The position numbers and the translations under genes were made by a program. The notes under the pieces are model-generated. The model saw only the letters and a list, made by a program, of their open reading frames with translations. It was not told where the DNA came from and ran no database searches. From contig NC_089325.1 of NCBI RefSeq assembly GCF_036669915.1, forward strand, positions 16,911,718 through 16,975,717: DNA of 64,000 nucleotides. Direction: 5' to 3'. This document shows, in pieces, positions 1 to 64,000 of this stretch (position 1 is the first letter of the stretch; every line of letters begins with the position of its first letter). Origin of the DNA: Pocillopora verrucosa. Lineage: Eukaryota > Cnidaria > Anthozoa > Scleractinia > Pocilloporidae.

Positions 1-3000
1 GTTTTCTTTTAAAGGTCTCAATATATGTTCTCATTGTTTATGTCTTTCTAAATTCATACCTCCCGAATGATATGTCACGAAAAGAGTGGCCCTTGTTGAC
101 CACTGTGGGTATCCAGTGAGGTCAACATAAGTTACCGGTAAATTAGCTTTGAGCCGGAAATAAAAAAAAACTTAAAGGCGATCGTAGACCAAGAATTATG
201 GAGAATGCCCAGAAAATATGTACAAGGTAAAAGCTACGGTATCATTTTACTTCTCTCGAGTCCCTGCTTTATTTTTCCCAAGTTTTCATTTGATACATGA
301 ACTTCGAAGTCAAAATTCAGTGGACATAGATTTTGGCTATCGACGCAAAGATTGACCCTTACCAAGGGAAAAAAAATCCAATTATTTTCATTTGTCCTGA
401 CAAACTGTAAAATGCATCATAGTTTCTGGAGAATTGTTCCCAATGACCGTCAAAAGGAAATCCATTTCAAACGAAATTTCTTTCACTTGATTTTAAAGAA
501 TCATCAAATCTGACAGAAATTCTTAAAAAACAAGGTGAGCTCCTTTCATTAAAAACCACTGAGTGGAGTCGAAAACGCAAACGAAGATCATTTGCATCTC
601 GGTGTATAAGCGTCAAAACGTTTGTCCAATACTAATAAGTTCGCTAAGCTTTTAAAATGTCATTTAAAAAGTAAAAACCAAACGTTTTCGACATTAGGCC
701 ACCATCAGGGTACACATTATAACGTTTGTTCTGAGTATATTGACTGGCACCTTTGATACACCTCTTGACTGCAAGAGATATCCAGCACCCTTCATGCAGA
801 CATGTGGGTCATCCCAAACGAACGCACACCACATCTCTGTCCAACGAATTCTATTCAAAATTGTGTAAACGAGGGTTCTCGATAACATAAATCGAACCGA
901 GAAAATAGGTTTTGAACTGCGCCGTATTTATTTTCAATTTGGTTGGCTAGAATTTACGCACAGCATGGACGGTAAAAGCACGGCATCTATGATTTTGGTA
1001 AAAGTACAATCTGCTTACAATGATGATAACTGGAATTACAAACCATCAAATGTTTTCGCTTGCCTGCAATTGGTCGAAACGCATCACATGATCGAAAATA
1101 CCCAAGCTAAAAATGGGGAGTCTACCAAGAAAGAAGCGTTCGTTTAAAGTTTAACTCAAGATGAAATAACGTCTAGCTATTGTCACAGATGAAGGAATAT
1201 GTTTGTTTGTTCATAAAGTCGTACCAAAGGACACTGAAAGGTCTCCCACGCAGCAAAGAGTAAGCTATTAGTAGCATTTTCCCGCTCGTTACAAAAATAT
1301 TTGAGGGATAACAAACACACTAGCCTCCATTTGGTGCAAAAATATCATCTTGTATTTATCCTTGGACATTATCCGTTCTTTGAAGCTCGCAATTTTATTC
1401 GAGGTTCGCTCTCGGAAAACCTGCCGTTCGCATCTCTAAACAGAAAACGTCCGTAAACAAATATAACTTTCCGGGGTAAAAACTCGCTTTTGAATTTCTT
1501 CAGGATTTCTTTCTACCAATTGGTTGCTAACTGAAAGCGCATTGCTATTATAATAATCATTAGTTTACAGCTAAATATTGGTATTGTACACTTAATGAAT
1601 TCCAACTGAAAGTGTATAGCGGAATATTTTTGCATTTTGTAATTGATATAACGAGCGCTTTTGCGAGAGATGACAACCAGCTTAAATGGTAAAAGTGTTA
1701 CTCTATTACGAAACTTTATTAATTCAGCTTTTTAGGAGCGCTGCCCTTTTCACGATAAAACTTGATCGGCTTTTTTGAACGTGTAAGGAAAGGCTTTCAC
1801 TTTTGCGGAAGAGCTCTTTGAATTTTATCCATTCAGGTGCCGCTAGAGATTAAAATCTCTTGGGTGCCGTTACCCTTCGACAAACAGCGTTTGTGCCTGT
1901 AGTTTGAACAACCTTATGCAAATGTACTCTCATATTTCTGTCTGTTCTATAAAATTACAGCTACAAAGACAAAGCTCTTCTGATCTTTTAAAAAATCTTC
2001 CTTATTATACTTTTTGTTATAAACCTGCTGTGCAATAACTAAAACTAGGGAAAAATGGCAGATCACAATACCATTTGAAGAACTTTATACAGGATGCCAT
2101 CTTAATAAAACCTATCTGGGTAGAAATGTCTCATAGCCTATTTCATAAAAGAAGGTACTTTCTGGCAATCAATGGTGCAGATTTTTTATTTTTGATCCGG
2201 CCGTGCTTGAATGCATAGCAATGAAGATAAATGTCTGAGTTGAGTCACAATCGGCCGACATGTCAACCCTTTCTCAATTTCTAACTGACAGATCCACTTT
2301 AAAAAGATTGAAAGTGTTATGTAGCCAGAGAGGTTCCATCTTTCCAGAGCATCTTTTCTTGCACAAAAAAAAGAATCATTATCATCATGGAGTAAGGGAT
2401 CATTATTTAAATGCACTAAGAGTAATAAAATTCCTCTCTTTGCGTTGACGACCCCTGTGGAAAAATCGGTCATTGACAAGGAATTGTCTTAGAGAGCATC
2501 AGTTTCTTTGTAACATTTTCAATGAAATTATGGCTTAGCAGCTCGTTCTACTTAAATAGTTGTTCTCAACTCTTGTGTAGTCCTGATAGAGTTTCAAGTG
2601 GATTACTCTTCGTGATTGCCCATTGTAAACACTTTCACAGAATTTTGCGGTAGAAGTGAAGAGTATAAAATTTGTGTAAAAACAACACAATTCAATTTTT
2701 ATGGGAGTTTGACATCTATGATTGCCTTTATTGGATCAAATTGACCATTTCTTCGTTCCATTACTGCTTATTTGGAAAATTTCGCCATGTTTGTAAGTCA
2801 GGAGGTTTTGGATATGTTTTTAAAATTGTTCACTTAGCACGCACGCGGTTAATTGAGCTTCGAATTCGTTGCTGTTGAAAATTGCTTGAACGCTTCGCTT
2901 TGTGTTGTAAATTACAATGTTATTACATGGATAGTTTGTGTGGTCTGTTATCAACCTCCAGGAAGAATTGTTTTTGTGTCATTTTATGATTTAATTCCAA

Positions 3001-3990
3001 TAAAGAGAAGTAATAAAATTCGCTGTGGACTCCTGAGATTGTATTCTCCAACAACAAAAGAAGGAAACACGGCGGATATTGGATATTTAGGTAGTTTCGC
3101 GTGACACAATTTTCTGAGAAAATCCCTGGTTGAAATGCCCTTTTGATTGCAGGTGCAATTCATGTTTCGCAGTTTTAATAACAACACAGATAATAGGATC
3201 TTGATAATATTAGAAAAGAAAATTGAAACACTTTCGCCTGAAGCTTACAACTTATAATGCCTTTAACGCTAATATAATAAAGCACAAATTTAGCTGAAGT
3301 TTCAAAATAAATCCTTAGGAACGCTTTCTTGTCATTTGTTGATCATGAAAATCCTTTCGCTCTTTATTTTTCTTCTGCATGATAAACGACTGGGCGGTTT
3401 TTTCGTGTTTACGTAGCAAAGGCAAGCGCTTGGAGATTTGATATTGTTTTTAAGGAAGTAATTTTCAAAAGCCTCAGCACAAACTTCATCTTTTATGCAA
3501 ATTTTATAAACGTGAAAATTCAATGAAATATTTATGTTATCGGAAATGTGCGCGGTGATTTTTTTTGTGCAATAACATATAAATTGCAGGTAAGCTTTTT
3601 GACCTTCACAAATCTGAGGCTGTGGGCAGAGTAATATAATCTCTACTCAGAGGGCCTTCAAATCATCTTTTGTGCATGAGAAGGGTGAAACAGTTTCAAG
3701 AGATCGAAGAAATTCATTATCACGCTATTGTAAACTTTCAGGTCTTTGGCTGAGAACAACGGGAAAAGTCTTATAACCATAGAAGCGTGTCTAACAGAAA
3801 CATTTCTTCACTCTGCTTCTCGCTCTGGTATCGTAATCTTCATTTGAGGAAAGTGTCTTTTTTCAACTCGTTGAGTAACATTCAACCAGCGCGAAAACAG
3901 CTAGTTTGGATGGACCAGAGAAACTACCTATCGAGGACTCTATATACTTGATATCCGTGGGGAACGTTACATGAACAGACAAATTTTTCT
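1..3990. other. intergenic, no gene recognised
   Basis: AT-rich non-coding sequence. The few open frames are short (under 100 codons), lack recognisable domains and overlap on both strands. A pyrimidine-rich acceptor-like site ends at about 3998 and may close a 5'UTR intron of the receptor gene that follows. Nothing else can be supported here. Confidence 0.6.
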
Positions 3991-4039
3991 TGCTTCAGTG
4001 CAACAAGACCTTTAAAAAACGTCGGAAGTCACATGAACG

Positions 4040-5137
4040 ATGCAAGGAAATCTCAGCAACGTATCTAACGATATCCTCGACGCTGATGCAGAGTTTGACG
4101 GAAAGATTGTATTTCTGGTGTTCGTGTTGTTGCTTATCCTTGCAACAGTCGTTGGTAATGGCTTCGTATTCATGGCTGTTTACACATTCCGTGAGTTGAG
4201 GACGGTGACAAATTACTTCATAGTGGCCCTTGCCGCCGCAGATGTGGCCGTTGCTCTTTTGGCGATGCCGGTATGGCTTGTAAGATCACTTGTTCACATT
4301 GAAAGGGAACAAGATAATTATGTGATGGATTTGTGCACCCAATGGATCGATCCATTCTGTTGTACAGCATCCATTGTGAACGCCACGTTAGTTTCCATTG
4401 ACCGTTATTGTGCCATTAGCAAGCCGCTACGCTACAGAACCATGGTGACACCACTTCGTGCTAAGCGCTCCATTGCCGTGGTTTGGGGATTCGCAGTGGT
4501 CATTGCAGGAATCTCCTTTCTGCAATTTCATGAGTCCTACACGGTTATCGAAGGCTATGTTATATTTCTATTCGTGACGCTATTTTGTATTCCCTTAATC
4601 ACGATGTCGTTTGCGTATATCTCGATCTGCAGGGCAGCCATCCACCAGATTTCTAAGATGCACTCCACACGACTTAGCTCAACGTCTTACGATCAAGACA
4701 GGAGGCAGTCGTTTGAACGACGAAAACGCTTCTTCAGAGAACTAAAAATCACCAAAATGCTTGCTGTCATAGTGAGTCTGTTTATAATTTGCTGGAGTCC
4801 ATTCCTTGTGGTAACTCTCATTGAAGCGTTCACGACTGAGGAAATTCCACTTGCAGTTCAAGGTGTCATCGTCTTTCTTCCCTACGTGCTTTCATGCGCA
4901 AACCCTTGGATCTATACTGGAATGAACAGGGATTTTCGTTTGGCCTTTAAAAAGTTTTTTTGTACCTCAAAGATTCTATGCCTTAAACGTTCCAGAGAGC
5001 GCAGCGCAAACGAGCGCATGTTAAGGCCACTACCGTCGACCACAGTCGACGAAACCTTCATTTCTAACGGCTTGCGACAAGGGTCCAACTCGATTCGAAA
5101 GGTTTCCAGTCGTGGACCAGAAATTACAACTGTTTAG
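4040..5137 (+). CDS. Rhodopsin-family (class A) GPCR, aminergic-like, intronless
   Basis: A 365-residue seven-transmembrane receptor that would couple an extracellular ligand to G proteins at the plasma membrane. Class A landmarks are clear: GN at 39-40 (N1.50), LAAAD ending at D68 (D2.50), C99 (3.25), DRY at 121-123, W149 (TM4), P185 (TM5), FIICWSP at 248-254 (TM6) and NPWIY at 288-292 (TM7). By counting from DRY, D104 falls at 3.32, the amine-binding aspartate. N4 and N7 are in N-glycosylation sequons on a short N-terminus. The tail is basic, has cysteines at 308 and 314 that could be palmitoylated, and ends in TTV, a class I PDZ-ligand form. Odd point: the loop between TM4 and TM5 (about 161-172) has no cysteine to pair with C99. 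The start at 4040 gives a normal N-terminus; an ATG at 4033 is in another frame and closes quickly. The single exon fits the many intronless GPCRs of cnidarians. Ligand unknown. Confidence 0.95.
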   Translation: MQGNLSNVSNDILDADAEFDGKIVFLVFVLLLILATVVGNGFVFMAVYTFRELRTVTNYFIVALAAADVAVALLAMPVWLVRSLVHIEREQDNYVMDLCTQWIDPFCCTASIVNATLVSIDRYCAISKPLRYRTMVTPLRAKRSIAVVWGFAVVIAGISFLQFHESYTVIEGYVIFLFVTLFCIPLITMSFAYISICRAAIHQISKMHSTRLSSTSYDQDRRQSFERRKRFFRELKITKMLAVIVSLFIICWSPFLVVTLIEAFTTEEIPLAVQGVIVFLPYVLSCANPWIYTGMNRDFRLAFKKFFCTSKILCLKRSRERSANERMLRPLPSTTVDETFISNGLRQGSNSIRKVSSRGPEITTV

Positions 5138-8100
5138 CTTTTGAGATGGACTCAAAGAAAATATCAATTAACTCCTTCATCTCCGATTGTTTTATCGATC
5201 GAACTAATGACATTTTAAATATGATTTATAACGCAAAGGATACACTCTTGCCAAAGTTAAATGGATAAGGAGAATAAGCTGATTTTCTCAATTAGAGAGT
5301 GACATTGCTCAGTATACTGCTAGAATGATTGCGTTCGCTCACTTTCATTACTTGAGCTGAATGCACCACATTTATATCGAAAGGCGATAAATGTTCTGAA
5401 TTCAGCTAAAGAAGATTTACGGTCATCTTCGAAAACACGGCAGACGCAACTTAGATCCAAACCCACGTCCATTTACATTAATGACCTGTTTGTCTTATAC
5501 GATAAAGGATGGAAAATGGGCAGAAATGTCTTTGTAGATGACTGTTTGAAAATAGAAACTTAAAAATAGCTAGTGTTGGTGTCGAGTCGTCGGAGTAAGG
5601 TTCCTTCAATTAGTGATATATTTGAGATATATGTAGAAATATTGAGGAAAACTGGCTTTTTGTTTATGTTAAAAAGGCAGGCGAAAGCGTATAGATGAAT
5701 TCAAATTGTAATGAAAGATCATCTTTTCGTCTTCTCGTTCGATATTTTGCAAAACATACAACAAAGGATATTGTTTGGCTCATGTAGATTTTGAACCCAC
5801 GATTTACGTAACCGAATTAAGGTTGAGAACAAGTCGGGGATTGGTCACTGTCGATGAGAAACAAATACGTTTTTTTGGTGACCGAATGCACCAGAAATTT
5901 TTATTGAGGTTTTCTATTGAGCATGAAAAACCTTTGCCATTCACAGGCACACTGCAGCTATGAACATGGGTGATATGAGAGTCTTTTAAAGCGGAACGAC
6001 TAACGGCCATGTTTAAACGCGTTGAAAATTCAAAGTAGTTAATTTCGTATCAAAAAGAATGAAGGGAATTTCTTCGAAGAAGTATATTTTCCAATAATCA
6101 AAACTCTGCGCGGGGGAAATAGAAAGAATTATGAAACGACTGGTGACCGATGGATTTCAGGCTAAAGACAACTGGCAAACAACGAAAAAATCTCATCTTT
6201 TACTCTTGCCAAAATGCTGTTTGTCGCAGTCAATCTTGATCATTTTGTTTTGTTTCAGTCGACAGCCATACACAATATACACAGAAAGGTCAGAACTTAT
6301 AGGCAATTTCGTGTTTTTTCATTTCTTCGCCGCAGCTATCAGAGAAACCAATCCTAACACTGAATCTGATTAGGAACACACTAAGAAAAAAGCTTTCCGA
6401 AATTTAAGGATAATACCATGGAAGACATACACCAGAGATGTCATGTGTTACTATTCTAAATCTGTACCGAAGCATTTTTTGCAGTGACGCTTATGTGCAG
6501 ATTTATTTGCGATCGTATTTGCATAGCTAAATCTTACAAGAATAAAGATATTTTTTGGAGGCCATTCTAGTATTCATGGACGGCCTATCCAGTTGCCATT
6601 CCTAATAAAAATAGATAAATAGATGAGTTACGAACTTGCAGTCTTCGGTCTTAAAAGTTGTAAATATATGAAGATGACATCTGTTTGGTACAAACACCAA
6701 TCGTTGCATTTGTTCTGTAAAATAAACAAAATTGTTTGGGTTATGAGGGTTGTTTGGGCTGCCATTTGTGTCAATTTGTCTTGAATTTTTCATTCCATTT
6801 GAATTAAAATGACATAAAATTAACATTGAGCTCATCTGCTCTGTGCTGCTCATTTTAAAATGGACTTAAAGAGAGGCGGTACACCATACATTTGAAGGAA
6901 GTTTTTTTCTATATATTTATATGTTTTCAGCTCCGTTTTCTTTGATACTGTTCAAATAAAACCAAAATAGGAAATCCCAGCAAGGTGTTCCTCTGGTCAA
7001 AAGAACCGACAGAAAGTTTATTTACCGGTTCCTAATTTCCCTCACACGTTGTTGACGCACCCGAAAACTGAAAGGTGATTTGCATCGTACGTCGTTGATT
7101 GATATTATTTTTTATTATTCTTTTAAAAGTAAAATTTGCTCTTATTCGAGATATTCTGCAATCTGATTTGACTTCACGAAGCAATAATATGAGTTTGAGT
7201 CGCAAAAGGGATCTGATAGGTTTAAAAACCAGTAGAAGATGATATGTCATAGATTCAAAACAAGTTCTTCTACCTTTAGTTTCCTTTGATGAGTTGACAA
7301 TACATAAGCTTCCTAAGGAATTCCTTGGATTATGAAAGTTATATGTCACATATACGCATTGATTGCTGCGAAAAATGACTTTTTGTTTCAAGAAAACTTT
7401 TCTCATATTAGTCTACTTGTTTGTTTTACGAGGCTCGATCGTTGTAAACTTCAACTGTACATACACTGAGCAAATTGGTTGGAGCAAACTAAACTGGCAG
7501 CATTACATACTACGTCCTCGCTATCCCCGAAAAGGCAAACCACCAGCAAATATGTACATTATGGTCAAGTTTATATACATTTTCGAGTTGAATGTTAGGG
7601 GAGAAAAATGAAAAAGAAAAGAAATATCTAAGACTGAAAATTTCACGAGAGCAACAGCTTTATTCTTAACACTGTGGACATTCATGAAAACTTTCGGCTT
7701 TTTTCTTTCATGTGAAATAGCCAGTTAAAAATGTGAGCAAGAAAAAATCTTATAGTCCTGAAATAACCAATGATGTGCAGAAGGATTTGATTTTGCCACT
7801 GATTTGTTAAACATATCGTCTAAACAGGTAGGAAGATCGAGCTATTGAAATTATACAGTACAATATATACTACGGCAAATAAACGTTATTGGTTTAAGTT
7901 TTTGACAGAAAGTGTTTTTCCAACCTGAACGAAGTGCGATTGTAACGTGACACCGGCAACCGAACATTTCCCTCATTTTAAATCTATAAACAAGACATGA
8001 CTCAGAAACTTTTTCTGTGAAACATGAACCATTCGATGACTTCACATTGCATTTACAACAAGAACGGAATATTCTGTCATGTCTGTCCGTCAAATCGTCA

Positions 8101-10180
8101 GAATCTGTGGTAGTCAAACTTAAGCATGCTAGCTATCATTTATCCTGGACGTATAATCACAGAAAGAATCATTTTGAGTATTTCAACATAGACATTTTAA
8201 AAGTATCTTTACAAAATTATCGTTAAAATGTAGGGTCAAAAGAACCCTTCTCAGCTAGCTGCTGTGGTAATCAGTTGACGGGAACTCCGATCGGCAGGTC
8301 TGATGCTGCACCGGATGAAATTTCCCTTTTGTCCGCATCGTTCGATAAACTTTATTGAAAGAAAGGCATATGCGACAGTACAAAGTTTATTGAGCACGGA
8401 AACGATTTAAGTGATACAAAAACGTATAAAGTCGCAAGCATTTCAGATAAACAAAAAGCGAGCCCGCGAGAAAAGTGGTATGTGGTAAGTGAAATGTTCT
8501 TAGTAAACAATGGTATAGCATAGGTAAATCACGAGAACCATCTCATGCATGACACGAAGTATTGTCCTGATTCCCTAAACGAACATTTTCTTTAAGTTGC
8601 TGACAAGTCTTCCTCGTTAAATCCTGTTGTCAACAAATGTAGTTCGCTATTTACTTATCATTTACAATTTCCTGGATGACCTTCTTCACTGTCCAAGTCA
8701 GGTCTTTGCGCTTCGCCTTTTGAGCTTGTTCTAGTGCAAATTTAGTTCTAAGAATCTGGCATACACGACTTTAAACAAAGGAACTTTCCAAGAGGAAAAC
8801 TTGTCGTATCTATCGAACTTTTCTCTATTTCAGTTATTGCATCACTTTTTTTAATCAAATTGATTTTTTTTCGAATTCTGCACCACTTTTCGTCCCTACG
8901 CCCTGTTTGAAATTTTTAGATAGATCCTCTTTAAATTTTCATCCACCTTATCTTCTATTTGTGTTTAGATGGTGAGCAGATGTTTAAAAATTAGACATTT
9001 TACATCCAGACTATTTAAGATTCAAACTAGGGTATGACTTGAAATTTCGAACGACTCACCTCTTAAGATCTCTTAAACAGTTGCACTTTCCAATTTATTG
9101 CAACAAGAAGGAGCCGAATTCAGTCGTTTGTAAGCGGCATCCTAGATAGTGCCGGATATTTTCTCACGCTTGCTAAGTACATCGTAAAGTATCTATTTTT
9201 TCAAATAATTGTGATCCTATTTTTAACCTCATTTTTCGCTCTGCGTAAAATTAGAGGTTAATTACACCCAAAACCGACACGCAATCTTGACAAGGAATAT
9301 TTTTTACGATATTCACGAGTGTAACAAATTTAGTTGATCTTGCCTGATTCGTTTGAGGTTTATTCCTTTTGATTAATACTTTGGATCCTTTTGAAACGAT
9401 ATCTTTGGCGTAACTTATCCTTTTATAGACACCACTGATGAAAGAACAATTAAAAAATTCTACTGGTTTAAAAGTATTCCGGTGAACGACCCAAAGTAAT
9501 TGCTAGGTTGTTCTTCTTTTTTTCGGTTAACACCACAATGCCTTCAGCTATCTGTTTTTTTTTTCTTAAGAAGTAACGAATATACTCAAAGTATAAAAAT
9601 ATAATTGAATAGTTAAACTTCATCAGAACTTTCAACTGCTTGAGATGATTACTCGAGTACAGACGAAATTATCTGATTCAATTGTCGCCTGGCTTTTTTT
9701 TGGAACAAATCCATTCCGAGAATCTTTAAAATTTAAACTGGACTTCAGGGAAAGTATTTCACCAAACAAAGCTGGTGGTTCGTCGCTGTTTCGTGAAATG
9801 ATTGATGATGATAGAATGTAAGAGTGCATTAAATTTATGTGTAATTTAGGCTCGTGTAACAAGAAGACTGAAAAATATTATAGTTACTTGGTAGCAGTGT
9901 ATTGTCAGTTCTCTAATTGCTTGTTCGCCCACTTCTAACCGTTCCTTTTGCTTATTATTTTTTGTCAGATCTTTGCACTTCGACCAGTAGTTTGCATTAT
10001 TCAGTTTTGGTAAGTGAAAGCAGGTCGTATGGCTGCACAAAGAAATTTATGTAAAAAAAACCTCGGAAAAGAAAAATGGCCATTTTAGAAGATTCAACAA
10101 CTTTACAACTTTTAAACGGGTGTGGCTTTAAAATGAGTTATTTTGATTCGTGATAACGTTTCCTTTGCGGTTCCTTTTGT
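5138..10180. other. intergenic, no gene recognised
   Basis: About 5 kb of AT-rich sequence between the receptor and a repeat cluster. Open frames are short and show no domain. One frame starting near 7375 begins with a hydrophobic stretch resembling a signal peptide, but has no supporting splice or homology signal. No tandem array or clear transposon was seen. Confidence 0.55.
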
Positions 10181-10402
10181 TATGGTTATCACTTTACTTT
10201 TAGCCAACTAATGTCTACAGTGAAAGAGCCGCCGCAAGGTGAACGGACACTAGTTGATGGTGATGCTTTAATTGCTTCCACAGACATCAACTCAACCCCC
10301 TGGGTATGATGAATGGCTCGAACATTAACTTTATAAAGACCTCCTTCCTCCCAGAAATGTTGTTCAAGCCATGAAAAAATGAGTTCAAGCATCTAAGCAA
10401 CT

Positions 10403-10486
10403 GCGAACCTACCCCTCCCCTAAACCAACAACAGTCAACTGATAACAACTTACGGTTAATGTTGGGCTCAGGGAGGGGTAGGTGCG
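10403..10486. repeat. short foldback repeat (C-rich/G-rich arms)
   Basis: The left arm (GCGAACCTACCCCTCCCC, followed by TAA and CCAACA) is mirrored by TGTTGG and then GGGAGGGGTAGGTGCGC about 40 bases later, forming an imperfect hairpin with arms of roughly 20-25 bases. This looks like a small non-autonomous DNA element (MITE). I saw no clear target-site duplication. Confidence 0.6.
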
Positions 10487-10854
10487 CTCTTCCTAAGGTA
10501 CCAACATAATTGCATAGGACTCAAAAGAAGCTTTGTTTGACAAAAGGAAATGACAAGGTTTTTCCGTTTTCTCCCGGTTTGTTAACTCAGGCGCTCGGCC
10601 GGAGTTGTTCGAGTTAAATGACAAATGGCTGTCGAAGCTCACGCTGTCTAACTTTCCCCTGTAGGCTTCAAGAACTAGTTGAAAGCATTTGAGAACCCAA
10701 CTTCTGATTTTTTCGGGGAAAAAGGGGAAAAACCTTAAACCCCAAGGCTAAGATTAACCATTTCTAGGGCCTTAGTAGACGCACATATGCGTGTAGTTTA
10801 AATACTGAAAACTTGAAAGAGAATACCGTAAGGCTGGGAGCGTTAGGGTCTATT

Positions 10855-11208
10855 AGAAACCGCAAAACCGTAAGAAAAATCATCTAAAACCGCAAAAAAA
10901 TTCGATCAAAACCGATCACGCATTCCTCTCAACAACATTTGCGTTTCGCGCCAACTCGTGATCAGTGGAGGCGCACAGCTATCGCACAGATCGAAAAGAA
11001 ACCAGAACCCAAAGACGAAATACGAAAACCACACTTAATACTAAATCCAAAAACCCGTTAATATTTTTGACGAAAACCGAAAACCAAATGCTAAAAAACG
11101 GAAAATCCACAGACCGCAGTGAGCACCAAACCAGAAAATCGTAGTTTTTTGGTACAAAAACCGAAAAACCGATTTAAAAAATAGCCAAAACAGCAAACCG
11201 AAAATCCC
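10855..11208. repeat. degenerate short-period repeat (AAAACCG-like)
   Basis: Scattered copies of AAACCG, GAAAACC and CCGAAAA recur every few bases over about 350 bp, broken by unrelated sequence near 10920-10990. It resembles a decayed satellite or a simple-repeat-rich transposon tail. The open frames read on the minus strand here are low-complexity products of this repeat and are not called as genes. Confidence 0.5.
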
Positions 11209-11404
11209 AATGCCCCCCTCCGTAAAAGTTGTTTTAAGCAACCCACGGCCACTTGCTCCCTTCTGAACCTGTAAGCCTCTGATAAGCCCCCCCGCCTTTT
11301 CTTTAACACAGTCCACTAACAGGAGACAGCTCATGTTCTCTTGATTTGAACACACAAAACACTTCACATATGAACTTTGGATATGACTTCGGATAGTAAG
11401 CCAG

Positions 11405-11560
11405 CAAGTTTCCTGCAGCTAATTGGCAGAGCATTCAACCAGGATTTTGGGACGAGACAGGGTTCCATTTCTTAAGAGAGACTCAGATTTTTGTTTGTCC
11501 AGCTTTCTTGATTATGTGAAAAGTGTTCCACATATTTCTTTACACTTCTGTAGCTCACAC
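11405..11560 (+). mobile_element. tRNA-derived SINE, degenerate
   Basis: A tRNA-like head is visible: an A-box-like block (GCTAATTGGCAGAGCA, from about 11418) and a decayed B-box (GGTTCCATTTC, about 11460), followed by a pyrimidine-rich body. The spacing fits a pol III promoter taken from a tRNA. The head does not fold into a usable tRNA, so it is a SINE relic. Confidence 0.5.
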
Positions 11561-11799
11561 GGATCACAAGTGTTTTTAATACAACATTGTATAAAAATTA
11601 CTACAATCATAATTTAGTCATTATTCAGAAATATTATTTTCAGAAGCTACACAGCCAATTTGCCCTTCAGGAGGTGGGAAACCCAACAATTCACAACAAA
11701 AGAGAACTAAACAACTTGCTAAAAACTTCTCTACACTTGAAATGAAGTCAGTTGATGTAAAACTTTTAAGATAGCAAAGGTCTGATGGAAGCTTCTTGT

Positions 11800-14700
11800 T
11801 CAAGTCTCCATTACATACTTCAGAAGTCCCACACTTATGCTGTATTCCACCAAGCAATGAACAACAACCACAGAGAAAAAGAAAACTCCAAAGTCCTTTA
11901 TGGCAACCAGAAGAGCAGTAAAAAGAAAATTGATTCTCTGGGTAAATTCTATTGGAATTCCACAAAGTTGCAATGCAACAGTGAGCAAGGAAATATAAGC
12001 TGAGTTGGATGTCTGGAAAAAGAAAAAAAAAACAGAAATTTATTTAATGGACGGAACCTTAACATACAAATGTAACATGATACATATGTAAGGATTGCAC
12101 TTAGCGCACATGTGGTGCATGCAAAAATAAAATTCAAATGTTGCCTGTTTGGAATATTACATAATAATCATGATTTAACTTTGTGTCATGTAATAGTATA
12201 AACTCTTTTGATTTTGAGATCACATATATGATTTTAGTCCACACCACATTCAATTCACAAATAGAGGGAATAAGTTTTTAAAGAAACTGTAGTGTGGGTA
12301 TAAAAAGATCATTTGGATTTATCAACTGAGTTGATAATGTAAATTGACTGATGTTTGGAGTGTAAGCCCTTCATCATACACAATGACATTCACCTCAGTT
12401 TGGTTAGCATGATTATACATTGTAGGTGTTTCTCCACATAATTATTACTAACAAGTCTACAGATATGTTTGAAGACCAAATGAAGTATTCAGTCACAGCA
12501 CAAAATATTTGTACTATACCAGTAACTTACCTGTCGGAAGCTTGGTACACAAACAAACAGTAACTGTAAAGCTAGGAATGGCCATATCATGGACTGAAAT
12601 GAAATAAAAAGATTTTAAACAAAAATGGCCTACAGTTTCAAGTAATTTTAGAATTAACTCAAACCTTTTCATGCACACTCAACACATTTCAATTATGCAA
12701 ACTCAAAATAAAAAGAAAACAAATTAATATGTGAACAGATAAATAAATAGATAGCTTATTGATTAACTGAATAAATCAGAAATATTAAGTAAGCTGAGCT
12801 CTCAAGTTAATCAACAGTTATCAAAATGGGCCACATAGAATTCTCTATCCATTTATGTGATTGGAGGTGGATATCAAGACAAACCTCATGTCCCACTTTG
12901 AGTTTGAGGGTGAAATGTTTCATTCAGGGAGAGACTTATCAAATCTACCATTACAGGCATGATGATGTCCATGTACAATGTCATGTATTTGGTAGCCCTG
13001 GAATTCAACAACTGAACCTATAGTAAAGGAAACCTACAAATAGAGCGCTTAAAAATCCACACTGGCAAAAGGCGGACCAGTCAGCTATTTACATAGTGCA
13101 GCAGCAGTGAAGTTGAACTCAGGGTGACAAAGAACAAATCCATTGAGTCCCAGAATAGAGGACTTGAACCTGCCACCACCAGCTTACGAGTCCAGCGCCC
13201 TTACCACTTGGCTACACTGCCTCCTTTGTATTGGTACAGTGCTTTCAATAAGATTTGAAGAGGGTGGCTACCTCAGTAAAGCACCCACCAGAGAATATCA
13301 TAAAATAACAATTTCCCTCTTGCTATCCCATTACTTCTGTTCAGAATAAACTGGCCTCAAATAGAGTTTTCAGTGTTAAACTTTGTAGGTGATCATTAAA
13401 TATTCATATCCTTTATAAAAACTGTTTAACTAGCCGATCTTGAGGTGTTTTAGGTCTCACTTTGTGAGTTTGCTCAAAAGCTTCCAAAGTAAACCTGGCA
13501 ATTCACAACAGAATACCTGCCAAAGCTTTGGAAGGTGTCAGGTCTAATTGAGACCACTCTGATATGGTATAGAGTGTATGGGTTGAAGAAATCACAGCAA
13601 GAGTAAAGTGTCTTGCCCATGAACACAACACAATGACCCACACAAGGCTCAAACTCTGGCCTCTCAATCTGGAGTCCACCAGTTCTACCACATCTCTTAC
13701 AAATTAGTTCGATATACAGCTTTATGTCAGACCCTACAAAAAGCAAGGATGGAGAGCACAACTAATAGTCATGGCGCCCTTGACCACCACAAGTACCTTT
13801 TATTTTGACCACCACAAGTACCTTTTATTTTGACCACCACAAGTACCTTTTATTTTGACCACCACAAGTACCTTTTATTTTGACCACCACAAGTACCTTT
13901 TATTTTGACCACCACAAGTACCTTTCATTTTGACCACCACAAGTACCTTTCATTTTGACCACCACAAGTACCTTTCATTTTGACCACCACAAGTACCTTT
14001 TATTTTTAAGTTCACCTCCCATGTAAGTGAGAATTGTTTTTTGAACTTAACAAAGAAACAAGCTATGAAATTGACAAGGTAAGAAAGTAAGAGTACAAAC
14101 AAGATAAAAGCTTTGTCATCAAGTTTCATGTTTTCGATTTTCATCGGCTTTCATCAAAAGTATTAAAGTCTCTTATTACAATGAGCAATCTGCACAAAAT
14201 AAATGAGTTATAACACAGGTTTTTTGAAGAGTATCTTTAGTGGATCTTATCATCTCTGTTTTTTTCCTGCTTATAGTTTTAAAACTATATTGAAAGTTTT
14301 AAAAATTATCATATTACCCGCACCTTCCCATAACCTGCACCAACAACTGTTTGTGGAAAAATTAACAGATTACCCATGGGTAATCAGCCAGAAATTACAG
14401 TATGTCACTTACAGGAGATCAATGGAAGAAAGTCTCAGATATCTTTAACTCTTTCACCCCTAGGAGTGGCTGGCATCTACCGGTAATTTCACCTTCCGTT
14501 ATCACTGATTAATCACACATTAAGGTCGCAAGAATAAAGAGAATGATCAATATCTGAAGGAAATATTGATTGTAAACACATTCTCCTTGTCAGTACCATG
14601 CAAAATGTATAGGTAAGGGTGAGGAGAATATGCATGCTGATTTTACACAGTAGTATTCCCTTCCAAAATGCACTCTTCCACCATATCTGGCTCCAAGGAT

Positions 14701-15641
14701 AAGTGTAGTACAAATAATCAAGAAAATGGCAGGTATATCAAACAATTATTCCACAAGCTCTCATTGGATATGAGATGGTAAATGTCCAACCAGGCCTGTA
14801 GGGCCAAGTTGGCTATAATCATCTCACATCCAACACGCCTGAGTGGAATAATTGTTTCATTAAAAACACTCCAACATGTAGATAAATCTTCCCAACGTTG
14901 TTTTGCAAATTTCTTTTTTTTGACATGTTCACTTACCATATTACCACATTTGTAAAGCAGAGTATAATGGCTGATAACCCATGATGACTAGGCCGATATC
15001 ATGACATCATCATACTTAAGGCTTCTTACCTCTGACTGGACCAAAACAGCGTCATTAGAAACATCATTGCGGCTGTTCTCAACATTGATTGAGAATAAAA
15101 CCTCTAAGTTCACATAAGTCCACCTGATCACCAAAGAGAAAGCCAGTATGACAACAAAAACAGTTCGAGTCCAAATTGCAGTACTGAAGCCGGAAGATTC
15201 ATCACTGTGTGTCTCGTTAACAGCTGCTGTTGAAGGAAAAGTGTTATGTGATCGCGATCGAGTTGATGTAACTTTAGGTAGACGTTTTACCTCGTTGTCT
15301 AAAAAGGAATTTTCGTTAGCTTCTGAGTCCTGCGATCCACAGGTATTTCCCTCCGCTGGATACATATCGGAAATTTGGTCTCCTTGGTTTTTTTCCACTG
15401 GCAATTTCTTAATTTCTCCAGTTGTATAATCACTTTCTTTTGTATCGACTGACAGTATATTCTTGCAGGAATTATCTGCATTTCCCACGGAAGAAGAATT
15501 GGAAATGTTTCCATCTACAACAAGATTAGACTTTGAATTATCAGGATGGCTTGAACGACTGCCTAGAATTCTCTGAAGGCGACTCTCAGAATTTTCCAGT
15601 ACTTTTTTTCTTCTCTGTGCACGGCGCTCGGCGGCAGACAT
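11800..15641 (-). CDS. CAMLG: Calcium signal-modulating cyclophilin ligand (CAML/GET2)
   Basis: CAML is the ER membrane receptor that, with WRB/GET1, takes tail-anchored proteins from the ATPase TRC40/GET3 and inserts them. Three exons on the minus strand join in phase 0: 15641-15030 (204 codons), 12593-12531 (21 codons) and 12012-11800 (70 codons plus TGA). The product is 295 residues, close to the roughly 296 of vertebrate CAML. Every intron has GT-AG ends. The N-terminus (MSAAERRAQRRKKVLENSES, then RLQRILG) is the conserved basic GET3-recruiting segment. Residues about 35-150 are polar and poorly conserved. Three hydrophobic segments follow: about 160-179, about 206-225 (exon 2, PFLALQLLFVCVP) and about 265-284 (FFFSVVVVHCLVEY), with the conserved LCGIP motif in exon 3. 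The orthology is clear. Intron 1 is loaded with repeats; intron 2 looks plain. Confidence 0.95.
13025..13225 (-). mobile_element. tRNA-derived SINE in CAMLG intron 1
   Basis: Read on the minus strand, the element starts GGCAGTGTAGCCAAGTGG (A box) near 13221 and carries a perfect B box, GGTTCAAGTCC, at about 13169-13159. A roughly 130-bp non-tRNA body follows. The anticodon-stem region cannot pair, so it is not a functional tRNA. It lies in the same orientation as CAMLG. Confidence 0.7.
13500..13700 (-). mobile_element. tRNA-derived SINE with conserved central domain
   Basis: Minus-strand reading gives a tRNA-like head with a decayed B box (GAGTTTGAGCC, about 13645), then a block centred on TTGTGTTCATGGGCAAGACA (about 13629-13610). 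Blocks of this type are shared by SINE superfamilies across distant animals. The 3' end is not sharply defined. It lies inside CAMLG intron 1, in the gene's orientation. Confidence 0.6.
13781..14005. repeat. minisatellite, nine 25-bp units
   Basis: Nine head-to-tail copies of a 25-bp unit start at 13781, 13806, 13831, 13856, 13881, 13906, 13931, 13956 and 13981. The unit begins TGACCACCACAAGTACC and ends in a T-rich segment. Units 6-8 share one T-to-C change, giving TTTCATTT in place of TTTTATTT, so they probably arose by duplication of one variant copy. The copies are otherwise identical, which points to recent expansion and likely length polymorphism. It sits inside CAMLG intron 1. Confidence 0.97.
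14740..14857. mobile_element. foldback MITE in CAMLG intron 1
   Basis: The left end AAACAATTATTCCAC and right end GTGGAATAATTGTTT are perfect inverted repeats. Pairing continues inward (TTGGATATGAGATG against CATCTCACATCCAA, and CCAAC against GTTGG) for arms of about 55 bp with a tiny loop. No coding capacity. A non-autonomous DNA element. Confidence 0.75.
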
Positions 15642-15756
15642 TTTGGATAAGATAACTTCCTCCCTAGTCCTCCCCTACATTAGCTACCGTGGCAATCTGG
15701 ACTAAACTTGTCGACACTCTCTACGAATAAGTACTTCATTTAAGCTCACACAAAGT

Positions 15757-15836
15757 GATAAACAATCATAGAGAATATATATATGGGCGAGTAGATATGG
15801 AATTTCTCTTCGATTGCTTAGCTCACGAGTGAGATG

Positions 15837-15870
<34 letters not shown>

Positions 15871-17014
15871 ACAAGCAACCATGTATTATTTTGTTTATCA
15901 TATAAACACAATAGCCCTTTACTCGCAGGAAGAACCGACTTCATTAATGAATGAAAATAAATGAATCGACAATCTCTAAATAACAATCGTGGAGTGCGTT
16001 GGCGCTAACTCTTAGGATGGAAAAATGCGTTGAATCACGATTACAAAAACAACGATGATCGTAATTTTCAATTTACAAAATTCTCATTTATTGACTTTAT
16101 CCTTACCGACAGAAGAAGTCTGTCAGGTAAACGGCCAAAATCGGCCAGTGGCAAATCTTCAAGTTGTCGATTTTCATTCTCAGCCGCGAGAAATCTCAAT
16201 ACCAGAGCCACTGAATACGTAACTTCGGTTTTTCTTTTTTTTTATTGGTTTTTCCCCTTCCAAAAAAGTTTGAAAAGCCGTAACAACACACGTGAAAAAA
16301 AAACGATATTTTTTCACCTGTGTTTGATATCGCCAATCAGCTGCTGACACGTCACTCGCCTTTCGCGCCACTCGGTCAAGTTGATGAATGAAGGGCAAAG
16401 CTTTTTCACCATTCTCAATCCAAGGTCGTTTGTCAGAATTTTTACGGATTATGGCTGCTAAAACACTGAAAAATCCGTATCGCTTTAAGACAGTGACTTT
16501 CAAACGTTCCTAGTAGGGGAAGAAAACCAAAGTAAGGAAAGAAAAACCGAAAGTTACGTATTCAGTGGCTTTGGTAATGGCATTTCTCGCGGCTGAGAAC
16601 GAAAATCGACAATTGGAAGATTCGCCACAGGCCGATTTTGGCCGTGTACCTAAAAGATTTCTTCTGTCGGTAAGGACCAAGTCAATGACTAAGAATTTTG
16701 TATATTGAAAATTACAACTATTGTTGTTTTTGTAATCATGATTCAGCGCATTTTTCCATCTTAAGAGTTAGCGCCAACGCACGATTCATTTATTTTCATA
16801 CATCAAGAGTCGACTTTTCTTGTCAGTAAAGGGCTTTTGTGTTTATATGATAAACAAAATAATACATGGTTGCTTGTAGATATAAAAATTTCTCTTCTCG
16901 TGTTAAACTCGACATCTCACTCGTTCGCTGCGCTCACTCGTGGGCTATCGAGTTGCACACTCGAAGAGAAATTTCATATCTTGGCGCACCATGTATTATT
17001 CTCTATTTACTAAC
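15757..17014. mobile_element. large foldback element (about 1.26 kb)
   Basis: Two long inverted arms, about 15757-16215 and 16553-17014, flank a central region of roughly 340 bp. The arms match over most of their length. Examples are ACTGAATACGTAAC against GTTACGTATTCAGT, and the shared segment near 15980-16040 and 16740-16785. Each outer end itself contains a smaller hairpin (GATATGGAATTTCTC near 15806, mirrored near 15860), and the right end carries TCGTTCGCTGCGCTCACTCG. No transposase frame was seen; the central open frame on the minus strand has no recognised domain. Length differences between the arms show it is no longer young. It lies just upstream of the CAMLG start. Confidence 0.85.
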
Positions 17015-17389
17015 AAACTTTACTCCTTCTCAGCTCTATACTTCCCCATTTATACTCACAATATAGCAGCAAAAGTCCCTACACAGCACTTAGCTGAAAA
17101 TAAGGCACCACGTGCCTCTGTAAAACACAGCAATATACACAGAAACACCCCGTAGTGCTATATAGCATAGGGATATACGGCGCCATACCTTAACTTTAGC
17201 AAAGCGGTGGGAGCAGTGCTGAGTTCCTGGTAGAAAATTCAGATTTTGCCCCATGGGTTTCGGTATCAGACGAAGCAAATTTTGGTAATTTCCCGTCGTT
17301 GTTTAGTAGAGGACGACTAAGAAATGTACACATAGGTAATGACATGATTTCGAGTGCAACTGGTTTTAATAATCACGAAAAAATTTTTA

Positions 17390-17890
17390 AAGACAACAAA
17401 ATTGCACGAGCCCGTAGGGCAAGACCCGATTGGTAGTCTTTGAAAAAATTTACAAGTGCCTATTACACAAAATTGCGAGAGAAATCATGTTATCACTTGT
17501 TAATCATGTATAGGAAAGAACGCCCAGAGAGTCAAGAGAGACGATACTTCGTAAGCGTGTGCGCGCTATTTGCAATTTACACTCGTGTTACATGAAAATG
17601 CAGTTGTTTTCAACCAATCAGAAGCGCGTATTTTTTTCATATGCGTTTTTGAAAGTTTTGAAACGCACGAGCTGAGCTATTGTTCTACCCATTAGATTTT
17701 TGTTTTTTTCCACGGCCTCGTTGCCGTCATCGCCATGGTTTGCTTTAGGTCCCCATGAATAACAAACTTAAGGCCTGTTTTGACGTGATCAAGATAAAAT
17801 AAGAAATTATATGGACAGGCGGGTTACCCCACCTAGGAGGGTTACCTCACCTACCTGGGGTCCCCCACCTCCATGTAAACAGGTTCTTAA
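17390..17890. repeat. composite dispersed repeats
   Basis: A patchwork. Around 17396-17510 there is a segment beginning CAAAATTGCACGAGCCCG; around 17540-17660 a segment with CAACCAATCAGAAGCG; and around 17815-17885 a C/G-run block with short palindromes (GGTTACCCCACCTAGGAGG, TACCTGGGGTCCCCCACC). They look like pieces of dispersed elements rather than genes. Family assignment is from general impression only. Confidence 0.4.
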
Positions 17891-18713
17891 TGCGATGAAA
17901 AGAACGGGAAATTTCACTCAACGTTGTGCAGATGTTCCGTTGTTCTACATTCATCCCAGCTAAGATTTATGATAGAACCAAAAATGTATGATCAGTTTAA
18001 AACTAAAAAATTTATCAGAAGAAATAATACGCAGAGGTCTTTAATGCCAGAAAGTGCTAACTTTGGTTAGCTAACTTACAATTTCTATGGTCAAATACTG
18101 ACGGAATCAAACTTTGAATTTTTAACTTAGTTTTTATTCCACTAACTCAAAATGAGGATGGAGTCTGAAGAGGCATTGGCATCGCTTCGATAAACACTCA
18201 GGCTTGTTGTTCAAAAACTGATTTACCATTTATTTTCATTTCATTTCATTTTATTTTTATTTAAACACGGTCAATTCATCAGCCTAAAAAATACATATCA
18301 CACACGCTAAAATATTTAAAACTCAAACTATATACAATAACACTAAAAGCTGTTTTCCGTGAGTGCCGTGCGTTAGACTTAAAGAATGTCATTGATCTTA
18401 CGTTTAAATACCCCCAGAGACTCTGTGTTCCTTATATCGCATGGTAGACTGTTCCATAACATGGCGCCATTGTAGCTAAAGCTTTTTCGGTAATAATTAG
18501 TGCGCGGTAATGGAACATTGAGCTTATTTTAAGAGTCCCTGAGGTCATAAGCAGAGTCACGCCACGTAAACTTTGAACACAGATACTCTGGAGCTAGCCC
18601 GTGCAGACATCTTAACATCATGGTGGCTTTGTGAATTTCCTGCTGGCGTGTAAGATTTTTCCACCTTAAAAACTCGAGTAGCTAAGTTGCATCAGCATCA
18701 TAGTTAGAGAATG

Positions 18714-20010
18714 TCAACACACGGGCTGCTCTATTCTGCAGTTTGTCTCGTAGCGTTTTCCCACAGTTACCCCAAAGTGAGGTTTTACTAAGGCTTGGTA
18801 AACGAGATGTAAGGTTGATGCTGGGATCAGGTGCCTAATTCGCTTTAGGGCCCCAATACCAGAGGCGATCTTTTTGGTTAATTTTTCGATGTGACTATGC
18901 CAATCGAGTTTATCGTCTATTATTACACCAAGCGATTTCGTAGCTGTAACCTGGCTCACTTGAGTATTGTTCATTGTAATTGTTGGTGAAGCTGTGAGAG
19001 TCTTCAGTCTCTTCCTCGACCATATTAGCATGAATTCGCTTTTGGTCATGTTCAATGTAAGTTTGTTTGCTTGTAGCCAGTTGAAAACGTTTGCTAGGTC
19101 TTCATTTAGACAAAACTGAACATTCTCAAGATTACTGCCCGCATATGTAAGGTGTGTGTCGTCAGCGTACATTCTTGGTTTACAATTTGATAAGCAATTT
19201 GGAAGATCGTTAATATATAATAAGAACAATAATGGACCGAGGATGGTCCCTTGAGGGACGCATGTCAGTGAGTAGCTATTGGAAAGCGACCCGTTCACAG
19301 AGCATTTTTGTGTGCGGTTTTTAAGATATGACTGAAACCATTTGAAAGATTTGCCATGTATACCATAATAGTTTAGTTTCGATAGAAGAATCTGATGATC
19401 AACAGTGTCAAAAGCTTTCTTCAAATCCAGAAAAATGACTCCATTGATTTTCCCGTTATCAATATCATATGCCCAAGAATCTGTCGCTTCCAACAAAGCT
19501 GTTACAGTTGAATGATTAGCACGAAAACCTGACTGATTTTGACATAGAATATCGTGATCTTTCAAATAGGCATACAACTGTTCATAAACTATCCTTTCAA
19601 ACGCCTTCGCCACTATTGGAATCACCGATATTGGGCGGTAATTGTTTACATCACCGCGGTCACCCTGTTTATAAAGAGGGGAAACCCTTGCATATTTCCA
19701 GTCATCTGGGAACGTCCCTTGGTTAATAGATTGATTGAAAATATCACATATCGGCACACAAATAAGATCAGCATATTCCCAGACCAAACTAGCAGATATT
19801 TTGTCAAGGCCCGTTGCCTTTGACTTGTCTAGTTTATTTAAAAGTGAAATACTTTATTTGGATTGGTGGGTTGGAGCTTAAACCGTTATCTGTAGCGGTA
19901 AGATATCTTTGATAGCTACCACTATCGCAATTTATCTCACTGGAAAGTTTTGGACCAATATTAGCAAAGTGGTTATTGAATTCGTTTGATAGCTCCAACG
20001 GATTAGTTAA
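18714..20010 (-). pseudogene. LINE reverse transcriptase domain (broken)
   Basis: The main open stretch (19787-18714) holds the reverse transcriptase core in order: NNYRPISVI, SGFRANHST, FLDLKKAFDTVDH (catalytic Asp), VPQGTILGPLLFLLYINDLP and the YADD active site. Upstream, from 20010, the linker continues (NPLELSNEFNNHFANIGPK) but hits a frameshift and stop near 19845. Downstream the frame shifts at about 18780. The C-terminal region is then readable to about 18390 with in-frame stops, including a TAG shortly after VLTFSNYDADAT. It would have copied the element's own RNA at a nicked target; it cannot do so now. Confidence 0.92.
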
Positions 20011-21178
20011 CAAATAGAGAAGCCTTGACTGTGCTCTGTTCTGTTATAAAGCACTTAGGAAGTGGCTAGAGCACGAAAGAAGTGTAGGGAGAAACACGAG
20101 ACGTAGTCAAAATCAAAATCAAATCCTTCTGCATTATAATCCCTGTTAGAATGGTTCAAATAATCTGATTGGCTGTACAAGACTAAAGCTGTCAAAAGTG
20201 TCAAACCATCAAAGTTCAAAAACCATCAAAGTTCAAATTCTGCGATAGTTTACAAACTGAAATAGTTCGGCAGGTCGAATTTAACACTTTTGCCTGAAGT
20301 TTTTAAGTCTCTAATACAGAATCTTGAAGTGAAATTTGCAGTGAAATTCAGCTGAATTATGGCTCATAGAAACACGCGAGGATTTTCACATGACAAGGTA
20401 GAAAACAAACTGTTCAAGGCGAGCGTTTTTGAATGAACGACAGACGAATTCACCGGAACATGAAGATCGCTCGGGATGACAGCGCCACAAAACTCGGCTG
20501 CAGTGACTGATGTGACTTTCCACTCAATGCATCGGAAAGGATATCAGAGCAAGCTCTTATTTTTTCACTCGAAGGGCGGCCGACGTAGTTTCTGCCGGAG
20601 GCTTGCTTTACCATGATGACCGGAGATCGCCATGATGAGCGAGCCGCGATGGACTTCGGCATAATCATATTCGCTCAGACACCGTCATGATTAGTATGAA
20701 TTTTAACAGTTATGCCAGATTAGTTATATTTTTCATCATTTCTGTTTTGCTCTGTATTGTTTTTGAACACTGAACTTTATATACTATACGAGTGTTAGCT
20801 GTGTTTGATTTTTATTACCGTACGTAAGCTTGCAATCTAACTGAGCGTGAAAATCTTTAAAACTCGGAACGTCTATTTTGTTTTTCCTTTGAGGATTTTC
20901 CTATCTGCTCACGTTTTAATAACGTAAATGACGGCGCCTGGTATGTTTACAAACATTTGTTTGGTTCTTCTGTTGCTACTTGCCGGCTCGCTTGTTCCGA
21001 AATTTCACTTTCAATTATCGGAAAAAAGCTAAAAGGAAGTCCCGGAAAAGGTCGAACATAGTACAGTTTGGCAGATGGCGTGACAGCTTTAGCTCAGCTC
21101 TATGCTCTATACTCTCATAGAGCACGCTCTTTCAACCAATGACACCGCGCGTTATATCCGAACTTTATTATAATTATC
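20011..21178. mobile_element. 1.17 kb insertion inside the LINE, TTAA/GTTAA duplication
   Basis: GTTAA (20006-20010 and 21179-21183) flanks a 1,168-bp segment. Removing the segment and one GTTAA copy rejoins the LINE frame as VNGLT-NPLELSNEF, so the boundaries are exact. TTAA is the piggyBac target, but the ends (CAAATAG and CGATAAT read inward) lack the usual CCC start and show no long inverted repeat. No intact transposase; the internal open frames are short and featureless. A non-autonomous element of uncertain class. Confidence 0.85.
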
Positions 21179-21183
21179 GTTAA

Positions 21184-22392
21184 TCCGTTCACTTTTAGTG
21201 ACGCCACTGACGTTTTCCCAGATTTTCGAGAGGTTAGCTCGTTTATAGTCTGCCAGGTCTTTCGGGAGTCGCTGGTGTGCTTATTAAAACTATTTTGGTA
21301 ATAAACTAGCTTAGCTGAGCGTATTTGCTTATTGGTTATATTTCTTTGTTTCTTAAATAATGCCCAATCGTTAGGATCATTTGTCTTGCTAGCTTTGATT
21401 TTTAATATGTCCCTAGTATGCATAGAGTCTTTCAATTCAGAGGTAATCCATGGAGAACTCCGTGAACGAACACGCATCGTTTTCAGTGGGGCATGTTTGT
21501 CAGCAATAGCTAGAAATGTACATTTCCATTGCCGCCACATCACGTTTGGGTTGGAAGACTCATATACATTATCCCAATATTGAGATAGGATGTCATAACG
21601 AAAATTTTGACGATCGAAATTTGGGAAATTTCTATATGTAATAGAATTATGTCCATTAGACATTCCGTTCTGGGCAAGTTTTCTATATACATACACCATG
21701 CTATGATCACTTATCCCGATGTGACAAACTCCCGAACAAACGATCTTATCTGAGCAGTTGGTATAGATTAAATTAATTAGAGTTGAAGAGGTGGGTGTTA
21801 TCCTCGTTGGTTCAGAGATGAGCTGCTCGAGTCCGTAGACATCGGCAATACTCCTTAATTTGGATACGTCATTGTCATATCGAGTAGTGATCATATCACA
21901 GTTCATGTCTCCCAGTACAAAAGATTCTACATTTTCACTATCCAATTTTCCAATTAGGGATTCAAAAGGTGAAAAAATGCCAATAGGAGAGTCAGGTGGT
22001 CTGTACCAAGTAACAATCACAAAAGGTTTTGAATTTGGCTTATGGATTTCCAAGCAAAGATTTTCTAATGCACCCATATGTAGGTCATTTCGTACAGTAA
22101 AGTTGATTGAGGTTTTTACATAGAAGCATACCCCTCCGCCGGATTTTGTAAGTCTATCGCGGCGAATTATTTCGTATCCCGAAATATGAACTTCATGATC
22201 TCGAATACTCTCGTTCAGTTTCGTTTCATTTATGGAAATAATATCGATATCATTGTTTGCTAATAGGATTCTTAGCTCGTCTATATGAGTTGTTAATTGA
22301 TTAATATTGAATGATGCCATTTTAAAACCGCGCAAAGGAGGCAATAGTGAGATAGATTTTTCGGCTCTTTGGTTGCTTAATCGGTCCCGCAC
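21184..22392 (-). pseudogene. LINE apurinic-type endonuclease domain
   Basis: N-terminal part of LINE ORF2, the endonuclease (EEP fold) that nicks target DNA. Visible motifs, numbered from the ATG at 22392: FNIN at 28-31, NETKL at 55-59, TWYRPP at 128-133, GDMNCD at 161-166 and SDH at 228-230. The motif usually read as TLID has Asn at 207 in place of the expected Asp, a probable catalytic loss. The natural start may be the Met at 25 (MASFNINQL). The frame runs without stops into the inserted element at 21178, where it ends after about 20 unrelated residues. Confidence 0.92.
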
Positions 22393-22420
22393 GGCATTGA
22401 CGGAAATTTAATAGGTGGAG

Positions 22421-22450
22421 ATGAAGTGAATTGAAGTGAATGAAGTGAAT
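22421..22450. repeat. short tandem TGAAGTGAAT repeats
   Basis: About three imperfect copies of GAAGTGAATT/TGAAGTGAAT, directly next to the 5' end of the LINE coding region. It may belong to the element's 5'UTR. Confidence 0.6.
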
Positions 22451-25400
22451 TCCTAAAGCGCAGACAGTGACCTTCACAACAAAACAAACTAACAAAAATA
22501 GGGCAGGTTAAATGAATACCAAGATGAGACGGATAAAAAAAACTTACCAAATGCAATGAATAATTTTATAAAATCGGAAGGGGTTATAACGCACAGCTAA
22601 AAATAAAACACACACTGCTATAAGGGCGTGAAGTATGAAATGTATTGGGCGACGTAATTCTCGTAAAGCGCTAAAATAATATTTCATATAACGAAAGAAT
22701 TGCTCGTAAATGAACTGGTGCGCGGTGCATAATAGGTGTTAAGGAAAATAAAGAAATAAATAATTCACCACAGCAGAGTCTCACGATATTTCCTGTTAGA
22801 ATTTTTTTTTGTCTTCCAGTTTCAGTTGGGCAGAATTGCTGGGTCTCCAGTTTACGGTGAAACTCGTAATTATATTTCTTAGCGAGAATTGATTCTTCAC
22901 GCAGTAAAAATGGGGAAAAAATTGGAAAAGGTGAAAAGATTTGAATTTACCTTTATTACACAAATAAATCGGTTATCAATGATCTACATGGATGTTAGGC
23001 TTAGTCAAGTTTTTAGCAAAGGATTAAATTTATTACGTAACAACAGAGGGTCTCAGTAGGGTAATGGCTTTTCCTGTTATTGTTAAAATTTTGGCCATTT
23101 TATGGCTAACAGTTGATTTATTTTCGTTCGTGTTCACAGAAAGTTTTCCTTTTCACACTGTTTACGACATACGGTTAAAATTTGTCAATTTTCAGGCCCA
23201 ACAGCTTAATCATTTTTGCTGCGTCTTACCATAAAAGTTCACCCCATTGAGACACTCATCCCCCACACAGTTTACATAAAATGTGAACCCTTGAATAGTG
23301 ATGAGGTTGGCCGTTTATGGCAACGAAGATTCATTCTGTTTGCAGGTTCTCAAAATGAACGTTTTTGCGTGTGTTTGAGATATATTTCTCCACACCGACA
23401 CCATGCTATTCTTAACAATTCCCGTAATTTGTCAGTTATCATCCGCATCGCAATGGTTCGAAATGCTGCATATATTCACTTGTGTTGGAGAGCCCCTATA
23501 AGTGTTTAAAATTAAGAAAAGACTAGAACATTTTTTGTTTCCATGACTTATTTCACATTTCTTATCTTTTGATACTAGCGTCACGTAATTAGATCATTTT
23601 TCTTAAGGAACTAGGAAATATGGGGAAGGAATTCACTTTAAGAGGGCAATTAAACTCGGTCAGTGAAACGTTTGAATTGTGGGCATTGATAACGAGTTTA
23701 GGATAAGCTTTTTCCTGCTATAAACGGGGAGCGTCTAGTCATTCCGACTCCTCCTGATATATCTATCTCCTCTTTAAGACTTTTATTTTTCACAGAGTTG
23801 CCTAAATTCAACGACTTAAGCTAAGAGTGTCAGATTCTCAGAACTGTCACAAAAGTTATTCCACTGCTATCTGCCGAAAAGTTAATTTTTTTTTTAATTC
23901 TAATACTGCTTTATGATCAGACAATACCACGATGCTCGATCTCGTTATTTCAAACTCTATATTAAATAAAATCTTAGGTATTCTTCTCCTTAATGTTTTT
24001 ACGTAACTAAGTCTGAAAGCAAGTTTTACCCTGTTACTGAAACCATTTCTTGGGGTATTCTTTGAATAAAACCTTCCGTGATCGAATGGCTTTCAGTACT
24101 TAAACGGAAAAAGGTACTTACAACGTTTAAAATGAATCTGAGGATGATTGTATTGTTGCCAAATCATTGGGTGTCCTCTAGTATTTGCTTATATGTTTGA
24201 AATGGTCATGGTTTGCTCTTTCCATCCACTCAACAAAATATCATCGAAAATCTAAACAACGAATAAGACTTCATTTCCGTCGGGCGCCTTTTTCACACCT
24301 TTGTGCCGCAATTTAAAAATGAACTGCCGAGACGCTTTGAGAACATTAAGATTTCAGCTTCTACCTCGGCCCAACACCGTTCGGTTTTCCTCAGCTCCAA
24401 GAGACTTGAGACACTCCACCTGCGTCGGACGAGATTTTGGATTCGAGGAAAAGGTTCGCAACAATTTACGTCTCATGACGAAGTTTAATCTCTGTATAGT
24501 GATATGACATTTATATGTGTGTGTGTGTGTATGGAAGATACACTTTTTTAAGTGAGACACTCTCTCGTTTTTTCTTGATTGTGGCTACGCATTCTTATCC
24601 GCAAAATTGAGCGACAATAACATTGTCATAGTACGGGATCTTTGCTTAAAAAAAAAAGATCATCCAGAATAGTGGCTATTTTGAACAGTTCCTTCGTCAT
24701 CAATGTAGCAAGGCTGCTAGTCCTCATTTGTTCTCGTCTTTAAGAGCTGTACTTTCTTTTTTCGGCCGAGGAACTAGACAATTTATTCCGCTCCATTTGG
24801 AAATGATCGATTTTTTTCGAAATGTTCATACATGTTTTGAAAAATTTAAAAAAGGAAGGAAGTCTCTATATCTTCTAGGTTCCTGCCCACATGACGGATG
24901 TTTAAAAAAACCTTATTTGCATATGAAATTAAAACAGTATATCTCCACAGACTTCTGAAATGTTTTTGTCGTGGTCCAGACCTAGGAAGTCGTTCTTTTA
25001 TAAACTTCTTCATTACGGAAACAAATCATGTTTTTTAGGTATTTTTTCACTCACTAACTATCCATTTTGCTTCTTCAGTTTCCGATCCCAAACAAAGGAT
25101 ACTTTTTCGTAAATTAAGAAAATATTTCCTAATGAATTGGGTTAATCATTCGAGATTAAGCAAGATTAAGCACTCTTTTGTGGTCTTAAATTAATGTCAT
25201 TAATGAGACTTATTTGATAAATTAAGTTTGGTAATCCTCTTAAAATGAATTTCAAATTTTATGAAAGTTTCATAAGAAAACGTAATTATCACCGGTGCGA
25301 TCTGGACTATCCTAATGTCCATCGGTTCCAAAGACTTGCTACGAGTACGATAATGAAAATAATTCTTCGTGAGATCAAGTAGACGGAGAGCAAATGAATT

Positions 25401-26867
25401 TGAATCTCTCATGCAATAAATCATTAGTGAAAGAGAAACCTCGGACTTCTAGATGATGTTTCAGTTATTTACTCTACTTCTCTATCAGTAAATAACTTAA
25501 ATGAACAGCCAGCCGGTAGAATGCTTTTCAAGAAGGATAAAATCTCTGCGAATAATCATCTCAAGGCGTTATTTCGGAACGACTGCGAGAACGTCTGATT
25601 AAAGGCGAGCGAACGGTTGCAATTTCACAACGAACAATCATAGAAAACACTTGAAAGTTCTAAATTCGAAAAATTAATGGGAGAGATTTTTCTTGACATG
25701 GGTTGCTTTAATTCAGGGTTGAAGCTCAGCAAATGGTACCCTCTCAGAGGAACATCAGGAATAATTAAATTTCATTTATCTTCTCAAACATTTGAAAACC
25801 GAAGCGAACATCACTTCGTGATTATAAAATCGCTATTTTAATCCTTAAATTCGAGTCAGCTGGTCCTTTCTGTTTTACTTACAGTCAACAATTGTTATTA
25901 TTTTACAGAGGCAACTAAAAGTTTAATTAATTTTCAACCTTGCACAATGGTATTCAAAAGAAAAGCAAACAACGTTGTTTTCGAAAGTTCTTCACGAGCA
26001 AGTTATGTTGGTTTTTCCGTTTCGCTGAGGCGTTACGTAGACTTGAGTTGAAAAATAAATATTTTTTCACAAAGCTGATTTTTCCACGAGAGCACTTTTA
26101 CGATAAGTAATAGCATTATTTCATCGAAGAAAGGTTAATTAAGTACGAAAGGAAAAAAAAATAGTAACGGAATTATTTATCTGTTTCCTGTACATTGTAG
26201 AAATATTACAACTTATTTATTCAAAAAACGAACTTCGTTCGGAGAAATAACGAGCCACCGATGATTAAGAATTTTTGCGCATTCTGAAAGCAAAAAAGTA
26301 ATAGGGGAAATGAACTTTTCTCTGATAAAAATAACAACATGAATCTAGATTTCTGCGTAAATTTAGATTTCTGTGTAAAATTTTCTGCTCGTGTACGTCA
26401 TAGGAAGCGTGTGGGCTTGGATAACTTATGTCGAATTGCACAATCGGTGAACCAGATTTCATTTGATCGAGTTGGAACAATGTCACCAAAGTGAAAAAAG
26501 AAAGGGAAATTACAGAGACCTACAACTGAGTTATATGACCGCCAACAGCTTGAAAACTAGTGCAGTTTTTTATTTCTCCAATTCCCTTTACATCGAGCTG
26601 CAACAATACTTTTAGTATGAAAACTTGCGCACTAAATGAATTGTTCGCAATTTCCTCAGCATGTGATGTAATTGTTCGCAAAGAAAGTCAATTTCCTGAG
26701 AGGTTCGTTCAAAATTGATGCTAACTGGATGTAAATAATGTGTAAACGAGGTTTACCATAAAAGCCGCTGTCTTTTATTCTTTGTTAATTCTTTGAAGCT
26801 TAGAAAACGTTGACAAAAAAAACTATCGTCACCAACAGGGCATAGTTTTTAGAAGGCTACAAAATAA

Positions 26868-26899
26868 AAGTGCGTTGCTCCGCTGTTGAAACGCACTTT
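26868..26899. repeat. small hairpin
   Basis: AAAGTGCGTT and AACGCACTTT form a perfect 10-bp stem around a 12-base loop. Isolated, with no coding context; it may be a remnant of a foldback element. Confidence 0.5.
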
Positions 26900-27594
26900 A
26901 GTTCCGCTTTGATGATAGGCAGCTTACCAGCCAATTTTGCAAGTTTCTCTCAGGCTCCATCTTTGTTAAGCTAGAAGCTTTTCATATCCCTTAGAGGTGA
27001 GATTTTTTCTAATTTTTAAACGAGGTGCAGATGCTACGCTGTGTTGGTGCATGTTGTAGAATAGCAAGTAGTCATGTCTTATCATGCCGGATTCCAGTCC
27101 GTCTGCGAGAAGAATCTTTCAACATATGATTATGATTTCACTTAATTTCAGAAAATTAACTCTAAGACATTCCGTTAATCGTTCAGTTCTACTTGATATC
27201 AGAGTGAAACGGAAAAGCGGTTGTAATCCAATGAGATTCAGAGTAAGCGCGCCATAGTTTTTCCGTTCTAATTTTCCTGTTCCACCACCCTGATCTGGTG
27301 TGAAACTACAAACAGAGGACTAATTTCTCAGAAATACTGTTGAGCAGTATTTTCACATGAATCTGACGTGAAGTAAGAATCGTAGAGCATAAGTGAAGCC
27401 GAAATTCAATGTCTTATCATTACACAGTAATCGTTGCAAGATGCGTTTTCCGTTGTTTACAATGGTAAACAAAATTGGTAGCGAACGTCCTCATTAGAAA
27501 ACTTATGTCCACAAGACTACATGAATAGAATATCCGAAAATGAAAGAAGATATTATTCAGTGAATTACATAGGCATACTCGGAGAAAAGAACTA

Positions 27595-27652
27595 CGACCT
27601 TCCGATCAGTACTTCGGATGCTCTTCCACTGAGCTATAGAGGAATCCTGGCG
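27595..27652 (-). mobile_element. tRNA-derived SINE head fragment
   Basis: On the minus strand, CTATAGCTCAGTGGAAGAGC is a good pol III A box of tRNA type, followed by an anticodon-arm-like region (GATCGGAAGGTCGTAG). The B box is destroyed after GTTC. The fold is incomplete, so this is a SINE fragment and not a tRNA gene. Confidence 0.55.
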
Positions 27653-28466
27653 GGTTAGGCCGTTTAACTATTCCATGCTGACAAAGTTCCTGCATACTGC
27701 TGGGATAGGAATGTCAATATGAGACGTCTATGTTCAATGATGATGTGAATGATGAAAATATCAGAATATGTTGCAAGGAAATTCATTTCGGCCATTTAAT
27801 TCCAGCAAAGCTGCTGAACAAGCCGTACTACTTCCCAATCATTTTTTTTAAGTGTGTACGACATACATGTAGGTCTACTAGTTGAGTGCGCACAGATTCT
27901 TGACTGAAAAAACCTATAGCAAGGAACCATTTTGCTGGCAGACCAGATGAATAGCCTCACTCAACCTATCTCGGAAGTTTTACTGTTTGCTCAGTTACTG
28001 AACAGAGAGCATTCCTATCTTAATTGAATCGCTCAACTTATGATAAAGAGAAACTCATTGCGATATGGTTCTTCAAGTGCGCTGTCCTAAGTAATGTTTG
28101 TATCGTTAGTGATCAGTAACCCAGTTGATGAAGGCTTCGTAAAATAAATGAACAATATGTAACCAAGTTGAAAACTACTCTCTGGGAAAAAAGCGAGCTT
28201 GGAATTAAAGACCTTAACGAGTCAGCCCTTGAAAAAGGCGAAAGAAAATATTGAAAAACAAATAGACCATCAGGATATAATCACGCTGATAAACTAGGTT
28301 CCTATAGCGGATGTAGAATTCAGGATCAGAAAATTATTTTTGTCTTTTTTTTCAATTTTTCCTTTCGTGATCAACGAAATTAATTATTGGAAATGAAGCA
28401 GAACGAATATTTTCAACCTAAATATGCGCCGACAGAACAATGAATTAATCACAATACAATCAACTG

Positions 28467-28892
28467 CAGTCGAACCTGTACTGAGCGGCGACATACTAAG
28501 CGGTCACCCTGTATGTAGCGCTCACCTTCTCCTACGCGATCGCTTGTTAAAGTCCCGATATTTGTTCCCCTTCAATCACTTTAACTGTCACCTCTATTAA
28601 GCGGTCGTAGTCGCGAGTCCAAACGGCGTGTTTGTATTGTCTTCCACCTGTTTTGAACGGACACTAAAGCGGAACCACTCAAATAAAACTAACAACAATC
28701 TTTGAAGTAAAATTTAATCCATACATCTCCCGCAAAATTAACATTCTTAGAATTTTGAGCAAGATTTTTAATATAAATGGTTAATTATTGGCACAAAGTG
28801 ACGTTTTTATCGTTTTGCATCTTACCCCTTTTATGCGTAACCTGCATTAAGCGCCAATCCCCGTGGGTGACCGTTTAATACAGTTATGACTG
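28467..28892. mobile_element. Tc1/mariner (pogo-like) MITE
   Basis: The left end reads CAGTCGAACCTGTACTGAGC. The right end, reversed and complemented, reads CAGTCATAACTGTATTAAAC. Both then run into CGG-GACC-type blocks (GCGGTCACCC against ACGGTCACCC), so the inverted repeats extend about 45 bp with mismatches. The CAGT terminus and a flanking TA on the right (TG on the left, probably mutated) fit the Tc1/mariner-pogo group. The 426-bp length and lack of a coding frame mark it as non-autonomous. Confidence 0.65.
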
Positions 28893-28999
28893 TATTATGT
28901 TTAGCCAAGAGAATATTGATAGTCTCTTGGTTTAGCTTTTTTTTAACCCTTTCCTTTTAAAACATGAGAGACCAGTTATCATTGTACGGTGCAGAGGAT

Positions 29000-29300
29000 T
29001 TTTGGGACATGGTTTTCAGGGGGGACATATGGGAAACAGTCGTCGATAACAGAGTATAAGGGGGAGTGGATAAAAGAAAATTGTCCCATTTTCCTCCTTT
29101 AGAAACCTTGCTCGGGAGCAAGGTTTTTTGATGGGGTCAACTATCCAGTTATTGCATTGTTGTAGTATAGAAAAAATATATTTAAACCTTAAATTTCAAA
29201 TGAGGTAAATTTTATTGTGAAACTAAAAAGCCACCAGACCCTTCCCCCCTTCCCCCTTACCCCCTCCCCCTCTTCCCCTTTAACACCCCCCGTCCCTTTC
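29000..29300. repeat. G/C-run MITE, partial copy 1
   Basis: It shares a core with the copies near 38, 40, 58 and 59 kb: a CAGTCGTCGATAACAGAGTA-type block at about 29037, then G-runs, and a C-run end (CCACCAGACCC followed by CCCTTCCCCC-type sequence to about 29292). The outer inverted repeat is missing. It ends about 120 bp before the peptide 1 coding exon. Confidence 0.5.
29103..29127. repeat. perfect hairpin followed by T-run
   Basis: AAACCTTGCTC and GAGCAAGGTTT pair perfectly around a tiny loop, followed by a run of T. It has the look of a bacterial intrinsic terminator, but in this eukaryotic repeat context it is most likely incidental. Confidence 0.5.
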
Positions 29301-29418
29301 TGTAATAAAATATACTTTAAAACGGAAGATAATAAAATGCGGAAGAAATTGTGTGCACATTTTTAAATGAAATTCTTGCGATACTTACTGAAATGGAGTG
29401 GAAATTGTCTTTTCTCAG

Positions 29419-29784
29419 ATGAACGAGATACTCAAAATCTTGATGCTCCTGATGATTGCTGCCAGCACGGTGACACAGGATGCCTCACAAAGCGACAGTA
29501 TTGCGGTGAATCACAGTGAACCACAGGACACCGCACAACAGAGTGACTTGGCTTCAGCAATCAACAAACAACATCCTAGCAGATTGGAACCGTGTTTTCC
29601 ACTTTGCTTTCCGGACTACGGCAAGCGAGAATATCTAGTTGGAGAAAGGGCTGAAAAAGACTTGTTGAACACAAACAAAAGATCCCTGTTTAAACAAGTT
29701 AAAGGTTTCATTCCACAGTTTATATGGAAAGCTTTCAAACGAGAACAAGCATTAGAAGCAATTAAAAAGAGTGGAAGTCATTAA
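29419..29784 (+). CDS. Secreted peptide precursor 1 (possible neuropeptide or cationic peptide)
   Basis: Predicted 121-residue prepropeptide, family not recognised. Residues 1-20 are a signal peptide (MNEILKILMLLMIAASTVTQ). Residues 21-57 are an acidic, Ser/Gln-rich spacer. CFPLCFPDYGKR at 59-70 has two cysteines, then Gly-Lys-Arg, the standard signal for cleavage and C-terminal amidation. A second dibasic site at 87-88 and a third at 107-108 enclose SLFKQVKGFIPQFIWKAF, a cationic, amphipathic stretch; EQALEAIKKSGSH ends the protein. The ATG at 29419 follows a splice acceptor (TTTTCTCAG) directly, so upstream exon(s) would be untranslated and the in-frame ATG at 29398 is intronic. A donor at 29819 and acceptor ending at 30846 suggest a 3'UTR exon. 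The processing layout is seen; hormone or antimicrobial function is inference. Confidence 0.72.
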   Translation: MNEILKILMLLMIAASTVTQDASQSDSIAVNHSEPQDTAQQSDLASAINKQHPSRLEPCFPLCFPDYGKREYLVGERAEKDLLNTNKRSLFKQVKGFIPQFIWKAFKREQALEAIKKSGSH

Positions 29785-30030
29785 CCTCCACTGGGAATCA
29801 GGCAAATATAGACACAAGGTTAGTAGCTTGTTTCTTTATCTTATCCATGTGGTTGGACTGTATAATTTTTGAGATAGTTCTCTCTGTGTTCACATTGCAT
29901 CTTCAGCTCCTGCGTAATATGATAATACAAGTTCTCGCGGCAAACTCGACTCAACTGTCACTATGATAAATTTGTGGACACGAGGAAACTAATGCATGCC
30001 CTACCAACATACCTGGGTCGTATTATGTAC

Positions 30031-30189
30031 TTATTGACTGAGTGGGCGACTGGGGGAGGGGGGGGGGCCGGACAGGAGAATATTTGGCTCGAGATCATGA
30101 CTTAGGGACCTAGGGTAGCGAGTTCAATGCGTCATGACCAAGAGCCAAATATTTTACCGTCGGGCCCCAGTCTCCCACTCAGTCAATAA
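30031..30189. mobile_element. foldback MITE (TTATTGACTGAGTGGG ends)
   Basis: The left end TTATTGACTGAGTGGGCGAC and right end CCCACTCAGTCAATAA are inverted repeats. Pairing continues through CTGGGG/CCCCAG, GAATATTTGGCTC/GAGCCAAATATTTT and ATCATGAC/GTCATGAC, so the arms cover nearly the whole 159 bp. It lies in the proposed 3'UTR intron of peptide 1. Confidence 0.8.
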
Positions 30190-30846
30190 GCATCTTATCA
30201 TATGACCAATAAATGTTACAAAATTTCGAAAATTTTTTTCGAAATTTTTTCGACCAAAATAGTACGCGATAAACGGATGCAAGCGGGACAACCAGAAAAA
30301 GGACTCTACCATAAACTTCCCCCTTTGTTTCTTCGAGTCAGAACAAGAAACTCAGAATTCATCGAAAAACGCGCCTATTTTGCTACTTTCTTTTTCCTTT
30401 AAGTTTTTTGCGACAGAGCCGTGTGAGTGTAGTACCGGTAACCAATCAAAACACAAGATTCGCTTCATACTACCCGAGGGCACTGCCAGCGATATGATAT
30501 GTTCACTTCCTCTCCCTGTTGTAAGAGCCAAAACATTTTTATCTTGGATGGGCCTATCAATTAGTATAAAGAATCTTTCAAATGAGCGCTCTTATTCTTC
30601 CACGTTTTTCATTTACCTAATTAATTCTTGTGTTTTTTACGTTACCGTGTTCCCACCAAAAGCGTGACTCCATTTTTCTGCATTCAAACCCCACGTAAGC
30701 CACAATTCCTCTATTCGCTCTGACGAAGGGCTCATGTTCAAAACGTTAGCCTTAGCAACTCTTTTCAACGGCCAATTTTCATCATCATCTCATTTAATCA
30801 AATAAAATTATCTAACCATCAGTGTGTAATTTTTGTATTATTACAG

Positions 30847-30995
30847 GGCCGCTGAGAGTATGAACAGTTAACAAGCTTAACCAAGAAAGCGCATGTGTTC
30901 TTAAAATGAGGCCATAGGAAGAAATGAAAATCATAACAATTTTAAAGATCCCAAAGAAAAGCATCGCTCTACCAATAAAAGACTATTATCCTCAA
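30847..30995 (+). other. proposed 3'UTR exon and poly(A) signal of peptide 1
   Basis: The sequence up to 30846 is an acceptor (TTTTTGTATTATTACAG). The exon would contain AATAAA at 30974-30979. It pairs with the donor AAG|GTTAGT at 29818/29819, 34 bases after the stop codon. No coding sequence. The join is inferred from splice consensus only. Confidence 0.4.
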
Positions 30996-31163
30996 CAAGA
31001 CCGTGGTCTTTTTTGGTCTCTCTTATCATTTAAACAACTTTGACGGTAATGATAAAATTTCCATAAATAAAACGAAAACAAAGATTTCAAACAACGACCT
31101 CAAACATTTCGATTGACAAGCTGTGACTTGTGCCATTCACTCTTTATTATGAGGGGATTCTGT

Positions 31164-31302
31164 GGGGGAGAGAAAGAGGAGGGGGAGGGGAAGAGGAGGG
31201 GAGGGGAGGGGAGGAGGAGAAGATGAGGGGAGGGGAAGGGGGAAAGGGAGGAGAGGGGAGGGGTGGGGAAGAGGAGGGGAGGGGACGGTAGGCGAGGGGA
31301 GG
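31164..31302. repeat. polypurine GGGGA/GAGG tract
   Basis: About 140 bp of almost pure purine on the plus strand (GGGGAGG, GAGGAG units). It makes a spurious Pro/Ser-rich open frame on the minus strand, which is not called. Such tracts can form triplex or G-quadruplex structures. Confidence 0.85.
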
Positions 31303-33440
31303 ATACTACAGAACGAAGGTAAAACAGGTTAAACACACTCGTGTTTTCTGGTCGGTTGACTTTTTTGTGTGGCATGGTTCCATTTGATACTTCTCTTCTA
31401 TTAATCATTCGGCCCAGAAATAACGAACTTCCAATACCTTTGTTTTACGAATTATAGTCCAGAAATCATCAAAAAATTATTTCATTGCGCCGAAGACTGC
31501 AAAGAAGTTAAATCACTTTGGAATTAGCAAAATCTAAAACAAAAAGGGCCTAAAGGTCCAGAATAAATGAAAAAGAAAAAAATAACGTTACTGAACAGCC
31601 TTTTCCAATTCCAAAGCAGGAATATTTTGTTGTGTTTTACGTTAGAAACAAGACGGAAATCTATTTTAAGACAGAATAGATGACAGACCACCCAGGCTGA
31701 CCGGAAAACCGGCAACTCGTAACAGCTGAGAATGTCCAGAAACAGTTGCCAAAAAGAAAATAGCAAAAACGAATTAAAAAATTTCCTGAGTTGGACGATA
31801 GCATCACAGCACGGTTTATTCTTTGACGAAAAAAAAATAGACGAGATTTGTAAAGATGTGCTTTATCCCAAAGCTTCATCTTACACCTTTACTCTGGTGT
31901 GTGGAAATTTTTCCCATTTTAAAAGAAAATAAACAAAGCAGTATCCCCGGAAATGGATCTATCGTACTTAGCAATCTTTTTTTGAGGACATGAAAGACAA
32001 AGGGAAAAGTTGTTTCAATCAAAAGAAGAAATTTCAGATTTTTTAATTTCATTCTGAAATAGAAATCGTATGATTTAATTCAGTGTTTTTGTTTCGGTAC
32101 TTGTGTTTTATTCTGACTGGATCATTTGAAACCCTCGACTTGTTCCCTTTAATCTTTGGCAAAATGCACGAATCTTAGTACCAATTTACGCTTGTCAAAC
32201 TGTGGGATTGACTTCTGTTTATGCATACAGTTCAAGCATTTCTATCTAGCTGAGAAGATACTGTAGCCAATATAAAATTGGCACGATAAGGCACTGCCAA
32301 ATGGCAAGTTATTCAAGGTGTTTTTAATTTTCTTGACACTTTCTCCAAGTTAGATTGAATTGTTTTCCAATTTTTTTATCCGTGTAATTTTTTTGCATAT
32401 ATTTTTACCATGTCACTGACCTATGCCACCGTGCGGGTGATTCTCCTCCATGAGAACAGAATGCGACTTTTAGCGACTTTTTAGCGATTTTTTAAGCTAA
32501 GGCTTGGAAAGCCAACTCCCCAGTTCGAACTTCTAGCTCACAAGTCTCGTGCTACCTTTTCAAGGCCACGGCCCTAAAAAAGTACAGAACTGTGATTTCA
32601 TATCTCCAACAAGACAGCTATTTCCTTCCGTTTTCTTCAACTTATAAAATATTTTGGTTGTCTTTATAGTCCCATACAATCCACTGAGCAGATAGTCTTT
32701 TTAATCAGCTCGTAAAGCGTGATAACTGTTACACGACCTTCATGCTTTGTTTCCTTTCTTATCTATTGTAACACTTTCTAAGAAAAGGGTGTCACATGGC
32801 TGAGTACGTTGGACGGTATACAAGCGTTTCATTCTCACTAGAAAAGCAAATATTATTGCCAACAATTATATACTTTTTTCTTGTTAAAAGGGATAGAAAC
32901 TCCGGCTAACTGTTTGAATATCTAAATCCAAAAGAGCGCGTTACTTTGCATGTGTCTTAGGTGGCATTGTGACCATGGTAACGTCTTGGTTTAAGATATC
33001 CACTTTAACGTTTAGGCCATAACCCTGCATTCCTCACCTTGGAACAAACAGAATTAAAATAAACACTTACTTAGAAAAGAATAGATACTTCAGTTACAAC
33101 ATTATTTTATGATGAGAGTAGAGATACTTTCAAAACCTCTCGAACAAAAAGCAGATGGCACTAGAAGATATTTCTAAAATTCCTCCAAAAAACTTGCCCA
33201 TTAGTTCATGTCAAATCAGATAATTCTCGGGGGGTTACTACCAGTACTTGAAATTTTCCATTTGCACTTCCTATTTTGAGTGACAGCCGCTTGTGAAAGG
33301 GGCTTCTAGTCGTTCCGGTTTCTTAACCTTGGCGCATTTTGAAACGCAGCCATATAACTGAAAATCAAACAATGCGGATTCAGTCCTTATCTCACAATAG
33401 TCAGTCGTATCTCAAGAGTTTCTCGTTTATTTAGGACCCT
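31303..33440. other. intergenic, no gene recognised
   Basis: AT-rich sequence upstream of the first LMO gene. A TATTTAAAA stretch at about 33445, roughly 170 bases before the proposed ATG at 33617, could be a core promoter element. No coding signal. Confidence 0.5.
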
Positions 33441-33616
33441 GGACTATTTAAAACCAAAATATGTTGTGTACAGAAACACGATCTATAATAATTCCGACGC
33501 GACTTAAATCAGGTATGCACCTTTGAAGGCAGTGTCAGATTCTGCTGGAGACCAGCGATCTGAACAACAGGCGAAGAGCTGTAGTGAATCTTTGAACGAA
33601 AGAAAATCTGTGTAGT

Positions 33617-36600
33617 ATGGGTAAGTAGTAGACATTTTATCTGAATGTTGTTAGGGTGCATTACCTATCAGCGTCTTAAACCATCATAAGTCCGTGTGCT
33701 CTTTAAAAAATATCCAGGCTTACTGAGAATGATTTGATTATCGTCACAAATTCGCCACTCGGGGAATTCTCCTCCAAGAAATCTTGATGGAGCGTCAATC
33801 CCCAGTTTTATCTCCTTGATCATGAAGAGCGAGATGTTATGCTCCTAGGTTCATAATTGTTCAGTAATATCTGAATTGAACCCAACTGAAGCGAATAGGG
33901 CGCCTTTCATTAAATTTGTACTCTCTAGAAATCGATAATGGTCCGACAATTTGGCACAACTTTCGACAATTAAATTGACGGTAGGATATGAGAGCAAAGA
34001 AGGGATCCATACCGAATCGTCAGTATTGTTTGGAAAAAAAAACTCTTTCTTTCTGTCTTTATGTCAAGAGGCACGACAAGGAGCCGTTCCTTTTAATCCA
34101 ATTTTGAAAAACTGAAAAACAAAGCGGATGTATCGGTCAATAGGGGTGCATATACGCATGTACATCAAATTGTCTTTGACCTTATTATGGCATCAATCGT
34201 TGCAGCAAAATTTCAGTTGGAAACTTCTCGTTCTGTTGCAATGATTAGTTAACAGTAGGGAAGATGTAGGCGAGGTTGTCTTTTCTTAGATATTTTTAAC
34301 CTTTTATCGACTACTAATTGAAAGAACAGCGGATGGCAACGTGTCAGATTAAGTAATTAGTCGATGAAATATAACCGTTTGTCAGTTCTATTGCTGTTAT
34401 TTAGAGGGCAAGCCGAGACCGATGGTACGAAAGCAATAATGAGTGTAAACATGCAGTGAAACCAGATCAAGCCAAGCTTTACATTTCATACGAATAATAA
34501 AGAAACTGGTTCAACCAGTTTTTCGAAACTTAAAAAATCTTTACATACTTGTTATAAGATATCTCCCCGATTGGAAAATAATACTAAGAGAATGCTGGCC
34601 TTAACACAAATGAAGCGTCGATAAATCTATATCCAAACCCACAAATTCTCGTCAACTGAGCGATCATCTAAGATCAGTATAAATGTATTTTTGGGTGGGA
34701 AAATTTGCTTTAAGGAAGTAAATTTCGTGCGACTATCAGCGTAAACGTCCGATATTAGGGTTGAAAGTTAACCCTAAACATGTTAAATTTGATTTTATGC
34801 CAATGTTGATGGTATTTGAATCATACTATGCTTTGGGGAGGTTCAGTGTGCTATTTTAGGAAGCGAACGAGAAAATTTTGCGAAGAAACTTCCCACAGTT
34901 CTCATGCTAAAAGCATCAGCTTCCTAACAGGTGTTCCTCTCCCTTCCGAGGGCTTCTTTCATTGTGGTGCGCAAAGTTGAAACTAATATCTGAACGACCA
35001 CTTTTCTAAATGCACTAAAGTCCACTGGCGTTTTCAATAATTAATTTGTCGAGCAACGATTAGCTGTCTGCCCTTTAGCAGTTATACAGTTCGATAGTGG
35101 ATATGGGTGTATCCTCTCGTGTCTCGACAAGTTGTAAAACTTGAAGGTCAACCATAGTGATGGTTGAGTGGACAGTTTCTTTCCAACTATTACCATCTTT
35201 TATGGCGTAAATAAGGAAAACGGAGATGTAACGCATGTTACACGTTGCTCTCGACTAGGGCGGTGAGGCGCCACGAAACTCGTGGACATTAAAGGAGAAA
35301 TTTCTCTCGTTTCTCGTTTCTTTTAGATGATTATAAGAAAGACGGCAAGAAAATGGTCAAAGAAGAGTCCAAGGAAGAGAAAATGTGTGCACAGTGCAGC
35401 AAAACAATTGAGGGCAAGTTTTTGCTACGAGCTTTGGACAAGTTTTGGCACGAAGAGTGCTTGAAATGTTCGTATTGCAACACACAGCTGGCAGACTTAA
35501 GCTTTAAGTTTTACCTCAGGGAAGATTTAAAACTTTGTAAACGAGACTACATCAGGTAAAGCATAAATGTTTCTTTTCTAATTGCAAGAATATCCGTGTA
35601 TTCATCCTCTCTATCATTAAGGAAGAATTATATAGTGAAACTTAAATACGCAGGAACCATTTCTACAGATTTTAAAATTGTTCAATTTTTTTCATTGTAA
35701 AATTTTCCTGAAAGCTCAGAAAAGAAAACGGAATACTTCTGTTTGTGATCATTAGATTCTATTGCTGCGCAATAATGATGAAGATAGAAGAAGTATTAGG
35801 ATTAGTTCGTAAAATTTGTAGATTTTCGCTGTACAGTTTTAATTCCTTTCCATGGTTATAACCTTGGCCCAGATCAGTAACTCCGGTAATTCCACGGCAT
35901 ATCAATTTCCTGCTCAAACTTTTTAAACCTTTTACTAACCATTATACTGAAAACTGGCCAACAGCCAACTTAATCAGTTTATAATTACTAAAAACGGCAA
36001 CATAGTCCAAAACGAAATAAGAACTTAACGAATGTTCTCTTTCCTCTTTAAAAACTATATCATAATACAGTATGGTGTGCATTACTAAACGCTTTTTATC
36101 ATTTTTCAAGCTGGTTGAAAAGATTTATCTATGATGGACGCTGAGTGAAAATGCTTCAGCTTCCCGGCAAACATATTATGAAGTTTGGTTGAATAAACTC
36201 TACATGTTGTTAGCTTCTGGCACAAACGGGAAATGGGTACTTGATCAAATTCTATTTCCTTGATCGGAAGGCGACAGTTAATAATAACTACTTTGTTCTG
36301 AATAAGGCAACACACTATCGTGTAATAAGTTTGAACCTTGTCGATGATTAGCCAGTGAATGAGCCTTTAACTGTAAATTTCCACAGCGTATTAACAGGTA
36401 AAATTACCGGAAATTTTCAAGTGAGCACCAGCTGCTTGCATTGTTAAAATTAACTTGCTGTGTTTTCTCCTTTTTCTTTTATATTTCTGTGTACTCGATA
36501 AAGTTTTTTTTTTTGGATATTTTTCAGCTGAGAGATTCTCAGTACACGATATCTAGTATGTGTTCTCTTGATTATTTATTATTACTCAACTGAACGTAAA

Positions 36601-39078
36601 AACTGCAGATAGACCGTCTTGTTAACATTAAGAGGAGTGATGCGTCCGTCTTCTTGAAATGCAGACACAACTGATTAGCAACTACAGTAATTAATCAACG
36701 ACCTTAACAGGATCAACAGTTTGTGAGTGTTCTTACTCAAATCAAGCTGTGAACCTACCTCTCACATTTTTTCTAATTCACTAACACATAAATATATATT
36801 CAAAAAATGCTGTATTAATGAAATCAAGCGAGCATTCATGTTCCATTCCGCAGCCATAAAAAAGTTCGTTAACTCATTTCTTCAGGCCTAAATGGCAATT
36901 TTCAGGCCTAAGCCTCTACGGGTTAATAATATCACTGCTACCATTCGACCTTCTGTCATCCTTTTAAACAAATTAAATTTTTTATAAGCTGCTTTTGTCT
37001 GGGAGCATAAATCTGTCTTCAGTTTTACACGCAGGTATCGCAAACAACATAATCGGATCTAAGGGATTATTCCACTAAGTCCGCGTAAATTGATCGAAGA
37101 CAGCCAGCCTCTTGCACGTGACCAGCTGAGAGGATGGTTCTCAGTGTATTTATAAGACATAGCATGTTTCCCTTTTTATTATTCCAAGCGAAACTACACT
37201 CGTGGGGATCATTCTGTCAACTCTGGAATAAATACCCTTACCTATACGTGACCTAATCGACTGAAAGTCATGACTCTTTTCAGTAAGTTAAAAATGTAAA
37301 GCAATCTCCATGTTCTTTGTGATAGCTGTTTATATGGCGAGAGATGACATTTCCTTAAACATGAAACTGAGTAAAAATGCTATAAGTTATAAATAACCAG
37401 CTATGGTAAATTGCTAAAAGTTTTCACCAAATTTTTTAAATAGCTACGAGATTATAACCACACACGGCGTTTCTCATTTCACTGACCTTGGCACGTAGAT
37501 CAATTTTGAAGTATAATGGGTTTTGTTTACTCTCCCTTTATTTGCTTTAAATTTATCACATGGCAGTGTTTAAGTAACCTTTAATCTACTGCAGACATGC
37601 CTTTTTTTAGCAATAAGTCAGGTGATAACTTACTTTAGCTTCTCTTCATCATCATTGAATTTAACTGGGCAGTTTTAAAAATCCTCACTGTTACTTTGAT
37701 GATGCTTTGGCAATGTTTCCTAGTGACTAGTGAACTTCGATCAGAAGTAGTTATAAATAAAGTCATTGAGTGGCTCAATATTTTAGCAATACCTTGGGGA
37801 CGCTCATTATTTATTAACGGGGGGGGGAGTGGGGGCGGTTGGAATATTTTCTTTGTGTCCGGATAAAACTTACCTGATCCCCCATAAGACTGAAATATTC
37901 GAATGATCCACCTCACTCGCAGTCAATATTTTAGCTGGCGATGACTGATCTTCCCTCGTTCCTCCTGAAAACCACGTGTTTCCCCAAAATACCATTTCCC
38001 CCCACTCCCCCCCCCCCCCCAGCCAAGGCGATAACTAATGAGGGAGAGCCATGTTGCATACTAAAAATGGACGTTATTTGAGCTGATAAAGATCTGATCA
38101 TACCTTAATATGACAAGAAGTATGTTTATTATTGTATTAGATTGCAGTCGAACTTTTTCATATCGTGAATCTTTGGGCAGCAGAGGGGCGTTTCTCAGTT
38201 AAATCTGTGAGCGTTCCAACAAAAGATTACTCTGAGAAGCACTCTGGAGTCTGGCCAATATGGTTATTGACACTAATGATAGGAATGGCTTTGTCTGAAT
38301 ATTTTAAGGTCTTTTAATGGAATATATTCAGTATTAGGTTTCTTAAGCGCACTTTTCACCTCAGTTCAATTGTATTTATTGTTGTTTATTGTCATATGTA
38401 CTTAATGCTGTACATTGTAGCGTTCTTTTTGCTGAAAAGTTCACAAGTTCTTCCCAAGAAATTTAAATTTGTTAGTCGATGTCGTAATTTGGATAGGTTT
38501 CACTGAAGCTTATTTGATAAAGGTAGGCCTTTTGCAATTTTCGATGGCTCGCTTAATAAAATTGCTCTCTGGACAGAGGAAAAAACAAGGAAATTGAAAT
38601 TTAGTCCCCATTGGAACAAAAATCAAAATTGTAACACGGGCCCCAGGTTTGAGAGCTAACCCCCATATTTTGCCTTGTTTCGTTGTGTTCCATCTCCTTC
38701 AGGAGATTTTGAAAAAAAAAGAATCTTTACCTATTTGACATCGCCGTACTGCATCATTCTTTCTTCAGACGTTTCCCGTAGATATTATGCCCACTCCTCT
38801 CTCGGCTGTCCTTACATATTAGCTTTTATTTTCATTCCAGGTTATTTGGTGCCACTGGACAATGCGCACACTGCTCCAAAACGATACTACCGCTGGAAAT
38901 GGTGATGCGGGCTCGTGAGCACACGTATCACCTTGATTGCTTCGCCTGTCACATCTGCCAGTACAGATTCTGCGTCGGCGACAAGTTTTTCCTCCACTTT
39001 CAGGTGGTACTTTGCGAGGCTGATTACAATGACATCACAAGCATTTTCAACGTCAACGACATGGCTTACTATGTGTGA
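33617..39078 (+). CDS. LIM-only protein (LMO1/3-like), copy A
   Basis: LMO proteins are nuclear adaptors: two zinc-binding LIM domains that bridge LDB/CLIM and bHLH or GATA factors, with no DNA binding of their own. Three coding exons: 33617-33620 (ATGG only), 35327-35555 and 38841-39078, all with GT-AG introns, in phases 1 and 2. The product is 156 residues, the same as human LMO1. LIM1 uses C22, C25, H43, C46, C49, C52, C72, D75; LIM2 uses C86, C89, H108, C111, C114, C117, C136, D139. A Lys/Glu-rich N-terminus precedes LIM1. MVMRARE, YHLDCFAC and FCVGDKFFL in LIM2 are LMO1/3 signatures. The ATGG exon is supported by a strong donor (GTAAGT) and by an identical arrangement in copy B; the internal ATG at 35353 would lose ten residues. 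Tail-to-tail with copy B, with about 2 kb between stops. Confidence 0.92.
37802..38046. mobile_element. G/C-run MITE, near full-length copy 2
   Basis: Ends CATTATTTATTAACGGGGGG and CCCCCC...CGATAACTAATG are inverted repeats. The interior has a GTGATTTT-like C/G-run body and, on the minus strand, an AGATCAGTCATCGC block shared with the other copies. Runs of nine or more G or C are present at both ends. It lies in intron 2 of LMO copy A. Confidence 0.65.
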
Positions 39079-39302
39079 CTTCCGGTGATTTCTCCCCTGA
39101 TCCTGATACACCATTTTAGAAAGGTTTGAAAAAGGACATGCAGAGAGCAACTCACGATCAAAAATTAGAATGCTTTGGACTGCATGCCTCCTATGTTTTC
39201 TCATCTTTGTCCATCAGCTTTAACGTGATAACTCCAAATACCCTTTAGCTTTTTCTTTTAATCATATATTTGTATCTTAGCATCTTCGGTGCAATGAAAA
39301 GA

Positions 39303-39470
39303 GGATATTACATGGCCGCGCGGAGATACGAAATTTATCTTCGAGCGCTGACAAATGTTTCACGAGTGAGCGTAGCGGACGAGCGAATACTTTTTAACAA
39401 GAGAGGAGGAATTTCGTATCTCCAAGCGGCCATATAATATCTTCTATTTATCATATAAACACCAATAAAA
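39303..39470. mobile_element. solo terminal hairpin of the 15.8-17.0 kb foldback family
   Basis: GGAGATACGAAATTTATC near 39318 and AGGAATTTCGTATCTCC near 39405 are inverted, with CACGAGTGAGCGTAGCGGAC between and TTTATCATATAAACACC after. The same layout (hairpin with GAATTTC arms, CGAGTGAGCG block, then TTTATCATATAAACAC) forms each end of the large foldback element. Only one end is present here, in the space between the two LMO genes. Confidence 0.65.
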
Positions 39471-39479
39471 TACTGAATA

Positions 39480-40230
39480 AAAGGCGCTGCGTCAAAGGCG
39501 CGATTTCTGTATGAAACAATAGCGACAGTGATCTTTTCACGCGTGAAGATGACATGTTATCTTTACGCGTGAAGATATCATGTTTTCGAGCAAAAGCTCA
39601 CTTGGTATTCCACTGATGTTTATATACTAAAAACGTTTTCTAATTGTCATCTTATTATTGTCAAGTAAGTTTTGGGGAGAAAGACTTCATTCAGATACCG
39701 AATGAAAAAGTACTCTTGAACATCGAATTCTGAAAACCTCTTGACTCTTACGTTTCAACCACAAGTTCTCTAGAAGGAAACTCAGGAATTCTAATGAGAG
39801 GACTAGTACTTTGTAAGGTAGAAATAAATAAGCCTCAAACTAAAAAAAAAGTTACCACTTAGCAGTATTTTTACAGAAAAGGCATACAAGGTCATGATAA
39901 GCGTTTGAATACCCTCATTCCTCTAAAATGCGTTTATTATAAAATGCTAACAGAGCAGTCTGTCAGAATTAAATGCTACAATACAGACATCGGGTTTTGA
40001 CAACATTTGATCATTTAATACAAACAACATCAAGGCTCTTGTGCAATTGATTGGTTGGCAGGACAATTTTCCTTTTTTATTAAATCATTTCTCTCCCGGC
40101 GAACAGACTGGAGTACCATTTTGTATACTAACATAACCCTAAGCTTCCAGACGGTACCGAAGAAGGCCCCGGGTTGGCATCGGAATCTGTCAGAAACTAA
40201 AATCTCCGTATTACATAAAACCAAGAAAAT
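39480..40230. other. intergenic between the two LMO genes
   Basis: AT-rich, no gene recognised. It includes a short local direct repeat near 39536-39585 (two copies of a CACGCGTGAAGAT-like segment around ATGTTATC). It would carry the 3'UTRs of both convergent genes, but no clear poly(A) signal could be assigned. Confidence 0.45.
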
Positions 40231-40235
40231 GCCCG

Positions 40236-40297
40236 TAACCATGTGATCCCCAAAAAGTCTCCAATCCCCCTCCCCCCCGATAAATAATGACTGAACC
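40236..40297. repeat. G/C-run MITE, terminal fragment (copy 3)
   Basis: ATCCCC and CCCCTCCCCCCC run into CGATAAATAATGACTGAACC, the same terminal sequence as in copies 2 and 4. Only one end is present. Confidence 0.5.
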
Positions 40298-41033
40298 CAA
40301 GTACTCGTGAAGTCAATTACTGGCTTTATCATTTAAAAAATAAGGAAGGGTTTTAAAAACATTTTACTCATTCAAAACAGTTACTGTATCTCCTCTGCCA
40401 TCCACAGAGGGTCAGTAACTTAATAAAATGAATCTTCCAGAAGAAACTTTTCGGGTTTTCACTTTCGATTCATTCTTCTACCAAAAATGAAAGGTCCGAA
40501 GAACAAGAATGCGTTGTAAGGCTCTATTGTTAAAGGCTCTTTTAGGTTTGTACCTGGGAAATCGATAAATGGAGAGCAAGCAGAGCACAGACTTTCTTCG
40601 GGTAAGGAAAATAGTAGACTTCGTGTATAAAAAGTGTTGAAGCAAAATTTTATTTCTCTTTAAAGTAATTGGACTTTTGAATCTTTAAGATAGATTTTTA
40701 CACAGACAAGCTCTTTCGAGATGCTCTTGATCTTGTTACTACAAAATACAACCTTTCTTTTATCTCCTTCAAAAGCTATCAGTACGAAATATTGCAATAA
40801 ACAAAAACAATTATTGATCAAAGTAGAAATTTGCTAAAAAGTACAAGGCCTAAAACCCACTCATATGATTGTGAACGCATTAATGGATTTCCAATCTTAG
40901 TGAGAAAAACGTTTAGGAAGCGAATCAAAAGTCAGACTTGATCCCAGTTTCCCTGTTGTTTGACACGGTGGTCCTGAAATGAGAGAAACAGCTTGAGAGA
41001 GGAGTTGACACGAGAAACTGAGATCCCCTTGAG

Positions 41034-44000
41034 TCACCAAAAGAAAGGAGTCTGATAAAAGTAACCCCTGTCGCCATAATAGTGATCTTGACAGCGGATT
41101 GTGTTGTAATAAAGGTAGAACCTGTCTCCAACGCAGAATCTATAACGACACACGTGACAGGCGAAACAGTCCAAGTGATAGACGTGTTCACGAGCCCGCA
41201 TGACCATTTCTAGCGGTGGAATGATTTTCAAGCATCGAGAGCAAATTCCTGTGGCTCCAAACAACCTAGATAAAAGGAAACAAAAGATATTGTGATAATA
41301 TTATGATAAGGTAAAACTAGGCAAAGAAGCAGAACTTTCTTTCAAAAATGTGAATTGTTTCACGAACCTCCATCCCTACCCCCCCCCCCTCCAAAAAAAA
41401 AACAACAAAACAAAAAAGATAAAGATAGAAAACAACATGGATAAGAATCAATTTCACTTTACAAGCTGCGCGTCCAACGTGGCTTGGAAATATCATTTAC
41501 TATTTCAGATATTTTACTTTTCAATAAAGTGCTCTCCATGCTCCACCAAAGCGATGAAGAGAAAATCTATTATAGCTCTGCTTAAGGTCAAGGCTGAGCT
41601 GTACGATTGTTTTAAAACAAAAACGGCTAATTGGCATTACAATGCTTATAACATGTACAGTGGGGATCATTTTATCAGCTGGGAAGGCCTTCGGCTTTGA
41701 CTTTTTTTCCTTTTGTCCTGTAGTTATCCACATGCGCAGAGCTGAAGTTATCTCCTAGTAGTTGATATCCTTGAAGTCGCTAAAGAACATCTGCCAGATT
41801 ATTGTTTCAAGTTTCGGGCAATTAGATATTACAACTAAATTTAACATTAAAACAAGATGAATGTCAACCTAGACGACGGCATACCAGCGAGAGAGTATAA
41901 GATTTGTCAGCTCTTCTTGTCGTGTTAAAACCTTAGTTTGGTTAGCACAATTGTTTCGTGCATTCAGCTGTCTATTATCGCATTATTCTGCACTTGAAAA
42001 GTTTGAAGAGCACTCAGAAAGCTACCATCACTTATTATCTTACGCGTTGTTTTGTTATTTTCTCATTCCTGTCTCTTTCTCTCAGATTTTCAATTTCTTT
42101 AGTCTTATTACGGGTCAAAAGTCGTTGCGATGAAACAATAAAACTAATTGTCAATCAAAGCGCCGATGTTAAGAACCGACCGAACCTAACCCGGCTCTGT
42201 CTGCTTGAAATAAGATTAAAAAGATTCTAGGATTAACATCTACGAGGAGTTTTCAAGTATTTTGTTTAGTATCAAGCTGTAAATAATTTGTGCGTTGACA
42301 CTTTAACCAAGTCAAGGCGAAGAAAGAGGGGAACTCTGATTGAGAAAAAAAATCAAATTTTGGCTCACTGCACTATGTTTTTTTTCCAGTTCTGATGAAA
42401 GTTGCGGAGTCTCGACCGTCAACATTCCATATAGAACGCGAACTTTCAAGAGATGACCTCAGAAAACACTAATCTCTAACATTTTAGCACAGGGTCACTC
42501 AGTATTAGCTATTTTAGCAATCCATTGTACAAACAATTTTTGGACACTGAAATATGCGACGTGAGCATGGAATTGCAGGAAATAAGAGCGTCTTCATTTG
42601 AAATTTCTACTGATATGCGTTTCTGTAATCGCTATTATGTGATTTAGGATGTAGTTACGGCGACGCCAAGAAAACCGTCGCCGGAAAATTCCTTTCAATT
42701 CCTCTAAGAATTTCGCCTGTAGTTTGATGTTTTAAACGTTTCTGACGCTGCAAGATCTCTCCTCCAGCATTAAATGTGAATTCAGTGATGTTTACTTTAG
42801 TCTCATTGCCGTTACTGTTAGGATAGTCTTTAAGTCCTTAGGAACGGAAGTCGTTTTAATTGTACTCTTCAAAACGTAATTAATGAAGTCTTTACTGTTT
42901 ATTCAATAAAACCACGAAATTGCACGATAGCCACGAAATAGTATGAACTTTTGCTGATTGAATTTCCCAAGAACTGAATTTTTATTGAGCACTGCAAAAA
43001 GCTTTCTATCACTTCGGCTACCCTCTCAAAATAGGAAGAGCAGATGATATGCAAACTGAAATTGCCTATCAATAGTCTGAACTGGCCTGTGAGATCGATC
43101 CAGTCATAAATAGAATAACCTTCTTTATGTCATAAAACCAACGGCTGCCAGATTCTTCAGTTCCTAAATTGTGTAAAATATTCTCATGGAATGTAGAAGG
43201 AAAAAGGCAACGCCGCCATGGATAAAAAAAGTGACTGATCTGGTTCGTCAGCTTGCTCGGTGAGATGTAGATTGAGAAGAAGATGCAAATTTTGACACAG
43301 GGCCTTTTTTATTAGAAGTTACATTAAGTTATTTATATTGTCTGAGCCTCTCAGGAATACTCAGTATAAAAATTCGCGTGAAGCGATCAAGAAACAGTCT
43401 CAAGCCGAGAAGTTGTCAAGGCACCGAAACTTACTCAACAACTCATTCTATTTTCTGCATCACCACTTTTAAAGTTCTCAGTTTCAGCCTTGAGTTGTTC
43501 AGATTCTAGATAAGATTTTAAAGAATATTCGTTTATGGAAGTACATCTCAAAAGAATAATATTCAAGGAAGAAAATCAAGGAACAAGGAACAAGCATGCC
43601 ACGGAAAGGAAACAAATTGATCAGTTGCAAATCATACCGCATATGACACCGTCAGATACCCGTTGAAAATAATTCGTTGCTAGCGCGACGCTGCATCATT
43701 CAGAACACGAACTATTTTTTTTGCGAGTATTTGACATTTTGTTTCTGTGTATGTCATGTTAAACTCGTGAATGTGCGGTTGGAAATCCATGTGGAATGGA
43801 AGACCAGACTCAAAACATCATGAAGTTTGAGGTAGGGACTTAGAACGCGATGCCAGAAAACTTTGCTAGAAAACTCGGAAGGGCCTCGAATGGGACTCTT
43901 GGTCAGGACAAAACACCTCGTTATACCAGCCATGCACGAACTTTTTTTTACGAAAATAATTTATTACATGCTAAATCTTTTGCGCCTTTAAAGTACTTTC

Positions 44001-46433
44001 TTAACTGTTTTGCAAGTTTATCATAAACTTGATAATCAAACTTTCCTTAGCCAGGCAACGTGCGGCTAGTCACGCGAAAACAAACTGTTCAATGTATTCA
44101 GAAACACACAGTACAAAAACTAAAGAACACGTTTTTACGATTTTAGTTGCCTTTATTCTTGAATGAAACAAAGAAATGTAGTTACTAGATACATCCTTCA
44201 GATGGGGTCGATTTTTCCGTAGGTTGTGGGTTTTTGTTCATCATGTACTCAGTCTCGTCACTGCTCTTGTTTAGATTTTGAGCCTTCTAGTTTCCTTGAC
44301 ATTATATATATTAAGCATTGAACTTTTCAGTGGCTTAACAGAAGTTCATTGGTGGCAGGAAAACCACAGGTTCTGAGTATGTATCAAATCTGGCTGAGTT
44401 TTACGAGAACACATATAAAATCAACAATTTTTGGGGGGATTTTTGTCTACATCAAGGTAATCCAGGACCCATTTTCGTGTTATATACGAATTTTATCACA
44501 AAAAATTACTTCAAGTTAAAGAACTATAGCATAAAATATTCCGTGATTGTTTTTGAAACCGCATATCCTCCCACAAGAAACCTCATTTCATATTTCTTCA
44601 AATCTTAGAGCTAAAACCATAAATTATTCAGTCCTCTCATCTCTCTGACGAGAGAACACAAATATCGCACTGACGTCGTCGCTAATTTTAAGTGTCTCCG
44701 CTAGAGTAAACTTCAAACTTCCCTTGTAAAGGCGTTTTTGGATTCATTACCGTACATTTTCTGTTAAGATCGAACGAAAATAACCCCGATTTTAAACAGA
44801 GGGGCAACTGAGTAAGGATTAACGAGCATCTTGACGGATAGTGCCGGATAAAGATGAATTTCATTAATTTATGTTAACAGGTTTTTGGGGTTCTTGAAAG
44901 TTGTTTAAACCTCGAAATCTTTTAATCCTGTTAATGTGGAATACAGTTTCGCAACGCGATTTAACCTCCATGCACGGAAATGAAAGATTCCCAAGACAAA
45001 ACATAATGCCACGATATGTTTCAAGTTTAAATCATGTGTTCGTGATCAGAGCATAAACATTATGAATTATTGATACCATAATGTAAAATATAAAACGTCA
45101 TAAGAATATTACTTTCAGGTAAAAATAATGAAAGGAATTGCTGTCGTATTTCTCCTACGGGAAAGAGTTTTGCTACATCGATATTACGCCATTTTCAAAC
45201 TTCTGATCCTAGCTACAGCGCTAAGTAATATATCTCATCGAAGATGCAACCCTGTTTTCAGTGCCACAATATATTTAACAGTGTCATCCAGTCCGTGCGC
45301 TTCAGCATTACAGGAAGTCTTTGAGCTTTACTCGTTTTACTTTCGAACAGATTTGACGAGTTTTCCTTCAGATTCCGGCTTGCAGAATAAATAAAAGAAC
45401 TGTTTTTATAATAAGAAAACTTCTCACCTGATGTAATCTCGCTTACAAAGTATTTGATCTCCTTTGATGTAAAACTTGAAGCTTAAATCAGACAGTTGAG
45501 TATTGCAATACGAACACTTCAAACACTCTTCATGCCAGAACTGGTCTAAAGCTCGCAGCAAAAACTTCCCCTCTATCTTTTTGTTACACTGCGCACAGAT
45601 TTTCAGTTCCTTAGACTTTTCTTCTTCCACCTTTTCACCATCATTCTCTTTGTCTTCTGCAAGTGAGAAGGCGCTCATCAGAGCACAATTGAAATGTTTA
45701 TAACGCGCGTGAGCCCACGCGTGTGTGGCTGAGAAGTTCCGCTCACGGCCGAATGAGGATTCAACAGTTCATTATATTCACAGCTGCGGCTCACTTATAA
45801 TCTGTTGGCTAACAGCTCGTTTACCTGCGGCATATAATTTTGCGCCTTTCTGTTATTATGATATCGCTTTCGCTTCCTTGCTACAATTCTGCGGTTTGAC
45901 TACTGCAGTGCTGTAAAGAATTGAACAATTTTAAATCTCATAAATTAAAAAGTGAAATAGGCTTGAGCTTCCGTCGTTCATCATAAAGTCTTGAATCCTC
46001 TAGAAGCGAGGGGATAAATCGCTTATTACTGAATACATCCGGACATTCTAACGCCTACTGAGAAAATTTAAAGAAAGCTGTTGAAACATTAGTTAGGCAC
46101 GGGGGCGAAAGAAAAAATTATGGGGTCTGACTCAAGGTTTCAATTTACTGGCTTGTGCGGTTTAATAAACTCTGTTATTGCCAAACACTTAAGCAATGTT
46201 TATCTTTATGTCATCAGCGATTCGAATAACTAAGTCTGCAAAAGCTGTCTTTCTTTGAAAAATCTGTGTGTAAAACAAACTTCAAAAGTTTGGTTAAAAA
46301 AAGTCAAAAGTGGCAAGGAATACCTTAATTCACAGACTGAATTATTTTGCAAAACGGTCATTGTACATCATAGCCTAAAACTTGGAGTTAGTGAATAAAA
46401 AGAGGTTTATCAACCACAAAAAAACTTACCCAT
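41034..46433 (-). CDS. LIM-only protein (LMO1/3-like), copy B
   Basis: Paralogue of copy A on the opposite strand, with the same likely role as a nuclear LIM adaptor. Coding exons on the minus strand: 46433-46430 (ATGG), 45656-45428 (229 nt, the same length as in copy A) and 41265-41034. The product is 154 residues. LIM1 uses C22, C25, H43, C46, C49, C52, C72, D75; LIM2 uses C86, C89, H108, C111, C114, C117, C136 and H139 as the last ligand (Asp in copy A). Exon 2 is nearly identical in sequence to copy A through LIM1 (for example EGKFLLRALD, FWHEECLKCSYCNTQL), while the last 20 residues differ and end aromatic (GYFYQTPFFW). The ATG at 45678 opens the same frame but sits before a good acceptor (TTCTCACTTGCAG), so I treat it as intronic. 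Confidence 0.92.
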
Positions 46434-46539
46434 CACTACTATTGGTGCGCTATGTTTGGTCGGCAAAACTTTTCAGTGGCACTAGAATACCTCAGTCCAG
46501 CTGTTCGGAGAATTTTGAGACGTACACTTGCATTTAAAT

Positions 46540-49500
46540 CGGCTTTGGATATTTCAAGGATCGAGTTTCTTCCAGCAAATTCTCTGCGTTTTAATCATCA
46601 AAGGGTCTAATTCCAGAATAGGCTCTCTGAGCGTACTAAGAACTCGCGATAATATTTCTTATGAATCAATCACTGCAAGCTGGATAGAACTATACCTGCG
46701 AAAGCCAAAGACAATTTCACAATTCGTAAAAAACACATCAGCGTTGCCTAAATAGATTTTGTATCATTCGATTTTTATCTCTCAGGAAGCGATTTTTTTA
46801 AGTTCATGGGAACTTGAGAATTTTTCTTAACCTTAAGAAATATAATCTAACTGTTGCAGAGGGGGTACTTTCCGGTAATGAGCTGCAACTTGTCAGTATA
46901 CTGCAGAATTATGTATTTTTTTAAGGTAATAAAAGCCGATTTCATCGACAACAGGACATAGACCTTTAAGAGATAATTTAAAAACTATACAGTTGTTTCT
47001 TTTTGTTTCAAAACTTAATGTTTTGGATGTGAATTTAACGTTTTCTTACCAGCTAATTCCCATCACTCATTTCCTTTATTTTTATAGACGCAGTTTTAAA
47101 AAATATTATCTACAATTCAGGAATGGTATGAGGGTATAGCGACGATCGACCTGTTCTTTTGATCCACCCAAGTAAAGAATAACCCTAAAAATTTTTACCT
47201 CAAAAATATTTTCACTATTCGGCTGAAATTTAAAGTCTTACAGACACTATAAGATATGCATCATGTTAGCCATTTTTTTTTTCTTTGATGCGGGAGATGT
47301 AATCGTGAAAAATCAAACGTGGTTGAAAAGGAAATCCGCGTACCAACGGAGCGGAAACAATTGTTGACTTTTCAGATTGTTTTGCTGACAAGAACGTGAT
47401 CAACTATCTGTTTATTACATATAACCTGTCTTGTAAAGCCGCGAGAGAATTTCAAGGAATTTTAACCGAAGGAGGAAATAATAACATATAGATGTCGCAA
47501 ATTTTCCCTCGGGAATATCACGTGTGGAGATTAGGATCAAAATATTAAATTGCTACTTCAATTCTAATTCCCAAAGAAGTGAATTTTTTTTTTATGAGTT
47601 AAATTTATGAAAACAACTCCAATTTCATTTCCGTTGCAATTACAAGTCTTTTTAATGGTCTCTACGGCTCTCTACAGTCGTCCATGCGAAGTCTATTCTC
47701 ATTTCAAGCTAATTTTGTTGAGATAAACCTTTCCATAACTTCTGCATCGTTTTCGTGACTGCTTTCAAGAGATATTTCAGTGTACTTTCAACACTCTCTC
47801 GATCTATGTCGATGAAAGAGGCGCTCTTTTGGAGCGAGTCAGGCGAGTAAGTGTTTTTCTAACCTCACCATAGTAACAGGTTTGACAGCTACGTTAGGAC
47901 GCGTCCCAGGTGCAAAAGTTCACTTTCTTCTCCTTCTCTCTGATAAAAATCTACTTTTAACGCATTTGGCTGTCAGAAATAAACCAACTGTCACGAGAAC
48001 TGTCTTGAGGTTTTGTGGTAATGCAAATAGTAGGCATTTTTTAAACTGAGTTTCGGATTTAAGCGCAATCGAAACTAAGCATTTTGTTACCGTCACCTCA
48101 AGGTACATGTAAAATTTAAAGCGGGGGAGCATTTAGGATGGACAAACGAACACCACGTGCTTCAAAAAGGAATAGGTAAATATGTAAACAAATAAGAATG
48201 ATGGAGAAACACACAAACACAAAAGATCAGTTTTATTTAAAAGCTCGCAATGATTTAGAGTGCAAGAGAGTGTGTCAGAGGGTCAGCGATGAACGACGAG
48301 GCTTAAAAAACATCGCTACCAAAAGCTAATTCTTCCGTTGATGTAATCACCTTCTTCTTGTTACCATAAGGCTTGGCATTTCTGTTCAGACACTGCAATG
48401 TGCTAGTTCTTTTCTTGCGCTAAATAATTAAGCTATCCAGCCCTGCTAAACAAAATGACCTGTGGAAGCGACGCAAAACTAGAGCAGAATGGAAGACGTT
48501 GTCATCCTAAACTATACCCTAAACAAAAAGCTGCGTAGCAATTCCTTACACACTAGCTAAGTCTATTGATTGATCAAAAAATTCTTTTAGAACTTTAGAA
48601 GAAAGCTTTGCAGGATAAAGCATATCTTGTGAGAATTCAAATCCCAAATTCCTCCGCTGTGTCGGTGGAGATGTAAATAAATTGATCGTCTTTGAAAATC
48701 GGAATTCTTAAACCTGCGGTTCCAACATTATCTTCCGCACAATAAACTCTCCCCAATATAAAGGTAAAATCCTTCTTAAGTTGATTTTACCTGTAACAAA
48801 AAGTAGAATTGGCTTTCATAAGTGCGTTTGGATCGATTCTTCCTTCGCTAATGGGTGCGCGTAGAGATCCTTCATCTTCATTCGATATATCAGTGATTAA
48901 TGCTTCTTTTTTTTTAATTCACTCTGAAATCATTTTCAAATACTATTTGATAAATCTGCTTAGCTACGGTCTCGCGGGCAATATCCCCGCACATGACTAA
49001 ACTCTCATAAAAAATAACTTTCATGTTTTTCAAATACTTTAACTTTTGTAGGGCCTCCACAGGAGTCGATTTTAAGATGTTCCAAAACCACCTGATGGTA
49101 ACCCAAATATTTGGCACAAATACGCCCCCAAGAAGACTTCATTAGCACAATTAAGCAAACGCCTGCGTCAGGTAAATTTTATGATAGGCTTGGGATCCAT
49201 CTAATTGTAAAAGAAAGGGATAATTTTAGCTCCTAATTCACAACATCTATTTTTGCTCGGGTAATTTACTTAGTGACTATGACTTCCTGCGTAGCTCAGG
49301 GATGTCTCGAGTAAATATAAAGACTTTGTTAATTAACTTAAAATAAAATGAATATTGCTTTGCCTCCTTTAAAACTTCTCAGCTTTCCTTCATATCTTTA
49401 CAATTTGAGACAATTGAAAGGCATTTAAGACTGTGAAAAGGATTTTTTCATAAGCGGGACATTTAAAGCCTGTTTCAAAAGGGAGTGGAAAAGACTTGGA

Positions 49501-52500
49501 CTTCCATACAGTCTTCTACAGAAATAGATAAAAATAAAATTATTTTTAACAAGGCAATAACGAAGCATCGGAAAGTTAAGCCGGAAACTGGATCTTCGTA
49601 TCTTTACTAAGTCTTGTTTGGATAAGAAGAAGCCAAGAAGGCTTGATTCAAGGAAATGCTCGCTCTAATTTCTATTCAAGACTTAGGAAAGCTTAAAGTA
49701 GTTATGGCTTCATCATTCCAGTTAAAAAGACTTGAGGGCCTAAAATGAGAGAATTGATGCACAGCGTGTGGGAATTTATTCTTTGAGATCGTTTCGACAG
49801 AAGCAATGCTGAGGTCAAACTTGCCAAAACTAAAATCAATTTTGCATTAAGTTAAGTCCAATCGACGCTGACATGCTGTGCACTGATGTATAGGATATCT
49901 TGGTAGCAGACTGAACTAATAATAACGCTCTTGATATGAATTTATGCACTGAAGAGGCTTTCAGCAAAACTGAAAGGCGTAATCTCTAGGATACGTTACA
50001 AATGAAGATCTGGAATTCATTAAAGAAGAGCGTCTATCTTTAATTTGGACGGACACAAAAGAACACATTTACCTTTATCTAGTCAGAATCTTTTTGTTGA
50101 TTATTAAACCTATATGAAAGATGGAATCACAGTTCTCTCAACGTCGGCACTCGTGAACTATGCTGATAATCAAACATTCTCTCGAGGAAAGAAAACCCAC
50201 TCGTTATTGCATAGTGAACAATTTTTGGGACGAAATAAGTGGCTACGTGCATAATACAATAAAATGCCAATGTCTATTTAAAAAATAAACGATATTGAGT
50301 ATATTGAGGTATAAAAGTACGCTGAAAGTTTGAAAAGCACGAGAGAAACGGAAGAGATGCTGAAGGCGCGGCCGAGAGCAACCTGCTTCTGCTCCCCACA
50401 TATTCAAACTACATTGATGCGCACAGCTAAAGCCATGAACCATTTGAGTTATAGCATCGCAGTCAAATTCTGTGCAAGAAAAAAAAATAACTGTTTTTCA
50501 GCATTTTTGTCAGGCTCACTTGATAATCGCTTGCTACCCGATAAACTATGAATAACAGATAGGCAAAGATGACCAAGAATTATTTCGAGACCAAAGCTTT
50601 TTTCAGAGAACTGCTAAGGGACCCAAAGTTGTTGTTTAGAAGCGAAGTACATATGAATTTCTTTCGCGTACAAGACCTGCGTAGCAGAGTCACTATGCTT
50701 GAATCGTTGTTTACTAGACTTCACGACCAGAAAACTGGGTCGTACTGTATTGAAAATTTTAAGATTTTGACATGAAATCTTCCATTGGAAAATACTTTAA
50801 GGAAATATCGACACTTTAAAAGATATTTACCGTTCCAAAGACGAGTTCAATCTTTCAAAAGCCTCACTTGAAGTCGGCAAGTTCAGTTTTCATTTTCCAG
50901 CCATTACGCACTATGCGTTTGGAAATCGAAAAACCTTTTAACTCCAAAGCTAATTTCGTCGCTATCAAGAGCTAACCGTCCATTGTTTTCCGAATCGCTT
51001 CTTATTTAGCATATTCACTTTCATTTTGAGCTCCATAGGGTCTATCTCAATCGATATGGGGCGGAAACGCATCTTCAAAGTCTCGAGACTCGCGACTAAA
51101 CTGTAAGGGAACTTTGCCGAAACGTGCGAGTACCCACGTCATCATATTGACGCAGGTCTTGCCCCTCTAACGATTTTGACCATGATAGCTTAATAATTAG
51201 ACGGGCCAAACGCGCGCGCTATTTTATAATTCCTGCTAATATCTATTCAGGTTGGAAGTTTGCCAAAAACGTTTCTTTACGCACGAGATAATCTTTTGTT
51301 TTCCATATGTTCAGTCGTTTATGTACGAAATAAAAAGACTTTCTAACCCTACTGGAATCTTTTGAAAATGCATTTATTTGGAAAAGTAATTCGTTTAATT
51401 TGCCATATAAAAAGCGATCAAGCATTAAATTGTGGTTTTAACTCATAGAGATATCGAAACTACATGGAGTTTCAACCCCCTACTAGGTCTGTCTGAGAGT
51501 TTATTCAAGTTTCTCTCGTTTTGTGGTATAAGATCTCGAAAACTGTGAACTAATTGAAACGGAAGAAAACTAATTTCCTTAACATTACGTATTTTGACTG
51601 GTTTCAGATCTAAAGACGAATTAAAAAGCGAGTTAATATGCAACAGCTGCTATTTGGAGTTAACGTAATTTATTATACCGTCCGTGAAGGGTGATTCACA
51701 AAATTCACACCACCCATTCTTGGCAAACTCTTATTCGTTGCTCTAAAGCACCCCACTAATCTAAATACACATATAAACCAAAACAAGGAAAGATGTTCCC
51801 GTAATTTGGGTTTGAGTAAGCCGAAGAGTGGAATGAAAACATTTTACATCGTTGCAAAAATACCAACCTACCAGCGATAAGAAGGTAAAAATTCAAATAT
51901 AAAAAACGTTTCTTTTTTAAATCTGAAGTAACTTAAAGGAAGTTGAACAGATTGTCTTCGAGTTGCCGAATTCCCAACCTTCCAGGAACACAAATTTTCA
52001 CAGTTCATTTTTTCTTTTTTGAGAGGAAGCTGAATGATTTGGATACTTAAAAAAACAAACGATAAAACCTTTAAAATCGTTAAAAGAGCCTATTGACATA
52101 TCTAAAATTTATTACATATCTTCGAAAAAGAGTGGACTATACTTTCTTTACAGAAAAAAAGCGGCAAGTCAATAGATCTGTTGAAAACAGTGTGTTGTTC
52201 GTAATATTTCAATACAAAGGTGGTCAACATATTTCAGTTTTTCCCACCCCATCTTTGCGTATATTTTGTTGAAATTTAAGAGAAAATGTTGATTTATAGA
52301 TATTTCAGAGCATGAGTGATCCAATTTCTTTTGGTCACTCAAACCAGTACATTGAAAACGTAGGAAGTTACTTAAAACCAGGGAATTAAAGCCAACTGGT
52401 AGCATATTTGAATAATTTCGTCACCCACTGCATGATGAAAATACATCTGCCTTTTATCTTAAAGCACAAATGCACCTGGCGTTCTTTTCTTTTTTTTTCC

Positions 52501-53290
52501 TGAATGAATAATGTTGTGCTTCTGGTACAAAACTTGTGCGATACGACTTACTTTGCTTATCTATGTGATATTATGAAAATGTTTTGGCTTTGCGAACAGA
52601 ATCTCGAACATTTTATTGAATCAACATCAAATATCTTGTTAAGCGATATTAAGAACGATGTAGAATAGAAAGAAACACTGAACAGTTCATAACAATTCGC
52701 CCAGTCTCCTCTCGGAGTCGACACAAAAGGTTTCAAATTCGTTTGCAATTTAGAATGGACAATATCGGAAATTTAGAATGAAAAATATCGGAGCTCGCAC
52801 GACGAATTATTGCATGACATGTTGGGCTGATTTTATTCATGATCAGCCCTCGGCCGGATGCCCAAGTTGTGTATTGAGTTGTAAAATACCGCCTGCTTAA
52901 AATCCACAGAAAACAATATTACTAGAATCACTTTTTTTTAGGCAAGTTGCACACCTTTATTTATCATACGTCACCTGTGTGGCATCCTGAATTAATTCCA
53001 GATATTTTGAAACGTCATGGCAATAAAAGGAGAAAGTTGATAGCAGCAAAAACAGAGAATTAACATGAATAGAAAGTTTAGATTAGATGGGATTGCCTTG
53101 GTATATCAACACTAATGGCTACCACCAACGACAGACGAAAAGGATTGTAAGACAATGCTCTACTGCCACACCGACACAAAGACATGCAGGCAAAGACGCA
53201 TGCATTAGCAACAACAGCAGTGCGCTTAGACCTCAATGTCAATTCCGAGAGGACCAAGGACATTAAGATGGATGTCAAAGAAATTTCCCC
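46540..53290. other. intergenic, no gene recognised
   Basis: About 6.7 kb, the longest gene-free stretch. AT-rich with short open frames only. A less AT-rich patch at about 51040-51180 has no domain. Upstream of LMO copy B, CAGCTG at about 46500 is an E-box and ATTTAAATGC near 46533-46542 is weakly TATA-like on the minus strand. Confidence 0.5.
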
Positions 53291-53294
53291 TTGT

Positions 53295-53620
53295 TTTTGC
53301 CCTGACATAATCTCCAACAATGAGCTGCACAGAAGAACCAGCAGTTCTAGAAAGGAAGATGGAGATGGATCGCAGGCCGCTTGCTGCGAATGCCACCAGC
53401 AGCCCCGCCCACAATCGCCCAACAATGGACTCCCGACAGCCGACGAAAGAGAGGCTACTCCAAGGAAACCTGGAGGAGAACCATAGAAAAGAAAATAAGG
53501 GATGAAGGTTAGACAAGAAAACAGCTTTACCAACTGGCAACCGAGAAAAATCATATGGCGTTCTTTGATCGAGGCTTACGTGCATAGACGCGCGAAGAGG
53601 ACGAACTAACTAATTAACCA
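53295..53620 (+). pseudogene. LINE ORF2 C-terminal fragment (RTE-like), broken
   Basis: Plus-strand reading gives ISNNELHRRTSSS in one frame, then after a frameshift WIAGRLLRMPPAAPPTIAQQ, WTPDSRRKRGYSKETWRRT and IEKKIRDEG. A stop follows, then QLYQLATEKN and TREEDE after another stop. This order (HRRT, GH-LRMP, RKRGRPK-TWRRT, REEDE) is the usual C-terminus downstream of reverse transcriptase in RTE/BovB-like elements. No reverse transcriptase core lies upstream, so this is a 5'-truncated copy. The longer open frames on the opposite strand here are shadows. Confidence 0.82.
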
Positions 53621-54473
53621 CTAGATGAATTCGGTTCTCCACTATGTTAAAATTTTTCCACTTTTTTTTATCACGCCAACACTCTGTGAGGTGCACAGGA
53701 CAATGCCGTCATCGGGTGAAACTGACAACTGGTGCAAAATACGGATAATCTTGCATCGATTCTATCTCGCAACTTCAAAAAGCGCCGGCTTGGTTAACCG
53801 AAGGACTTTACCTTTTGTTCTTCATGTTTACAAATATTTGCTTAGGGTTTAGGGTTATGGTTATTAACATCACAGCCGATCTAAACTATCAGTTGAAATC
53901 TATTGATTGATAAAGATTTTACAACCACAAAACAAAAGGGACTCAAAAAATACATAAAGGTATACTGCAAATAGTATCTGCCTAGAAAATTTGGTTTTGA
54001 TTTAATGAAAATCTAATTGCATTTTGACTGTTATGCAATTTGATTTTTGATCACATCAGCAACTATGTTGCACACTTTATCCATTCTTTTTTGCATTTTA
54101 AAAGTCAATTTGACATTCATGAATTTAAATTTTAAGGAAGGTTCTACTTGGTTTATTACTGAAACTATTAACTCTTTAACCTGTAAGAGTGATTGGCATA
54201 TAACTTCTCCTACATTATCACCTCCACATCACACATTAAAGAAGGGAATTGATCATCAACTAGAAGGCGCTTGATCGTTAAAAAAATTCTCTTTGTCAGC
54301 ACTTTTGGAAATTTATGGGGATCATTATGGAGTATATAAATACTGATGGTCAGGTTTAAAGGGTCAGTGAAGTCAGGTTGTGTGTTTATCAGCATGGCTA
54401 GAATCTGATGAAGCATAAAGAATCGTGGTTATCATTCAAGAGTTATTTCAGGAACAGACCTCACTTCTATCAA

Positions 54474-54606
54474 TTACCTGCTTAATAACCCACGCAGAAA
54501 GTTGGAAGAGCAAGAGAAGAGTTTGTGATTCACGACCCGGAGGCGAGTGATTTACAGACTTTTCTCCTGTTCCCCCAACATCCCAGGGGGGTTATTACGC
54601 AGGTAA
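54474..54606. mobile_element. small MITE with inverted ends
   Basis: Ends TTACCTGCTTAATAACCC and GGGTTATTACGCAGGTAA are imperfect inverted repeats of about 18 bp. The interior also shows symmetry (AGAGAAGAGTTTGTGA against TTTACAGACTTTTCTC, loosely). Length 133 bp, no coding capacity. Confidence 0.6.
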
Positions 54607-57600
54607 ACTTATAGTAAGTGCATTCTAGAACTTTTTTAAAATAAACTTCAATTTTCAATGGTTTTACAGTCGAAAATGGTTTTTTCTTCCATCCTTCAGA
54701 TTCACACTGTTCGAGATCCTAACATTCTTTGTCAGGTGATTTTCTTTTCTGGTTTTCTAATGAAGAAAAAAGAATGAAGCAAAGAATCGATAGGCTCGTT
54801 AATAGGAGGAAAATAATCCGCAGCTTACATAAAACCCTCGTCTTGTATAAGCCGTGGCTTATAAAAATGGGAATGAACCGATGAGTTCACGTCTTATGTA
54901 AGTTGCCGCTTGTACATGCCGTGGATAATTTTCCTACATAAATATCTCCAATGATTATCTTCTATCATTCGATCGCTGTTTCATTATCTCGCGCCGTATC
55001 TTATCAATAGACTATTTATCATCAGTACAGCTGATAAACACTTCATATCTGATTCGCCAAGTAAATGTGCCAAGTAATAGTTATGTCTAAACAAGACGGT
55101 CCTACCGTTTGCGCAGATATTAGTTTGTTGAATCTATTTGACGATAACTTTTAAAATCTTACAATTAAACTCAGAACATTTTTTTCAATATCTGATAGAT
55201 AGACATCTCATAGTTTTTTTAACATCAGTCGACAAGATACTTGACAATATGTGGTAAGATATCTCATAATTTTTTCAGCATCAACCTAAAAGGTATTTGG
55301 GAGATGGTTATACTGAGCTACATGTATAATGAAATTGTACAGAAATGATTTAAGCACTGAATCAGCGATTTTTTACAGAGGCAGTAATTTTATTGGCGCC
55401 GTATGAACTTTGAGCGCTTATTAATGATAATGTCCTTGAGTCCGACAATAAAATTCTCTTCTGAAATGTTATCATTTGGAGGGAGGAGTTTTTTAGAGAT
55501 TTTTGTGGTGGAAGGAAAAAATGTAAGATCCCTTGAACCATCTACCGCAAAACATATGGTTAAAGAGAGGACAAATAGAACTGATTGAAAGATTTCGAAA
55601 TTTCTGACTATATTCCGATCGGACTCAACAATCGATGTTTTATACTCCTATTGTAAACAACCTGAGTTGTACAAAATGAACGATGCCGGTGAGAACTCTT
55701 CAATCTACAATATCTAAGAATCTTTGGCAGTTCACTACCTTTTTCTTTACTGAAGTGAAAAAACGGTTATTATGATTTGAGGGTTGTATCCACATTTTTA
55801 TGTAAAGATATGCATCTGACTAATAACAAATTGTACTGAACGGTTTTCCGAAAGCTGAGGTCTACAATAGTATGTAAGTAACAAGAGACTGAATGACGTC
55901 GACGGATGCATATTTTAGCGATGATAATGGTCAGTCTTGTGTCACATAGCGACAGCAGGCAGCGTTTATCTTCTTGTTCTTTTGGAGGAATTTTTTTTGA
56001 TAAATCATGCCGAAAACGAACTTCCAACCATTCAGGAGTGGGTTGCTGTGAAAGTACGTCAAGTAACAGCGTAAATATTGTAATATTCTTCTCTCTCGGC
56101 AAGTCTCCAAATTACCGCTCTCCAATAGAGTCTGTCTATGCAATGGTTACAACAATTAAACGAAGACAAACCCGTGAAAGTACTAGAAAGCTTTTTCATT
56201 TATCACTCTATTACGTTGTCGTTAAAGAACTCCTACAAAGCAAGTAAATTAATCATAGATTAGTTTTTAACGCGGTTTGCCGGAGACAAACAACTTTTAT
56301 CTTAATTGTGTCAAAAGGAAGCATTGATAGCCCTTGTAACAATACGGAAAGAAATAATAAGCAATTATTGGGTAGCTCTTTATCGCAAAGAGCTTATTAA
56401 ACGCTCCATATGTACTTAAGATCACAATATATCGTCAAAAATTCGTGGGCGACCTCACAGACGCCTCTAATAGATTTTATTGTATCTGTTCTCAAACAAA
56501 CCACACTCATTGCAATTAGAACGTGGCCGAGACGAGACGATCCGAAAATCAGAGCAAAACCAAGGTTTGTGTCCTACAGAAACAATTTTTTGGTTGGGTC
56601 AGCGTCGAAAAAATATTTGAGACCTATAGCTACACATTTAGATCTTACAGTTACGTAATTTGGATTTTCTACTATTCTTTAAAACTGACTTGAATTCAGT
56701 TTATGAAAATTTCGAGAACGTCTCAAAACGTAAGAAATTCTTTCCACGTCTTTTCTCACAAAACACAAGATTTTCTCGTTTACCTTCTATTTTTTCATTT
56801 TTTTCCAAAACATAAGGCGAAAAATGCGATTACAAGGCAAAAACGAAGGGCGGTTACTGCTCCTCAGAACTGGTAGAAAAATAGAAAGTTCTGTTATTTA
56901 TTGGAATTTTCCAGACCAATCAGTTAATCTAGATATGATCTTCAAAGTTATTCATTTCTAAAGAATAGCTTTGAGCTGCGTCGGGTGGCAAGAGATATAA
57001 TTCGTTGACGATAGAATAAAAATTGTTCAAGGGGAATGAATTGCCGCCTTTATCAAATTCGAACCTATACCCTTCGTTGAGAGCGAAGGGAGCATCCTCT
57101 GGTAATCTTGAATTGTCTTTTCGATTTTGCTCGAATTATTTCAAAATTATGGGAAACTCTCCCAAAAAGGCCTTATAATTCTTGATTGATTGAATTGCCC
57201 GTCATTTAGGATAAAAAATTACGGAAAGTAGTTCAAGGAAACCAAAGAAGTTCTTAGACAGCTCACTAAACTTTCTTCCCCTGTTGAAATGCGTATGCAT
57301 CTCAGAATAGCTTCTTTCAATTTTTTGTTGAAAAGACCTCAATCAGCTGATCAGTTGAGCCTAACGATACTCTTCAAGGAAAAAATTTTATATTGAAAAA
57401 AATTCACTTTCGTCATTATCGTCGTTTTTCTATTCAAACATTGGAATAAATGCTCTCTATTAGCGATTCTTAAGTTTTTTTTTTCAGCAATTTTTGCGTG
57501 GTTACCGATTGGAGAAACAGATGGTTTGGTGTTATGAAAACATTATAGATCTGATGTTTTCCGAACCTCGAAGCTCGAAAAGGGAAAATTAATAATTTAT

Positions 57601-57900
57601 GGAACGAGGAAAAAAAACTAAAAGGTAGTTTCTTAACGCATTGGGTGGAAATGTTTTAGCCGCACGTTTCAGTTCCATACTCCACTTTTTTTCGATGTAT
57701 TTTACAAAAGCTACACTTAACTCGCGAATAACAAGCTTTTGTTTCCAAAGGCAAAACGTAAAGCTACAATCAGATTTGAGTGGGTAATAAAGAAATGAAA
57801 TTCGAAAAACCGTAAGCGTTTATTTTCGATTACTTATCGGTTACAATTGAATTTAAGGATAGTTTTTTTTGGATTTTGTGGATCGTCTTAGAGAGTATTT
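54607..57900. other. intergenic, no gene recognised
   Basis: AT-rich. A block at about 54815-54950 contains repeated TTATGTAAG/CTTACATAA-like segments and may be a decayed repeat. Open frames near 55.9-56.2 kb overlap on both strands and carry no domain. Confidence 0.5.
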
Positions 57901-57974
57901 TATAATATAAAAGAGTTCAGTGCTGCGGATCAACTTACTGTTTCTCTTTCCAATGTCAACAAGACAACACATCA
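57901..57974 (+). promoter_or_regulatory. proposed promoter and 5'UTR exon of peptide 2
   Basis: TATAATATAAAAG at 57901-57913 is a good TATA box. About 60 bases on, ATCA|GTAAGAG at 57974/57975 is a plausible donor that could splice to the acceptor ending at 58673, directly before the peptide 2 ATG. Inferred from sequence consensus only. Confidence 0.35.
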
Positions 57975-58182
57975 GTAAGAGCTGATACGGAATAAGCCGG
58001 CGAAAAGTCATGGAACATAAAAAGATACTCGATAAAAGAAAGTAGTCACAGATTTAAGACGAGGTTCTGTCCACACAAGAGTCTACCTTTCTTTGGAATT
58101 GCTTCTTTCTTTTCTTAGTTTTCCCAACTCTCCACACTAATCTGGCCTTCTGATGTCCAAACGAGAAGAAATTTGATGAGGA

Positions 58183-58325
58183 ACCAGTCATTATTTATTT
58201 CCTGGGGATAGTGGGTGGGGTTGGGGGGGAGCCATATACTTCTCAGGGGAATGGAGGGGAGATCAGTCGTCATTTAACAGAATATAGCTGGGGGACTAAA
58301 GAGATTGAGTGTTTTGCTCTTAACT
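58183..58325. repeat. G/C-run MITE, copy 4
   Basis: Begins GAACCAGTCATTATTTATTT, then G-runs, GGGGAGATCAGTCGTCATTT, AACAGAATATAGCTGGGGG. It matches the order seen in copy 1 and copy 2. It lies in the proposed 5'UTR intron of peptide 2. Confidence 0.55.
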
Positions 58326-58673
58326 CATTCTTCCCCCTTTAGGAACCTGGCCACATAGGCTGAGGTATTCTGATAGAGTTAATCATTCTTATTGCAATGG
58401 AGTGTAGATCACATGTATTTAAAGCTAAAATTTGGTTTTTAAGTATTTGCTCCTACCCTTATCCAGTTGAAAGCATTATATAATTTTTTCGGTTAATCGT
58501 TCGCTCTGAGTTTAACGATATTTCTCTGTCAGCTTTTCATTTCCCCGTATTCTTACGTCTTTCTCATACCTGGCTTTTCTTTTTTCTAGCAGGTTAAGAT
58601 GTGACTTTTATTACAAAATTCATGACTATTAAAAGTATCTCGATTATTTATCGCCCACTGATTGTATTTCCAG

Positions 58674-59629
58674 ATGGATAAACAGCTACTCTGGCTTTGT
58701 ATCCTGGCCTGCCTTCTGTTCCAGGCCTCTTCCATACCCGTCTCGGAGAGCGAAGTTACTCGGGAGCGACGTTCGCCATGTTCATCAGGAGGCTGCAGTT
58801 TTCTGAAGAAAGTGAAGTTTTCGAGGCGTAAAAGACCAGGAAGACCAGGAAGAAGACGACCTAATCGCTTCAGGGGTTCCAGAGAGTAAGTCACGTTGAC
58901 GAAACTTGAAAAAAAAAAATAGCGCTACTTCAGAATCAAAAACCCTTCGGGAGTCTGTCATCACCTTTATACCATTTACCATATACTATGAGGTTCTGGT
59001 TGACATTATTTCTGTTCGCTCAACCCTTTAACTCCTGGAAGAGATTAACTTGTAAATGTTTTGCTTTTAATTCATACATTATCCAGCAACCTGGTAATGA
59101 AAATATTCAAAATTATAAGTCTCTTAGAGAGTTTCAAGGGGAGAATTTAGAAAATTGACTGCCAATAAGGAGGTGTCGTTAGAATTTTACAGAGCCTTAA
59201 GGGGGATTAAGTCAATTGTATTGTTTCACAACAAATCATCGACGACGTCAAAATATAATAGAGCAAAAAAATGGCGCACAAGGTACAGCCGAGTGAGTTA
59301 CTGATGCTCTTACCACAATTTCTGTACAGACCCACTGCACTTAAGAATCAATCGGTTTTATATGATAAAAAAAAATAAATGTTGCTAACAACGACGTCAT
59401 CTATGTATCTGTTATACAATAGATCATATGTTATAACCAATCAAAATACGCACCTTATTATGTAAACTGTGATAGATCCTAGGCAACGACCAATCACAGC
59501 GCGTGTACTACTTGTTTAACAGTAAAGTGACGTGTTTTCGTCTGTCCTTTCATCAGGTGGGGATTGCCAGACGATGACTTGACTGATATCATTGGATATA
59601 ACGACCAGCAGAAATCCATCGATAATTAA
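58674..59629 (+). CDS. Secreted peptide precursor 2 (two-Cys, Arg-rich)
   Basis: Predicted 94-residue secreted protein in two coding exons, 58674-58885 and 59557-59629 (phase 2, GT-AG, GAG codon split), family not recognised. Residues 1-20 form a signal peptide (MDKQLLWLCILACLLFQASS). A short acidic pro-segment (about 21-29) ends in RERR at 30-33, a furin-type site. The mature part opens with SPCSSGGCSF, where C36 and C41 could close a six-residue disulfide ring, then runs into a strongly basic stretch (residues 45-70: Lys/Arg-rich, with RPGRPGRRRP repeats). The last 24 residues are acidic and lack lysine or arginine except one. The ATG follows the acceptor (TATTTCCAG) directly. AATAAA at 59792-59797 is a suitable poly(A) signal. 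Secretion and processing follow from the sequence; an antimicrobial, hormone-like or matrix role is inference. Confidence 0.78.
59107..59222. repeat. G/C-run MITE, fragment (copy 5)
   Basis: GAAAATTGACTGCCAATAAG followed by AGAATTTTACAGAGCCTTAA and GGGGGATTAAG is the middle-to-3' part of the same dispersed family. It sits in the coding intron of peptide 2. Confidence 0.45.
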
Positions 59630-59791
59630 TTTAGCTTAACAGTTTCAGAATATTCCACTCTCATCTGATAGCACTGTAGAATAGATCTCTGTGTACTAAT
59701 ATCATATTATTCTGTAGCCTAATTTCGCACTGTAAAGCATGAGTTGTTCACTTCTTTTTAAACATAGAAGTCTTCGTTTTATTAGAAGCTG

Positions 59792-59797
59792 AATAAA
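59792..59797 (+). terminator. poly(A) signal of peptide 2
   Basis: AATAAA, 163 bases after the TAA stop of peptide 2, followed by T-rich sequence. Gives a short 3'UTR, as expected for a small secreted-peptide gene. Confidence 0.6.
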
Positions 59798-59829
59798 AGT
59801 TGTATCCTTAATCAAGCTGCTTTGCAATG

Positions 59830-62800
59830 TTACTTTTAACTGAGAGTAATACTTTGAATTTGGTCCATATGAGTTAGGTTTGAATTGGTTATAAAAAGAC
59901 TGATAATTGAAAATGGTTCAGTCTTATTTTTAGTACGAAATGAATATATATTTGGTTTTTGGATGGTTTCAGATTGGAGAATACATTTGTGCTCAGATAT
60001 ATCTAAACAAGCCGACTGTAGTTAATTCGTTTTTAAAACTATTTCGACTAATTTACATTGTTTCTTAATAATTTTAAAGTCTTCGATCTGTTGAAAACAA
60101 ATGTAAATATATCTCAAAGTTTTAGAGCTCGATACAGCACGAAAAATTTATTGCATCGCTGAGATCCTTGTGTTTGTGTGAAAAATCAACATTGACCTTG
60201 GCATTAGTTAGTATTGTTCTAGAAAGCCTACTCGAAAAGGTTTTTAATCATGCTGCCTCAAAGGATCCAGTTTGAAATTTGTAATGAACGGAAGCTATCA
60301 TCAATCAATGATTGAAATTCCCCCCAAAAAACGGTTTAGCTCGCTTTGCCCCGACGCTTTGCCGCATCAGCCTTTCAGCAAAAACTCCAATTACAGTCCG
60401 AAATGTCTTCCAACTTTCCTTGATTTTCGCGTGCTCTCCTCTTGTGGGCAATTTGTAATTTAGTCAACACTTGCGTGTAACTTTTCCCTGTTATTAGTTA
60501 AAGATCCGGTTTTGACGTGGTGTTGGCAAAATGGGTGGTTGTTGAAATAAGCCAAGTGAACGAGTCCCTTATAAAAAGTTTGGCTTTGAATTTCTGTGGG
60601 AAAAGGGAGTAGAGAAAGTGGAGTAAAAAGGGAATCTTTTGAAACAATAAAGATCCTTCCCTAAACTGGCGACTAAACTTGAAAACTTACTTTCGTGGCA
60701 AAATAATTTCATTATTGAAAGATTACATCCTGAAAATTCAACAAAGGTGACACTCATATTATCAGAGGGATGTCGATCTGAAATTGTTTTTTCCTTCATA
60801 GAGATTTGTATGACTTGGGGCATGAATGATATTTAACGGTACGTGACATGCTATATTTCCTTAAAATTCGAAGTTAAATGAAGCTCTGAAAGATTGCGAA
60901 ATCTATTTCTGACTGTGAACTCGATTACAAGAAAGCACTGGTTTAGTTCTTGAAAATTAATTAATTAATTTTCCTTATCGGCATTATCAAACGCTGGTGA
61001 ACTACAGACTGTTAAAATATCTGAAGCCAGCACCAAATAATAATCATTTTTTATCATGTTTTCAAATTAATTGTATTAGATCCCAAGAGAGACTGAAAAA
61101 TAACCGTCAGACGGTAATATAGTCAATATGCCTCGAGCTCTGAAAAAAATGGACCTAAACGAGTTGGTTCCTCCAAACATTTTTCTATTCAGATTCTCTT
61201 AAAAATGCTGTAACTTTCATTGGGGGAAAAAAGACGATTATTTTTAATACGAAGATACGCGAGAAAAACTGAAAGAAGGGAGACTCACACTCATATATAT
61301 TCAATATTTTGATCAAAGTCTTAAGTCTGTCTTCATGTTTTAAAAGCTTTTCATTGAATTTTCACCTCTAAATATAAAAATGTTCTTGTGTCAGTCCTTT
61401 TGATAATATTAACATCACACCTATGCCTGATATCCCCCCCCCGCCTCATTTGCTATGAATTCATGGAATATTCTCTACATTTGTCTTCCGCATCGAAACT
61501 GAGGAAGTGGTCCATTGAAAATTTATTTCGCATAGTTAATGGTGTTATTTCCAAACTTTGTAATTTCCTGAAGCTAAACGTTCACGCCTAGAGTGTTTAA
61601 ATCGAATTGAAGCGGGGCGGTGCACAGAAAAACCATTCTCTCCTCCCACGGCAGGTGAAAACTACACTCAAGAAATTAACCTGTTTACTGATATTCAATA
61701 ATAAAGATGTTTCTGGAATTTTTAGTAACAATTTTTATCCTTAAAAGGTTTCAAGATCTAACCTACATTAAGACGAATATACACAAAAACATGTCTGTAC
61801 TTAGCTATTTTGTTTCGCATTCAGATCACGTCGTAGCGTAAAGATATTCCCACTCCATTTTTTTTTTCTGTTCTTTGGTGTATGCATGTGAATCGTGTCC
61901 TGTTTCGTTTTAAATTATGTAGTATATTTTTCATTCTATGTGGCTTGAGGCGAAGATAATTTTAATTAAGCAAAGAAAACTTTACCGTTGGAAGCCATGA
62001 AATAATTATGATGTTAGCATCATTTTGCTAGGAACAAAAACACAACTGAACGCATAAATATTTGAATAATGGACATGTTTGTGACGCCGAGATCTCGAAA
62101 TACAGCCGTGTTTGTCGAATTATCTGAAGTAACTGATTAAATCTATTTTAAGAAACTATGTTCTATATGTGTATATCTCTTTGAAATAGAGAATTGTCAG
62201 ACAGAGCGATATTTTTATTGTTGATACACAGAGAAAATATCCATTTGTTTATCATTTTATCATGCCTTCTTAAAAAAGGGCGTCATCATTGCCGATGCTT
62301 CCAACTAAGATATGATCTTTTCTCAATATTTGTCAGGGAGGATAAAAACCTATATTTTGATACAGTCAGTAAATACCTGTCTGAGGAAGCTGATAAGTCT
62401 GATCTTATTATTAAGATAATTATGATTGTAGGATAAAGAATACAACGTATATTTTTATATCATTTTTTTTCTTTCATCCGGTTCTCAATGTCATAGTTTT
62501 CTATTTAGAGCAGTAAAGAAGTACGCGGCTATTATACTCAGACAGATCTTTTTGTCTTTTTTTCTCAAGACACAAAAACCCTTGATCAAAATTTACCTTG
62601 GTTAAACCTGTAAGTATGACGGTCAGAACCCGAATTTAATGGAGTTTTTTCGGACATATTCTCTAAATCAGATTGTTTAGCTGCAGATTGTAAAGCATAT
62701 GATGCTATTAGATTCACGAATCCTTGTGGTCTCCTAAAATATTAGTGAATTTCAGCAAGAGGTTGGCGTCAAAGCTAAAAATGACCTAAGATTTTATTTA

Positions 62801-64000
62801 CTCCTCCTGTTATCCTGGAGCGGCTCTTTAGGAAATGGAAAAAATCAATTCCTTGTGACGGCGATTGCAAATATTTTCTACCTAACGCAAAACTATCCGA
62901 AAGGAGAACGCTTTCAGCCGTTTTCTATTAGCATGATTAACCTCTCTATTAAAAGCTTAAACCATCAATTAGTTGTAATCTATGAATTTAGAGAGACCTT
63001 GACATATCAGTGCTGTTAAAAACGGGCTCTAATAATTGAACTGCGTGCGTTATTTTGGTCAACAATATCCATATCGTTTCATTTCCTGATAGCTGCTATT
63101 GTATCTGTATAAGTTTAGCCTCAGGCTACGCAGGAACTAACTCACGTTTTGTTCCTTACGTTAAGTGAGCGGCACCATTATAAGGAAACTAATAATTGCT
63201 GCCGATAACATAGTTTTCAAGGATCACCTTTAAAGATATTCCATTAAGTTAACTAGCACCCCGTATTGAGCAAGTAATTAAATTTTATGAGCCAATGAAA
63301 GCCCATCGGTGATTCGATTGATTTTATTGAAGGAAGTCCACCAGGTAAGGAGGCGACTGTTTTCTATTTTGTGTGGTCTGCAAAACCAATCTTCTGATGA
63401 AAGGTTCTTCAATGAAAAAGCGATGCTCATTTCCGCTTCAGTAATCTATGCGGAAAGATTAGCTTAAAACCGGCTTGTATGTACCATTTTTTATTACTTT
63501 GTTTCACACAAGGCGTTTAAAGGCTTCTCCTTGGATCTCAAATTAACGTACGTATGAGGGCTGACTTATTTACACACGTTTTATTTAGCTTGACATATAC
63601 ACTGACTTAAACTTGCATTTTATATGGTTTGTGTGTGATTTCCGAGTGTAATAACTTAATCTTCGTTTGATATTTGTGGGATGTGAAGTTAGGGTGATTC
63701 GTTTCTCTCTTTTGCTTAATTTACCGATTGACGTTAAAATTGTTCATATTCCATTTTATCTTACAGTACTTCTTATCACACTTTTTGAGCTCAAAAAGAA
63801 TCGAAAATACTTTAAAAGATTTTTGTTATCAACGGCAGGTGATAATGAGCTAAATCCTTATAAAACGGAAAATTTTCGACCAATTTGGAAAATGGTCTTC
63901 GCCGGTTTATTGACTGCGGGTCTTTTTCCGTTCTTACTTACAACATGAATCACGAATTTTAAGTTCTTGGTGTAATAATCGTTTCTCTTACCTTGGATCA
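59830..64000. other. intergenic to window end, no gene recognised
   Basis: AT-rich sequence with no recognisable domain. A 93-codon open frame near 63.7-63.9 kb is partly hydrophobic but has biased AT-rich composition and no supporting signals. No transposon ends were seen. Confidence 0.5.

Follow-up and report, generated by a model that had tools for sequence, protein, structure and literature searches.

A candidate coral prepropeptide gene with a predicted disulfide-ringed, tyrosine-amidated peptide

The stretch of DNA analysed here (the window, 64 kb, C14:16911718-16975717 of the genome assembly) contains a 121-residue open reading frame, P0001, that can be read on the + strand from an ATG at 29419 to a TAA at 29782-29784. 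The features found in the window, in order, are as follows.

4037-5134, + strand: rhodopsin-type receptor, from a domain match
14991-15674, - strand: Get2-like exon, below the Pfam cut-off
18717-22407, - strand: LINE-type reverse transcriptase and endonuclease frames
29405-29418, + strand: putative 3' splice acceptor ttgtcttttctcag, its last base adjoining the ATG of P0001 (from sequence; moderate score)
29419-29784, + strand: prepropeptide reading frame P0001 (from sequence, null model and single copy)
29819-29824, + strand: donor-like site ACAAG/GTTAGT, 34 nt past the stop, a possible 3' UTR intron (from sequence)
35293-39075, + strand: LIM-domain exons, gene one
41037-45768, - strand: LIM-domain exons, gene two
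58674-58885, + strand: first coding exon of P0004, with signal-like start, RERR, SPCSSGGC and basic tail, preceded by tatttccag (from sequence)
59557-59629, + strand: predicted second coding exon of P0004, tail WGLPDDDLTDIIGYNDQQKSIDN and stop (splice model)

The LIM-domain exons belong to what look like two similar convergent genes lying between P0001 and the next peptide-like gene. Just downstream of P0001, and before an AATAAA, there is an inverted repeat (30030-30190) with 26-nt arms that are 96% complementary, resembling a short transposable element.

The reading frame itself divides into the following segments.

29419-29475, + strand: signal-peptide-like segment, residues 1-19, its end placed by eye from hydrophobicity
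29476-29589, + strand: acidic spacer, residues 20-57, net charge -4
29590-29619, + strand: predicted peptide 1, PCFPLCFPDY, residues 58-67, with a presumed Cys-Cys ring and Tyr-amide
29620-29628, + strand: Gly-Lys-Arg amidation and cleavage site, residues 68-70
29629-29676, + strand: second spacer EYLVGERAEKDLLNTN, residues 71-86, net charge -2
29677-29682, + strand: Lys-Arg site before the 18-mer, residues 87-88
29683-29736, + strand: predicted peptide 2, the 18-mer SLFKQVKGFIPQFIWKAF, residues 89-106, charge +3, helical moment 0.40
29737-29742, + strand: Lys-Arg site after the 18-mer, residues 107-108
29743-29781, + strand: C-terminal tail EQALEAIKKSGSH, residues 109-121

An earlier reading of this DNA, made from sequence only, had described a signal-like start, an acidic spacer, CFPLCFPDY followed by GKR and an 18-mer enclosed by KR sites, and both the coordinates and the motifs of that description proved exact. 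The hydrophobic core at the start has a mean KD of 3.09, and it is by hydrophobicity only that the segment qualifies as a signal peptide. There are four dibasic pairs, one of them within the GKR and the fourth a KK at 116-117. The sequence holds no dibasic site on the N-terminal side of the two-Cys peptide. The sequence-only reading was right about the GKR end of this peptide and probably one residue short at the other, as its N-terminus is more likely to be Pro58. We prefer PCFPLCFPDY-amide to CFPLCFPDY-amide because the longer form follows Glu57 and begins with Pro, as in Nematostella, where cleavage beside acidic residues ahead of Pro-bearing N-termini is described in the available part of a peptidomics report (PMC11087051).

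The length of P0001 is unremarkable, being 130 residues from stop to stop against 134 for an adjoining anonymous frame (30263-30664). Since length alone proves little beside this longer frame, we scanned for the precursor format instead. The sample comprised the window and 22 10-kb loci (L004-L025, four flanking the window and 18 remote), 284 kb in all, drawn from contigs C14 and C13. To pass the strict filter, a frame had to begin with a hydrophobic stretch, measure 60-200 residues, contain one or more G[KR][KR] and three or more dibasic pairs, and lack any hydrophobic segment further on. As the null, a 4th-order Markov model trained on the same 284 kb generated 125.4 Mb of simulated sequence. 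Three ORFs passed where 0.33 were expected, and in the 100-200 residue range two passed (P0001 and L005:1812-2330) where 0.027 were expected, although these expected counts serve as a guide and not as a strict probability because the thresholds were chosen after P0001 had been seen. Counts in this sample are also raised by real coding sequence, as seen from signal-like ORFs of 100-200 residues, with 15 observed against 2.4 expected. The amidation and dibasic sites of P0001 are above chance expectation under the same null model.

Codon usage sheds no light on P0001: among 183 other open frames, 6.6% do at least as well, the training set held only 786 codons, and the LINE reverse-transcriptase frame scores no better. 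Protein and DNA searches of the 353-Mb, 52-contig genome returned only the self match, and on the strength of this single-copy status a repeat origin for P0001 was rejected. A candidate paralogue in L003 (E 3.81) was taken as chance, the ORFs of that locus having no precursor layout. No relatives of P0001 were found in Pfam, PDB, IMG/VR or GTDB. This lack of a homologue, together with uninformative codon usage and the presence in the window of similar-length frames of no known function, is what a chance open frame would look like. Set against it are the rarity of the format at 100-200 residues (0.027 per 284 kb) and an ATG that sits at an acceptor-like site. A chance origin is unlikely, and we regard it as very improbable indeed.

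The acceptor-like site deserves separate mention. ttgtcttttctcag is a pyrimidine tract and CAG immediately 5' of the ATG, and its crude acceptor score at 29418 is equalled or beaten by 594 of the 15,603 + strand AG sites in the 284 kb, itself counted. The frame is open for 9 codons upstream of the ATG, with a GTG start at 29398; despite this, the ATG at 29419 looks like one placed directly at an acceptor. The same arrangement of CAG and ATG recurs at window position 58674 (P0004) and at L005:7420 (P0003), while at L005:1812 (P0002) the acceptor ends 10 nt before the ATG. A YAG directly precedes the ATG in 2 of the 3 strict hits, in 3 of the 11 ORFs listed by a relaxed scan and in 7 of the 147 ORFs that passed the strict filter in the null. 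From the pyrimidine-rich CAG we infer that the P0001 frame is probably a single coding exon behind a 5' UTR intron, and the acceptor at the ATG and the donor-like site after the stop would suit a coding exon that is complete and has untranslated exons on either side. The same two sites, and the 9 open codons upstream, also permit further exons, so that P0001 could be only part of a larger gene, or of one with different splicing, and its start or end could be wrong, for example if 29418 is the junction with a coding exon further upstream. We hold this to be improbable, given that the frame has a full signal-like start and a stop and that two neighbours likewise have their ATG at an acceptor.

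There are two other ORFs that pass the strict filter, and both lie within 37 kb downstream of P0001 on the same strand and carry P-C-X4-C. The first is P0004 (ORF 58674-58889), in which RERR and SPCSSGGC are followed by a strongly basic proline/arginine tail; its second exon was picked from sequence among three acceptors and would give the product an acidic end. The second is P0002 (L005:1812-2330, + strand, 172 residues), located 1.8 kb past the right end of the window and about 36.4 kb from P0001. Its Cys motif occurs four times, three times as P-C-X4-C and once as P-G-C-X4-C, in the units PCISWQC-RR, PCISWEC-RRKRR, PCLTRDC-RT-GKR and PGCLSWFC-QN-GKR, so that two of the motifs are followed by X2-GKR. 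A looser match, P0003 (L005:7420-7650, + strand, 76 residues), has its ATG right after ttcag, an AATAAA 53 nt past the stop, and ENKR-GFRGLPPITRKGR with an acidic tyrosine-rich tail; no Cys pair is present in its mature part. The relaxed scan also gave a 52-residue ORF in the window (57853-58011, - strand) that has a G[KR][KR] and falls below the 60-residue floor. Strict hits were absent from the 18 remote 10-kb samples and from the flanking loci L004, L024 and L025.

The strict filter has no cysteine criterion, and a C-X3-4-C is nevertheless found in all three strict hits against 9 of 147 null ORFs, and in each of the three a Pro stands 1-2 residues ahead of the first Cys. This excess of Cys pairs is only suggestive, because real secreted peptides often bear Cys and three hits are a small number. 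P0002 and P0004 are, much like P0001, single-copy in the genome. BLASTP gave no homology of P0001 to either, and the 5' regions of the four peptide-like ORFs yielded no convincing alignment. P0002, P0003 and P0004 match no Pfam family (the sole match, DUF1242 to P0003, has E 0.42), no relative of P0002 was found in IMG/VR and its best PDB match has E 0.18. In the literature searched, the P0002 and P0003 peptide strings matched only an unrelated medical paper. As judged from their sequences, P0001, P0002 and P0004 share a format and not a detectable homology.

One possible explanation for this shared format is that the three P-C-X3-4-C precursors, on one strand and within about 37 kb, would encode a family not described before, its members being disulfide-ringed and partly amidated signalling peptides that descend from one ancestor and have diverged in their bodies beyond detection. 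We consider this doubtful, and our estimate was lowered by a look-alike 0.9 Mb away (L021:7168-7332, + strand, C14 near 16.007 Mb), with which in view the local clustering is less striking. The look-alike is a 54-residue signal-like ORF with SLCPKNGC-GRRRR, a C-X4-C, that missed the strict filter only by the 60-residue floor on length. In a spliced model (7168-7308 joined to 7755 onwards, + strand) it would have a two-chain layout with a second two-Cys chain after KRR. It was left out of the local set as a remote look-alike.

The layout of P0001 had been read as that of a neuropeptide or host-defence precursor. The precursor layout is borne out by the null model, the acceptor at the ATG and the two ORFs of the same format nearby, and it is the host-defence half that has been weakened, owing to the low amphipathicity of the 18-mer. 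Described at first as cationic and amphipathic, the 18-mer does carry a charge of +3, but 8.3% of shuffles reach its helical moment of 0.40 (P 0.083) and there is a Pro mid-chain. As this amphipathicity is not clearly above chance, we do not call the 18-mer an antimicrobial peptide. A precursor for host defence or epithelial secretion would direct the cationic 18-mer to membranes, with the acidic spacers neutralising it before cleavage and the two-Cys part being secondary. The charge of the 18-mer, the KR on both its sides and spacers of -4 and -2 would suit such a design. In addition, neurosecretory cells of coral planulae make short, taxon-restricted, Cys-conserved secreted proteins, for which antimicrobial or adhesive roles are weighed by the authors in the available part of their paper (PMC12225738). 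We consider this reading unlikely, since besides the weak helical moment and mid-chain Pro the amidation site belongs to the two-Cys peptide and not to the 18-mer, and no Pfam family match was found. By analogy with the planula proteins, a defence or adhesive role for the product is conceivable.

The KR sites could also remain uncut, in which case the C-terminal half of a secreted protein would form a small helical domain with Lys-Arg pairs as surface residues. A single-sequence AlphaFold2 model places helices at 75-95 and 98-118, crossing the KR sites, and another at 3-21 with low confidence. The model is of low confidence, with a mean pLDDT of 55.7 and a pTM of 0.22 from one sequence, and four dibasic pairs (one in the GKR) in so short a chain suit a propeptide better. 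An uncut protein is quite unlikely in our estimation.

Comparison with known peptide systems places the predicted two-Cys peptide near several of them and inside none. In vasopressin/oxytocin precursors, a peptide with a Cys1-Cys6 ring is encoded together with neurophysin in one precursor. The likeness to P0001 would lie in a ring closed by a disulfide, from which an amidated tail extends. The ring has six residues in vasopressin/oxytocin and would have five in P0001, which has C-X3-C, no PRGamide-like tail and no Pfam match, hence no neurophysin domain by that search.

For hexacorals, a survey of preprohormones (PMC7523074) lists, in the part available, PRGamide, RFamide, GLWamide, RPamide, ITRFamide, HIRamide and RWamide families, with phenyllactyl peptides in sea anemones. 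The P0001 peptide has none of the named C-termini (PRGa, RFa, GLWa, RPa, HIRa, RWa) in that text, and the FPDY-amide end agrees with the original judgement that it is not recognisable as any named cnidarian family. A term search of the survey's text gave no mention of cysteine, cyclic or disulfide and one of 'cystine', about vasopressin. P0001 resembles the hexacoral preprohormones in its signal-like start and predicted amidation, and RWamide precursors likewise hold one copy of their peptide (PMC7523074, in part), whereas its peptide lies mid-precursor with a second KR-bounded peptide after it. In the texts of the papers searched, the P0001 peptide strings matched only an unrelated plant paper.

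A further comparison is to the cyclic FRamides (CXXXMCWFRamide) of Scyphozoa and Cubozoa, as described in the available part of PMC6909153. These are likewise short amidated two-Cys peptides with an expected ring, a second Cys that is followed at once by an aromatic residue, a GKR-type C-terminal site and, on the N-terminal side, G, N, D, E or S in place of a basic site. They differ in having C-X4-C and a WFR(X)amide tail, against C-X3-C and FPDYamide in P0001, and the jellyfish precursor has several near-identical copies where P0001 has one. Compared with a C-X3-M-C ring followed by an amidated WFR, the P0001 CFPLCFPDYG departs in both ring size and tail. Cyclic FRamides are reported, in the same excerpt, as lacking in Staurozoa and Octocorallia. 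By analogy, the P0001 peptide would work as they do.

Our best reading, to which we give a probability of roughly 55%, is that a real gene, present in one copy, stands at this locus and that its product P0001 is a small secreted prepropeptide which releases a disulfide-ringed, tyrosine-amide signalling peptide. The signal peptide would be removed first, and cuts at Glu57-Pro58 and at the GKR, with amidation, would then yield (P)CFPLCFPDY-amide. The two Cys, three residues apart, would close a five-residue ring and leave an exocyclic FPDY-amide tail. The calculated [M+H]+ values are 1198.506 for PCFPLCFPDY-amide and 1101.453 for CFPLCFPDY-amide, both with the disulfide, and 2184.237 for the 18-mer as the free acid. 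If expressed and secreted, we infer, the ring peptide may bind a receptor as a signal, as is thought for vasopressin-like or cyclic FRamide peptides. The 18-mer could be freed from the same precursor at its flanking Lys-Arg sites, to serve as another bioactive peptide or simply as a spacer, and the earlier suggestion that one gene releases two unlike products is plausible on this layout.

Amidation is feasible in this genome, as genes with a Cu2_monooxygen domain are present, with 32 exon matches, 31 of them over the family cut-off and several with an in-frame stop. This domain provides the amidating enzyme with its catalytic fold, and the family is wider than that enzyme, including dopamine beta-hydroxylase types. 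Clusters of the exon matches on C9 (7.84-7.97 Mb) and C3 (18.56-18.59 Mb) are apparently tandem monooxygenase copies. Points that count against the signalling reading include the single peptide copy, the moderate acceptor score, the absence of a dibasic site before the two-Cys peptide, the lack of a homologue in the collections searched, the uninformative codon usage and the missing homology to P0002 and P0004. Many hexacoral neuropeptide precursors are multi-copy, according to the survey in its available part (PMC7523074).

If expressed, P0001 would add a disulfide-ringed amidated peptide not met in the available parts of the cnidarian neuropeptide papers compared here, and would provide synthetic ligands that could be tried at once on orphan receptors. 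Considered alongside the neighbouring ORFs, it would also allow a test of whether early animals evolved ring peptides of the vasopressin or cyclic-FRamide type more than once.
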